DNA of 48,920 bases from a virus. Below, one piece after another: positions 1-48,920 of the stretch. The position numbers were made by a program, and so were the translations under genes. Below the pieces are notes generated by a model, which saw nothing but the letters and a program-made list of their open reading frames with translations, was not told the DNA's origin and made no database searches. Numbering within the stretch: the stretch's first letter is position 1; each line of letters begins with the position of its first letter. The stretch lies in IMG/VR virus record IMGVR_UViG_3300041809_000868, positions 1-48,920 of that record. One strand, 5' to 3'.

Positions 1-47
1 ACTTGATCTTTAGGGTGTTCCAGCAGTTCACGAGCTTTAACAACCTC

Positions 48-1130
48 CTAGTTTCGAAGGTTCGGATCAACTGAGCTTAAACGCCCAGTAACTGTTACGT
101 GCTGAGTGAGTGTGGGATGTATTCGACCATTTGGATCTGCCCACTTAGCTAGTCCCTCTACATAGGTGCCATTGATCTTATTCACTTTTCTGAGGTTGGT
201 GATAAGTTTACAAACCTCTATGCCTTCTTCAGCATATGCGGACAGAACACTTTCATCAGTGGAAGGTTCTTGCGTCTTAGTCTTCTTGAGAGGTTTGAGC
301 CCTAGCTTATCGAATAGTAACCAACGTAGCTGTGGAGTACTTCTTAGATTGATCTCTTTGCCAGCTATCTTGTTTATCTGACGTTCTAGTTTGGCTGCAG
401 TAGAAGCTAGCTGTGGCTTTAGATCTTCTAGATAACCAGTGTCTACCATGATACCACGTCGGATCATGTTGAATAGGACTCTGGTGAATGGCATCTCGAT
501 CTTACAGAAATAATCCCACAGAGACTGTCCATCTATCATCTCTTCTGCTGCCAGTTTATCTCTAAGCACATCTTTTACTCGAAGAGTGGCATAGGCATCA
601 AAGGAGGCGTAGTTAATGGCTCCACGGAAGTCCTCTTTTAGTCCTCGAAGGAGTCTGGTTTCAACAGTATCCTCTTTGTGTTTCTTCTCAAATGTGTCTT
701 TGAAGCTGACCATATTAAGACCACAATAGTGAAGGGCGGTATCCTTCAAACCATGAAAGCCAGCTCTGTTTTCATCGTGTAACCAGTCCATGGCTAGTGT
801 GCAGTAGGCATTCCCTTTTGGTGCACGTACACCTGAATTGGTCAGCATACAAAAGTCAAATGTCATGTTGGTGAGCCACCAAGTTAGGTCACTGTCTTGT
901 GCTAGCTCTTGATCAAATATAGGAAGCATATTCCTACTGAAGCAGTAGCGAATACTTTCATCCGGGCAAGCAGACCAAACAACTACGTGATCTTTCCAGC
1001 GATTGAGTCCAGTAGTTTCAGTATCTATAGCTGCTTCTCCGGTGTCTCGAACGTGTTTTACAAACTTCATCATAGCTTCTGGGTTGTCCACCCAGATTAC
1101 TGGCGGTAGTTCTTGTATTACTCCAGGCAA
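48..1130 (-). CDS. DNA polymerase I family A, N-terminal part (3'-5' exonuclease and start of polymerase domain), interrupted
   Basis: Replicative family A DNA polymerase fragment. The DEDDy proofreading exonuclease is complete: motif I DTETTGL (D36, E38), motif II N-x3-D (N88, D92), motif III Y-x3-D (Y174, D178). The polymerase thumb follows, and the frame reaches TGRLSSVDPNLRN, which in the family precedes the IP residues and motif A. A TAG stop occurs right there, so motifs A, B and C are missing. The start is a TTG with a strong AGGAGG about 9 bases upstream. An AGGAGG also overlaps the stop (AACTAGGAGG), suggesting another reading frame begins just beyond it. The remaining 47 bases do not encode the expected continuation. 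Most likely the gene is interrupted by an intron or endonuclease gene, or is naturally split. Family assignment is firm; the cause of the break is inference. Confidence 0.88.
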   Translation of the reverse strand: MPGVIQELPPVIWVDNPEAMMKFVKHVRDTGEAAIDTETTGLNRWKDHVVVWSACPDESIRYCFSRNMLPIFDQELAQDSDLTWWLTNMTFDFCMLTNSGVRAPKGNAYCTLAMDWLHDENRAGFHGLKDTALHYCGLNMVSFKDTFEKKHKEDTVETRLLRGLKEDFRGAINYASFDAYATLRVKDVLRDKLAAEEMIDGQSLWDYFCKIEMPFTRVLFNMIRRGIMVDTGYLEDLKPQLASTAAKLERQINKIAGKEINLRSTPQLRWLLFDKLGLKPLKKTKTQEPSTDESVLSAYAEEGIEVCKLITNLRKVNKINGTYVEGLAKWADPNGRIHPTLTQHVTVTGRLSSVDPNLRN

Positions 1131-1160
1131 TGCACGGCCCTCCTGTGGCAGGTTATCGAG

Positions 1161-1194
1161 TAAAAAGAAACCCCACCCTCCAAAGAGGGTGAGG
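1161..1194 (-). terminator. Intrinsic terminator between the zinc-ribbon gene and DNA polymerase
   Basis: On the minus strand a 10-bp stem (CCTCACCCTC with GAGGGTGGGG, one G-U pair) has a 4-base loop and is followed by a run of mostly T (TTTCTTTTTA). This is a classical rho-independent terminator. It starts 10 bases after the stop of the upstream gene, and its T-run ends about 30 bases before the polymerase start codon, so it probably reduces read-through into the polymerase gene. Confidence 0.8.
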
Positions 1195-1203
1195 CTCTAG
1201 GTT

Positions 1204-2331
1204 CTACTTGTTGAAGTTAGCTTTCCCGTATTCACGGGCCTGGGGACGGTCATCCTTTTGAGGATTTCTGATTCCAAGGATTTCGGCTTGGATGTTCATT
1301 GGATCAGGAGAAAAGATCTCAGAGAAGTTGTATGGCTTTGCCATCTCCATCAGATCTTCTGAGAGAACTGTTGGTGTCCAGCGAACAACCTGAACGGTTG
1401 AGCTAGCACCTTCCCCTTGTCGTTTCACTTCGATATCACAGTCAAACAGAGACCGTGGTTTTGGGTCTTTGCATTTTGCTGCTGTGTTACTGCACTCAAG
1501 TTGGGTGAGTAACCAGCCAACATGTCCACACCTGCACTTATATGGAGAACCGGTAATCCGGTAGTATTCGGCTGCCTGTTTTTCATTGGATAGGTCGAAA
1601 TCAGAAACTGAGATCACTGGTTGACCGCATTCTTCACAGTCACAAGTGATCTTTTCTATTGTTCCTATTCCACCACAGTTTGCACAGTCTTTTTCAATCT
1701 CGTCTATGGCTCCGACTAGATTGTTCAAGTGACCCAGCCCCATGCTCCAATGGATCTTCTTACCGAAGCTCTTGGGTAGCTTGGCTGCACAGTAATCACA
1801 CTTGCGACCAGTGCATTGTTGCTTATTGGTGATTTGTTCACCCTTGTGTGGGCCGTTCTCATAAACGAGAACCTTGCCATCTCTTTCTACAGGTACATCA
1901 TGATACCAGTCTAGGTGTATGCCGTTGAAGGCATGCATAAGTCTGCGAGATACAGTGCGGTGAGACTGTTCCACACCTTCCGCTGTTTCTCTATCAAACT
2001 CATCCCAGCCTAAGCACTCTCCACCAGTGCGTTCAGGACGTCCATTGACCAGAGTCCACTCTGCAGAGGTGATAAAGCTCTTATTGGTTCGAGCACTGTA
2101 AAAGGAGATGTACTGATAGTAGTGTCCTTCTTCTCCGTCTTTGGACATGTACGCACCTGGCAGCAACCGCACTTCTGTGGGTGTTACCTTTGGTGGTGCC
2201 CATTTATTACCCCATCGGATACTGAGAGAAGAACCTCTACTCTTACCTCCGTTTCCAGAGCTTGTTCTACTCGTGATGTAACCATGCATTCTCTGGGCTG
2301 TTGAGAGACTTCGATTTGGTGAGTATTCCAT
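1204..2331 (-). CDS. Zinc-ribbon protein of the replication cluster, unknown function
   Basis: 375 residues, not recognised by family. The central and C-terminal thirds hold several Cys clusters: C-x4-C-x2-C near residue 175 (CTGRKCDYC), CANC near 217, CDCEEC near 230, and CRC near 269, suggesting two or more zinc ribbons. The N-terminus is basic and Ser/Gly-rich. It lies between primase (65-base overlap) and DNA polymerase, so a single-strand-binding or replication-accessory role is plausible from context only. The start ATG has a GGAAGGA ribosome-binding site. A terminator follows immediately. Confidence 0.75.
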   Translation of the reverse strand: MEYSPNRSLSTAQRMHGYITSRTSSGNGGKSRGSSLSIRWGNKWAPPKVTPTEVRLLPGAYMSKDGEEGHYYQYISFYSARTNKSFITSAEWTLVNGRPERTGGECLGWDEFDRETAEGVEQSHRTVSRRLMHAFNGIHLDWYHDVPVERDGKVLVYENGPHKGEQITNKQQCTGRKCDYCAAKLPKSFGKKIHWSMGLGHLNNLVGAIDEIEKDCANCGGIGTIEKITCDCEECGQPVISVSDFDLSNEKQAAEYYRITGSPYKCRCGHVGWLLTQLECSNTAAKCKDPKPRSLFDCDIEVKRQGEGASSTVQVVRWTPTVLSEDLMEMAKPYNFSEIFSPDPMNIQAEILGIRNPQKDDRPQAREYGKANFNK

Positions 2332-3358
2332 GTTTTTCCTTCCATACGTTCAGTGGTAGTGCTGTGTCGAGTACTGTTTGAATTTCGATCTTATTTAGAT
2401 TGTCTGGTTGCGCATTGTCTTCGTATTCTTCTGGGTAATTACATACTAGGACGCGCTGTCCTCTTGCAATGAGTCTGTCTCCTGCGTCTGCTGATCCTTC
2501 CTTTCCGGCCTTGTTATTGTCTAGGAAGATGATAACCCAGCCATCATGCTTCGCTAGTGTGGCCTCTTGAACGATGCTCATTCTACTACCTTGTAAGGCT
2601 ACTGTGTTGTCAAATCCTTGTTGTAGCATCCACAGGCATGCTTTGTAGCCTTCTACTAGGATTACCGCATCCAGATCTGTGTAAAACAGTTTTGGATACA
2701 CATTGCACATGTTCCACAAAAAGTGGTGGTTCTTGATCTCATACTGAGCATACTTGGCTCTCTCAATAGGATCATCTGAAGCAAATCGAATCAGGTCTTC
2801 CTTCTTGTACACCTTGTATCTTGGAAAAGCGCCAGTGACTGTACGGCCAGAGATGCCTACCAAGTCACCATAGGTGTCTCTAATTGGAAAGGTGATCCGT
2901 TCATATTCTTTGTCGAAGCCTATGTCCATCTTCTGTAAAAGAGCTTCATCAAAACCGTCCTCCACTAACTTGATCGGACAGTAATCGAACACACCAAGCA
3001 GGCTCTCTTTCAAGAAGTGTTTGCCATGTAGATCGTATGTTTTTGGTGGAGCCTTTATTCTGGCTTCTCTTGACAACTGTAAGATGAGATCTACTTTTGC
3101 TGAGCTCTCTCCCATGGCCTTTAGGAACTGAGCAAACGTACCCTTCTCTCCACAGGCGTGGCAGTAGTACAGACCATTATTCAGATTGATGTAGAAGGAT
3201 GGGGTTTTCTCCATACCTGATTTGTGAAAAGGGCATGGCCCTCCGATATTGAGATTACCGGAGGGCTTTATGAATCGTAGATATTTCTGTGCAGCTTCAA
3301 GCACCACATCAGACATCGCCACGGCCTTTAGCTCCTTTTCTTTGTATGTTGATGGCAT
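2267..3358 (-). CDS. DnaG-like DNA primase
   Basis: Synthesises RNA primers at the fork. A CHC2 zinc finger is visible at residues 42-69 (C42, H45, C66, C69, in PCPFHKSG and YYCHACGEKGT). The TOPRIM catalytic fold follows, with VEGYKAC (E236) and LDNNKAG (D280). The usual second acidic residue of the D-x-D pair is Asn here (D-N-N). There is no obvious C-terminal helicase-interaction domain; at 363 residues it is shorter than bacterial DnaG (about 580). The gene overlaps the helicase gene upstream. Two starts are possible: position 3358, or 3316, where ATGTCTGA overlaps the helicase stop and has AAAGG 8 bases upstream. The coupled start is at least as likely. Function is confident from the motifs. 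Confidence 0.9.
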   Translation of the reverse strand: MPSTYKEKELKAVAMSDVVLEAAQKYLRFIKPSGNLNIGGPCPFHKSGMEKTPSFYINLNNGLYYCHACGEKGTFAQFLKAMGESSAKVDLILQLSREARIKAPPKTYDLHGKHFLKESLLGVFDYCPIKLVEDGFDEALLQKMDIGFDKEYERITFPIRDTYGDLVGISGRTVTGAFPRYKVYKKEDLIRFASDDPIERAKYAQYEIKNHHFLWNMCNVYPKLFYTDLDAVILVEGYKACLWMLQQGFDNTVALQGSRMSIVQEATLAKHDGWVIIFLDNNKAGKEGSADAGDRLIARGQRVLVCNYPEEYEDNAQPDNLNKIEIQTVLDTALPLNVWKEKHGILTKSKSLNSPENAWLHHE

Positions 3359-4835
3359 TCTTTGGCAGCCCTTTTGCCTTCTTATCTGGTTCTATATCGT
3401 AGTTAGGCATGTGTTCTGGAATGTAGTTAGTCCAGAACACCTCTTTAATATCTCTGGCGTCATTAAAGATCAAAGGTGCCATGACAGGTTGTTTGTCCAA
3501 AAACTTAGGACCAATGTCATCAGTTACTTGTCTATACAGCTGTGTATAGTTGGTAGCTGGGTCTCCGTTAATGGCAAAACCAGCAATGTTTGCTTCACGG
3601 GAAGCTGTGATAGATAAAGCCAGTTCGTTATGGAATCTGTTTATCCGTTTCTTTATGATCTCGATGGCTAGATCTGTGTCTTGCGCGTACGAATCTGAGA
3701 AGGACATGTTGACTGCTGACTTGCCTTGTTGGTCTTCCTTCTCACTGGCTCGATTTGCCTGGAGAGTAGCAAGGATCGGACGTTTTATGTCTTGTGCTAG
3801 GTCTTTCAGGTCTTGTGATATAGCCGCTTGATCATTCCATTTCAGTGATCTGGCTCCTTGTTCTCTATCATTCCTCATCAGGTACACAGCATCTGCGAAT
3901 ACCATGTCTGGCTGGAAGTCTTCGATCTTATTGCGTAGTCCGCGTACACCACCACCATATTTACGGTCTTGCCTGTCACTAGTGATGACTATACTTTTAT
4001 TACTACCTGTCTCTAATCTACAGGTAGCCTCATCTTGCTTCATGCTGTCCATCATGGCGTAGAAGTGTTGCTCCATTGAGCCACCATGCGGATGAGGAAT
4101 GGAACTTAGTCGACCATGCTTCCAATCGTCATAGGCTGCTCCAATCAATAAGCAGACACATCTTTCCATCATCTGCTCAGGAGACATCTCTCTAGTGTAG
4201 ATCAACACCTTTCTACTGGCATAATCATAAGCATACATACAGATGTTTAGTGCTACCCACGTTTTTTGACTCTTTGGCCTGCCGTAGAAGATGATGTACT
4301 CCCCATCCTGCATACCTCTGGTCTCTTCATTTAAGATCTTCCAAGGGTAAGGTACGCCTTTGAGTACTCCTCTATTCTTATTCTCTTCGTAGATGTACTT
4401 CACTGCAGCGATAGAGTCAGCGACAATGATATCTGTGCTGCCTCTTCTCTGTTTACCTATCTCCTGAAGCTCACGCTCAAGATGAACAAGTGCTTCATCG
4501 GGTCTGTCTTGCCAATCATTGAGATAGGCAGATAGCTTAGCTAGCCTTGCACTAGCATCATGCTTTTTGAAGTCCTCTATGACAGAGGACATCTTCATGC
4601 GATCTGGTGGAGGAAGGTCTACTGAAGAGAACTCATGTTCGATCATTTCTCGTGTCGGAACATCACCACCAGTCTTTGCATTATGGTAATACCCTAACAA
4701 GAAATCGAATATCAATCGAGCGTCTAAGTCTGCTATATGATCAGGACGAATACATGCGTCTAGTGCTGCTCTCATCCCTGTAGGGCCGACATCAGCTATT
4801 TTTGCGACAAGCTTTAGATCTTTGTTTGCGGCCAT
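3309..4835 (-). CDS. Replicative DNA helicase, DnaB-like
   Basis: 508 residues. The N-terminal about 150 residues are helical, then a RecA-type ATPase: Walker A at 185-192 reads GRPKSQKT, with Gln where the canonical loop has Gly before Lys; the GRPKSxKTW form is frequent in phage DnaB-like helicases. A Walker B-like strand (DMVFADAVYL) lies near residue 310, followed by an arginine- and serine-rich region near AT-LQANRAS. Start ATG has AAGGAGT 6-7 bases upstream. It is coupled to the primase gene (overlap), as expected for a helicase-primase pair acting at the phage fork. Confidence 0.88.
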   Translation of the reverse strand: MAANKDLKLVAKIADVGPTGMRAALDACIRPDHIADLDARLIFDFLLGYYHNAKTGGDVPTREMIEHEFSSVDLPPPDRMKMSSVIEDFKKHDASARLAKLSAYLNDWQDRPDEALVHLERELQEIGKQRRGSTDIIVADSIAAVKYIYEENKNRGVLKGVPYPWKILNEETRGMQDGEYIIFYGRPKSQKTWVALNICMYAYDYASRKVLIYTREMSPEQMMERCVCLLIGAAYDDWKHGRLSSIPHPHGGSMEQHFYAMMDSMKQDEATCRLETGSNKSIVITSDRQDRKYGGGVRGLRNKIEDFQPDMVFADAVYLMRNDREQGARSLKWNDQAAISQDLKDLAQDIKRPILATLQANRASEKEDQQGKSAVNMSFSDSYAQDTDLAIEIIKKRINRFHNELALSITASREANIAGFAINGDPATNYTQLYRQVTDDIGPKFLDKQPVMAPLIFNDARDIKEVFWTNYIPEHMPNYDIEPDKKAKGLPKNAINIQRKGAKGRGDV

Positions 4836-4848
4836 GGGAATACTCCTT

Positions 4849-5127
4849 TCACTTGGCTAGTTCTATGGATATGATCCCTCCTTTGTTAAGAATGACCCTA
4901 CACTTTCTCAGATCATGATATATGCAGATACAGTAGCGATCTGACCACACCAGCTCACCTCTATGTAGAGTGCTTGTGCTAGTAGTAACGTCTACTTTCT
5001 TGCCATACATCTTCTTGATCTCACTATTCCAGTTCTCGTGGACATTGAGCAGGTCTTTGAGCTCATTGACGTTCTTCTCGAGTTGCCTTACCTTGCTTTC
5101 AAGTACGGCTGTGTCGCTTGGTCTCAT
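4849..5127 (-). CDS. Small coiled-coil protein, unknown
   Basis: 92 residues. I chose the ATG at 5127 because it has AAAGGAGT at ideal spacing; the frame stays open upstream to 5238 but that part lies inside a strong RNA hairpin and is probably not translated. Residues 8-35 form a heptad-like amphipathic helix (LESKVRQLEKNVNELKDLL). The C-terminal half looks like a small beta fold (ELVWSDRYCICIYHD...VILNKGGIISIEL). No family is recognised. It sits between the helicase and the DUF932-like gene. Confidence 0.7.
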   Translation of the reverse strand: MRPSDTAVLESKVRQLEKNVNELKDLLNVHENWNSEIKKMYGKKVDVTTSTSTLHRGELVWSDRYCICIYHDLRKCRVILNKGGIISIELAK

Positions 5128-5148
5128 GTGACTCCTTTCGAGAAACGA

Positions 5149-5234
5149 GGGGGAGTAAGGCTGCGCCTGGCTGTAGTGCAAGTCAAACAATTCTTGACCT
5201 ACACCACAGTTAGTGGCGCAGACTTCACTCCCCC
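5149..5234 (-). promoter_or_regulatory. Long two-part RNA hairpin upstream of the small coiled-coil gene
   Basis: In the minus-strand transcript, 5234-5215 pairs with 5167-5149 (outer stem of about 17-19 bp, GGGGGAGUGA and CUGCGCC blocks), and 5209-5194 pairs with 5186-5171 (16 bp, unbroken). The inner stem has G-U wobbles that would be A-C mismatches in a plus-strand RNA, so the structure fits leftward RNA. It ends about 11 bases before the AAAGGAGT of the next gene. There is no T-run, so it is not an ordinary terminator. An RNase III processing site or translational control element is plausible. Confidence 0.75.
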
Positions 5235-5248
5235 ACAATAGGTTGTGG

Positions 5249-6403
5249 TTACGCTGCGGCAGCGAGAGCAGTCAAAGTGGGTGCCTTGGAGAGTAGGCGA
5301 CCAGCCATCTCTTCCAGTTCTACCCTCTTGTCCATGTCCTCATTTACGTCTTGTGCAGCACGTGTGATTGCTTGGAGAACACCGTACATATTGTCCAGTG
5401 GCTCCAGCTTGAAGGCATCTTGTGCAGCCTTGATGAATACTTTGGTTGCCTCAAGCTTGGTTAGTTGCATCTCAATCTCCTTGTTAGCATCATTGATCTT
5501 GATGCTGGAGAGGAGCTGCATTTTAGTTCTGGTTGCGAGCCAACGAGCATCGAGACTGTTGAATACGTCTCCTAGTTGTTTATCCAGAGCTGCTTCTTCG
5601 ATGGGGCGGTGCTGTCTGTAGAGAAGGCGGCTTTCACCAACACTAATGATCATTCCGTTCAGACAGACCAAACGGAAGTTGAATTCATCTATGATGACTG
5701 CAGTATAACCGACTTCGGAGTTACGCATGGTAAGACCTGGGTATACATAGTCAGCTTCTGGTAGGTTCCCTGACCGCTCTGCGATGTCGTAGATGCGGCG
5801 AACATCAGGGTTGGAATGCATACGGTCGATGGGACCAAGGTTGATAGGTTCCTTGGCCACCAAGGTGTAATAGTTGCAGTGGTCATTACCCCACACAGCA
5901 TGCTTATTGTGGTGGTCCTTCATGAAGCCGAGAGTATCCAACTGACGGGAGAACTTCTGTTCACACCGGTCAAAGATTTTCTCGTCATCAATTGGTTCAT
6001 AGGTAGGGGACAGTACTGCTCTCATGTACCCATCGGCCACCTTTAGACCAGGGGCACCCTTGCGGTATCGCTTGGTTCTGATCTTACAGCTCTCACCACT
6101 GTAAGTGAACCGCCGTTGCAGCTCCTCTTGTATCTGGGCCGGGTTTACCCACTTAGTATTGAACCACTTATCCCACTGGATACCCAATTTTTGCCCAAGC
6201 TGATGCTTTGACCAGTCTGTCATAACAAAGGAGCCCAGGTTCGGGATGTCCATATTCAGGTCATTGTTCACTCGAACATCAGACATCTTGACTACGATGT
6301 CTGGGTTCTTCAGATCGTGCTCTTCTGCTATCTCTTGTCGTACTAGGTCAAACTTGATCAGCTTCTTCGAGTCCTCTAGCCTCAGTCCTCTTGTCATTGT
6401 CAT
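5249..6403 (-). CDS. DUF932-like phage protein
   Basis: 384 residues. The central part contains the string MRNSEVGYTAV...NFRLVCLNGMI (residues about 230-255), which resembles the conserved core of DUF932 / phage-plasmid TIGR03299-like proteins, whose function is unknown. The C-terminal about 110 residues are helical and charged, ending in an Ala-rich tail. Start ATG has GGAG 5 bases upstream. It overlaps the upstream gene by 56 bases. The assignment rests on motif recall and is moderate. Confidence 0.65.
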   Translation of the reverse strand: MTMTRGLRLEDSKKLIKFDLVRQEIAEEHDLKNPDIVVKMSDVRVNNDLNMDIPNLGSFVMTDWSKHQLGQKLGIQWDKWFNTKWVNPAQIQEELQRRFTYSGESCKIRTKRYRKGAPGLKVADGYMRAVLSPTYEPIDDEKIFDRCEQKFSRQLDTLGFMKDHHNKHAVWGNDHCNYYTLVAKEPINLGPIDRMHSNPDVRRIYDIAERSGNLPEADYVYPGLTMRNSEVGYTAVIIDEFNFRLVCLNGMIISVGESRLLYRQHRPIEEAALDKQLGDVFNSLDARWLATRTKMQLLSSIKINDANKEIEMQLTKLEATKVFIKAAQDAFKLEPLDNMYGVLQAITRAAQDVNEDMDKRVELEEMAGRLLSKAPTLTALAAAA

Positions 6404-6686
6404 TTTTCTCCGTGTTTGGGTTCAGTTGTGTTGCAAAGTGTCTTGGTATTAGATCTTCTTCCATCGAAGCAATAAGCTCTTTCATAAGCTGTAGTGTGTC
6501 TTCCGACCAGTTCTTTGGATTGGCTGTGCACTTACCGTGTGTTCCAACTACACGAGTTAATTTGTGGTCATATTCCACTAGAGCATACACAGCGTTCATT
6601 ACGGTACCTGAGTCTGGGAAGTTGGTGACTGTTATTTCAGTCACTTGTAGTGCATTGATTCTACTCTCCGCTTCACAGGCTCTCAT
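6348..6686 (-). CDS. Hypothetical protein
   Basis: 112 residues, not recognised. The N-terminus could form a helix followed by beta strands (EITVTNFPD, VYALVEYDHKLTRVVG); the C-terminus is strongly charged (NTEKNDNDKRTEARGLEEADQV). Translationally coupled to the upstream gene through an ATGA stop/start overlap at 6683-6686, and overlaps the DUF932-like gene by 56 bases. Confidence 0.65.
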   Translation of the reverse strand: MRACEAESRINALQVTEITVTNFPDSGTVMNAVYALVEYDHKLTRVVGTHGKCTANPKNWSEDTLQLMKELIASMEEDLIPRHFATQLNPNTEKNDNDKRTEARGLEEADQV

Positions 6687-7060
6687 CCGTTGTTCCTATC
6701 AAAGCTCTTGAGATAGGCTCCCATCTCTTCAGCTCCCTGCTTGGCTTTTTCTTCTGCCACTATTCCTGCTTGATGAATGGCTTCCATGATTGAGTGGACG
6801 TCTTGGTTACATGCCACACTGACTGTTACTGTGGATTCGACAGTTAGCCCAGCATCACGAGTACTGAACCAGTTCTTGAAGCCACGAGTGACAGTGATAT
6901 TACTGAGACCATCTCCTACGGGAAACGGCATCTCGAACTGCTGATCTAAGTCCTTTTCTTGACGAATACGATTACCATCTGTTTTAACCTTCTCTGTTGC
7001 CTTACCTCTTACAGAAGCACTAGCTGGTATGTTTAGTCCTGGTATCAGGCTCTTTGGCAT
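6683..7060 (-). CDS. Hypothetical protein
   Basis: 125 residues, not recognised. Predicted basic N-terminus (ASVRGKATEKVKTDGNRIRQEKD), central beta-rich part with alternating hydrophobics (LTVESTVTVSVAC), and a C-terminal helix (DVHSIMEAIHQAGIVAEEKAK). Start ATG has AAGGAAG at good spacing. Coupled to the next gene by an ATGA overlap. Confidence 0.7.
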   Translation of the reverse strand: MPKSLIPGLNIPASASVRGKATEKVKTDGNRIRQEKDLDQQFEMPFPVGDGLSNITVTRGFKNWFSTRDAGLTVESTVTVSVACNQDVHSIMEAIHQAGIVAEEKAKQGAEEMGAYLKSFDRNNG

Positions 7061-7190
7061 GTTCTTCCTTTGATTTTACTTGTTGTCCGCATCGGCATAA
7101 CCAACTAGTGATCGTGCCATTCTCTATTATTGGAGTTTCTGGCTCATGGTCACAGCCAAACAGATCTTCACAATCTAAGTCACTGGTCAT
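7020..7190 (-). CDS. Small Cys-rich protein, candidate zinc binder
   Basis: 56 residues starting MTSDLDCEDLFGCDHEP. Cysteines C7, C13, H15, C32 and C34 could form a small zinc site (C-x5-C-D-H ... C-x-C). The ATG lies 3 bases after the upstream stop (TGAGTATG), consistent with coupling, but the ribosome-binding site is weak (AAGAGA). It overlaps the next gene by 41 bases, a degree of overlap seen elsewhere in this operon. It fills the only gap in this stretch, which supports it being real. Confidence 0.5.
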   Translation of the reverse strand: MTSDLDCEDLFGCDHEPETPIIENGTITSWLCRCGQQVKSKEEHAKEPDTRTKHTS

Positions 7191-7192
7191 AC

Positions 7193-7690
7193 TCAGTCTC
7201 TTGGTAGTGCAGGTAGATTGAATGGTTTTGGTGTTCCAGGCATAGATGCAGGATTCTGTGCATCTTCGTGATAGGCATCCCTCACTATGAGTGGGTCTAC
7301 CTCTCCCTGCCTAAGCATCTGCTCGAGCAGAGGTTTGTTCAGCTCATAGGAAATTTTCCTGGTTAGAACCAGGTCTGCTTGTCCCACTGGTAGGTGCTCT
7401 GATAGGAAGTCGGTATCATAGTACCGATCAACTCTCTTCTGTGCACCTATTCCATTGTAGACAAGCTGGTTCCTATCAGATCTCTGTAGCTCTGCTTTCA
7501 CTTCTCGTACTGCAGTGTCTAGTGCGAGGTTTCTTTGTTCTACTAGGTTGTAGAACTCTTCAAGCATGGGTCTGTAGGCCGGGTCCTTCATGAAGGCTCG
7601 AAGCTCCTCATCTGCTTCTTTGAAGAGTCTAGCGTTTCGTTGAGCTGTGCTCTCTGGCGGCGTCTCAGTTGTGGTTTTTACCTTTTTCAT
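7193..7690 (-). CDS. Hypothetical protein
   Basis: 165 residues, mostly helical and highly charged; Pro-rich C-terminus (NPASMPGTPKPFNLPALPRD). No family recognised. ATG overlaps the stop of the upstream gene (TCAATGA) and has a perfect GGAGG ribosome-binding site, so it is well expressed or tightly coupled. Confidence 0.7.
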   Translation of the reverse strand: MKKVKTTTETPPESTAQRNARLFKEADEELRAFMKDPAYRPMLEEFYNLVEQRNLALDTAVREVKAELQRSDRNQLVYNGIGAQKRVDRYYDTDFLSEHLPVGQADLVLTRKISYELNKPLLEQMLRQGEVDPLIVRDAYHEDAQNPASMPGTPKPFNLPALPRD

Positions 7691-7926
7691 TGACGCCTCC
7701 TATTGAAATAGGTGTTTATCTTTGGTCCGTCTTTTACCCAAAATATTTCTAGGCGTGGCCCATAGGGACCATGTATAGGAAATCTGACTCCATGATATTG
7801 AATATCCCAACAATAGTATTTTCCTACATACCAGTTCTTTTTATAGAACACTGTTACCATCTCACCTATCCTAAATACTTTGTGCTCAGTCTTCTCTGTC
7901 TTGGTCTTCTTCTTCTTCTTCGACAC
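7687..7926 (-). CDS. Small basic protein, unknown
   Basis: 79 residues from the GTG at 7926 (AAAGGTCC upstream); a longer form from an ATG at 7971 is possible but has no clear ribosome-binding site. The N-terminus is Lys-rich (VSKKKKKTKTEKTEH), followed by a compact beta-rich segment with many aromatics (YKKNWYVGKYYCWDIQYHG). An SH3- or KOW-like nucleic-acid-binding fold is conceivable, but this is inference. The 5' end overlaps the end of the glycosylase gene by about 40 bases in another frame. Confidence 0.6.
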   Translation of the reverse strand: MSKKKKKTKTEKTEHKVFRIGEMVTVFYKKNWYVGKYYCWDIQYHGVRFPIHGPYGPRLEIFWVKDGPKINTYFNRRRQ

Positions 7927-8644
7927 CGTCTTGGACCTTTCTTGGTTTAGGTGATGGTTCATCCTCTGCATCTGGTGGTACTACTCCGTAGTATTTCTCT
8001 CTTAGGTAGTCGAGAATGTTGACTATGTTACTGAAGTCTTGAACAGTTGGTTCCCACAATGCTGTTGGAGAAGTGTGGTCAGAACTATCAGCTAGTTGAC
8101 CGAGTTCATATGTAGGGAACACTGGATATCTTACTTCAGTCTTGCGCCCCATCATGTGCATGGTCTGTATTTCTCCATGCAACCGAGCTGTCTGTGTTCC
8201 TTTGCCAGTCAATGCTTGCATGGCCGGTTTACCAAAGGCCACTATTAGTAGAGGGTCTACTATGTAAATGGTCTCCATCAGGCGATCACTACAGGCCAGC
8301 CTCTCCTCTTTCTTCGGGTCTCTGTGGCCAACAAACTTCTTACCGGTTCGTTCATCTTCTTTGATGAGCTGCGGATAGCAACACACAATGTTGGTTATGT
8401 AGACATCTTCAGTTCTACTTAATCGAGCGCCGTCAAGGAACTGGTTCAGGACATATCCAGATTTACCCCGGTAGGGCCTACCTAGTTTATCTTCATCATC
8501 ACCAGGACCTGTGCCTATCAGCATTAGATCTGCGTTCGGATTGCCTTCACCAAATACTATGTTCCGTCTGGTTTTGTGGAGTGGGCATCTGGTACACCCT
8601 TCCCACTTTGCTTGTAGCTCAGCGAGTTTTTCTGCTTTGTTCAT
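7886..8644 (-). CDS. Uracil-DNA glycosylase, family 4-like (iron-sulfur type)
   Basis: 252 residues from the ATG at 8644, which has AGGAAGAAG upstream. The frame remains open to 8752, but that extension overlaps the preceding gene and has no start signal. Four-cysteine pattern of the [4Fe-4S] family: C17-x2-C20, C88/C89 in NIVCCYP, and C118 in ERLAC. Catalytic-region motif GTGPGDDEDKLGRPYRGKSG at 44-63 matches the family GEGPG..ED..G.PF.G.AG. The usual His-Pro-Ser motif is replaced by FPTYE, so activity could differ. The C-terminus is very acidic (EEEEEDQDRED). Probably removes uracil from phage DNA, or is a related DNA-repair/replication factor as in SPO1-like phages. Confidence 0.8.
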   Translation of the reverse strand: MNKAEKLAELQAKWEGCTRCPLHKTRRNIVFGEGNPNADLMLIGTGPGDDEDKLGRPYRGKSGYVLNQFLDGARLSRTEDVYITNIVCCYPQLIKEDERTGKKFVGHRDPKKEERLACSDRLMETIYIVDPLLIVAFGKPAMQALTGKGTQTARLHGEIQTMHMMGRKTEVRYPVFPTYELGQLADSSDHTSPTALWEPTVQDFSNIVNILDYLREKYYGVVPPDAEDEPSPKPRKVQDGVEEEEEDQDRED

Positions 8645-8837
8645 GCTTCTTCCTGGGTACTTTGTGTTTACCAAAAGCTCCGCAGTGTATCCCATCAATA
8701 CATGTATGAGACGGCCACGGATTCTCACATCGTTTTTTGGTCGGCTTTGCACGCTTCAGTACTGTTACGATGGTGTCTACTTGTAGTTCAGTTCCTGGTG
8801 GTAAATCCCATCCTGGAATCTCTATAGGTGGACGCAA
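8619..8837 (-). CDS. Small Cys-rich protein, start uncertain (possible frameshifted gene)
   Basis: 72 residues from a TTG; no family recognised. Cysteines in KRCENPWPSHTCIDGIHCGAF suggest a metal site. The TTG has no convincing ribosome-binding site. The frame is open further upstream and reads WCDSGCHGYQI, adding a C-x3-C pair, back to a TAA near 8888. A strong start (AAAAGGAGATCAATG) lies at 8901 in the neighbouring frame, which stops at UGA (8863-8865). A +1 shift in the overlap would give a continuous protein of about 93 residues. Alternatively the gene is broken or the upstream frame is a leader peptide. Confidence 0.55.
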   Translation of the reverse strand: MRPPIEIPGWDLPPGTELQVDTIVTVLKRAKPTKKRCENPWPSHTCIDGIHCGAFGKHKVPRKKHEQSRKTR

Positions 8838-8862
8838 GATTTGATAACCGTGACAGCCGGAG

Positions 8863-8901
8863 TCACACCAGCCTATTGTGCTGTATTACTTTTACCTTCA
8901 T
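8863..8901 (-). CDS. 12-codon leader ORF or first frame of a frameshifted gene
   Basis: Reads MKVKVIQHNRLV then UGA. It has the best ribosome-binding site in the region (AAGGAG, 5 bases from ATG) and follows a strong RNA hairpin. The stop context is GUG-UGA-C with AGG 9 bases before the stop, loosely like the prfB +1 frameshift site. The downstream Cys-rich frame is +1 relative to it. Too short to judge by coding statistics. Confidence 0.4.
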   Translation of the reverse strand: MKVKVIQHNRLV

Positions 8902-8915
8902 TGATCTCCTTTTCT

Positions 8916-8971
8916 TTGACACATACGGTAATACTCGGCACGGTGCCGAGTATTACCAACTGCGTTATCAA
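8916..8971 (-). promoter_or_regulatory. Perfect palindrome / extended RNA hairpin in an intergenic gap
   Basis: 8927-8957 is a perfect palindrome with 15-base arms around one central base. In leftward RNA it makes at least a 13-bp stem with a 5-base loop. Flanks extend it: UUGA (8971-8968) with UCAA (8919-8916), and CGCA with UGUG. It lies between the stop of the 127-residue gene and the ribosome-binding site of the next frame. No T-run on either strand, so termination is unlikely. It could be an operator, or an RNA processing or control hairpin like that at 5149-5234. Confidence 0.7.
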
Positions 8972-8975
8972 TGAT

Positions 8976-9359
8976 CTAGCTTTTTGGTATATCGTGAGCT
9001 ATCACTAGGCCAGATTGCTGGACTCTGAGCTTCTGTTCTAGGTCTAGACAACCTGCCATCAGCTGCTTCAAATTTGCCGACAGTTCGTGAGAAGTCTCCA
9101 CATCAATGTAGCTAGTTGCTCTGATTCGAATCTCTGCTCCTGAGTTGGACATCGGAAATGGGTATACCTTGGTGGACGCCATGGTATTTGGTCCCTGTGG
9201 AGTCATTACAGTCATGATCTGATGTTGGAAGATTCTAGTGTTTGTCAGTTTTATTGGGATACCGTGCTGCATATAGTTTAGAAGCTCTCGATCATCCATG
9301 TCAGTCTGTCCGATGTACATGTAGTTTGGATTACTGTCTCCTAAGATTACAGTTCTCAT
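8976..9359 (-). CDS. Hypothetical protein
   Basis: 127 residues, no family recognised. Mixed alpha/beta character; the C-terminal half has a helical stretch (SHELSANLKQLMAGCLDLEQKLR). ATG overlaps the stop of the upstream gene (TGATGAG), indicating coupling. Last gene before the 8916-8971 hairpin. Confidence 0.65.
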   Translation of the reverse strand: MRTVILGDSNPNYMYIGQTDMDDRELLNYMQHGIPIKLTNTRIFQHQIMTVMTPQGPNTMASTKVYPFPMSNSGAEIRIRATSYIDVETSHELSANLKQLMAGCLDLEQKLRVQQSGLVIAHDIPKS

Positions 9360-9592
9360 CAGTTAATTCCCCTTTGTACTCGCAAAGCTTTTCCTGCGGC
9401 ACTAGCAGCTGTGTCTCGTACATATTTGAGTCCCAGTTTTACTCTGTTCTTTTTGAAGTCCTCAATTGACTGTCTAATAGACATGCAATTCTCAGTTCTC
9501 ATTAGTTTATTAGTTTCTGAGTAGTCGGCCATAAGTGGGAGGACATTTTGACTCCCCAATAGGGATGCAATTTTTATCGACTGCCTTATCAT
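9359..9592 (-). CDS. Small hypothetical protein sharing a C-terminal tail with its neighbour
   Basis: 77 residues, basic. Ends SAAGKALRVQRGIN, closely like the end of the upstream 199-residue protein (NAGKTLRTQRTIKEMN). It also carries an internal repeat, IRQSI, at residues 2-6 and again near 39. ATG overlaps the upstream stop. The shared tail points to a duplication or a common binding motif. Confidence 0.6.
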   Translation of the reverse strand: MIRQSIKIASLLGSQNVLPLMADYSETNKLMRTENCMSIRQSIEDFKKNRVKLGLKYVRDTAASAAGKALRVQRGIN

Positions 9593-10191
9593 CAGTTCAT
9601 TTCCTTGATGGTTCTCTGCGTCCGTAAGGTCTTTCCGGCGTTACTGTTTGCCAGACCTAGAGCCCCTTCAACCGTGCTCAGTCTTTCCTCTACTTGTGCT
9701 GCTCTTTGTTCTGCCTTAGTTAGTCTCTCCTCAGTGGCTAGATTCTTCTGTACTAGTTCTTGGTGTTGCTCATATGGTACAGTGTTGATCACGGCTTGGT
9801 TCATAGCCATATCTACCATATCTAGTTGGAACTCCCCAGCTACCTTAGAGTTGCTGTGTAGCGCAATCAGTAGACACATTTTGAGAGTGTATAGGTGCAT
9901 GTTTCCTCTAACATATGGGAGGCCAAAAACTTCTCTATTGGCTTGAAAGAAACTTATGGCTTCTGGATAGTCGGATATAGAATTGGCGGATATTTTATCC
10001 GCCAATTCATTGACAGACAAAATATTCGCTGAATTGATATATCGGGTAGCTCTTCCTAATGTGGCATACGATATACCAAGTGCTCCTGCTAGAGCTCTTC
10101 CAGTAGTGACACAGGACTCTGGCGTGTCTCCAAACTGGATCATAGGGAGTTTCAGTCTCATTGTCTTTACAGTTACATTTTTTGGATTCAT
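9592..10191 (-). CDS. Putative DNA-binding/antirepressor-like protein with coiled-coil C-terminus
   Basis: 199 residues. The N-terminal half (residues 25-75) contains helix-turn-helix-like sequence (GRALAGALGISYATLGRATRYI), followed by a Bro/Ant-like stretch (YTLKMCLLIALHSNSKVAGEFQLDMVDMAM), as seen in phage antirepressor-type regulators. Residues about 140-180 are a coiled coil (LVQKNLATEERLTKAEQRAAQVEERLSTVEG). The C-terminal tail AGKTLRTQRTI is shared with the next gene. ATG overlaps the helicase stop (AAATGA). Regulatory role is an inference. Confidence 0.55.
   Translation of the reverse strand: MNPKNVTVKTMRLKLPMIQFGDTPESCVTTGRALAGALGISYATLGRATRYINSANILSVNELADKISANSISDYPEAISFFQANREVFGLPYVRGNMHLYTLKMCLLIALHSNSKVAGEFQLDMVDMAMNQAVINTVPYEQHQELVQKNLATEERLTKAEQRAAQVEERLSTVEGALGLANSNAGKTLRTQRTIKEMN
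9980..10008. repeat. Perfect inverted repeat inside a coding region
   Basis: 11-base arms GAATTGGCGGA and TCCGCCAATTC separated by 7 bases, lying within the antirepressor-like gene (codons for NELADKISANS). Symmetric and GC-rich in the centre; it could be an operator or an RNA hairpin, or chance. Confidence 0.5.
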
Positions 10192-12446
10192 TTCTTGTAT
10201 CGCTCCTGTTCGTCAAATGGTCTGAGAATTGTGTATTCTAATGGCCCACCCTCATCAGCAGGCCATTCATTGATTAGCTTCTTCAGTTGTCTGCATGCTT
10301 TGTGGAATTTTGGTATGAACACATGATCCATGATTACAACTACTGGATGATTTCCACCACCACGATACCCAAGAATTCTACCCATGCCTTGTTGCAGAGT
10401 ATTCTTTCCACCGTCCTCTACTGCTCCACTACCGAATGGAGTGAGGAAGAAGATAGTGTCTAGGGTCTTTTCATCCAGGGCTTCTTTCACTAACTGAAGA
10501 GTCCCAAAGGTTATCTGTCTGGTTCTCAAGGTCTCTATTCTAGCCGCTGGCTTTTCACGACCAGTGCACAGACCAGAGTCTGGAAATCTGTCATGGAGAA
10601 GCCGTAGTTGATCTACACTGTGGCTCAGTACTAGAATCTTTCTCTTTTTGCTGATGGGTAGTTGTAGTTTCTCTGCTATGAAATCATTGTTGGCTGGGAG
10701 TGCACCCAAGTATGTTCTCAGCTTTGGTACATTGATCTTACCACCAGCATAAACTTTGCTTTCTACATCAGGGTCTCGAGTGTCTATGCTGACAGGTACT
10801 TCTTGTATGTAGATACGAGGCTTCACTTCCTGAGACAAGTCCCGGAAGAAGGTGGGCCCAATATGGTACTGATAGATTGGCTCAAGACCGTCTTCTCGGT
10901 TCACTGTGGCTGTCAATCCCCAGCGATCTCCATAGAACATCGGAGCTGTGTGGACAAACAGTGGAGCCGATAGATGATGTACTTCGTCATAATAGATGTT
11001 ACCAAAGTATCTATCAAAGCCTGTTGGTATTTCCTCATAGCGAAGGGACAATGAGTGGATCATTGCCAGAACTATTCCTCTATCTTCCCAGTCCCATTCT
11101 GCTGGGTCTCCTTGTACTAATCCAATACCTCCATCTACATTCATGAATGTTTCTATGCGAGCCTTCCACTGATCTATGAGTGTGGTATTGTTTACGATCA
11201 CTAGAGCTGGTACTTGCTTATGAGCCATGTGTTGTAGAGCTATTTGTGTTTTGCCTTTGCCGCAGTTCGTCACAATGATCCCATTGGCCACAAAGTTGTG
11301 GTGTGGGTCGTCACACATGATGTCGTATACGTCCTCTACTTTGTGAGGAATGATTGACTTGATCTTTACTGGTGTAGGTATTCCATAGCCAAAGGCTCTG
11401 TCTCCTGGCCTGTGACCGCCTAGATGCTTTTCTTTTAGGAGTACTTCTAGATTGTCTGGGCTATTGTTCTTTGTGTTTTCGTCCTTATGGTGTACGTGGT
11501 ACACTTTTGGATCAATGAATTTGAGCCAAGAGATCCTCCCACTTTTGAATATCTCTCTATATGCCTGGATGCTTGGTATGCCATTGAGTGTGCACTCAGC
11601 TACGAGTCGATGCTCTTCGATCACATACTTGACCCACTTTCCGTGCTGTAGCTCTCTTCTTACAAATGGGTGCTTTTCATACCAGCATAAGCGTCTGTAG
11701 GACACCCTAGGTTTTCTGATCGATTTAGGTCGGTTAGCATCTACCAGAACCTCCATCCCCTCTTTCAGTTTGGCTAGTGGTACAAACTCTCCAGATGGAA
11801 CCTGTACTCCATGATCGTTTGTCAGTCTCAGCTGCTTACCGTCTTGAAGTGTAAGCGTGTAAGTCTGTTTCTTCCCTTGGTACAGAATTCTCAGTATCTT
11901 CTGCAGTCCTATTTGACCATTCTTATTGGCTCTTATGTATGTAGGTATAGACAGGTCCCACGGATGATGTTCTCTGCCTAAGGTATCCTTGTGCTTGTAG
12001 AATGCTTCTTTTATTGTAGTGCTGAACCCCTTACCGGCCCTATTGAGTCCGATCTTAGTGTCTCCAGACAGACATGATAGATTCAGTAGTCCGCACTTGG
12101 CCTCACACATAGCCTTGAAGGCTCTGCGCTGAATGTCTTTGTCTGGCTCAATAGCATCCAGTACTATTCGGCTGTTGAAATTGACTTTGTTATAGTGAGT
12201 GGGGCCAACATAGATGATCGGAAATGGAGCATCTTTGTACTGGCTTCTAGGAATGAATTCTCGTGGAACAAGAATGTGTGTATCATTCTCCTCCCACAGC
12301 TGCAGGAACTCGATCCCAGTCTCACCCAGGACCGGAAACTCGAGTCCTGCTTTGATAGAGCGGACGTTGACATGTTTCTTTGGTATCCAGAGTTGTCTTC
12401 CAAAATATCCGTTGTCTGGGTCCTTACGGACTAGGTTGATCTCCAT
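10188..12446 (-). CDS. UvsW/superfamily 2 DNA helicase interrupted by an intein
   Basis: 752-residue precursor. The extein is an SF2 helicase of the UvsW/RAD25-like type: motif I SCGKGKTQ is split by the intein and reformed on splicing (S124 joined to C395), motif II is YYDEVHHLS, motif III GLTAT, motif VI QGMGRILGYRGG. The N-terminal about 110 residues match the accessory domain of such phage helicases. The spliced protein would be 482 residues. Likely role: branch migration, unwinding of R-loops and recombination intermediates during replication. Coupled by overlap to the next gene and 8 bases from the upstream one. Confidence 0.88.
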   Translation of the reverse strand: MEINLVRKDPDNGYFGRQLWIPKKHVNVRSIKAGLEFPVLGETGIEFLQLWEENDTHILVPREFIPRSQYKDAPFPIIYVGPTHYNKVNFNSRIVLDAIEPDKDIQRRAFKAMCEAKCGLLNLSCLSGDTKIGLNRAGKGFSTTIKEAFYKHKDTLGREHHPWDLSIPTYIRANKNGQIGLQKILRILYQGKKQTYTLTLQDGKQLRLTNDHGVQVPSGEFVPLAKLKEGMEVLVDANRPKSIRKPRVSYRRLCWYEKHPFVRRELQHGKWVKYVIEEHRLVAECTLNGIPSIQAYREIFKSGRISWLKFIDPKVYHVHHKDENTKNNSPDNLEVLLKEKHLGGHRPGDRAFGYGIPTPVKIKSIIPHKVEDVYDIMCDDPHHNFVANGIIVTNCGKGKTQIALQHMAHKQVPALVIVNNTTLIDQWKARIETFMNVDGGIGLVQGDPAEWDWEDRGIVLAMIHSLSLRYEEIPTGFDRYFGNIYYDEVHHLSAPLFVHTAPMFYGDRWGLTATVNREDGLEPIYQYHIGPTFFRDLSQEVKPRIYIQEVPVSIDTRDPDVESKVYAGGKINVPKLRTYLGALPANNDFIAEKLQLPISKKRKILVLSHSVDQLRLLHDRFPDSGLCTGREKPAARIETLRTRQITFGTLQLVKEALDEKTLDTIFFLTPFGSGAVEDGGKNTLQQGMGRILGYRGGGNHPVVVIMDHVFIPKFHKACRQLKKLINEWPADEGGPLEYTILRPFDEQERYKK
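11265..12074 (-). mobile_element. Intein in the helicase P-loop, with HNH endonuclease
   Basis: Residues 125-394 (270 aa). Block A CLSGDTKI with Cys1 (C125); block B LTNDHGVQV; block F VYDIMCDDPHHNFVANG; C-terminus IIVTN followed by Cys+1 (C395). The penultimate residue is Thr rather than His. The insert is an HNH endonuclease (YHVHHKDENTKNNSPDNLE), not LAGLIDADG as in the other inteins here. It sits between S and C of the Walker A loop, so the helicase cannot bind ATP until spliced. Confidence 0.9.
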
Positions 12447-12454
12447 CTCTCTCC

Positions 12455-12877
12455 TTACTTGAGTCTGAACACTGTGAAGAATCTATAGAACTCATACAGA
12501 CCTCCACGAGCTGCTCCGGCTACACCATCTTTGAAGAATCGTGATACTGGATTATCATTTTCACTGATCGGACCAGGGGCCCAGCTACTGAACTCTACTC
12601 CACTCTGTGATCTGTAACTTTGACTTTGTTGATATGCGCCTTGTGGACGGTATGGCTGATAAGGTTGATAGGTCCTCAGCGGGTTAGTTGATGTTGGGAC
12701 ATAAGATGATGCCATTCTTGGTGGCCCCATGGCTGCTGCGGATACTCTAGATATTTCAGTACGACAGGTGTGTTGAAAGTTACAGGCAGAACAGTCTGCA
12801 TCTCTTGAATCGTAGGAGTCGCCATCTCCCCAACAGGCTGGTTTTTCGTTTACATTGACACGGTCGGCATAAGCCAT
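12455..12877 (-). CDS. Cys-cluster protein with Tyr/Pro/Gln-rich linker, unknown
   Basis: 140 residues from the ATG at 12877 (AAAGGAAG upstream; a GTG two codons earlier is also possible). The N-terminus has CWGDGDSYDSRDADCSAC and then C near residue 38: a four-Cys site (C-x14-C-x2-C-x5-C) that could hold zinc or iron-sulfur. The middle is low-complexity (repeats of YQPY/QSQSYRSQS). The C-terminus is hydrophobic and aromatic (GLYEFYRFFTVF). First gene of the leftward operon. Confidence 0.65.
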   Translation of the reverse strand: MAYADRVNVNEKPACWGDGDSYDSRDADCSACNFQHTCRTEISRVSAAAMGPPRMASSYVPTSTNPLRTYQPYQPYRPQGAYQQSQSYRSQSGVEFSSWAPGPISENDNPVSRFFKDGVAGAARGGLYEFYRFFTVFRLK

Positions 12878-13053
12878 CGGCACTTCCTTTCAAGGGTTTC
12901 CCACAGGTTCTCGTTTAGTGGCGAGATTGGGGGGTCATAAGTTAAATGCTTATACCCTTGATTTTCGATTATTTTTACAGCGTTACAGCGTTGTTGACAT
13001 GACTTGTAGAGAGAACGTACTATCATCCATAGGTACCTAAGCAGGAGACCTCT
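12878..13053. promoter_or_regulatory. Divergent intergenic region between replication and virion operons
   Basis: No gene fits. It holds a plus-strand sigma70-like promoter (separate entry), the recurrent CTTATACC/GGTATAAG element at 12949-12956 (72 bases upstream of the leftward gene), a partial dyad CATAAG-n7-CTTATa around 12936-12954, and a tandem ACAGCGTTACAGCG repeat at 12977-12990. Control of both operons probably resides here. Confidence 0.7.
12994..13023 (+). promoter_or_regulatory. Sigma70-like promoter for the rightward virion operon
   Basis: Perfect -35 TTGACA at 12994-12999, 18-base spacer, -10 TACTAT at 13018-13023 (4 of 6). The first rightward gene starts at 13054 with AGGAG just upstream. 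A host-type promoter here would let the operon start before phage polymerase is made. Confidence 0.65.
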
Positions 13054-14295
13054 ATGCAAACTGGCACCATCATTGATTTCTATGACGACCCGATGGGGTC
13101 GGTTCTTAAAACTAAAGTGGCTCACGCTCAATTACCCGACTATGTCAGAGGGGCAACCTATCAGACAGAAGAGAAACTGGCAGCACTGCCAGACGATGCC
13201 TTTGCTTTGATCATGGTGGATAATGGTAAGGCCATGAGAAAGTTTGCTTGTGTGGATAAAGGGAACACGGCCTTGTCTACTCTCTACTTTATGGAGAACA
13301 AGGACAAGCTCCCCGAAGAAGCACAGAAGACTGCTGCGGCAAATTTGTGTGCGTACTGTCTCGCTTTTGGGATAGAACCACCTAATGGTCTAAAAAAGCT
13401 AGCGGATGTGACTGGATCTCAGATCATGCCTCTTCAATCAGATCCAACTAAGCTACAAAAGTTGAGTGTCATGACTGGTTCTCAGATTGAACCATTCACT
13501 TCAGATCCTGGCGATATCAAACCCATTCAATCTAATCCAAACAAGGCTGATGATGTGGACAGCCAGCTCAATGCCAGTAAAACGGCTGGCCTCTATGTGG
13601 ATGTAACTGGTAAAGAACCAGCTCCAAAGTTTGTGAAGCAGGCTCACTCCAACTATGCCCTCCACAAGTATGGGCAAGGAAGATTTCCTCTCGACTCTTA
13701 TGGTGATGTGCTAGAGGCAAACCGGTGGTTCGAAGAGAACGGCAAAACACTGCACCCTACCGACCGTCAAGAATACTGCACCAAGTTGGCGGCAAGAGCA
13801 GACAGCTTGGGTATTCAGGTAACCAGTACGATCAGAAAATATGCAAGCAAGGGCTTTGCTCCAGAGATGGAAGTTAGAGCGGCTGTTAGTACACGCATGC
13901 AGTTCTGGCAGAGCGATGCTCCAGAGCGTGATGCTCTTAATGGCATGCTAGATAAGTATGCCAGTGCTAAGCCAGAAGCCTTTTGTGCAGAACTTACAAA
14001 GTTTGATGTTGATCACGGTCTCGATCAGTATTGGGATGACTATGTGATTGACCCTATTGCTTCTACCTTTGGAATGACCAAGCAAGCTGAGTGGACTTGG
14101 ACACAAGGTGCCGATAGACTAACAGAGGAGTCGCTTACACGGGGAGTCCGGGACGGAAAGAAGATTCACGAAATTTGCGCCTTGTTTGGAAAAGAACTGG
14201 CTAGTGAGATCGTAGAGAACCCGAATACGGTATTCGACTCTCTACCATTGGATTCGAAACGTATCATTGCCAGGATTCTCAACGATACTCAATAA
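13054..14295 (+). CDS. Putative virion-associated protein, unknown
   Basis: 413 residues; family not recognised. Residues about 125-165 contain a short repeat (VTGSQIMPLQSDP / MTGSQIEPFTSDP / IKPIQSNP). The rest is alpha-rich, with a segment ALHKYGQGRFPLDSYGDVLEANRWFEENG. First gene of the rightward operon carrying the portal, so a structural role is likely by position. ATG has AGGAG at 8 bases. The N-terminal 25 residues (GTIIDFYDDPMGSVLK) look like a compact beta unit. Confidence 0.65.
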   Translation: MQTGTIIDFYDDPMGSVLKTKVAHAQLPDYVRGATYQTEEKLAALPDDAFALIMVDNGKAMRKFACVDKGNTALSTLYFMENKDKLPEEAQKTAAANLCAYCLAFGIEPPNGLKKLADVTGSQIMPLQSDPTKLQKLSVMTGSQIEPFTSDPGDIKPIQSNPNKADDVDSQLNASKTAGLYVDVTGKEPAPKFVKQAHSNYALHKYGQGRFPLDSYGDVLEANRWFEENGKTLHPTDRQEYCTKLAARADSLGIQVTSTIRKYASKGFAPEMEVRAAVSTRMQFWQSDAPERDALNGMLDKYASAKPEAFCAELTKFDVDHGLDQYWDDYVIDPIASTFGMTKQAEWTWTQGADRLTEESLTRGVRDGKKIHEICALFGKELASEIVENPNTVFDSLPLDSKRIIARILNDTQ

Positions 14296-14307
14296 GGAGA
14301 AGAGACC

Positions 14308-15459
14308 ATGTCCAGTATATCATTCGGTGCACAGAACGAGAAAATCCCTCACTTGACTGAGGGAAAAGATGGACTTGCAGGAGAGATTTATGATCTCCGC
14401 TTGGATGTCGATCAAGGCTTTCAGAATTCTGAAGGTCGTGTTGGCTTCCCTGAGCTTGATTGGCTTGTAGGAGCAGAGCCTGCAGCCTCTGGCGCTACGG
14501 TTGTATTCCGTGGTCGCAATCTCAATCAGAAGCAGACTTTTGATGCTCTCACATTGAGCTCGAGTACTGCTCAGCTTGTCATCACCGCCATGAAGCCAGG
14601 TAACAGCGGCATCAAGGTGGTAATGAATGCTGCTGCTGGAGCTGCTTCTGTTGCCTACTCTGAATATGATTCGGCATCTTTGACCTCTAATGGTGCTGTG
14701 ATCAACTTTGTGGCGGTAGCTCCTGGACCTTCTGGTATACAGGTTCAGATCTTGGCTCCTCAGGGAACCTTGTCTGTGTCTTATGCCAAAGTTGGTAACC
14801 TGATCACTATTACGCCTGCTGCTGCTGGTAGTACTGCTGATAACATCGTTGCTGCTCTTGCGGCTAATCCAACCATTGCAGCTTTGGTTACTGCAAGTGT
14901 AGGTACGGGTGGAACAGTCAACACTGTAGTAGCACCTACGCCACTAGTTAACGGTAGAGTACTTATCATTCAGCCTGCCGCTGGTGGAAGCTCTGCTTCT
15001 GCTCTTGCTACGCTGATCAATGCTAATGGAGCTGGATGCCAGGGTATTCTCTGGGCAACCATTGTAGTTGGTGATGGTACTGTGTTTAGTGGACCTGTAG
15101 CTTCGACACCACTTAAAGGTGGCGTTGGAAATTATGATGGTAATGCAGTTACCTTCAGTGGTGTAGCTGCTCTTCCAAAGAACACAACTGGTGCAACTGG
15201 TGCTGCTGCTTGGTCGGATACACTGATCACAGTAACGTCTCCAAATTTGACTACCACTACACCGGCACACTCTACTGGTGACAAAGTGGCTGCTGTTATC
15301 GAGTCCAATGGAGTAAGGACTGCACCACTAACCATCCAGCTTGGTGGTGGAACAGCTGGTGCTACTGGTGTCACTGGAGCTACAGGCCCAACTGGTCCAA
15401 CAGGACCAACTGGTGGTACCGGTGGCACGGGTGGTACTGGAGCATCTGGCCACTCCTAA
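14308..15459 (+). CDS. Putative virion surface protein with C-terminal collagen-like repeats
   Basis: 383 residues. Ala/Gly/Thr/Val-rich beta-structured body (for example SGIKVVMNAAAGAASVAYSE and a second similar SGIQVQILAPQGTLSVSYAK unit near residues 95 and 140, apparently a repeated domain). The tail, residues about 350-380, is a run of G-x-T triplets (GATGPTGPTGPTGG) typical of collagen-like phage proteins, which form trimers. Suggests a head decoration or fibre protein. GGAGA ribosome-binding site; placed before the portal gene. Not assigned to a named family. Confidence 0.7.
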   Translation: MSSISFGAQNEKIPHLTEGKDGLAGEIYDLRLDVDQGFQNSEGRVGFPELDWLVGAEPAASGATVVFRGRNLNQKQTFDALTLSSSTAQLVITAMKPGNSGIKVVMNAAAGAASVAYSEYDSASLTSNGAVINFVAVAPGPSGIQVQILAPQGTLSVSYAKVGNLITITPAAAGSTADNIVAALAANPTIAALVTASVGTGGTVNTVVAPTPLVNGRVLIIQPAAGGSSASALATLINANGAGCQGILWATIVVGDGTVFSGPVASTPLKGGVGNYDGNAVTFSGVAALPKNTTGATGAAAWSDTLITVTSPNLTTTTPAHSTGDKVAAVIESNGVRTAPLTIQLGGGTAGATGVTGATGPTGPTGPTGGTGGTGGTGASGHS

Positions 15460-15469
15460 GTAAGACAGG

Positions 15470-16324
15470 ATGGTTGACTACGAGTCAAATCTGCTGGCTG
15501 TACTTCAACAAGTCGGCCAGCAGATACCATCTACTCCGAGTGACGATGATTCAGCTGTCCTCGATGCTAAGACAGTTGTACCTACTACAGATCGCTATAA
15601 GGTAAACCTGCCTGAGCCCTATGCTCCTCCACCTCTACAGGTGCCAGAGCTGAATACAAGGGCTACTACCCCTGTCACAAATAAGAATCTGTTTGTACAC
15701 CATGACACTCATCCTGTGGTGTTTGATATAGTTCTGTTGAAGAAGTACAACGCAGACTGGTTTGAGTGGCAGCCTGAAACTTTGTGGAAAGAGATCAAGG
15801 AGGACTTTAGGGTTCCTTCTATCTCTGATCATGCTAAAGCTAAAATACAAGCAGTACGAACTCTCCATATTGGAGAGATGTATTGGAAAAACTGGGAGAC
15901 ATTTTGTTGGATCACCCAGGCACTGAATAACAATATCCCAGATTGGCATATTCTACAGAAGCCATCTTTGGCTCAGCTTATGAGTAGTGTGGATATTGCA
16001 GAGATGGTTCGTAAGGGTGAGGTATTTGCTCTTGAGGTATGTAGCTTCGTGGCAGCAAGTATGCTGGATGAAGGAGTGTTGTATGCACCTCATCCTATTT
16101 CGTTTTGTCAAGATGAGATCAATCGTTATCTGACAGATAGAGGTATCAAATACTCAGATATCGAAGCAGAAGTACAGAGAAAGTACAGAGAGGTCATCAA
16201 GACGTCCGGTATTTCTCTTGAAGAGACTGTTGTAGATATACAGGTAGCCAAACTGAAGGTAGCATGGGACTATCAAGCTTTGAGAGGAAGGCAGTTGAAG
16301 GAACAGCTGCTGCTACTCACATGA
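15470..16324 (+). CDS. Hypothetical virion-operon protein
   Basis: 284 residues, not recognised. The N-terminal 60 residues are Pro/Asp-rich and probably disordered; the rest is helical with many Trp (KYNADWFEWQPETLWKEIK, MYWKNWETFCWITQAL). The weak ribosome-binding site (GACAGG) and its position 10 bases after the preceding stop suggest coupling. The 3' end overlaps the next frame. Confidence 0.65.
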   Translation: MVDYESNLLAVLQQVGQQIPSTPSDDDSAVLDAKTVVPTTDRYKVNLPEPYAPPPLQVPELNTRATTPVTNKNLFVHHDTHPVVFDIVLLKKYNADWFEWQPETLWKEIKEDFRVPSISDHAKAKIQAVRTLHIGEMYWKNWETFCWITQALNNNIPDWHILQKPSLAQLMSSVDIAEMVRKGEVFALEVCSFVAASMLDEGVLYAPHPISFCQDEINRYLTDRGIKYSDIEAEVQRKYREVIKTSGISLEETVVDIQVAKLKVAWDYQALRGRQLKEQLLLLT

Positions 16325-17172
16325 AACACATCACAGAAGATCATATGGCAGCTATGCTCTCTGAGCTTCAGAAAGAGGCTGGTGTGGCGAATGTTTTGAG
16401 CAAGGGTGTTAAATACTTATCTGCTGCTCCTTTGCTAAAAAATCTTCCTAGCATTCAGTCTAGAACCGGTCAGATGCTGGCTGGTGGTGCAGTGGGTGCT
16501 GGTATTGGGGCGGCTACTGGGGACGAAGGAGATCAATTGCACAGAGGAGTGCTAGGCGGTTTAGCCGGTGCTGGAGCTGTTGGTCTAGGTCATCTTGCTA
16601 CAAAGAGTGGTAGAGAAGCAGCTGGTAAAGGTATAGGGGACTTCTGGAATAGGCAGAAGTATCAGTTCACGAGTAAAGGGATTGAGGGCACTCATCCAGA
16701 GCGTGTGGCTAAGGCGAGAGAGATAGGATTGCTTCCCAAGTTGGAGGCAGATGCTTCCCCAAAAGTGCTAGCGCAAGATGCTGCTGCACAGGAAGCTCTC
16801 AAGCATGATTGGTTATCTCTTCCAGGATCTATCCATGGTTTGGTTACAAAGCCAGGCGCTGTGCTCAAGAATTCTTGGAATCGAATGGATGCCTTAGGTA
16901 AGGGATTGACTGGTGTAGCTGGTGTTACAGCAGCTTCAGACTTACTACAGAGACCAGATCCGAATGGTCCAGGGAGACTAGAGAAAACGCTGGGCAATGC
17001 TGCTGGAGCACTAGGATTCACTGCTGGTCCAGCTGGTATGATACCTGGTCTGTTGCTGGGTGGTTGGACGGGTAAAGCTGGTCAGCGAATTGGCCGTGTT
17101 GGTGATCGTTTGATGGGCCATAACCCAGAACAGGCCAAAGTCTATAACCCCACCTATGAGGGAGCTGTATAA
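16264..17172 (+). CDS. Glycine-rich, probably membrane-active virion protein
   Basis: 302 residues as given; a start at 16321 (ATG overlapping the upstream stop as ATGA) would give 283 and is about as likely. Contains long Gly/Ala segments (TGQMLAGGAVGAGIGAATGDEG, GVLGGLAGAGAVGLGHLATK, and GNAAGALGFTAGPAGMIPGLLLGGWTGKAG) that could insert in or disrupt membranes, as in phage internal ejection proteins. Similar in style to the protein at 46005. Immediately precedes the portal; stop and portal start share TAATG. Confidence 0.65.
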   Translation: MGLSSFERKAVEGTAAATHMKHITEDHMAAMLSELQKEAGVANVLSKGVKYLSAAPLLKNLPSIQSRTGQMLAGGAVGAGIGAATGDEGDQLHRGVLGGLAGAGAVGLGHLATKSGREAAGKGIGDFWNRQKYQFTSKGIEGTHPERVAKAREIGLLPKLEADASPKVLAQDAAAQEALKHDWLSLPGSIHGLVTKPGAVLKNSWNRMDALGKGLTGVAGVTAASDLLQRPDPNGPGRLEKTLGNAAGALGFTAGPAGMIPGLLLGGWTGKAGQRIGRVGDRLMGHNPEQAKVYNPTYEGAV

Positions 17173-20100
17173 TGTCTGTAGGTTTAGGTGGCGCAGACTC
17201 TTCTGCTCTTAGATTCGCTAGATCTCGAGGTCGTACTGGCAGCTCTGCAGATTACGGTCTGCAGTACCCTAGTCCATTTTTTGATATTGGACAGACTTAC
17301 TTACCAGCTACCATCAAGCAGATGTTTAGATGGTGCCGTTACTACTTCTTAGTCAATCCATTGATCAATGCAGTGGTAGCTAAGATGGCTGACTACCCAG
17401 TCACTGACATCATTCTGGATACAGAGAAACCAGATCTGAAGGACAAGTGGTACCATTTCTTGAATGCACAGCTTAGGTACCGTCCATTTCAGATCGAACT
17501 AGGTTTGGACTACTATGCCTACGGAAATGCTCTGGTTAGTATCTTTTATCCATTCGTAAAGATGCTCAGATGTAAGCGCTGCGGTCACGAAAAGCAGGCT
17601 TCTGATGCTACATACCGATTTCAGAATTTTGAGTTCCACTGGGAGTGCACTAAATGTAATCACGCTGACATAGCCTTAGTGCGTGATCATTACATTAAGG
17701 CTCCAAAGGGTATCCGTTTGCTTCGGTGGAATCCTGAGGACATTGATACTAGATACAACGACATCACTGGTGAGTCAGAATACTACTATACAATTCCAGT
17801 TCAGATCAAAAATGACATCATCATGGGGAAGAAATCTACTGTGGAGACTATGCCACAGCTCTTCATTGATGCTTTAAGGCTAAGAAAAGCCGTAGTGTTT
17901 TCACGGGACAACATCTATCACTTCAAGCGGCCAACATTGGCCGGAAAAGATAGAGGTTGGGGTACTCCGATGATCCTGCCTGTTCTGAAGGATACATTCT
18001 ATCTTCAGGTTCTCCGCAAGGCACAAGAGTGTGTCAGTCTAACTACTCAGATCGAAACAATCAATGGTTTGGTTGATGCTAATGAAGTACGTGTTGGGGA
18101 ACTGGTACGTACTCACACAGGTAAGTGGCAGCTGGTAGAAAAGAAGTGGTATAGGAATGCCCGAGAAGAAGAGGTCGGCAAAAAGATTACACTGTCGGGC
18201 CTTCGACCACTCTCAAGTACCTATTCTCCACATCACCCAATACTAAGTATTCGTAGGACGGAGGAGAGCAGAAGATCTGATTCTAAAGATGCTCAAGTAT
18301 CGTCCGTTATCCTTCGTAACCCACACCTGTATGAGGAAGTGCTCTGTCCCGCAGAGCAGCTTCATGTAGGTGAATATGTCTTGTATCCTCGGTACCTGCC
18401 AGTAGGACAAACTACTGTAGATGCAGCAAAGTACACAGGTCTGACATGTACAGGAGACTGGGTATATAGCGGTGTCTGTGAAGAGACAGCACAAGCTTTT
18501 GAATCACTAGAACATGGTAAGCATGTTCAGCATGACAATGCTAGTAGAGCAGCTAAACGGTCTCTGAAAGAGGGTCGTACACCAAAACGGATGGAAGCAA
18601 TTAGACCTATGACAGAGGACCTTGCTTACATATTAGGTTGGTATGCCGGAGATGGAAGCTGTGGTTCCAGGTCTGTGATGTTTTCTCTAGGGAAGGATGA
18701 TGATTCAAATCCGCTGAAAGAGGCGATCAGAAGAGAGTTTGGTGTAGAAGCTACTGTCGAAGTAGGTGAGTCCATAGATACGATTGTCTTATCAGATGTC
18801 ATAGTTAGGCATTTAATCAAAGGTTTGATTCCTGGAACAGCTAGACACAAGAAAGCACCACAAGAAGTTTTGAATGGTACTGACGCTGTGAAGCTGGCTT
18901 ATCTTCGAGGTTTGTGGGAAGCAGATGGTTCTTTTGACCTAACCAGAGCAACGCTGTCTACAGCTAGCAAAGATCAAGCTTATGATGTGTACAGACTTCT
19001 ATTGCACTTTGGTTGTATTGCATCAATAAATCAACACGAAACTCCAGATCACGTGTTGGATTCTGGTAGAGTGATCAAGGGTGGAGCACATTATCACACG
19101 ACTGCTTGCCACGCATCCAGGGATAGGTTTGTATCTTTGCTTGCAGGTGTAAAGTGCGAGGAGATAACATCAGGTAAGAGTGGCTTCTTCTGGAAAGAAT
19201 ACTTTGCATCCAGAATTCATGTGATTGAGGAGTCGGAAGAAGAGCAGTACATTGATTTCAAGATCAAAGAAGATACTACGTTCTGCACACCTGGAACAGC
19301 GACGAAAAATAGTATAGCGTTAGAGCACATTGTTCCTTTGCGTGTGTTATTCCCACAAGCTGGGTCAGCGACCTCGGACCCATACTGCCTTGCGTCATCC
19401 TCTATAGTAGAAGCCAATTTGGGCTATGAGGATGCTGGCAAGATCAAAGTAGGGGACTTGATAAAGACAGTTACTGGAAAGTATGAACCTGTAACTGCCG
19501 TGAAAAAGAGACGGGTACGCAATGGTGAGAAGGTCTACAGAATTGGTGTTTGTGGCATGTCTGCTGCTCCTGTAGAGCCCTCAGAGGACCACCCATTCTT
19601 TGTTGTGAAGTCTAGTGGTAAGAGGAAAGCTTTGGTCAAGGACTGGAGACCAGACTGGGTACCTGTCAAAGACCTGCAGGTAGGTGACTATGTTGCCTAC
19701 CCTCTTTCACGCGAGATCAAAAAAGACTTGCAAGTAGATATTGCCCAGTATCTGAAGTCGTATGTGGCTACGGAAGATTGGGTCTATCGTCAGATTACAC
19801 AGGAAGGGGCAAAGGTCTATGAGTATGTAGAGCAGCGAGAGCAGAGAGCCTTTGCAGGAGGAGAGCTGCAGAGTACTGTTGCCAAGTATGGTTGGTCTGT
19901 GTCTACTCTTCAGACGGCTGCTAGTCGCTACAGGCGAGGCCATAGGACATCCAGGTTGCCAAGGTTTATCAAGTGGTCCAAAGAGCTAGCTACGATAGTT
20001 GGGTACTATCTAGCTGAGGGAAGCTGCGGAGATCATATTATCTTCTCACTCAACGCCAGTGAGGATTGGATTTGTGATGAGCTAGATGCTGCTTTCATGG

Positions 20101-23096
20101 CCATTCTTGGGCACGTAGGTGCTAGAAGGCCCAAGGGCGAGAATGGTCTCACGTATGAGATGAATGATTCGATCTTTGCTGAATTCCTTACCAATTTCTT
20201 GGGGCACCTTGCACCAAATAAGAGGTTGCCGAAGGAGGTAGTGCACCTACCCGATGAAATCTTGCAGGAGATTGTGCGTTGCCTGATCAATGGAGATGGG
20301 GGTGCTGAACAAGGGTACAGAGACAATGGTACAGGTAATCCTTGTCGCACATCTGCTGTTACTTTCACCAGCACATCCAGAGACCTATCTTTCAAACTCC
20401 GTGAGCTTTTACTGTACTTGAGAGTGATAGGGCGAGTACACACAACCACTTACGCTACTGGCCCCAATCTCCCTGTCCATCGCGTAAAAATCAACGGAGC
20501 CGAAGCAGTCAAGCTGTGGACTATGCTGGGTTGGAAAGTACCAGCACTGCCGGTCAAGAAGGATTGCACTAGGTCCTTCATCCTTGGGGACTATGCTTTC
20601 TTTCGCATTCAGAAGAAGGAAGAGATTCAAGGTGTGGAGTTTGTGTATGGCTTCCAGGTTGATGGGGATAAGAGTTTCTGCGTACCTGCTTGTGCCACAC
20701 ATAATACCTCTGTCAATTTGATGGACTGGCATGATCAGATCGCAGGAGAGCTGCGTCGGTGGAGATGTATTACTCCAGAGTCCTTTGTAGAAACACGTGA
20801 AGGTCTGCGCCAAGCTGGTAATGTTGGTGTTGGGGATTACCTAAAGAATAGACACGGTAAATTTGAGCGTGTGACCAAGCGGCATGATAGGGCAATGGAT
20901 GCTGGGGAGTGCGCATATAGATTGAAGGTACGAGGACAACATGCTGTAGATACCGTGTATTCTGAAGAGCACCCTATATGGGCTGCTAAAAAGATCAATA
21001 ACGGTAATGGACACAAGCTCGGTACAGCAGACTTTATCCCAGTTGCTGAGTTATCACCTGGAGATTATGTTGGTTATCCAACAGCACGCAATATCAACAA
21101 GGTAGAAAGACTTGATCTAGCAGAGTATGTAGATAGGGCTGTTACGGCAGATTGGGTTTATATAGACCACACTGATCAAGACGTACCGGAGATTTTTGAG
21201 TATCTATCTACACACGGTGAAATAGATTCCCGTAAGGAGCTGCTTGAAGAGCATGGTTGGGGATTGAATTCCTACAAATGCGCACAGGCTGCAATCAGAG
21301 AAGGGCGTGTGCTTAGAAGGGTACCTAGATACTTGTACCTAGATCAAGAGCTGGCGTATGTTTTGGGACTATACGCTGCTGAAGGCAACACCACTGCTAA
21401 AGGAGTATTTTTCTCACTTCACAAGGACGAGACAGCATTTGTGGATAGATTGGACAGCTTTTTTGCACTCCGTTTTGGTGCCTCTAGAACGGGTGGAGAT
21501 AAGTCGGAGAATGGAATTCAGATTGCTTACCCAAGCGTAGTAGCTGCTCAGTTGTTCCATGCATTGATTCCAGGTACTGCGATCAATAAGAGCTTACCAG
21601 ATGTAATTAAATGTGCTCCAGATGATATAGCAGCTGCTGCGTTACGTGGAGTATTAGATGGTGATGGTTCCTACTACGAAGATAAGACAGTGCTGGGAGT
21701 ATCTAGTAGGCAGTTAGCAGAAGATGCACGCCAGCTACTGTTATCTTGGCAGATACTACCAGGCATATCTTTTGTAAAGGGGCAAGACATTACTATTTGT
21801 GGAAAAAAGACTAGAGGTAATGGTTGTTACCTTGTTCAAGTATCTGGGGATGCACACAAGCAACTATCTGCTGTATTAGCAGGTGAGGTGTATTCTGGAT
21901 CAACTTTCAGTCGAATAGGTCTATTCCGAGACGGCTTCGCCTGGTTCCGAATTGAGGAGGTGACAAAGGTAGAGGTGGATACAGTAGTGGCATTTCAAAT
22001 GGAAGGAGACAGCACCTTTTGTACATGGGGAGTTGCGACGCATAACAGCGATAACAACTACATACCTATTCTTCCTTTACCGATTGGGCAACAGACCATT
22101 GGTGGTGATGGAAGAGCTCTACTCTTGAGCCAGGAGATTAGAGTATGGTCTGAGCACATCATTGCGGGTATGGGCGTACCTACAGAGCTCATTTTTGGTG
22201 GACTTAGCTACTCAGGCTCTAACGTATCTTTGCGTATGCTAGAGAATATGTTTCTTGGCTATCTCTCTGATCAACTTGCTCTTCTTCGTTGGGTAATCAA
22301 GCGTACTGCTTCATACCTTGGTTGGTCTGAGGTTGGGGCAAGATTCAAGCCATTCAAGATGGCAGATGATTTACAGAGGAAGGCTTATTTGTTTCAGCTT
22401 AATCAAGCTGGAAAGATATCAGATGAGTCGCTTTGTTCTGATGCAGACTATGACTCTGCCAAAGAAGATAAGATCATGGAGAATGAAGCTACTCGTCGTA
22501 TCGGTGCGATGAAGAAGCAGCGTTTACTCCAGGCAGAGATGGAAGGTGAGGCTCAGTTAGTCCAACAGAAGTGGATTAACAAGGCTCAAGCTAAGGCACT
22601 GGCAGATCAGACTGCTATTGCTGGTGAGGGAGCTAAAGATCAAATGGCATTTCAGGCAGAGATGCAACAGGGTATGCTGCAAGACCAGGTTGCAGCACAA
22701 ACCGGTCAAGCGCCTCCACCAAAGAGCCCAGACATGACACCTACTCCAAGGAATCCATCACTGATTGCTGGGCCAAAGGAGATCAATTCACCACTCTCTT
22801 TGCAGAGTGTTCAGAGGCATCCACCTTCTGCTACCAATGAGGATATTGCTGGTGGCATGAATGTAGACCTGTTGTTCATGGCAAGGAAATTGGCGGATAA
22901 GTTCTCTAGACTTAATCCTGGAGAGAAGCCAGTAATGTTGAGTAGGTTGCAGAAGTACAATCCAGCTCTACACGATACCGTTGTTGGGCTAATGATGAGC
23001 GGTGGTAACGGTCCCACTGCTGCATCACAGGCCGCTGCGAGGCCGTTACCGTTGCAACGTACACCTCGCAGAGGCCCTGAAGCAGCCCAGGTCTAG
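17172..23096 (+). CDS. Portal protein carrying three inteins
   Basis: 1974-residue precursor; 680 residues after splicing, a normal portal size. Extein pieces: 1-286, 714-738, 1179-1198, 1626-1974. Portal assignment rests on the N-terminal wing (WCRYYFLVNPLINAVVAKMADYPVTDI), the clip/stem region, PILPLPIGQQTIGGDGRALL, and the region IIAGMGVPTELIFGGLSYSGSNVSLRMLENMF typical of large-phage portals. The C-terminus (after about 1740) is charged, then Pro/Gln-rich. An unusual zinc ribbon (C134, C137, C159, C162) sits in the first extein. The portal is the dodecameric ring at the capsid vertex for packaging and ejection. It converges on a leftward gene with a 4-base overlap. Confidence 0.82.
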   Translation: MSVGLGGADSSALRFARSRGRTGSSADYGLQYPSPFFDIGQTYLPATIKQMFRWCRYYFLVNPLINAVVAKMADYPVTDIILDTEKPDLKDKWYHFLNAQLRYRPFQIELGLDYYAYGNALVSIFYPFVKMLRCKRCGHEKQASDATYRFQNFEFHWECTKCNHADIALVRDHYIKAPKGIRLLRWNPEDIDTRYNDITGESEYYYTIPVQIKNDIIMGKKSTVETMPQLFIDALRLRKAVVFSRDNIYHFKRPTLAGKDRGWGTPMILPVLKDTFYLQVLRKAQECVSLTTQIETINGLVDANEVRVGELVRTHTGKWQLVEKKWYRNAREEEVGKKITLSGLRPLSSTYSPHHPILSIRRTEESRRSDSKDAQVSSVILRNPHLYEEVLCPAEQLHVGEYVLYPRYLPVGQTTVDAAKYTGLTCTGDWVYSGVCEETAQAFESLEHGKHVQHDNASRAAKRSLKEGRTPKRMEAIRPMTEDLAYILGWYAGDGSCGSRSVMFSLGKDDDSNPLKEAIRREFGVEATVEVGESIDTIVLSDVIVRHLIKGLIPGTARHKKAPQEVLNGTDAVKLAYLRGLWEADGSFDLTRATLSTASKDQAYDVYRLLLHFGCIASINQHETPDHVLDSGRVIKGGAHYHTTACHASRDRFVSLLAGVKCEEITSGKSGFFWKEYFASRIHVIEESEEEQYIDFKIKEDTTFCTPGTATKNSIALEHIVPLRVLFPQAGSATSDPYCLASSSIVEANLGYEDAGKIKVGDLIKTVTGKYEPVTAVKKRRVRNGEKVYRIGVCGMSAAPVEPSEDHPFFVVKSSGKRKALVKDWRPDWVPVKDLQVGDYVAYPLSREIKKDLQVDIAQYLKSYVATEDWVYRQITQEGAKVYEYVEQREQRAFAGGELQSTVAKYGWSVSTLQTAASRYRRGHRTSRLPRFIKWSKELATIVGYYLAEGSCGDHIIFSLNASEDWICDELDAAFMAILGHVGARRPKGENGLTYEMNDSIFAEFLTNFLGHLAPNKRLPKEVVHLPDEILQEIVRCLINGDGGAEQGYRDNGTGNPCRTSAVTFTSTSRDLSFKLRELLLYLRVIGRVHTTTYATGPNLPVHRVKINGAEAVKLWTMLGWKVPALPVKKDCTRSFILGDYAFFRIQKKEEIQGVEFVYGFQVDGDKSFCVPACATHNTSVNLMDWHDQIAGELRRWRCITPESFVETREGLRQAGNVGVGDYLKNRHGKFERVTKRHDRAMDAGECAYRLKVRGQHAVDTVYSEEHPIWAAKKINNGNGHKLGTADFIPVAELSPGDYVGYPTARNINKVERLDLAEYVDRAVTADWVYIDHTDQDVPEIFEYLSTHGEIDSRKELLEEHGWGLNSYKCAQAAIREGRVLRRVPRYLYLDQELAYVLGLYAAEGNTTAKGVFFSLHKDETAFVDRLDSFFALRFGASRTGGDKSENGIQIAYPSVVAAQLFHALIPGTAINKSLPDVIKCAPDDIAAAALRGVLDGDGSYYEDKTVLGVSSRQLAEDARQLLLSWQILPGISFVKGQDITICGKKTRGNGCYLVQVSGDAHKQLSAVLAGEVYSGSTFSRIGLFRDGFAWFRIEEVTKVEVDTVVAFQMEGDSTFCTWGVATHNSDNNYIPILPLPIGQQTIGGDGRALLLSQEIRVWSEHIIAGMGVPTELIFGGLSYSGSNVSLRMLENMFLGYLSDQLALLRWVIKRTASYLGWSEVGARFKPFKMADDLQRKAYLFQLNQAGKISDESLCSDADYDSAKEDKIMENEATRRIGAMKKQRLLQAEMEGEAQLVQQKWINKAQAKALADQTAIAGEGAKDQMAFQAEMQQGMLQDQVAAQTGQAPPPKSPDMTPTPRNPSLIAGPKEINSPLSLQSVQRHPPSATNEDIAGGMNVDLLFMARKLADKFSRLNPGEKPVMLSRLQKYNPALHDTVVGLMMSGGNGPTAASQAAARPLPLQRTPRRGPEAAQV
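18030..19310 (+). mobile_element. Portal intein 1 (LAGLIDADG)
   Basis: Residues 287-713 (427 aa). Begins C287 (CVSLTTQIETINGLVDANEV), ends TATKN with Ser+1 (S714); Lys takes the penultimate His position. Block B-like STYSPHHPIL. Two LAGLIDADG motifs, both with acidic catalytic residues: YILGWYAGDGS and YLRGLWEADGS. Shares with portal inteins 2 and 3 a DWVY segment and a basic module before the first LAGLIDADG motif. Confidence 0.92.
19386..20705 (+). mobile_element. Portal intein 2 (LAGLIDADG)
   Basis: Residues 739-1178 (440 aa), only 25 extein residues after intein 1. Begins C739 (CLASSSIVEANLGYEDAGKI), block B SEDHPFFV, ends CATHN with Thr+1 (T1179). Motifs IVGYYLAEGS and CLINGDGG keep acidic residues. 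Has the DWVY segment of its two sisters. Confidence 0.92.
20766..22046 (+). mobile_element. Portal intein 3 (LAGLIDADG)
   Basis: Residues 1199-1625 (427 aa), 20 extein residues after intein 2. Begins C1199 (CITPESFVETREGL), block B SEEHPIW, ends VATHN with Ser+1 (S1626). Motifs VLGLYAAEGN and LRGVLDGDGS are intact. Clear paralogue of inteins 1 and 2. Confidence 0.92.
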
Positions 23097-23446
23097 CATT
23101 CTTCACAGCCATCGACCTGTTCTCCACGCTTCTCTTGCTGTGTTCGCAGGTAGTGAATATACCTATCGAACTGCACTTCTAGTGGCAGCACATACTGTAT
23201 GTGCTTAGCACTCTCTGTGTTTCGTTCGTGGTAGGAAGCTTCTGCTAGCTGAACACTGTTTGGATTGGTCCACCAGACTCTATTGCTTCCTCCCCTTGTT
23301 CGCACTGCTTCGATCTTATACTTCGTTTGGTTGTCCCAGAGGTATAAGTTCAATGCTTTTCCCTTCACGAAAATACACAACTTACCGTCGTATACTTTCA
23401 GTGGTGCCTCTTTCTTACCTAGTACTACAGTAGATAGAGTGCCCAT
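23093..23446 (-). CDS. Hypothetical protein, leftward island
   Basis: 117 residues, no family. Mixed beta/alpha with several aromatic residues (LNLYLWDNQTKYKI, SNRVWWTNPNSVQLAEASYHERN) and a C-terminal Cys pair (DGCEEC). ATG preceded by AAGGAGAG at ideal spacing. Its end overlaps the portal stop by 4 bases on the other strand. Confidence 0.7.
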   Translation of the reverse strand: MGTLSTVVLGKKEAPLKVYDGKLCIFVKGKALNLYLWDNQTKYKIEAVRTRGGSNRVWWTNPNSVQLAEASYHERNTESAKHIQYVLPLEVQFDRYIHYLRTQQEKRGEQVDGCEEC

Positions 23447-23463
23447 TTAGTCTCTCCTTTCTG

Positions 23464-23955
23464 TTAATCGAGACGAATCCACTCACTGATGAGTGCGTCT
23501 CCTTCTTCTTCATCTCCTTCGCCAAAGATGCGTTTTAGGCAGCTCGGGCAAAGAAGAACACTGTCTACTGAAGCGTCTTGAACAAATTCAGGACGTCCAT
23601 TCTCTATACTTGTATCTGGCATAGGAGACCACTCGGTTACTCGAAATACTCGGTGATATGTATCGAATTTTCTTCGACACAGATCACAGTGCTTCGAGTC
23701 TCCTAATACCAGTTCTTCGTCAAGCTCACCCAGATTGCTCTGGAAGCACCATTGGTGGACAAAGATTCTGATGTTGATGGCATCATCAGGTCTTTCATCT
23801 ACCGGTATCTCTGCCCATGCTGTGAATCTGAAGAATCTCGGGTCCTTTAGCATGGGCGTCATGAAACCACTTTCAATTACCGTCAACTGGTGGTCTGCAA
23901 GTAAATCACTACACAGACCACCACAAGAGGTACTAGGTCCTATGTTCGGAATCAC
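23464..23955 (-). CDS. Zinc-finger-like protein, leftward island
   Basis: 163 residues from a GTG with AGAGG just upstream. Two Cys pairs, CDLC (about residue 90) and CPSC (about 137), flank a beta-rich segment (KFDTYHRVFRVTEWSP), suggesting one zinc ribbon. The C-terminus is acidic (GEGDEEEGDALISEW). Function unknown. Confidence 0.65.
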   Translation of the reverse strand: MIPNIGPSTSCGGLCSDLLADHQLTVIESGFMTPMLKDPRFFRFTAWAEIPVDERPDDAINIRIFVHQWCFQSNLGELDEELVLGDSKHCDLCRRKFDTYHRVFRVTEWSPMPDTSIENGRPEFVQDASVDSVLLCPSCLKRIFGEGDEEEGDALISEWIRLD

Positions 23956-24015
23956 GAGAGCCTCTGCTGGCTACGATAGCCAACAAACTAACAAAGAAAC
24001 TAGAGAGGAAGATGA

Positions 24016-24168
24016 TCACTCAGTTTCTGCTCCAGTGCTTGTGTCTGTATCTGCTTCTTCTACTTTGTCTTCATTACCGTCTTCTGTACCCTTGTCCATC
24101 TCTTCAAAAATGTCGTCTCTAAACGCATCAAGGGAGGATTGTCGGTCATCTTCAGGGGACATGCTCAT
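24016..24168 (-). CDS. Small acidic protein, first gene of the leftward island
   Basis: 50 residues, beginning MSMSPEDDRQSSLDAF and ending EADTDTSTGAETE; strongly acidic, probably disordered except a short helix (LDAFRDDIFEEM). Perfect AAGGAG 7 bases before the ATG makes it convincing despite its size. GGTATAAG lies 61 bases upstream. No family recognised; acidic small phage proteins often bind host enzymes or mimic DNA, which is speculation here. Confidence 0.65.
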   Translation of the reverse strand: MSMSPEDDRQSSLDAFRDDIFEEMDKGTEDGNEDKVEEADTDTSTGAETE

Positions 24169-24319
24169 CAAGTGGCTCCTTGCATCTGGGTTTCATAAAG
24201 GGCGAATGTCTGTTCCCTTTACATATTACTTATACCGCTTTGCGCCTCATAATTTCATGTCCAAAACCCTATACTTCTGGTACCTTTGACATACTCACAC
24301 ATAAACAAGCGAGGAATCC
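24169..24319. promoter_or_regulatory. Divergent gap between leftward island and RNA polymerase gene
   Basis: No gene. Contains ATTACTTATACC at 24225-24236, the same 12-mer as at 40186-40197, in the plus orientation 84 bases upstream of the polymerase start and, read as GGTATAAGTAAT, 61 bases upstream of the leftward gene at 24168. A TTGACA at 24286-24291 has no good -10 partner. Confidence 0.55.
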
Positions 24320-27300
24320 TTGGCACGTCTTGCACCGGAAGAGGGGTTTGACCTCCTCAAAGACCGAGTACAAAAGGCAGTCAGCGGGCTCTTCCCCATT
24401 ATTGGTAGGAAGAACACGCTAGAGCTTCATGATGTAGCGGTTAAAGATAATCTGAGTATCGATGATCTTAGATCGCAGAAACAAGCTAAGTTGAGTGGTC
24501 GCACTTGGTCTGTGCCTGTTGAAGCCACCATTGTTCTGAAGGATAACGCTACAGGCAATGTGATCGACAGACAGAAAATGAACCTTATGAACTTGCCTAA
24601 GGTAACCAGTAGGTACAGTCATATTGTGGATGGGCAGGAGTACCAGATAGATAACCAGTGGAGGTTAAAGCCTGGTGTCTACAACATGGTTAAGGCAGAC
24701 GGTCAGCTTGAGTCTCACATAAATGCTGTTGGTGGCTTCAAGATTCACTTTGATCCTAAGTCAAAAGAGTTTTCTCTGAACTATGGCAACTCAAATATGC
24801 CATTGAAACCATTCCTTCATGCCATGGGTGTATCTGAGGAAGAGATAGAAAAGGCGTGGGGTAAAGACATAGTAGATGTCAATCATGCTGACGCCACAAA
24901 GGAGTTAGCTAAGTTCTATAGAGCGTCTACTGGAGATAAGACCACAAGACCAACTCCTGATGAAGCAAAAGCTCATTTATGGGAGGTCATGGGAAAGACC
25001 GTACTACGACCAGAAGTGAACAAATTCACTTTAGGTAAGGAGTACTCCACAGTGACTGGGCCTTTGCTATTAGATGCTTCTCACAAGCTACTTCAGATCT
25101 CTAGAGGTGAGACACAGCCAGATCCTAGAGACGCACTTATGTTCAAAGACTTGCACTCTATTGAAGATTTTGCAGCAGAACGTATCGTTAAAGGTTCTCG
25201 AGAAATCCTCAAAAAAGTCAGCAATAACATTGATCGTAAAGCTAAGGTGAGAGACATCATAGCTCCTGAGATATTTAACCGTCCTATCAAACAGATGTTC
25301 GGTAAAAACTCTTTAGCTATTGTTACTGATCAAACTAATCCACTAGAGATGATGTCATCTCAGATGAAAACAACCATCATGGGCGAGGGTGGTGTTAAGT
25401 CTGAGCATCAGATCAGTGATGATGCTAAGCTTATTGATCCATCTCACTTGGGTTTCTTAGATCCTATACATACTCCAGAAGGTCATGCTACTGGAATTAC
25501 ATTACGCTTACCTCTTGGTGTGGAGAAGTTTGGTCATGATGTTGCAGTTAATATGTACAACACTAAGACTAAAAAGATGGAGCACGTTAATCCAGCACTA
25601 GCGTATAAGTCTCACGTAGCACTTCCAGATCAAGTATACTGGGATGGTAAGGTACCTAAGGCTGCTGGAAAAATAGTTAAGATCAGTGGTCCTGGCAATG
25701 AGATTTATGAGGGTACTCTGAAGGATGCAGACTATGTAATGACAGATCCATTACAGATGTTTTCAGTCTCTTCTAATATGATCCCATTCATGCAAGCAGA
25801 CCATCCTAATCGTAGTACGATGGCTGGTCGTCAAATGGAGCAAGCAATCTCTTTGAAGCATAGAGAGGTACCGCTTGTACAGAGTTTGGCCGGTAAGCAG
25901 ACTTTTGATAAATTGGTTGGTATCTTCGCCAGTCATAGAACTCTAGAAGATGGCGTAGTACATAAGATCAAGCCAGATTCTATAGTGATCAAGAATGACA
26001 AAGGTGAGAAGCACGAGATCTATACTTATGATCACTTTCCATTGAATGAGGATAAAGCATTTTTGCATGCAGAACCTATTGTGAAGGTTGGTGATCGCGT
26101 AGTAAAAGGTCAGACTGTAGCTGACACTAACTACACTAAGGGCGGTACGCTAGCTATTGGTACGAATTTACGCGCTGGTTTTATGCCATACAAGGGCTAC
26201 AACTTTGACGACGGTATAGTAGTCAGTGAGAGTGCAGCTAAAAAGCTTACGTCCGAACACTTACACAGGCATTCTTTGGAGCGGGACATAGCTCACATTC
26301 TAGACAAGAAAAAGTTCCAGGCGTACATGCCTACAGCTATGAACAAGGCTCAGTATGATAAGTTAGACGAGGAAGGTGTTGTACTACCAGGTACTGTAAT
26401 TATGCCTGGTGATACTTTAATTGCTGCTCTTCGTGCTTCTAACGATCCTGAGAGAAAAGAAGACATAGAGCTTTCAAAGCTTCACAAGTCTATAGTCAGA
26501 CCGTATAAAGACTCTAGTATAAAGTGGGACAGTGATTATCCTGGGATAGTGAAGGAGGTTGTGAAGGTAGGTAAGAACGTGTCTGTTCACGTAAAAACAG
26601 AAGAGCCTTTAGAGATTGGTGACAAGCTTTGTTACGCCGAAGATCACGAGCTACTCACATCCACTGGTTGGAAAGGGGTGAAAGACGTAGTAATCACTGA
26701 TCTCATATGCTCTCTTAACCCGGAAACAGACGAGATTGAATATTTACCACCAGCAAAAGTAGTGTCTTATGACTGTATAGATGATGATCTATATGTGTTA
26801 GATACTACTCAGGTTTCCATGGCTGTGACTATGGAGCACAAGACTTATGCGAAGTTGCGTAGTAGCGCCAGACATGAGCTATTGCCAGTAAGTAGTATCA
26901 AGGGTAAGCGCTATCGATTAAAGATGCATGGCAAGTGGACTGGTACAGATGCATCAGTGTTTACGTTTCCTGCTTTGCAGGTAAAAGCTGGTCAGGGTGG
27001 CAGAGGCACTAGGTGGCTTCCAGCCATAGACATGCCTATGGATACGTTCTTAATGCTACTGGGCATGTTCCTTTCTGAGGGCAACGTCTACAGCGGCAAC
27101 GGAGATCATTACATAGAGATTTGTCAGATCAAACAGCCTAGTCGTAGTCATGCAGAGGAGGCACTGCACAGTGCCGGTATCGGCTTTACCAATACTCCCG
27201 AAAAGCTACGTATACACGGAAAGCAGCTGTATGAATACTTTGTTCAGTTTGGACATGCTCCCAACAAATATGTGCCAGATTGGGTGTTCCAACTTCCACC

Positions 27301-30300
27301 GAAGAGGCTACGTGTACTCTATAAATGGTTAATGTGGGGGGATGGTTACGAGAAAGGTAGTGTGGATAGGTATACTAGCGTCTCTTCTCAATTAGCTGAT
27401 GACATACAGAGACTGCTTTTACATCTTGGTCTTGCTGGTAGAGTAATCACAGAGCCTGGTTATCGAGGCAGCATAAAGGGAGTAGAATACGATTTTAAGA
27501 CTAGATACAGGGTACAGGTAATCAAGTCTAAACTTGAGCCTACGATCAATCACGGTCATGCAAAGAAACAGAATGGACAAGAGGAGCAGATTACGAAGTA
27601 TACAGGTAAAGTATACTGTGTAGCTTTACCTAGAAACCATGTTCTCTACACACGTAGAAAAGGTAAAGTACACTGGTCTGGTAATACTGGTCGTCATGGT
27701 AATAAAGGGATCGTGACATATATTGTGCAAGATCATGATATGCCACATACTAAGGACGGCAGACCAATTGAAATACTACTGAATCCTCTCGGTGTTACTG
27801 GTAGAACCAACCTAGGCCAAGTACTAGAGGTGGCTGCCGGTAAAATTGCAGAAAAGACTGGGAAGGTATACACAGTAAAGAATTTTGCTCCTGGTACAGA
27901 CCTACATGCACAAGTTACAGCAGATTTGGAGAAGAGTGGTCTTACTGATAAAGAAGAAGTAATTGATCCGTCTACTGGTAAGACTATGGGTGATGTGCTT
28001 GTTGGGCCCATGCACGTACTCAAGTTGCACCACCAGGTAGAAAAGAAACTGAGTTCACGTGCTGGTGGAACTGGTTATGCTTATGACAAGAACATGATTC
28101 CTAAGGGTGGCGGTCCACAGGGCGCAAAGTCCTTAGGTACTCTTGGTCTGTATTCTATGCTTGCTCATGGTGCGGTAGCTAACCTAAGAGAGATGCAGAC
28201 TCTAAAGTGCTTCACGTGGGGAACTCGTATATTCACAGATCAAGGGCAGATACAAATCGGTAAAATCGTCAATCAAAAACTAGACGTACGAGTTTTATCG
28301 TGGAACCCGGTTACTGGCAGCACTGAATACAGACCAATACTGAATTACTGGAAGAGACCTGCTGGTGACGACAAGTTGGTAGAGATTGAATATCATGCAC
28401 ACGGAGAACGAGGAGTCTTTACAAAGCATTATCAAAGGTGTACGCCAGATCATAAAGTGTACATAGAGGGCGGAATAAAGACAGCTGCTAAAGACGTAGC
28501 TGGAAAAAACGTACTAGTACCAGCCCTAAAACCCAATCAATATCAGCTAGATGTATTAGTTGGATCATTACTTGGTGATGGTAGTATGGGCGTGCAAAAT
28601 GGTCCATTTCCGGCATTCGTAGAAAGGCACTGTTTAGCACAACAAGAATACCTGGCCTTCAAAGCTGATGTGTTGTCTGATTTCTCAGATAGGATCGTTA
28701 CACCATACAATGCTGGTGAGGACGGTTTCAATACTGGGCAGACTATGTGTGAGTGGGCTACTTTGGCTCAACCAGAGTTTGTTCCTCTGTATAAATCATT
28801 TTACTGTGACGGCATAAAGAGAGTACCTACTGACATAGTGGACCTGCTGACTCCACTGTCACTGGCTATTTGGTATCAAGATGACGGCTCACTGACGCAT
28901 GGTAATAGACAGAGAATACTGCGACTGCATGTGGGACTATTTAACACCACAGACTGTGATCTTCTGGTAGACGCCATACTTAAATTGACTGGGGTTCAGT
29001 TTACAGTAGGTACTACAGAGACTACTTACAATGGTCGGCCATCTATTCAAAGATTTCTAAGAGTAGGTACTCGTGCCGGTATTGACAAGTTTCTAGACAT
29101 AGTGCGTCCGTACGTACATTCCTGTCTCTCTTACAAAGTGGATGATCAGGCTTGTGGTGAAAAACTAGCCGAAGTGAGTGACAGAAGTGTCGCTCAATTT
29201 GTTTTGACACCAGTTGAGGTACACTCAGTACGTCAAACTAATTTTCAGCAGTGGGATGGGCCCTACTTATATGACCTAGAGGTAGAGGAGAATCACAACT
29301 ACTTTGCTAACTATATGTTAGTAGGAAATAGTGATGCATCACAAGGAGATCAATTCTGGTCTGCTATTCAGGCTGGAGAGATGCTACCTACTCCTAAGCC
29401 GACTTTTGCCTACAACAAGTTCTTAGGGTACATAAGAGGACTTGGAGTAAATGTACAGAAAACCGGTAACAATCTTACCCTTCTACCCATGACTGACAAG
29501 CAGATCATTGAGCAGAGTAATGGTGAAACTGTAAATCCTGCTCTCTGGGTAACAGCTAAGAACATGAAGCCTGAGTCCGGTGGCCTCTTTGATCCTAAAG
29601 TTACTGGTGGTCTAGAAGGTACAAAATGGAGCCACTACAACTTACCAGAAGCTTTTCCTAATCCAGTTTTTGAGAGTGCCATTATTCGTCTTCTTGGCAT
29701 CAAGCAAAAAGAATTCAGCGGGTTGGTCGGTGGTACTTTAGCAGTAGATCCAGTTACAGGTAAAATAGGTCCATCAGAAAAAGTAAAAGGTGGGTTGGTT
29801 GGTGGTTTGGCTTTTGAGCATATGCTTGGCAAGATCGATGTTAAAAAAGATCTGGCTGCTGCTAAGCAAGCTTTGGAAAAGCCTACGTTAAAGGGGTCTT
29901 ACTTAGATCATGCTAATAGTAAAGTGAAATTGCTGCAGGCACTGGATAAAGTAGGTATGACTCCAAAAGAGGCGTATCTAGCCAAGACTATTCCTATCTT
30001 GCCTCCTTCTATGCGTCCTCTTCCTGTTCTACCTAACGGTACTATTAGCGAAGAAGACTTGAACGGTCTGTACAAGAATCTACATTTGTCGGCTTCTCGT
30101 TATGCCAAGATGTCCCCGTTAATTCCTGATGACGATCCGTCTAAAGTAGATGTACGTAACGAAATATACGATGGCTTGAGTGCTCTAGCTGGTATTGGTG
30201 GCTATCCGAAGCAAGTACGCAGAGGTATTCTTGACTATATTCATGGCAAAAAGGTTATTGATTTCAATACTGGCGCTAAGGGTGGCTCTCCTAAAGAAGG

Positions 30301-33300
30301 CTTCTTCCAAGATCAGTTAGTTGAACGCAAACAGGATATGTCAATGCGTGGTACCATCATTCCTGAACCCTCCTTGGGGTTGGATGAGGTAGGGCTACCT
30401 AGATCTGCAGCCATAGAAGTGTACAAGCCATTCGTTGTACGTGAGCTAAAGAATATACTCGGCGTAACACCACTACAGGCACAAAAGCTTCTAGATCAGG
30501 GGGGAGAGACAGTAGACCGTGCTCTTGATAGGGTTATTTCCAATCGCCCTATTCTACTCAAGAGAGACCCGGTTCTTCATAAGTACGGTGTACAAGCTTT
30601 CAAGCCTCGTATAGTTGGCGGTAAGGCTGTGCAGGTGCATCCTCTAGTTACCAGTGGTTTCAATGCTGATTTCGATGGTGATGCTATGGGTGCTTTCGTT
30701 CCGGTGAGTGTGGACGCTGTAGCTGAAGCACACAAGATGTTACCTTCAAGGAATCTATTCAGTCCTTCTACTGGTGAGATCATGTACGCTCCTACGAATG
30801 AGAGCAGGCTTGGTCTTTATGGAATCATGCAGCCAGGTAAGATAACGGCACATAAGTTTACCAACATGCAGGATATGGAAGCTGCTGCACGAAAAGGTGA
30901 TGTAAAACTTACAGATCAAGTAGACATTGGCGGTATTAAGGCTACTGTAGGAAGATTCATGGTTGCTGGTGCATTACCAGAGTCTATGCGCAGAGCTTTA
31001 CTTGAAGGTAAAGAACCTCTGGATAAGAAGGCACAAGAGGCTCTATTTACTAAGATAGGTAAGGAGCACAAAGGCGATTACGGTGAAGTAGCCAACAAGC
31101 TAAAAGATCTGGGAAATATGTGGGCTACTAATACAGCTTTCTCTATAGGCATGAAGGATATAGCTCCTGAGCGTCAGATGAGAGATCGAATATTAGCAGA
31201 GGCTGATGCTCAAGTGCATAAACTAACCGGACCACATAAAGATCAAAAGCAGATTGATATTTATGCTAAGGCCACCGATGAGATGAATAAACATCTCAGG
31301 TCTGTGTCTGAGACTGATAATAATCTTATGCTCCTGCACAATGTAGGTATGAAGGGTGGCACCGATACTCTCAGACAGATACGTGCTGCGCCTATGCTTA
31401 TGAGTAATCACAAAGGGGAGATCATACCTATTCCAGTTCGTAGGTCCTATTCAGAAGGACTAGATGTTGCTGACTACTGGACAGCTATCAGTGGTTCTCG
31501 TAAGGGCATCATTCAAAAAGTTCAGTCTGTTCAAGAGCCTGGTTACATTAGTAAGCAGGTTATGAACTCAGTCATGAATAATCTGATAGTAGATCATGAC
31601 TGTGGTACAGATAAGGGTATAGCTCTGCCTGTAGATGAGAAAGACATTCTGGATAGGTATACAGCTGCAGATATCAAGGCTGGTAGTCATGTATTCAAAT
31701 CAGGTACGTTGATCACACCTGAAGTACGTAATACACTACGAAACAACAACGTAGGTAAAGTAGTAGTTAGATCACCACTACGTTGTCTACATGGACCAGG
31801 TATCTGTCAAAAATCCATGCTCCCAGAGACAGTAGTGACGGCAAAGCATGACGGTGTCATCCATAATTTGTCTCTAGAGGCATTGTTTGATCTAGTATCC
31901 GCACCTATAGATGTTTCTGATTGTGGTGTAGAGATGAAGATGCCTGTAGGGTGGGAGATTTCTGATAGCGGCGAATGGGTTGGGTTAGAGAGAGTTGTAC
32001 GACACGCACGTGAGCTGAATAAGGCTATGTTGGAAGTGCGAACTACACATGGGCGCACCCAACACTTAACTGAAGATCATACTGCTATCGTGTGGAGACC
32101 TACTTCCTGCGTATGTGGGTCACTACGTATATCCATAGACAATAGAAGTCCAGACACTAAGGCTTACCTGTATTGTAGGGACTGTAAGAGAAACTGGACA
32201 GTAGATAGGGAGGCGTGGGAGTTTGCTGAGCGACTAGAGATACCAGCAGAACAGGTAATGCCTGGAGACAGGATAGAGTACTATCCATTTTTGACACAGT
32301 TTCACGGTGAGAAACCAGCGACACCATCACTTGATCCGTATTGGCTGGGGCTGTATTTAGCTGAAGGATCTACGGATAGAAATAGGGATTACCCGAGGAC
32401 AGTGAACATTGCCCAGCAAGATAATAAGTGGCGTCCTGGCATGATTAAGGCGTGTACTGCGGTTACAAAAAATGAACCACACGCCACAGAGAGCAGCATT
32501 GTCATCAATGATGCTGCCCTAGTCAGAGAACTTGTCATGGTGCTGGGCAGCCTAGAACTGTGTGATAGAAAGGTTCTGCCTACTACGTGGTTATTCTGGG
32601 ATGATAGATACATCGGAGATGTGGTGTCTGGTTTGATAGATGGTGACGGTCATGCCAGAGAACGAGACAATGGAACGCATGAAGTACTGATAGGTTCTAC
32701 GTCGTACACGTTGCTGGTTCAGGTACAGGATTGGTTAGCCAGACACGGTGTTCGTGCAGACCTGTCTTGTAAGACACATACTCCGAAGCCGGGAGATATT
32801 GTCAAGACTAGGAGAGACTTTTTCCACCTTACATTTTCTGCAAATGATCTTGTCTTAAGTAGGCTAAAGAGATCACAGAAGATGCTAGGCCTGTCTGCAT
32901 GTAATGGTAAGTATGATCTTAACAAGAAGTACGCAACTGTTCTGCAAGTAAAGGATGTGAGTGACCGTATACACTGCAAGTATGTATATGACGTTACAAC
33001 GACTAGTCGTAAGTTCACAGCTAATGGACTACATACACACAACTGTTTTGGCCTTACTGAGAATGGTGTGCTTCCAGAGAAGGGACTTAATGTAGGTGTC
33101 CTTGCAGGACAAGCACTCGGAGAACGCACTACTCAGCTTGCTCTTAAAGCATTCCACTGCAGTCACGCAAAGTCTATAGTGTTTGTTCGTGGTACGCACA
33201 CTGGGGTACTTCCAATTACACTAGAGGCATTGTTTGATCTTATTGAGTCTCCGATCTATATGAGCGGAACAGAGGAAGTAAAGAGTGTGTCTGGTTGGCA

Positions 33301-35095
33301 GGTATGGGACTCGGAGTGGGTAAATCTCACTCATGTTAGGAGACATCCGCCATCTAGACCCATGAAGTTAGTTGGTGACGGTGGCTTGGTTACGATCTGT
33401 CAAGATAATCATCCTATAGGTGTGTGGGAGAACAAAGTACGGTGTACGAGGTGTGACTATCGCAAGTTCAAAGATCCACATAAGAAGTCAAGACAGTATT
33501 GTAGGCGTTGTGGTTCTCCACAGGAAGTACCTCTCGAGAAGATGGGAGAGCTTACCTTTTTGCCGCCATCAGACCTTCTACGAAACGATGTCTACCTACA
33601 TAGAGACATCTCTCCAATCATGTATGTTAGAGCTGCTACAACTCCAAACGTAGATGCGTACATAGCTGGTATGTTCTTGGCAGAGGGGAGTACGGCCTGG
33701 AAGAAGTCTAGTAAGCGTGCTGTGGAGAAGCCTTATCAAGTACAGATATCTCAGAAGAGCGGGCCTATTCAGGATAAGATCATGCTCAAATTACGTAAGG
33801 CTGGCTGGCGTCCTCGTCGTCATAAGCGTTACATAGAAATGGATAGTCTGAAACTAGGTGTATTCTTTAGTAACACGTTTGGTAGGTACTCTAGTAACAA
33901 GCACCTTCCTTTTGACTTCTTGGGGTATCCGACCGACTGGTTAGTAGAGATGTTGATAGGTTTGATCGATGGCGATGGTACTGTGCTACCGCAAAGTGAT
34001 GGACCTGATGCCATAAATATAGACTCTACTAGTTTTGCGTTGGTACAGCAGGTAGTCCTACTGTGTACAAGACTGGGGTTGACCTCTTCTATCGTCTCTA
34101 CTACGATCAAAAAATTAACAAGACACCAAGGTTTTGCTGTTCGTATTCGTATGACCAAGGAGGCAAAGGAACTACTTCGTGCTTCGGAAAAAGTGAGAAA
34201 GACAATTGGAGTTAGCCCCACTAGGTCACCTGAGCTCACAGGGCATAGACTGGTAAGCGTGATCAAAGATACTATGTACACTGACGAATACGTGTACGAT
34301 GCAACTACTGAGACAGGTACTTTATATGTCAGTGGCATCAAGCATCATAATACTGGTGGTACTGCATCATCTAAGAGTGCATTAGTTGACGACTTTGAGA
34401 ACGTCAAAAATCTCTTGGCTTTCCCCAAGGTATTGCCTGGGTCTGCTACTTTGAGTGAGGTGAACGGCAAGGTTACTAAAGTTGCTCCATCAGCAGCTGG
34501 TGGTTATGAAGTCACTGTAGAAGGGCACACTCACTATATTCCCCATGCTGTTGGTGCTCCAAGCTACAATGGACAGCCACTAACAGTAGGTATGGAAGTC
34601 AAAAAGGGTAGCCCTATATCAGACGGGCTAGTAAACCCTCACGAAATGCTTTCTCTAACAGGCATAGAGCCTGTTCAACTTCACTTAGCGAAGGAACTAC
34701 ATCATGCCTTTGCTGATGCAGGTATTCGCAGAAGGAATCATGAAGTTGTAGTAAAGGCACTGACCAATCTCACTAAGATCAAAGACCCAGGAGACTCTTC
34801 TGGGTATATTCGTGGTGACTTTGCGTCTACTTCTCATGTATCTAGCATTAACCGAAATATGGCTAAAGGATTACATCCTATAGTGCATGAACCGATCTTA
34901 AAGGGCGTCAATGTCTTGCCCCTTGAGATGCAGGAAGATTGGATAGCAAAACTCAATCATGAGAACCTATCCGAAACTATCATTTCAGCAGCACAAAAGG
35001 GATGGACTAGTAATATTCACAGTGTCCATCCGATCCCTGCAATTGTTTATGGCGCTGAAATAGGTAAGGGGCCAGAAGGAAAGGTTGGCTACTAG
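24320..35095 (+). CDS. DNA-directed RNA polymerase, fused beta-beta' chain with four inteins
   Basis: 3591-residue precursor, 2057 after splicing. Beta part: HIVDGQEYQIDNQWRLKPGVY, PSHLGFLDPIHTPEG, FMPYKGYNFDDGIVVSE, GDKL|TGRHGNKG, LNPLGVTGRTNLGQ, and the C-terminal TFAYNKFLGYIRGLGVNVQ. Beta' follows after a linker of only about 15 residues (around 1712-1726): KPESGGLFDPK, the catalytic NADFDGDAMG (D2117, D2119, D2121), a four-Cys zinc site starting at DCGTDKG, and the trigger-loop helix GVLAGQALGERTTQLALKAFH. The N-terminal beta' zinc domain is absent. No alpha, omega or sigma gene is seen in the window. Starts at TTG with GAGGA upstream. Likely transcribes phage genes independently of host polymerase. 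Extein pieces: 1-770, 1123-1296, 1671-2498, 2909-2946, 3345-3591. Confidence 0.95.
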   Translation: MARLAPEEGFDLLKDRVQKAVSGLFPIIGRKNTLELHDVAVKDNLSIDDLRSQKQAKLSGRTWSVPVEATIVLKDNATGNVIDRQKMNLMNLPKVTSRYSHIVDGQEYQIDNQWRLKPGVYNMVKADGQLESHINAVGGFKIHFDPKSKEFSLNYGNSNMPLKPFLHAMGVSEEEIEKAWGKDIVDVNHADATKELAKFYRASTGDKTTRPTPDEAKAHLWEVMGKTVLRPEVNKFTLGKEYSTVTGPLLLDASHKLLQISRGETQPDPRDALMFKDLHSIEDFAAERIVKGSREILKKVSNNIDRKAKVRDIIAPEIFNRPIKQMFGKNSLAIVTDQTNPLEMMSSQMKTTIMGEGGVKSEHQISDDAKLIDPSHLGFLDPIHTPEGHATGITLRLPLGVEKFGHDVAVNMYNTKTKKMEHVNPALAYKSHVALPDQVYWDGKVPKAAGKIVKISGPGNEIYEGTLKDADYVMTDPLQMFSVSSNMIPFMQADHPNRSTMAGRQMEQAISLKHREVPLVQSLAGKQTFDKLVGIFASHRTLEDGVVHKIKPDSIVIKNDKGEKHEIYTYDHFPLNEDKAFLHAEPIVKVGDRVVKGQTVADTNYTKGGTLAIGTNLRAGFMPYKGYNFDDGIVVSESAAKKLTSEHLHRHSLERDIAHILDKKKFQAYMPTAMNKAQYDKLDEEGVVLPGTVIMPGDTLIAALRASNDPERKEDIELSKLHKSIVRPYKDSSIKWDSDYPGIVKEVVKVGKNVSVHVKTEEPLEIGDKLCYAEDHELLTSTGWKGVKDVVITDLICSLNPETDEIEYLPPAKVVSYDCIDDDLYVLDTTQVSMAVTMEHKTYAKLRSSARHELLPVSSIKGKRYRLKMHGKWTGTDASVFTFPALQVKAGQGGRGTRWLPAIDMPMDTFLMLLGMFLSEGNVYSGNGDHYIEICQIKQPSRSHAEEALHSAGIGFTNTPEKLRIHGKQLYEYFVQFGHAPNKYVPDWVFQLPPKRLRVLYKWLMWGDGYEKGSVDRYTSVSSQLADDIQRLLLHLGLAGRVITEPGYRGSIKGVEYDFKTRYRVQVIKSKLEPTINHGHAKKQNGQEEQITKYTGKVYCVALPRNHVLYTRRKGKVHWSGNTGRHGNKGIVTYIVQDHDMPHTKDGRPIEILLNPLGVTGRTNLGQVLEVAAGKIAEKTGKVYTVKNFAPGTDLHAQVTADLEKSGLTDKEEVIDPSTGKTMGDVLVGPMHVLKLHHQVEKKLSSRAGGTGYAYDKNMIPKGGGPQGAKSLGTLGLYSMLAHGAVANLREMQTLKCFTWGTRIFTDQGQIQIGKIVNQKLDVRVLSWNPVTGSTEYRPILNYWKRPAGDDKLVEIEYHAHGERGVFTKHYQRCTPDHKVYIEGGIKTAAKDVAGKNVLVPALKPNQYQLDVLVGSLLGDGSMGVQNGPFPAFVERHCLAQQEYLAFKADVLSDFSDRIVTPYNAGEDGFNTGQTMCEWATLAQPEFVPLYKSFYCDGIKRVPTDIVDLLTPLSLAIWYQDDGSLTHGNRQRILRLHVGLFNTTDCDLLVDAILKLTGVQFTVGTTETTYNGRPSIQRFLRVGTRAGIDKFLDIVRPYVHSCLSYKVDDQACGEKLAEVSDRSVAQFVLTPVEVHSVRQTNFQQWDGPYLYDLEVEENHNYFANYMLVGNSDASQGDQFWSAIQAGEMLPTPKPTFAYNKFLGYIRGLGVNVQKTGNNLTLLPMTDKQIIEQSNGETVNPALWVTAKNMKPESGGLFDPKVTGGLEGTKWSHYNLPEAFPNPVFESAIIRLLGIKQKEFSGLVGGTLAVDPVTGKIGPSEKVKGGLVGGLAFEHMLGKIDVKKDLAAAKQALEKPTLKGSYLDHANSKVKLLQALDKVGMTPKEAYLAKTIPILPPSMRPLPVLPNGTISEEDLNGLYKNLHLSASRYAKMSPLIPDDDPSKVDVRNEIYDGLSALAGIGGYPKQVRRGILDYIHGKKVIDFNTGAKGGSPKEGFFQDQLVERKQDMSMRGTIIPEPSLGLDEVGLPRSAAIEVYKPFVVRELKNILGVTPLQAQKLLDQGGETVDRALDRVISNRPILLKRDPVLHKYGVQAFKPRIVGGKAVQVHPLVTSGFNADFDGDAMGAFVPVSVDAVAEAHKMLPSRNLFSPSTGEIMYAPTNESRLGLYGIMQPGKITAHKFTNMQDMEAAARKGDVKLTDQVDIGGIKATVGRFMVAGALPESMRRALLEGKEPLDKKAQEALFTKIGKEHKGDYGEVANKLKDLGNMWATNTAFSIGMKDIAPERQMRDRILAEADAQVHKLTGPHKDQKQIDIYAKATDEMNKHLRSVSETDNNLMLLHNVGMKGGTDTLRQIRAAPMLMSNHKGEIIPIPVRRSYSEGLDVADYWTAISGSRKGIIQKVQSVQEPGYISKQVMNSVMNNLIVDHDCGTDKGIALPVDEKDILDRYTAADIKAGSHVFKSGTLITPEVRNTLRNNNVGKVVVRSPLRCLHGPGICQKSMLPETVVTAKHDGVIHNLSLEALFDLVSAPIDVSDCGVEMKMPVGWEISDSGEWVGLERVVRHARELNKAMLEVRTTHGRTQHLTEDHTAIVWRPTSCVCGSLRISIDNRSPDTKAYLYCRDCKRNWTVDREAWEFAERLEIPAEQVMPGDRIEYYPFLTQFHGEKPATPSLDPYWLGLYLAEGSTDRNRDYPRTVNIAQQDNKWRPGMIKACTAVTKNEPHATESSIVINDAALVRELVMVLGSLELCDRKVLPTTWLFWDDRYIGDVVSGLIDGDGHARERDNGTHEVLIGSTSYTLLVQVQDWLARHGVRADLSCKTHTPKPGDIVKTRRDFFHLTFSANDLVLSRLKRSQKMLGLSACNGKYDLNKKYATVLQVKDVSDRIHCKYVYDVTTTSRKFTANGLHTHNCFGLTENGVLPEKGLNVGVLAGQALGERTTQLALKAFHCSHAKSIVFVRGTHTGVLPITLEALFDLIESPIYMSGTEEVKSVSGWQVWDSEWVNLTHVRRHPPSRPMKLVGDGGLVTICQDNHPIGVWENKVRCTRCDYRKFKDPHKKSRQYCRRCGSPQEVPLEKMGELTFLPPSDLLRNDVYLHRDISPIMYVRAATTPNVDAYIAGMFLAEGSTAWKKSSKRAVEKPYQVQISQKSGPIQDKIMLKLRKAGWRPRRHKRYIEMDSLKLGVFFSNTFGRYSSNKHLPFDFLGYPTDWLVEMLIGLIDGDGTVLPQSDGPDAINIDSTSFALVQQVVLLCTRLGLTSSIVSTTIKKLTRHQGFAVRIRMTKEAKELLRASEKVRKTIGVSPTRSPELTGHRLVSVIKDTMYTDEYVYDATTETGTLYVSGIKHHNTGGTASSKSALVDDFENVKNLLAFPKVLPGSATLSEVNGKVTKVAPSAAGGYEVTVEGHTHYIPHAVGAPSYNGQPLTVGMEVKKGSPISDGLVNPHEMLSLTGIEPVQLHLAKELHHAFADAGIRRRNHEVVVKALTNLTKIKDPGDSSGYIRGDFASTSHVSSINRNMAKGLHPIVHEPILKGVNVLPLEMQEDWIAKLNHENLSETIISAAQKGWTSNIHSVHPIPAIVYGAEIGKGPEGKVGY
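26630..27685 (+). mobile_element. RNA polymerase intein 1 (beta, GDKL|TGRHGNKG)
   Basis: Residues 771-1122 (352 aa). Cys1 C771 (CYAEDHELLTSTGWKGV), block B TMEHKTY, ends HWSGN with Thr+1; the penultimate residue is Gly, not His. LAGLIDADG motifs LLGMFLSEGN and WLMWGDGYE keep acidic residues. It splits one of the most conserved beta segments (GDK.AGRHGNKG), which lines the active centre. Confidence 0.92.
28208..29329 (+). mobile_element. RNA polymerase intein 2 (beta, REMQTLK|SDASQGD)
   Basis: Residues 1297-1670 (374 aa). Cys1 C1297 (CFTWGTRIFTDQGQIQIGKI), block B CTPDHKVY, ends MLVGN with Ser+1; penultimate Gly. LAGLIDADG motifs VGSLLGDGSM and AIWYQDDGSL are intact. Inserted where bacterial beta reads QEMLTVKSDD. 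Confidence 0.92.
31814..33043 (+). mobile_element. RNA polymerase intein 3 (beta' zinc site), Ser1-type
   Basis: Residues 2499-2908 (410 aa). Starts with Ser (SMLPETVVTAKHDGVIHNLS) rather than Cys, ends GLHTHN with Cys+1 (C2909). Block B LTEDHTAI. Motifs WLGLYLAEGS and SGLIDGDGHA intact. A small Cys cluster (CVC ... YCRDC) lies after block B. Closely related to intein 4. Confidence 0.92.
33158..34351 (+). mobile_element. RNA polymerase intein 4 (beta' trigger loop)
   Basis: Residues 2947-3344 (398 aa). Cys1 C2947 (CSHAKSIVFVRGTHTGVLPI), ends GIKHHN with Thr+1. Motifs AGMFLAEGST and LIGLIDGDGT intact. CTRC ... YCRRC zinc-ribbon-like insert after block B. N-terminal region (LEALFDL..SPI...GW....EWV.L..V.RH) matches intein 3, so the two are paralogues. 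Confidence 0.92.
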
Positions 35096-36315
35096 TGGCC
35101 TTCAAGAATTCTCCAGTAGGTGACGGTAAGTGCACGTTTAGATGTGAGACCGGCATCATTTCTAGTGTGAACGTACAGAATATGACTGTGGACTGGGTCT
35201 CTCAGCACTCTGGTAGACAGGTGCCTGGTGTACAGATCATGGCTCCCTACATCAACTATAATAATGGTGAGGGGTTTACTGTTGTTCCAGAGGTTGGTTC
35301 AATATGTGTGTTGTGCTGGCCGTCAGATGAAGAGTCACCTTTCATTATGGGCTTCATAACCGCCCCTGAAGCAGCATCTGTAGATACTGGGAATGTAGAC
35401 CCTACAGAAGACCAGGAGACTGCAGCAGCTACATTAGCATCTACTCCTAAAGTCTCTACCTCAGGCGGAACCACCCAGGAAAGGGTTTCAGATGCTAGCT
35501 ATAGAGCCAATAGACCGGTTCTAAACCCAGGAGACATGTTGTGGCAGGGGCGGGATGAAAATTTCGTAGTGCTGCGCAGAGGTGGCGTTCTACAGATCGG
35601 TTCTACGAATATATGTCAGCGAGCTTACATACCTGTAGGCAACTACATACGTGATTTCTGTGAGGATTGGGAGCTGAATACAGCATCAGGCACTATGAGT
35701 TGGGTGGTGTATCCCTCGGAGACTACACCTGATGCGAATGCTCCTACTGAGTTTATGTTGGTGGCTAGGGAGTTCGCTCAGGATAAGATGGCTTCAGTTA
35801 AGATAAGTGTCGGTTCTTTAATCAAGAGCGATGCTTTACCTAGTGGTGCTCTTCCTTTTATAGAAGTGGTAGTTGCTCCAGATAACGTAGATCCAACGGA
35901 TGGAACTACCCAAAGTGAATCATTCATTCTTCGTATAGGTAGAGATGGCACTACCTATACAATGCAAGCTGATCGTAGTGTTAAGGTCACTGGTACAGAT
36001 ACCCTTGTAGTAGACAAAGATCAGAGCATTACTATAACAGGCGACCGTGATCTTACAGTGCAGGGTAAACTGACTGAGAACATCACAGGTGACCATACCA
36101 TTACTGGAGATGAAGGAAGTGCGGAGACTTGGGCCAAGATCAAGTCAATTACTGCTACTGCAGTCAAATTAGGCGGTACAGACGCTTCCGAACCGGGCGT
36201 TCTTGGGTTACAGTTATTACAGTGGCTTGCAACGCATACACACATACCCAATGGGCCTCCGATTCAAACGGCGGCATTGGTTAACATTTTAGCTAAGATC
36301 GTTTATTTGAAGTAG
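35095..36315 (+). CDS. Baseplate/tail-tip spike protein, gp5/VgrG-like
   Basis: 406 residues, GTG start overlapping the polymerase stop (TAGTG). The N-terminal part (residues 10-90) resembles the OB-fold of gp5/gpV-type spikes (VPEVGSICVLCWPSDEESPFIMGF). The C-terminal part has beta-helix repeats (SVKVTGTDTLVVDKDQSITITGD, then similar turns) and ends WLATHTHIPNGPP, whose H-x-H resembles the metal-binding tip of phage spikes. Forms the trimeric membrane-piercing needle at the tail tip. Presence of a spike suggests a contractile tail, though some siphoviruses also carry related proteins. Confidence 0.8.
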   Translation: MAFKNSPVGDGKCTFRCETGIISSVNVQNMTVDWVSQHSGRQVPGVQIMAPYINYNNGEGFTVVPEVGSICVLCWPSDEESPFIMGFITAPEAASVDTGNVDPTEDQETAAATLASTPKVSTSGGTTQERVSDASYRANRPVLNPGDMLWQGRDENFVVLRRGGVLQIGSTNICQRAYIPVGNYIRDFCEDWELNTASGTMSWVVYPSETTPDANAPTEFMLVAREFAQDKMASVKISVGSLIKSDALPSGALPFIEVVVAPDNVDPTDGTTQSESFILRIGRDGTTYTMQADRSVKVTGTDTLVVDKDQSITITGDRDLTVQGKLTENITGDHTITGDEGSAETWAKIKSITATAVKLGGTDASEPGVLGLQLLQWLATHTHIPNGPPIQTAALVNILAKIVYLK

Positions 36316-36318
36316 AAC

Positions 36319-36612
36319 ATGCCTCTTGATCCAACAGTACTTTCTGCCAGTATACATTCGCTTTTGACAACGATGCCTATTGGTATGTCTCCAGAGTCTA
36401 CGGTAAATATGGTTCAAAATCCTGATGGTACAAGCAGTACTACTATATCTGTGATAATGAAACCGACGTACATGGCAGATCCAATGGCTCAGGTAATTGC
36501 TGATGCTGTGGCACAGGCGGTAGTAGCACATTTGAAATCCATGGCTCTCGTGACGGGTATATGCCCTCCAGGAACAGCCGGTGGACCTTTGACTGCTGGA
36601 ATGATTGAGTAG
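36319..36612 (+). CDS. Small hypothetical protein, baseplate region
   Basis: 97 residues, Ala/Met-rich (PMAQVIADAVAQAVVAHLKSMAL), no family recognised. Weak ribosome-binding site (GAAGTAG), 4 bases after the spike gene, so probably coupled. A tail or baseplate role is suggested only by position. Confidence 0.6.
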   Translation: MPLDPTVLSASIHSLLTTMPIGMSPESTVNMVQNPDGTSSTTISVIMKPTYMADPMAQVIADAVAQAVVAHLKSMALVTGICPPGTAGGPLTAGMIE

Positions 36613-36622
36613 GAGAAACCCG

Positions 36623-38647
36623 ATGAACCTTTTTCTAGATCAAAACCCAGTTCATATCGAGAAGCTAGGTATGGAATGTCTGCTTAGTGAAGATGCTAAC
36701 GATTGGCCACAGCAGATTTTGGATGAGCTGTATCGTCAGGTTCCATACACCAGTGAGTACGCCCCAAAGGTGGTGCTCAGGGTGGTGGATTCAGATCGTA
36801 GATATGGTCTAGGTCAGATTGAGCTTCTCAATAAGATGGCGATCAATCCACGTGATGATGACACCCCTGCTTCTTTGAAGGGTAGGCAGAAGGCTATTGT
36901 CCCTGTCATTATCCAGGATGGTAAGCTGAAGCAGCTAGATACTTTGGTCTATGATGGAAAGGTAGAACCACTAACTGACGAACGTCTGCGTAAGGCTTTG
37001 TTCCGTCCCAACTTGTTCGAAGCAATTCGTGAGCGTCCTGGTGATATATCTTTGATCGAACAGCTCTATCCACCGCACAGACAGTATGGTGGTGCTCGTG
37101 GTCCTATGATGGCAGACGTTGGTGCTTCTGGTGGCATGGGTAAGGAGGGTAGTGCATATACAACTCTGTTTGATGCTATTCTACCTACCATCACAAGAGA
37201 TCAAGCTAACGACGTTCTTAGTAGAGTAGGGAATGAGACAGATGAGGCGTGGAGCCTATCTGGAGCACTCACTAAGAATGCTGCGGCTATGGGCATCATC
37301 AAGAAGCTGTCTGAGGTAGCACGTAATAATGTATCTACTGGAGATGATTACCTCAGGAAGATTGCTGGGGCTGTCAAACCCACTGTTATTCAGATCAAAA
37401 GACTTGATGATGGATTCCGTATCAAGACAGCTAATCCAGAAGCATTCATTCCAGATGCACAAGATATTCCTCGTCAAGCAGCAGTTGGGGCCTTGGGTGG
37501 AGATATGGTGTCTAAGGTGGAGGCTGATGGCACTACTACCATTACTACAGAACCAGCTGTGAAGAAGACTCTTGTGGACTTGGTGATCGAAGTAGTCAAC
37601 AAGTTTGGTATGTATAAGGTCAAGACACAGAATGAGAACAGAGAGTTAGTGGGTTGGGTATTTCCGAAGGTCATGGACTTTGACGGAACCCTACTTCCAA
37701 TGTCTGTATTTACTAATGGTAGTGAGTCTGCTGTGCAGGAAAACATTGCTGGTGTTGCAGTGGCAAAGACCAGTGATTTGATCGATTCAGATCCTGAGGG
37801 ATTGGGATGTTTCTATCATGCTGCTCCAGATGGAGCCTTAGCCTTTACACCAGTAAGTGTTACAGCATGTGAGGATACACCTGAAGGTATTGCTTTCCAC
37901 TGTGAGACAACACTTGGTGAGAAAATCCTGATCACTAAAGTACCTGGTCTCAAGATGCCAGCCATGATCGAAGAAGGTCACTATGGCATACCAGAAGAGT
38001 GTGGTTTCGTTTCTCTCAATCAGCCAATAGATCTAGCTTCCTCTCCTGATGAGTTCACTAAGACTGGACAGGCATTGGCTGTAGCTCAAGCTGTTCGTGT
38101 AATTACGAATGGTACAGAGTATACATTCCAAGGACAAGTGATCGATAAGATTGCTCATGTTACACCCACACAGTTCATTGACAAAGATGAAGCTGTATTC
38201 CTGGGGGCAGTATTAGGACAGGAGCCAGTACAGTTTGCACAAGATCTCGTGAGCATGCAGAAGAAGGCTAGTCATGAGCTGTGGTTCTCTGCTAAGCCTG
38301 TTACGCTGATGCGTGATCGGTATGAGAAGGCTAAGATTGCTTCTGCTGCCTTCGTAGACAAGCTACCTCCATTGAGAGCGTACTTACTGAAGGAAGCAGC
38401 TATGCTCGAGGACCCGACTGCAGTGGACAAAGTACTGTCAGTAGGTTTCATCAATCCAGAGAATGTTTCGATCTTTGCTGGATACATTCCAGAGTTTGAA
38501 TCAGTCATTCGTAAACTGGCAGAGTTGTTGGTAGCTACTAGAATGGGCCTGCATACTGTAGATGAGGGGGCTCTGCAAAGAGCACTCGTACACCTTGATA
38601 AGGTAGTTGCAGGATTGAAGACACTAGATTCTGCACCACAGGCCTAA
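36623..38647 (+). CDS. Large putative virion protein, unknown
   Basis: 674 residues from the ATG at 36623, preferred over an in-frame TTG at 36605 because AGGAG lies 7 bases upstream. N-terminal 160 residues look globular; 160-260 helical with a Gly-rich stretch (YGGARGPMMADVGASGGMGKEGSAY); the remainder beta-rich (VKTQNENRELVGWVFPKVMDFDGTLLPMSV). The C-terminal 90 residues are helical. No family recognised. It lies among spike and packaging genes, so structural role is likely. Confidence 0.65.
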   Translation: MNLFLDQNPVHIEKLGMECLLSEDANDWPQQILDELYRQVPYTSEYAPKVVLRVVDSDRRYGLGQIELLNKMAINPRDDDTPASLKGRQKAIVPVIIQDGKLKQLDTLVYDGKVEPLTDERLRKALFRPNLFEAIRERPGDISLIEQLYPPHRQYGGARGPMMADVGASGGMGKEGSAYTTLFDAILPTITRDQANDVLSRVGNETDEAWSLSGALTKNAAAMGIIKKLSEVARNNVSTGDDYLRKIAGAVKPTVIQIKRLDDGFRIKTANPEAFIPDAQDIPRQAAVGALGGDMVSKVEADGTTTITTEPAVKKTLVDLVIEVVNKFGMYKVKTQNENRELVGWVFPKVMDFDGTLLPMSVFTNGSESAVQENIAGVAVAKTSDLIDSDPEGLGCFYHAAPDGALAFTPVSVTACEDTPEGIAFHCETTLGEKILITKVPGLKMPAMIEEGHYGIPEECGFVSLNQPIDLASSPDEFTKTGQALAVAQAVRVITNGTEYTFQGQVIDKIAHVTPTQFIDKDEAVFLGAVLGQEPVQFAQDLVSMQKKASHELWFSAKPVTLMRDRYEKAKIASAAFVDKLPPLRAYLLKEAAMLEDPTAVDKVLSVGFINPENVSIFAGYIPEFESVIRKLAELLVATRMGLHTVDEGALQRALVHLDKVVAGLKTLDSAPQA

Positions 38648-38665
38648 GTCCACGAGAGGTGTCCC

Positions 38666-39571
38666 GTGGCAGACATTCGCAGATCACCAGCGGAATACTT
38701 CATTCGTTTCCTTATAAGTAGAAGGGAGCATGAAGTAGGTACGCTTATGACTATTCTTGAAGACCATCAAATGGCGTCTGTAGGTAGGCGTTATTTGGAG
38801 GAACTTCAGGAGAAGATGGAACCATTCCCAGATCCTTGGGCTATCTCCCCAGAAGCTGAGGGGTATGAAGAGACCATGGCATATCTGCGTAAGCAGAACA
38901 TCCATGATCTGTGGTTTCCTACTGCTGCGGTACAAGAGGCATTTAGGATACTTGGAGAACCAAGGCTAAGAGAAAACGTCGAGCAGCTCATTCTCTCTTC
39001 ACTTAGATTTGAAGAGATCGTAGCTAAGATCAACAAATACCATAATACCAGTCTTACTGTCGATGGCTTAGCCTCTTTCCAGCATTACTTCTGGAACCGT
39101 AGATTGTTATCCATGAGTGAGTGGATAGCTTTCATGGACCATAAGCCTAATGCCTATGATCGCATTACCACTCTTACTGCCTCTCCAGATGTTCAGGAGA
39201 TGGTGGTGCCATGGTTGGCGGGTATGTCGGGACCTCCACCAAACATCAATACTGGTGTGGTGGCCCGTCGTATGCGTGACGTAGCCTTCATGAAAGTCTT
39301 GGAGATTGAAAGACAACCAGCTTCTATCATTCACTCCAAGATGATGAAGAACTACATGGACGTCATCACTGCTGCCGAGAATGAAATGCGTCAGAGCGAT
39401 GTAGCTTTGAAGGAAGTTCTCCAGGCATTTGAGAAGTTCAGAATGAAGAAGGACACTGGTAGAACGCTTTCTATTGAAGAGCTTGCAGGAACAAACTTCA
39501 GCAAGTCAGGAGCCGGAACTGATAATAGGCTGCTTCAAGATGCAATGTTAGAGGAGGATAAAGATGGCTGA
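38666..39571 (+). CDS. Candidate terminase small subunit or packaging-associated protein
   Basis: 301 residues, GTG start with GAGAGG upstream. A central segment (residues about 112-145, RFEEIVAKINKYHNTSLTVDGLASFQHYFWNRR) reads like a helix-turn-helix followed by the F/Y-rich helix of small terminase subunits. A long C-terminal helical region (VITAAENEMRQSDVALKEVLQAFEKFRMKKD) could oligomerise. Two genes upstream of the large terminase. The assignment is an inference; other structural roles are possible. Confidence 0.5.
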   Translation: MADIRRSPAEYFIRFLISRREHEVGTLMTILEDHQMASVGRRYLEELQEKMEPFPDPWAISPEAEGYEETMAYLRKQNIHDLWFPTAAVQEAFRILGEPRLRENVEQLILSSLRFEEIVAKINKYHNTSLTVDGLASFQHYFWNRRLLSMSEWIAFMDHKPNAYDRITTLTASPDVQEMVVPWLAGMSGPPPNINTGVVARRMRDVAFMKVLEIERQPASIIHSKMMKNYMDVITAAENEMRQSDVALKEVLQAFEKFRMKKDTGRTLSIEELAGTNFSKSGAGTDNRLLQDAMLEEDKDG

Positions 39572-40061
39572 GATCGTACCGTTTTTTGCAACTGAGTTAG
39601 AGCACCAAACAGTAGACACACTACCTACAGATACCGTACCCTTGACCGATCTGTTGAATGCGGTGCCGAAGTTCAATGAGGTGGCTAAAAATAATCTACT
39701 GGTACAGTGGCGACTGGAGGACGGTACGCTTATCTACCACATCTATAAAGTAGATCGAAAGAACCTGTTTGATAGAACTGAGGCGGCTCTTAAAGCTCTC
39801 ACAAAAGATGCAGACAAGAATGCTCTAGCTGTGGCAGCAAACATCGAATTTGAGAAGATTCCATGGTGGCCTGAGTTTGGTGTAAAACTTACCGAGGCAC
39901 TTACTGAATACTTTAAGGGTTCTGCCGGTAGAATGAACTACTATCAAGAAGTCGATAGTTGGTCAGTATCTCTGGAAGCGGGGCCACTGTGGTCTCAAGC
40001 ATTCATTGAGAAGTTTGCTGACCATCTTGGTGCCAAACTTGGCATAGTGAAAGAAAACTAA
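39564..40061 (+). CDS. Hypothetical protein upstream of terminase
   Basis: 165 residues, no family. Starts at an ATG preceded by GAGGAGG, overlapping the upstream gene by 8 bases. Alternating helix and strand; a Trp-rich segment (FEKIPWWPEFGVKLTEALTEYFKGSAG). Last gene before a hairpin and the terminase gene. Confidence 0.65.
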   Translation: MAEIVPFFATELEHQTVDTLPTDTVPLTDLLNAVPKFNEVAKNNLLVQWRLEDGTLIYHIYKVDRKNLFDRTEAALKALTKDADKNALAVAANIEFEKIPWWPEFGVKLTEALTEYFKGSAGRMNYYQEVDSWSVSLEAGPLWSQAFIEKFADHLGAKLGIVKEN

Positions 40062-40219
40062 GTAACTGGACCGGCTTTCGCCGGTCTTGCATTATGGCTA
40101 TTAGTCGGTCCTTCACTTTCGTGTAGACCTACTAGCTGCCATAAGCAGTGTGAAGTTGATCAGAGGTAACATCTCCTTCAACCAAATTACTTATACCACA
40201 GTATGGTACTGGATTTTCA
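40062..40219. promoter_or_regulatory. Gap before terminase with hairpin, CTTATACC element and possible leftward small RNA
   Basis: Contains a 7-bp GC stem at 40069-40086 (GACCGGC/GCCGGTC; loop UUUC on plus, GAAA on minus), a dyad CTTCAC (40113-40118) with GTGAAG (40150-40155), the 12-mer ATTACTTATACC at 40186-40197 and CAGTA/TACTG dyad right after it (40199-40211). No sound gene; a 19-codon leftward frame starts at 40173 (AAGGAGATG). Read leftward, GGTATAAG followed by a folded segment and a GAAA-capped hairpin could be a small RNA of about 110 bases. Confidence 0.5.
40069..40086. terminator. GC-rich hairpin after the 165-residue gene
   Basis: 7-bp stem GACCGGC/GCCGGTC with 4-base loop, starting 8 bases after the stop. 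The downstream plus-strand tract (TTGCATTAT) is only weakly T-rich; on the minus strand TTAGTTTTCTTT follows about 5 bases after the stem. Could terminate in either direction; imperfect. Confidence 0.45.
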
Positions 40220-43200
40220 ATGGCAACAATCAGATTAGATGAAGCTGCACTGCTCGAGTCTTCGAGGGCTATACCTCTTACGTACTTCATAGAGGGCAAT
40301 GGAGAGCCTTACTTTGACTACAATGAAGAAGGAGAGGCTCAAGATTTTCAAATAGATCTTGAACCAGAAGACGCTACTGAAGCCGTTAACTTGATGGAAG
40401 AGTTAGTAGGCGTATCCCCTTCTGAGTTTGCGGAGACAGCCATCAGAGTTCCTGAAGCAGGTCGTGTTTCAGACTTCTCCTTTTTGGGTCGTGAGTATCT
40501 CAAACGTATTTATGATACTCCTGCTAATAAGGTGCTCCTTCAGTGCGGTCGTCAGGTGGAAAAGACACTATGTGTCAAATCTAAGATATCTATGGTTGAC
40601 GGTGGTGTACGAAATCTCGAAGATGTTGTTGTCAATGATGAAGTGGTTGGTCTAGCGCCCGATGGTGCACACACTGCTGTAGGGAGAGTTACTTGGAAAT
40701 CAAGTAAGTACAGAAAGCCGTGTGTAAAGATCAAGACTAGGCAGGGGCACAGTGTGACCGTCGCACTGACCCATCCTATGCGACAATGGAAAGTATGGGT
40801 AGCTGCTGGTGGTCTGTCAGAGCACGAACATATAGCTGTGGTTCGTAGAGCTGGGGAGTTCACTGGGGTATCCGTAGAGAGTGACGCCTGGATCACCATA
40901 GCTGCATGCATGGTGGCTGAGGGTTCAACTTGTGGAACTCCGTCTTTTACGCAGAATGAGGGTGAATTACTATGTGACTTCATAGACTGCTGTCATGAAG
41001 TGGGCGTTGTGTACACGCCACATGATAGAGATGTAGCTGCTGGTCTCAATTGGCAGCTTAACTTTGTACGTGATGGCCAAGAGGATAACCCAGTCAAGGT
41101 TAAGCTATTAGGGTGGGGCATCTATGGTGAGAAGTCTGCCGACAAGCACGTTCCCGCTTTTGTGTGGGGGCTGGATCAACGGCAGACAGCTCTGTTCCTC
41201 AACCGTCTCTGGGCTGGAGATGGGCACGCTAGTCTGCAGGATTCTTCTTACCACCTAGAGTACGACTCGGTGTCAGAGCTGTTGGTCAAAGACGTACAAA
41301 GGCTACTCTGGAAGTTTGGCATTCCCTCGAGCACCCGTAGGTGGAAGCCTACCCTCTACAAAGGGACAGATAAGTGGGCGTACAAGCTTCGTATAGAGAC
41401 CCAGGAAGGTGCGCTTCGTTTCATCAAAGACGTAGGAGCCCTCGGAAAGACGGAAGACCTTCCCATCGTAGAAGTGGATGCGAACTCAAACAGAGACATC
41501 TATCCAGCAGCTATAGTAGATGATTTAGCTGCCATCCATAGGTCTCGAAGTGGGTACCAGCGGCGCGGTCAATATGTACCGCAGCCGTCACTACGGTCTG
41601 TGGGGCTACGTGAGAGGCCTAAATACCTGCTCAGCAAGGACAAGCTCAAGCAGTACGTGGACTTCTTTAGATCTGACGACAGATTTGATCAAGTTAAGAC
41701 TGAGCAACTGGCACAGCACCTGTGCACTGATCTATACTGGGATGAAATTGTAAGTATAGAAGAGGTTGGGGAGCAGGACTGCTACGATATCACCGTGGAG
41801 GGAACAGACAGTTTCATAGCTGATGGCTTTATCACGCACAACTCTACAACACTGGGTAATCGTCTACTCTGTTACTCAGCACTAACAAACAACTTCAGAT
41901 CTCTGTACGTCGCACCATCTGCTGAACAGGCAAAGGTCTTTTCAAATGATCGTATTAAGGATGTCATAGACTCCTCACCTATGCTTCGTTCATATACTTC
42001 ATCTAAGATCAATCAGGCAGTCTTTTTCAAGAAGTTCATCAACTATTCTCAGATCAGATTGAGGTATGCCTACCTTACAGCTGACCGCGTCCGTGGTATT
42101 CCAGCGGACATGGTTCTGATCGATGAGCTTCAGGATATTTTGGTAGATAACATCCCAGTTATTGAACAGTGTGCTTTTCACTCGAGCTATAAGCTCTTTC
42201 TATATTCAGGCACACCTAAGTCAGTAGATAACACCATCGCTCACTACTGGAGTGAATTCTCTACTCAGAATGAGTGGGTAGTTCCTTGTGATAGGCATGG
42301 ACTGCCTAGTGATCAAAGTACCTGGCACTGGAATATTTTGGCAGAGAAGAATATAGGAACTCTTGGATTGATCTGTGATAAGTGTGGTGAGCTAATAAAC
42401 GCTCGTCATCCTAAAGCACAGTGGGCTGCTATGCAGCCTATGACTGAGGACAACAAAGATAAGGTTACCTTCGAGGGTTATCGTGTTCCTCAGATCATGG
42501 TGCCTTGGGTAGACTGGGAAGAGATCACAGTCGCTCAAGAACAATACTCTCGTGCTCAGTTCATGAATGAGAAGCTGGGTATGTCTTACGACTCTGGTGT
42601 TCGTCCCATCACCAGAGCACAGCTTCAGGCTATTTGTAGACCAGAGCTTGAGATGGGAGACATTGAAGAGTTTCGTAGACTGGCTCAAGGCAGATCTATT
42701 TATGCTGGTATTGACTGGGGTCCTGGAGAGAGTGCCTCATACACACATATCTCTTTCGGTGGTTATCTAGGGTCTGGAAACTTCACTATCTTTTGGTGCC
42801 ACAGATTTACTGGACAAGATCTGGACCCTGAACGTCAGTTAGATCTGATTACCCAGATGTGTACTCAACTTCAAGTTAGGATCATTGGAGTTGACTATGG
42901 TGGTGGTTTTTATCCTAATGATAAGTTGATCAAGCGCTTTGGTGCACACAAAGTGATGAAGTATCAATACAACCCAAGGCAGAAAAAGAAGATCTATTGG
43001 GAACCAAATCTTAAACGCTGGATGACGCATAGAACAGAGGTCATGAGTGATCTGTTCAATGCTATGAAGGCTAAGAAAATAGATCTGCCTAGATGGGAAG
43101 ACTACAAGGAGCCCCACGGATCTGATGTGCTCAATATTTTCACTGAGTATAATGAGCGCCTCAGAATGAATGAGTATAAGAAGCAGCCCGGTAAGACTGA

Positions 43201-43312
43201 TGATGCATTCCACTCGCATCTACTGTGTTTGTTGGCTGCATGCCTTGAAAATCCACGTCCAGATATCTTTGCGCCACTTCAGGATTCTGGATTAGCTGAG
43301 AATTATGGCTAA
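40220..43312 (+). CDS. Terminase large subunit interrupted by an intein
   Basis: 1030-residue precursor, 606 after splicing. ATPase: P-loop GRQVEKTL (110-117) then, after the intein, STTLGNRLL; Walker B MVLIDELQD; coupling motif YSGTPKS. Zinc-ribbon cysteines CDRHG and CDKC follow. RNase H-like nuclease: YAGIDWGPGE, IIGVDYGGGF, and the final acidic residue in KTDDAFHS. Cuts and translocates DNA into the prohead through the portal. No strong ribosome-binding site before the ATG. A double hairpin follows the stop. Confidence 0.93.
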   Translation: MATIRLDEAALLESSRAIPLTYFIEGNGEPYFDYNEEGEAQDFQIDLEPEDATEAVNLMEELVGVSPSEFAETAIRVPEAGRVSDFSFLGREYLKRIYDTPANKVLLQCGRQVEKTLCVKSKISMVDGGVRNLEDVVVNDEVVGLAPDGAHTAVGRVTWKSSKYRKPCVKIKTRQGHSVTVALTHPMRQWKVWVAAGGLSEHEHIAVVRRAGEFTGVSVESDAWITIAACMVAEGSTCGTPSFTQNEGELLCDFIDCCHEVGVVYTPHDRDVAAGLNWQLNFVRDGQEDNPVKVKLLGWGIYGEKSADKHVPAFVWGLDQRQTALFLNRLWAGDGHASLQDSSYHLEYDSVSELLVKDVQRLLWKFGIPSSTRRWKPTLYKGTDKWAYKLRIETQEGALRFIKDVGALGKTEDLPIVEVDANSNRDIYPAAIVDDLAAIHRSRSGYQRRGQYVPQPSLRSVGLRERPKYLLSKDKLKQYVDFFRSDDRFDQVKTEQLAQHLCTDLYWDEIVSIEEVGEQDCYDITVEGTDSFIADGFITHNSTTLGNRLLCYSALTNNFRSLYVAPSAEQAKVFSNDRIKDVIDSSPMLRSYTSSKINQAVFFKKFINYSQIRLRYAYLTADRVRGIPADMVLIDELQDILVDNIPVIEQCAFHSSYKLFLYSGTPKSVDNTIAHYWSEFSTQNEWVVPCDRHGLPSDQSTWHWNILAEKNIGTLGLICDKCGELINARHPKAQWAAMQPMTEDNKDKVTFEGYRVPQIMVPWVDWEEITVAQEQYSRAQFMNEKLGMSYDSGVRPITRAQLQAICRPELEMGDIEEFRRLAQGRSIYAGIDWGPGESASYTHISFGGYLGSGNFTIFWCHRFTGQDLDPERQLDLITQMCTQLQVRIIGVDYGGGFYPNDKLIKRFGAHKVMKYQYNPRQKKKIYWEPNLKRWMTHRTEVMSDLFNAMKAKKIDLPRWEDYKEPHGSDVLNIFTEYNERLRMNEYKKQPGKTDDAFHSHLLCLLAACLENPRPDIFAPLQDSGLAENYG
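40571..41842 (+). mobile_element. Terminase intein (LAGLIDADG) in the P-loop
   Basis: Residues 118-541 (424 aa). Cys1 C118 (CVKSKISMVDGGVRNLEDV), block B ALTHPMRQW, ends FITHN with Ser+1 (S542). Motifs AACMVAEGST and LNRLWAGDGH keep acidic residues. The junction VEKTL|STTL assumes Cys1 is the first intein residue. The ATPase is non-functional until the P-loop is rejoined. Confidence 0.9.
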
Positions 43313-43365
43313 GAAGAAAGCCCTATGGCTTTCTTCCCGACACACTCCTTCGAATCAAGTGTGTC
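43313..43365. terminator. Tandem hairpins between convergent genes
   Basis: First hairpin 43313-43336: 10-bp stem GAAGAAAGCC/GGCTTTCTTC, loop CTAT, starting at the terminase stop. Second hairpin 43339-43365: 8-bp stem GACACACT/AGTGTGTC, loop 11 bases. Together they separate the rightward terminase gene from the leftward gene ending at 43375 and probably act as a bidirectional terminator. Confidence 0.7.
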
Positions 43366-43374
43366 TGTGTAGAC

Positions 43375-43803
43375 CTACTCTCCGAAGGATGCCCCGTTCA
43401 TGGTAGCAGCAGCTGCCATCATCGCGCTGGCACCACCCACCACACCCATGCGCTCGAGGAGAGCTTTGCCACCTTGGTAGGTCAGGTATGCACCAGCACC
43501 AAGGCCGAGACCCTTGAGGCCCACGTTGACGATGGACTTGGAGGTTTCGTGTGCACCGATGTTCGGCCGAAGGATGTCACCGATTTCGGCGATGAGACCG
43601 GCATTCCACACCCCACCCTTCTTGTAGAAGCCGAGGAGGGACAGGTTGGCACGCAGGGCATCCTTGTCCTTCTCCGATATCGAAGCGATGGCTTTCCCGA
43701 TGTGCTCCATGTCTTCGCCGGAAATGTTGTTGGTGGAAAGCTGGTTGATGATGGTCTTGATTGCTGTCTTGGTCATGGTGGTCTTGTCGGTTTCGGTCTC
43801 CAT
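43375..43803 (-). CDS. Hydrophobic-tailed protein with strong codon bias, unknown
   Basis: 142 residues. N-terminal half is polar and helical (NNISGEDMEHIGKAIASISEKDKDALRANLSLLGF); residues about 95-135 are Gly/Ala-rich and hydrophobic (GLGLGAGAYLTYQGGKALLERMGVVGGASAMMAAAA), possibly membrane-associated. A perfect AGGAGG precedes the ATG. Codons are overwhelmingly C- or G-ending (ACC, AAC, ATC, AAG, GGT), giving visibly higher GC than its neighbours: a mark of very high expression or of recent transfer. A holin or abundant internal virion protein are possibilities; neither is shown. Confidence 0.7.
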   Translation of the reverse strand: METETDKTTMTKTAIKTIINQLSTNNISGEDMEHIGKAIASISEKDKDALRANLSLLGFYKKGGVWNAGLIAEIGDILRPNIGAHETSKSIVNVGLKGLGLGAGAYLTYQGGKALLERMGVVGGASAMMAAAATMNGASFGE

Positions 43804-43954
43804 AGTGTCCTCCTGATGCAGTTCTCAGTACTTTTGAACGAGAGCCTATATATCTATCGTTCTTTGGATCACTATACTTATACCCATCAAAACAGCCATT
43901 TTTTCACTATTTTAGGGGTATTTCCGTATACCACAGTACAGTGTACTGTTTTGG
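43804..43954. promoter_or_regulatory. Intergenic region with two GGTATA-type elements and dyads
   Basis: No gene. CTTATACC at 43877-43884 (74 bases upstream of the leftward gene) and CGTATACC at 43925-43932. The second is followed by ACAGTA-CAGTG-TACTGT (43933-43949), like the element before terminase (TATACCACAGTA is shared). GGTAT and ATACC also form a small dyad at 43918-43932. Likely promoter/operator region of the strongly biased gene. Confidence 0.55.
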
Positions 43955-44485
43955 CTACTGTAAGTCTGCTAATAGATCATTATCCTTCAAAATGATCCTG
44001 CCCTTAGCAGTCATGGTGTCTGGATACTTTCGGCACATGACTACCGCCGAGTCCCTGATGTTCCGTCTACCCTTATCCAATAGAGCGTATAGCTGTTGGA
44101 TGGATACATTCTCACCTAGGCGTTTGTCATGCCTTACTTGGGTCATCATCTTGGTACATAGTAGGAAGAATGGTTCCCAGGTATGATCAAAGGACACTAT
44201 AGCTTGTAATCTGGTGAATTCGTACTCAGAGAATTGAAGAAAATAGTCCGACCATTTCTCTATGATCTCTAGGTCTACTCCTCTTCCGATCACAGATAGC
44301 ATGTGCACAGCATTTTGGTATATTTTTAGTAGTTCTTCATCACTGGCTGTACGAAAGGAAGATAAGTCTAGACCGTTGACTCGGATGAGAAAGGCTACTT
44401 GTTTTTCCAGGTTAGCAATTCTGGCGTCTGTCAATCTACGAAGATGCTCATCATCCTGTTTGCTTCCCAAGTCGTCGTGCTTCAT
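43955..44485 (-). CDS. Hypothetical helical protein
   Basis: 176 residues, almost entirely helical, charged; no family recognised. N-terminal segment (DEHLRRLTDARIANLEKQVAFLIRVNG) could be a coiled coil. Divergently oriented to the gene at 44571 across an inverted repeat. Isolated leftward gene; a regulatory role is conceivable but unsupported. Confidence 0.6.
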   Translation of the reverse strand: MKHDDLGSKQDDEHLRRLTDARIANLEKQVAFLIRVNGLDLSSFRTASDEELLKIYQNAVHMLSVIGRGVDLEIIEKWSDYFLQFSEYEFTRLQAIVSFDHTWEPFFLLCTKMMTQVRHDKRLGENVSIQQLYALLDKGRRNIRDSAVVMCRKYPDTMTAKGRIILKDNDLLADLQ

Positions 44486-44517
44486 GTTATCTCTGTATAG
44501 ATGAGTTTTGATTTTGA

Positions 44518-44544
44518 GGTGTTGACGTGTACATAGTCAACACC
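44518..44544. promoter_or_regulatory. Inverted repeat with TTGAC on both strands between divergent genes
   Basis: Perfect 9-bp arms GGTGTTGAC and GTCAACACC, 9-base spacer. On the plus strand TTGACG (44522-44527) with TATTCT (44546-44551) 18 bases on forms a plausible promoter for the 44571 gene; on the minus strand TTGACT faces the gene at 44485. Looks like an operator overlapping divergent promoters. Confidence 0.6.
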
Positions 44545-44570
44545 ATATTCTATTCACAAAGGGGAACCCC

Positions 44571-45506
44571 ATGAGTGATGCACCAGGAGCCCTACCACTT
44601 GGTCTGTCCTTACAGAGAGCCGCTAAGCCAGTAGACCCAGAACAACTTGAACTGATGGGTAAAAAGGCAGCTGCTCTGTATAGCGATGGCATGCACCGTC
44701 TTTCACTTTCAGAGTGCGTAGTTGACACTGTCAAAGAAGCCTGCCTTTCACCGGAGCAGGTAAAGCGAGTATGTGAGTTTGCTAATACCAATGCCTACCT
44801 AGCTGAGTTCGAAAAGGCTGGTGAGATGCGTAATGTGACATTTACCGGTGGTCCAGCAGACCCAGGATATGTCCTCAAGGATTTGAATGATGGTGGAAAT
44901 CCTGCTCTCAACAACATAAGTAACGATGACTATAAGGCCCCAACACTGTCTTACAAAATAGCCTCTGTGGATGGAATGAGTAAGATTGCTGAGGCTTTTG
45001 GCTTTCATGCTGACAATACTAAGACGGCTTCTGCAGTTAATCGTACTAGAGATCATGTTAATCATATTGATCCTGTAGATGATGTGAATGATCTTAGAGT
45101 TGGGCTAGAAAGAGCTAAGGAAGAAACTGCTGGTAAATTGGCTTCTGCTAGAATTTTGTATTCAAGTTTAGCCAAGGATATGTGTGATTCTGTAGCACAG
45201 GCTGTAGAAACTGGAACGAATCTAGGCGACATAGGTAGAGCGTGGAGCGGATATACTGAAGATGCCCGTTTGTACAAAGAGGCGATGCAGAAGGTCTCTA
45301 GTCATCTACGGGCTCGTGGTCACAAGGAACTGACCATGTTGGCTAAGACTGCTGGAGCTATTCCAAATCCAGCTCATCCAGTAATTACTGGGTATGTGGC
45401 TTTTAGTAAAGCAGCTCATGCTTGTAGAGTGCTTGACGCAGCTGTTAAGTTGTTAGACGAACAGCTGGTTGGTGCGAATAAACAATTACACGCATTGGTG
45501 CGCTAA
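44571..45506 (+). CDS. Putative virion protein, unknown
   Basis: 311 residues, alpha-rich, no family recognised. Contains a Gly/Asn-rich loop (TFTGGPADPGYVLKDLNDGGNP) and a helical C-terminal half (VGLERAKEETAGKLASARILYSSLAKDM). GGGGA ribosome-binding site 5 bases from ATG. Heads an overlapping set of genes leading to the protease-like gene, so a head-assembly role fits. Confidence 0.6.
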   Translation: MSDAPGALPLGLSLQRAAKPVDPEQLELMGKKAAALYSDGMHRLSLSECVVDTVKEACLSPEQVKRVCEFANTNAYLAEFEKAGEMRNVTFTGGPADPGYVLKDLNDGGNPALNNISNDDYKAPTLSYKIASVDGMSKIAEAFGFHADNTKTASAVNRTRDHVNHIDPVDDVNDLRVGLERAKEETAGKLASARILYSSLAKDMCDSVAQAVETGTNLGDIGRAWSGYTEDARLYKEAMQKVSSHLRARGHKELTMLAKTAGAIPNPAHPVITGYVAFSKAAHACRVLDAAVKLLDEQLVGANKQLHALVR

Positions 45507-45688
45507 TGACTGTTCACTTTCCTATGTGGGCGCTAGCAATGATCATCCTTTGGTTTACTATTTGGTCCGTACTTGGTCCTTGGATCGGAGTTAAGATCTG
45601 TAGTTCACATTGGCAGTGTCCAATTAGAGTAAGACAGCAGGTAAAGGATTGGCAAGAAAATCTAGCAAAGACAAGGACTGATCCATGA
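45506..45688 (+). CDS. Small single-pass membrane protein
   Basis: 60 residues. One clear transmembrane segment (residues 6-31, PMWALAMIILWFTIWSVLGPWIGVKI) followed by a basic, cytosol-like tail (CPIRVRQQVKDWQENLAKTRTDP). Stop/start overlap TAATG with the preceding gene and 4-base overlap with the next. Holin, spanin or virion membrane component are all possible. Confidence 0.65.
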   Translation: MTVHFPMWALAMIILWFTIWSVLGPWIGVKICSSHWQCPIRVRQQVKDWQENLAKTRTDP

Positions 45689-46002
45689 CCACAAAAGAGT
45701 ACAGAACTGTTTTGACTTTGCTCAGAACAAAAACTGCTGGGATAGCTTCAGAGGCTAAGGGTAAGACGTTAGGGGAGCTTGTAGGTAGTGTAAGGAGAGG
45801 AGCTGGGCATGTGTGGGATGCTGCCAATGTTGGTGCTCAAAGTGCCGCCAGACACTTAGAATCCAAGAAGGCTCCTAAGATCTTAGTTGGTGCTGTTCAT
45901 GCTGCTCCAGTAGCTGGAGCGGCATATGGTGCATACAAAGCACTACAAGGTTTGTCTGGTTGGAACAATGAGCGTGTACTACGCAACCAGATGGGGGGTT
46001 AA
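45685..46002 (+). CDS. Small protein with hydrophobic Gly/Ala segment
   Basis: 105 residues. Basic N-terminus (RTVLTLLRTKTAGIASEAKGKTLG) and a C-terminal Ala/Gly/Val stretch (ILVGAVHAAPVAGAAYGAYKALQG) able to form a membrane helix. AAGGACT ribosome-binding site. Same style as the 46005 and 16264 proteins, suggesting a set of membrane-interacting virion components. Confidence 0.6.
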   Translation: MTTKEYRTVLTLLRTKTAGIASEAKGKTLGELVGSVRRGAGHVWDAANVGAQSAARHLESKKAPKILVGAVHAAPVAGAAYGAYKALQGLSGWNNERVLRNQMGG

Positions 46003-46004
46003 TC

Positions 46005-46565
46005 ATGAATCCTGTAGAAGACTTTCTTGCACTGAAGAAAACTGCTAGTCTTCCCGGTGCTCTATGGCAGGGGATGAAGTTTCAGCCATTAGAAGCTGCG
46101 ATAGGTAAGGGAGTACCTACTGCACTAGATTCTTTTGGTCATACTCTTGGACAGCAAATGACTGCTGGTGCTGCTTTTGGTGCGCTTACTGGTGGCGGTG
46201 CAGCTGCTCTTGGTGGTATCCGTAAATTGATCGGAATGGGTGTAGATAAGTGGAAGAAGCCTATGGAGTACAAAGCCATGTTGGATGCTCATCCAGAGCT
46301 TCAACAGCAGGATGCTGCCAAGGTACAGGCTCTTTACAATTCACTCAGACACATGTCTCCGCACATGGCCAAAGATCCTGTGATTGCCGGATCTTTTGTA
46401 CGAAATCTTCTTGAGAGAGGTAATGAGGGTAGCGTGGCTGTCCCTATGGATACAGCTAAGATGCTGTCAGAAACGCAACGTAATGTGCGACAGGGCAAGC
46501 CTGAACAAGCAGACATGTTATCAGAAGGTATGTCTGCATATAATGCTACAAAGGGTAAGAAGTAA
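46005..46565 (+). CDS. Gly/Ala-rich membrane-interacting virion-type protein
   Basis: 186 residues. Central segment MTAGAAFGALTGGGAAALGGIRKLIGMG resembles glycine-zipper helices; the rest is charged and helical. GGGGG ribosome-binding site, 2 bases after the upstream stop. Similar character to 16264. Function not known. Confidence 0.6.
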   Translation: MNPVEDFLALKKTASLPGALWQGMKFQPLEAAIGKGVPTALDSFGHTLGQQMTAGAAFGALTGGGAAALGGIRKLIGMGVDKWKKPMEYKAMLDAHPELQQQDAAKVQALYNSLRHMSPHMAKDPVIAGSFVRNLLERGNEGSVAVPMDTAKMLSETQRNVRQGKPEQADMLSEGMSAYNATKGKK

Positions 46566-46567
46566 CT

Positions 46568-48920
46568 GTGATAATAAAGGTATGTCAGTTCAAAGCACAC
46601 CGACAGAATGGTGAAAGGCTTGTAGAGATCTTCCAACCAGGAGAGATGGAGAAGGCTGCATCTTTTTTTGGTATGGGGAAAACTGCAGCTCCTCTATTAC
46701 CATCTGTTCGTGATCTGCTTGAAACGATTAGACCAAATCCCAGGAAGATCTATATCCTGGTAAATGCTCTTGGTGCTGGTGAGTACTGGGGTTGTTTCCC
46801 AGACGGGGCGTTGGTTCAGACCTCAGCTGGGGAGAAGCCGATAGAGCAGGTAGAGGTAGGGGAACTCGTTCTGACACACAAGAATAGGCTGCGGGCCGTT
46901 ACAGCTCGCAGGACTAAGCAAGCAACGGAATTGTGTGATCTGTATGTTCAAGGACTGCCGTCTCTCGCTCCTACTCTTACGGCCACGCCTAATCACGAGT
47001 TGTACGTAGTTCTACGTGATGACTTTATTCGTACAAAGCGTCGAGTGATTTGGAAAGTGGGTACGGACCAGCCAATCTCTGATAGGCGTACCGAGGCCAT
47101 GAGTCAGCTGGAGTTTGATTGGGTGGCCATCTCTCAACTACGACCGGGGGATATGATCGCGGAGACGTTTCCTCTAGAGGAAGACCCTGCCGCTCTCGGT
47201 GATGAGAAGTGGAATACAACAGAAGTCGCCTTCTTGATGGGTTTGTACGCTGCAGAGGGTTGTTTGGCTTGGCGATACGGAAGAGAGGGCAGCTGCTATG
47301 AAGAACCCGAAAAGATTGTGTATGTTACCTCTATAGAGGAGACAGCTACTCATACTGAAGTAGTGCGATGTGCGGAGAAGCTGGGACATAAGGTAACCCC
47401 CAGTCCAGAGCAGGAGACGCACTCGACACGAATTGAAATCGGGTTCAAGGAACTGGCAAAGTTGTGTTCTACGCACATTGGATCACCTGCCATAGATAAG
47501 CGGCTGAGCGATGCAATTTTGCACATGCCTAGAGACTGGCAACGGGTGTTCTTTTCAGCCTACTCAGGCGGTGCTGGATGTGTCAGTCACACAAAGAAAG
47601 ATGCTGGAGCGGTTCGATGTGTTTCTGCCTCGGTTGGGTTGCTACGAGATACTCGGCTACTCTTAGCTCGACTCGGCTTGGTGGCCTCGGTGAATGGCAG
47701 GCATAACACGAAAGCTACTTGGTACTCTGGCAAGCCGATCTATGAACTGTATATTGGTCACAGCCAGTTCGATGGCACTGGTTCCGCAAAAAGTTATCTA
47801 CACCCAGATGGCTATATTTTGTCCGCAGTGGCTGAAGTAAGGACGTACACGTGGCAGGGCTCTGTGCATGATCTCACGGTCGCGGAGGATAAGTCGTTTG
47901 TTGTGAACGGGGTAGCAGTGCACAACAGCAATATCAACGGTGACTACTTTCCAGAAGTAGCTCTTATACATAAAGGTCCTGACTATGGTTATGAGACTTT
48001 CAGGACTGCTGGTCTGTTCAAACACCATGTGAACAAAGACATCACCCGAAGCTTTGGTAATATCATGCTATCTGCTTGGCATGATCATATGAAGAGAGTA
48101 GAGCTAGTCATAGAAGTAGATCGTGATAAAGCTCTACAGTTTGGTGCTACTGATGTCTGTGACAAGTTAGATCAGGGTATTTATCCTGACGTCAGTATGG
48201 GCTGCCTCCCGAAAGGTAGTCCTGTTTTTCGTGCTGACGGGCGTAGAGTACCTATAGAGGCAATCAAAGAGGGAGATATTGTTCTTACGCATAAGGGCAG
48301 GCCCCGGCTAGTTACGTCTACTATGGTTCGTCCACACAAAGGTCCTATCTATCACGTTAAAGCGTATGGACACCGTGATGCTCTTATGTTGACCGAGGAG
48401 CACCCACTTTGGTTAGTTCGTAAAGAGCAGATGATCTGTCACCCATCTTCCAAGACTGTAAATAAAGGACGAAAGCAGCGTATCTGTACTCCAAACAGTG
48501 CCAGTACTAAAGTAGGCTGTGCAGAGTGTTCTACTTTACCTAAGTATAGGTTTGAGTGGGTACGCACAGATGAGGTTTGTGAAGGAGATTACCTAGCGCT
48601 TCCAATCCCTAACTATAGAACAGATGTTAAGTTTACGACTGATCAAGCCAGACTTTTAGGGTACTACTTATCTGAAGGGCTCGTGCTTCGTACAAACGCT
48701 GGCAATCCTATGGCTGTTCAATTCTGTACAAATCTCTTGGAAACTGAGACTCACGAGGAATTGTATCAGCTGGGGGAGCGGTTGGGTTTGAACGTGACTG
48801 AGGAGTACGATGTAGAAGATAGCGGTAAGTACATTAGTATTTGGGATAGATCATTAGCAGAATTATGTGCTCAGCATTGTGGTGAGAAAGCACTAACAAA
48901 GAGACTATCAAGTGACTTGA
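46568..48920 (+). CDS. Prohead-protease-like protein with two inteins, truncated by the window end
   Basis: Open from a GTG at 46568 to the end of the window (784 codons seen). Extein: residues 1-75, then 454-545. After removal of intein 1 it reads EYWG|SNINGDYFPEVAL...YETFRTAGLFKHHVNKDITRSFGNI...MKRVELVIEVDRDKA...DVSMG, resembling phage head-maturation proteases (N-x-NGDYFP, later K-H-H-x-N and VSMG). The start has only a weak ribosome-binding site (AAGAAG), 2 bases after the upstream stop. The active-site Ser/His cannot be confirmed without the rest. Assignment by pattern recall, moderate. Confidence 0.65.
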   Translation, partial: MIIKVCQFKAHRQNGERLVEIFQPGEMEKAASFFGMGKTAAPLLPSVRDLLETIRPNPRKIYILVNALGAGEYWGCFPDGALVQTSAGEKPIEQVEVGELVLTHKNRLRAVTARRTKQATELCDLYVQGLPSLAPTLTATPNHELYVVLRDDFIRTKRRVIWKVGTDQPISDRRTEAMSQLEFDWVAISQLRPGDMIAETFPLEEDPAALGDEKWNTTEVAFLMGLYAAEGCLAWRYGREGSCYEEPEKIVYVTSIEETATHTEVVRCAEKLGHKVTPSPEQETHSTRIEIGFKELAKLCSTHIGSPAIDKRLSDAILHMPRDWQRVFFSAYSGGAGCVSHTKKDAGAVRCVSASVGLLRDTRLLLARLGLVASVNGRHNTKATWYSGKPIYELYIGHSQFDGTGSAKSYLHPDGYILSAVAEVRTYTWQGSVHDLTVAEDKSFVVNGVAVHNSNINGDYFPEVALIHKGPDYGYETFRTAGLFKHHVNKDITRSFGNIMLSAWHDHMKRVELVIEVDRDKALQFGATDVCDKLDQGIYPDVSMGCLPKGSPVFRADGRRVPIEAIKEGDIVLTHKGRPRLVTSTMVRPHKGPIYHVKAYGHRDALMLTEEHPLWLVRKEQMICHPSSKTVNKGRKQRICTPNSASTKVGCAECSTLPKYRFEWVRTDEVCEGDYLALPIPNYRTDVKFTTDQARLLGYYLSEGLVLRTNAGNPMAVQFCTNLLETETHEELYQLGERLGLNVTEEYDVEDSGKYISIWDRSLAELCAQHCGEKALTKRLSSDL
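46793..47926 (+). mobile_element. Protease intein 1, LAGLIDADG with a degenerate second motif
   Basis: Residues 76-453 (378 aa). Cys1 C76 (CFPDGALVQTSAGEKPIEQV), block B ATPNHELYV, ends VAVHN with Ser+1. First motif LMGLYAAEGC is intact; the second reads FSAYSGGAGC with no acidic residue, so the endonuclease is probably dead. The DNA is visibly more GC-rich than the flanking extein. Confidence 0.9.
48203..48920 (+). mobile_element. Protease intein 2, truncated at the window end
   Basis: Starts at C546 (CLPKGSPVFRADGRRVPIEA) right after VSMG; block B LTEEHPLWL; a Cys-rich insert (ICTPNS...GCAECS) and first LAGLIDADG motif LLGYYLSEGL are visible. 239 residues seen; second motif and C-terminal splice junction lie outside the window. 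Confidence 0.88.

Follow-up and report, generated by a model that had tools for sequence, protein, structure and literature searches.

How do three inteins come to lie within 45 residues of one another in a single phage protein, and would so interrupted a chain still give a normal product? The question is raised by a portal gene in a 48,920-base virus record, a metagenomic virus fragment that is called the window here. How an intein comes to occupy a new site is not settled, and non-allelic inteins are usually not each other's kin. Judged from sequence comparison, the three portal inteins very probably represent one intein family at three neighbouring sites, which arrived in separate invasions by homing and would be spliced out in cis to leave a portal of 680 residues.

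The portal gene and its intein borders

The layout of the gene is given below. Site numbers (115, 286, 311, 331, and 386 in this text) denote the portal residue after which an intein sits.

17172..23096, + strand: portal gene, a single open frame of 1974 codons
17172..18029, + strand: N-extein, 286 aa
18030..19310, + strand: intein 1 (site 286), residues 287-713, 427 aa; DWVY 18456-18467, basic stretch 18546-18593, LAGLIDADG motifs 18633-18656 and 18903-18932; Cys1 first, S-x-x-H as block B, TKN last, then Ser
19311..19385, + strand: micro-extein, 25 aa
19386..20705, + strand: intein 2 (site 311), residues 739-1178, 440 aa; DWVY 19776-19787, basic stretch 19914-19964, LAGLIDADG motifs 19998-20024 and 20274-20303; Cys1 first, THN last, then Thr
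20706..20765, + strand: micro-extein, 20 aa
20766..22046, + strand: intein 3 (site 331), residues 1199-1625, 427 aa; DWVY 21150-21161, basic stretch 21279-21329, LAGLIDADG motifs 21363-21389 and 21642-21671; Cys1 first, THN last, then Ser
22047..23093, + strand: C-extein, 349 aa

A first-pass annotation of this DNA had read from the letters three inteins of 427, 440, and 427 residues, separated by micro-exteins of 25 and 20 residues, with a DWVY segment and a basic module ahead of the first LAGLIDADG motif. The borders and lengths were reproduced exactly in the 1974-codon frame, the DWVY segment and basic module are present in all three inteins, and the residues that it named for would-be skipped junctions (286 to 1179 or 1626) are correctly placed. 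The joined exteins of the window align with the intein-free portal of locus L005 over 680 of 680 residues, with 94.7% identity and no gap. The 25-residue micro-extein length is kept in 56 of the 57 portals tabulated below (L050 has 24), and the 20-residue length is kept in all 57. Since the exteins close up gaplessly with L005 and both micro-exteins are kept in relatives, the inserts are not a product of chance.

The host protein was taken from the outset to be a portal. By sequence, neither Pfam nor PHROGs gave a portal match, and the PDB sequence search was without a useful match. A relative is annotated as portal in Salmonella phage Arash, and a terminase large subunit gene lies at 40220 in the window. 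A structure model of the intein-free relative L005 has only portal or neck entries among its best 50 listed matches, the best of them with Z 16.6 and rmsd 12.7 over 349 residues. The modeled fold thus bears out, with the annotation and the terminase gene, that the host is a tailed-phage portal. Sites 286-331 would fall in the stem/clip region, a placement that we infer because the L005 model is unreliable at residues 271-320 and 333-395, where the portal inteins sit.

Intein identity and predicted chemistry

Several features of class 1 inteins are found in the portal inserts. L005 and other homologues close exactly, without a scar, where the inserts lie; the first residue is Cys1 in 24 of 24 distinct inteins at sites 286, 311, and 331; block B is S-x-x-H in the same 24, with Ser at the Thr place of T-x-x-H and the His retained; and the C-terminal Asn of each portal insert is followed by Ser or Thr, within the class 1 set of Ser, Thr, or Cys. 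The penultimate residue is His in inteins 2 and 3 and Lys in intein 1. Penultimate His is usual and not obligatory, being an assisting residue according to the part of the source that was available (PMC4031507). Pfam LAGLIDADG_3 matches all three inteins, with the match in intein 2 under its cut-off. A structure model of intein 1 (mean pLDDT 92.6) matches the full-length inteins TliVMA, PI-SceI, PI-PkoII, and PI-PfuI, and in this model intein 1 is a Hint fold with an inserted two-motif LAGLIDADG domain. On these motifs the three are class-1-like LAGLIDADG inteins that are predicted to self-splice.

Class 3, in which the N-terminal nucleophile is lacking and a Cys stands at F:4, was ruled out by the presence of Cys1. 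In our own alignment F:4 is D, G, A, or S, and the extra Cys of the family lies further on: all 24 distinct inteins of the three sites have it after the Phe of block F, and the other complete inteins of the window lack it. By the same alignment, nine of ten site-286 inteins pair the penultimate Lys with Asp at F:4, and the tenth, together with all 14 at 311 and 331, has penultimate His with Ser, Gly, or Ala at F:4; a single change on the tree could explain this pairing, which is suggestive only. A few damaged elements occur among the relatives: odd LAGLIDADG motifs were seen in L045 and L071, and the element of L109 has lost its endonuclease. A site-286 intein in L056 (about 5001-6281) has one in-frame TAG, for which sequencing error, decay, or suppression is possible.

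Occupancy of the sites among related portals

Is the trio a single inherited unit, or a stack of separate arrivals? We tabulated 57 portals: the window, 3 from the phage collection, 39 loci found by the portal query, and 6 + 8 loci found by intein queries. Left out were L004 (the window itself), L056 (in-frame TAG), and the loci re-fetched from the same contigs (L044, L051-L055, L057-L063, and L072); L108-L111 were found after the table was made and are not in its counts, and near-identical sets (L006/L008, L045/L047, L069/L070, and others) are counted within the 57. Inteins are carried by 22 of the 57, a share inflated by the intein-query loci (among portal-query loci alone, carriers are 7 of 39). 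The remaining 35 are intein-free and close up; the first-pass annotation had named homologous portals that keep the segments as evidence against its reading, and none came up.

Carriers number 2 at site 115, 11 at 286, 13 at 311, 4 at 331, and 5 at 386, in many combinations. The trio of the window (286+311+331) recurs in L024, whose extein core is about 80% identical. L006/L008 occupy 286+311+386, L033 occupies 115+331+386, L040 occupies 115+331, and L069/L070 occupy 311+386. Site 311 alone is filled in L012, L064-L068, and L071, and site 286 alone in L009 and L045-L050 (the L009 contig stops before site 386). Of the 57 portals, 7 have site 286 as the only filled one of the three, 9 have only site 311, and 2 have only site 331, and because of this single-site occupancy each portal intein evidently persists without the other two. 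The extein tree requires 8, 9, and 3 occupancy changes at sites 286, 311, and 331. With sites gained and lost independently, the trio reads as a stack of separate invasions and not as a fused unit. The inteins at sites 115 (L033/L040) and 386 (L006/L008/L033/L069/L070) are of other kinds, the one at site 115 being short (318 aa) with a TGN end.

That the trio was inherited, or homed, as one cassette moved in a block is suggested by the shared trio of the window and L024. The L024 inteins, however, are diverged by 0.80-0.87 at synonymous sites as against 0.87 in the extein, and inteins nearly as diverged as their extein argue against a recent block transfer. Inteins 1 and 3 have their nearest alleles in two different phages, L009 and L033, with neither phage carrying the pair, and co-homing of neighbouring inteins was inefficient in the haloarchaeal MCM gene, as far as the available part of that paper describes it (PMC10643990). 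Together with the many combinations in which the sites are filled, this makes a cassette improbable, even if it fares best among the alternatives to separate invasions.

The closeness of the three sites is not in itself evidence: when five sites are placed at random, 21% of draws have three of them within 45 residues, so clustering was set aside as not significant, and the kinship of the inteins is the significant part. The 45-residue block has no special conservation among the portal windows compared (rank 119 of 407).

One family, sorted by site

Separate invasions of neighbouring sites by one family require that the three inteins be kin, and the alternative is that three unrelated inteins came independently from other genes and merely look alike. 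Identity between inteins of different sites is just 24-36%, as would suit independent arrival; within a site it is 52-86% (main site-286 alleles), 63-85% (331), and about 30-70% (311). Profiles of single-site alleles nevertheless score 154-345 bits on the two remaining sites and stay at or below 87 bits on all non-family sequences tried, which were 12 virus stretches with intein or endonuclease matches, 4 phage-collection stretches, the window's other inteins, and the portal inteins at 386 and 115. When the profile is made from the DWVY-basic module, which is common to all three sites and without a match in the window's other inteins, the signal is of the same kind but weaker (4-52 bits across sites versus at most 3 bits outside).

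In the tree, 24 portal inteins split from 4 outgroup inteins at 100/99. Site 331 forms a clade at 100/100 and site 286 at 100/99, and the two join at 98/97; site 311 is basal and may be paraphyletic, a site-311 clade being not rejected (AU p 0.197). The outgroup consisted of four nearer inteins in place of RNA polymerase inteins, which had been tried and rejected for overlong branches, one of them joining a site-286 intein, probably by attraction. Within these comparisons the inteins at 286, 311, and 331 are one family apart from the other inteins, and the leave-one-site-out profiles and rooted tree leave independent arrival unlikely, a little more so than the cassette. The first-pass annotation had called the three inteins sisters and had proposed a phylogeny as the check; the tree agrees, with the refinement that they are, by this sequence evidence, old siblings sorting by site and not recent copies made inside this phage. 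Such sorting is characteristic of allelic inteins, each of which homes to its own site.

With tblastn against the phage collection, intein 3 had no match, intein 1 had 4 weak matches, and the site-311 intein of L008 had 5 weak matches; a distant intein lies in another phage gene of Enterococcus phage vB_Efa29212_3e (22.8% identity over the full length), which could be counted for an independent origin. Genome contigs searched with queries A2 and A4 gave 7 and 16 pattern matches, of which 0 were confirmed. Viral contigs queried with intein 2 alone also gave 0 confirmed; the portal query had found L024, which carries a relative.

Possible movement to new sites

Two sets of loci show family members at positions other than the three portal sites. 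In L109-L111, positions 5001-5840 encode a 280-residue family member without endonuclease after portal residue 333, that is, two codons downstream of site 331, with flanks that close up to the usual length and Ser after the insert where relatives have Asn. The tree places this element as sister of the site-331 inteins at 99/96.

In L108, a 461-residue family member lies in an unrelated frame of 1992 residues (1719-7694), and an initial view of the family as confined to portals was dropped on that account. Its placement in the tree is basal and unsure. A profile search for a portal gene in the L108 phage was empty, an answer that proves little there. The L108 flanks are GDPY and TS, compared with SDPY and TS at portal site 311, and 15 bases across the insertion point are identical to site 311 of L033/L040. 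When the 18-base core of L108 is compared with 450 portal positions, site 311 comes out best, whether scored by mean or by maximum; of the 4575 positions in the L108 host gene, none other than the insertion point reaches 15 of 18. When the flank is lengthened to 36 bases, site 311 is third among 430 portal positions. Part of this likeness could reflect splicing selection on the residues adjacent to the junctions, an explanation under which the codon identity of the two targets is harder to explain. The L108 host protein also has a second, different intein-like insert upstream of the family member.

Among 10 portals we found no similar DNA targets at sites 286, 311, and 331 (best pair p 0.046, uncorrected). 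With no DNA likeness among the three sites today, the specificity of the enzymes must have shifted, either as they moved or later. We lean, by a modest margin, toward a family that moved repeatedly to new sites, mostly within one gene, from 311 to 331, to 286, to the position two codons downstream, and to the L108 gene, through ectopic homing at look-alike targets. If this is true, ectopic homing has been caught several times, and the donor site, the acceptor site, and the relatives of each are available for study.

Mobility and selection

Is each lineage still spreading between phages? At site 286 the synonymous difference between the window and L009 is 0.525 in the intein versus 0.81 in the extein (95% CI of the difference 0.18-0.39). 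Corresponding values are 0.663 versus 0.827 at site 331 (window-L033) and 0.691 versus 0.869 at site 386 (L008-L033). At site 311 the intein is not clearly lower, either in window-L024 (interval -0.019 to 0.166) or in L008-L012 (-0.062 to 0.135). Third-codon GC in the same pairs is about 0.35-0.41 in inteins at 286 and 331 versus 0.46-0.60 in exteins, a gap that may bias the synonymous comparison. Exchange is also seen in identities: L050 and the window are 58% identical in intein 286 versus 33% in the extein, and L008 is 94% identical to the window in the extein and just 35% (286) and 34% (311) in the inteins, so that close relatives have been invaded by different lineages at the same sites.

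The residue after the intein points the same way. All 11 carriers of site 286 have Ser at +1, as do 9 of the 46 non-carriers (Fisher 9e-7, kinship ignored); with kinship allowed for there are 7 independent pairs, 4.9 the same way and 0 opposite (median p 0.0625). At site 331, Ser is found in 4 of 4 carriers and Ser or Thr in 10 of 53 non-carriers, with Ala in the closest intein-free relatives (kinship allowed for, 3 pairs, median p 0.5). In the 57-portal table, the +1 residue has no significant link to carriage at 311. A gene-conversion footprint next to site 331 (p 0.002 with L040/L005 and 0.12 with L033/L005) is suggestive only. Lower synonymous divergence, together with a +1 serine that goes with carriage, speaks for homing and for selection to splice, as far as sequence comparison can indicate. 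Values of dN/dS are 0.087 (286, window-L009) and 0.059 (331, window-L033), and in the endonuclease part 0.081 and 0.046 for the same pairs; by these ratios the portal inteins show purifying selection, endonuclease part included.

Predicted splicing of the precursor

The 1974-residue precursor would lose its three inteins in cis to give the normal 680-residue portal. Order is probably from N to C, each intein folding as its chain finishes; if cis splicing occurs on completion of each chain, intein 1 may be gone before intein 3 is made. The lineage at each site would spread between phages by its own homing endonuclease, presumably still active. The endonuclease targets lie 75 and 60 bases apart and would not have to overlap, so that one filled site need not destroy the target of its neighbour. 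Site 311 would have been the source for 286 and 331, and a member of the 331 lineage would have reached the position two codons downstream; a start at 311 is the simplest reading because the site-311 lineage is nearest the base of the family.

A different possibility had been raised by the first-pass annotation, namely cross-talk and exon skipping, in which the N-half of one closely spaced intein splices with the C-half of the next, the micro-extein is skipped, and alternative portals result. Three inteins of one fold family in one chain, with Hint C-halves 33-41% alike, give this some ground. We found no support for it: other phages keep each intein in the absence of its neighbours, the three have Hint halves with just 27-41% identity, and a skipped product would lack a conserved part of the portal, since the micro-extein lengths are kept in nearly every relative (56 of 57 and 57 of 57). 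Cross-splicing is thus, on this indirect evidence, very unlikely. Least credible of all is an assembly error or decaying gene, an idea owed to the metagenomic origin of the fragment, since the frame is unbroken, dN/dS against kin alleles is below 0.1, and the same trio is found in a separate contig, L024.

Comparison with known systems

A gene with several inteins, even with three that bear endonucleases, is not new, and neither is an intein in a phage portal; what would be unusual here is a well-supported ectopic radiation within one gene. Nearest to separate invasions of the portal by homing are the haloarchaeal MCM inteins a-d, which, in the accessible part of their description (PMC10643990), also occupy close sites in one gene, mostly have endonucleases, and are gained and lost independently. 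MCM-d carriers have a +1 serine, as do carriers at portal sites 286 and 331, and most empty MCM-d alleles have proline. The MCM gene differs in being an archaeal helicase, and no report of sister kinship of the a and d lineages was found in that part. The same source portion describes Haloquadratum walsbyi polB, a different gene with three large endonuclease-bearing inteins. Trichodesmium RIR (four inteins) and M. jannaschii RFC (three) are multi-intein genes outside phages, according to the portion seen of PMC1635734, where ectopic intein movement was argued to be very rare for lack of flanking homology. For haloarchaeal inteins, the consulted section of PMC4071816 supports at most one ectopic event.

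Among phages, the intein PORT in portals of mycobacteriophage cluster C1, with 6 such proteins tabulated, likewise interrupts a portal; it differs in that the available part of PMC5050341 makes no mention of more than one intein per portal. The crAss-like phages, in the part of PMC7886860 at hand, have two Hint-Hop inteins in TerL, likewise several in one packaging gene, but the gene and the intein type are different; their Zeta group has up to 3 inteins per genome. Neither tandem portal inteins nor sister inteins within one gene turned up in a literature that lay mostly outside subscription journals, and novelty is unproven.

With three neighbouring paralogous sites, a two-codon shift, and a member whose target in another gene matches, the family makes retargeting testable on real donor and acceptor sites. 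A natural three-intein precursor with very short exteins suits the measurement of splicing order and fidelity, and the close relatives of the host gene, empty or with one, two, or three inteins, are a comparative resource.

Other inteins in the window

Eight further intein-like inserts were found beside the portal three, which makes 11 in 49 kb. Their borders were set by motif and flank, with no intein-free homologue for each.

11265-12074, - strand: helicase, intein-like insert (HNH)
26630-27685, 28208-29329, 31814-33043, and 33158-34351: four inserts in the fused beta-beta' RNA polymerase
40571-41842: insert in the terminase large subunit, start uncertain
46793-47926 (complete) and 48203-48919 (cut by the window end): inserts in ORF 46568
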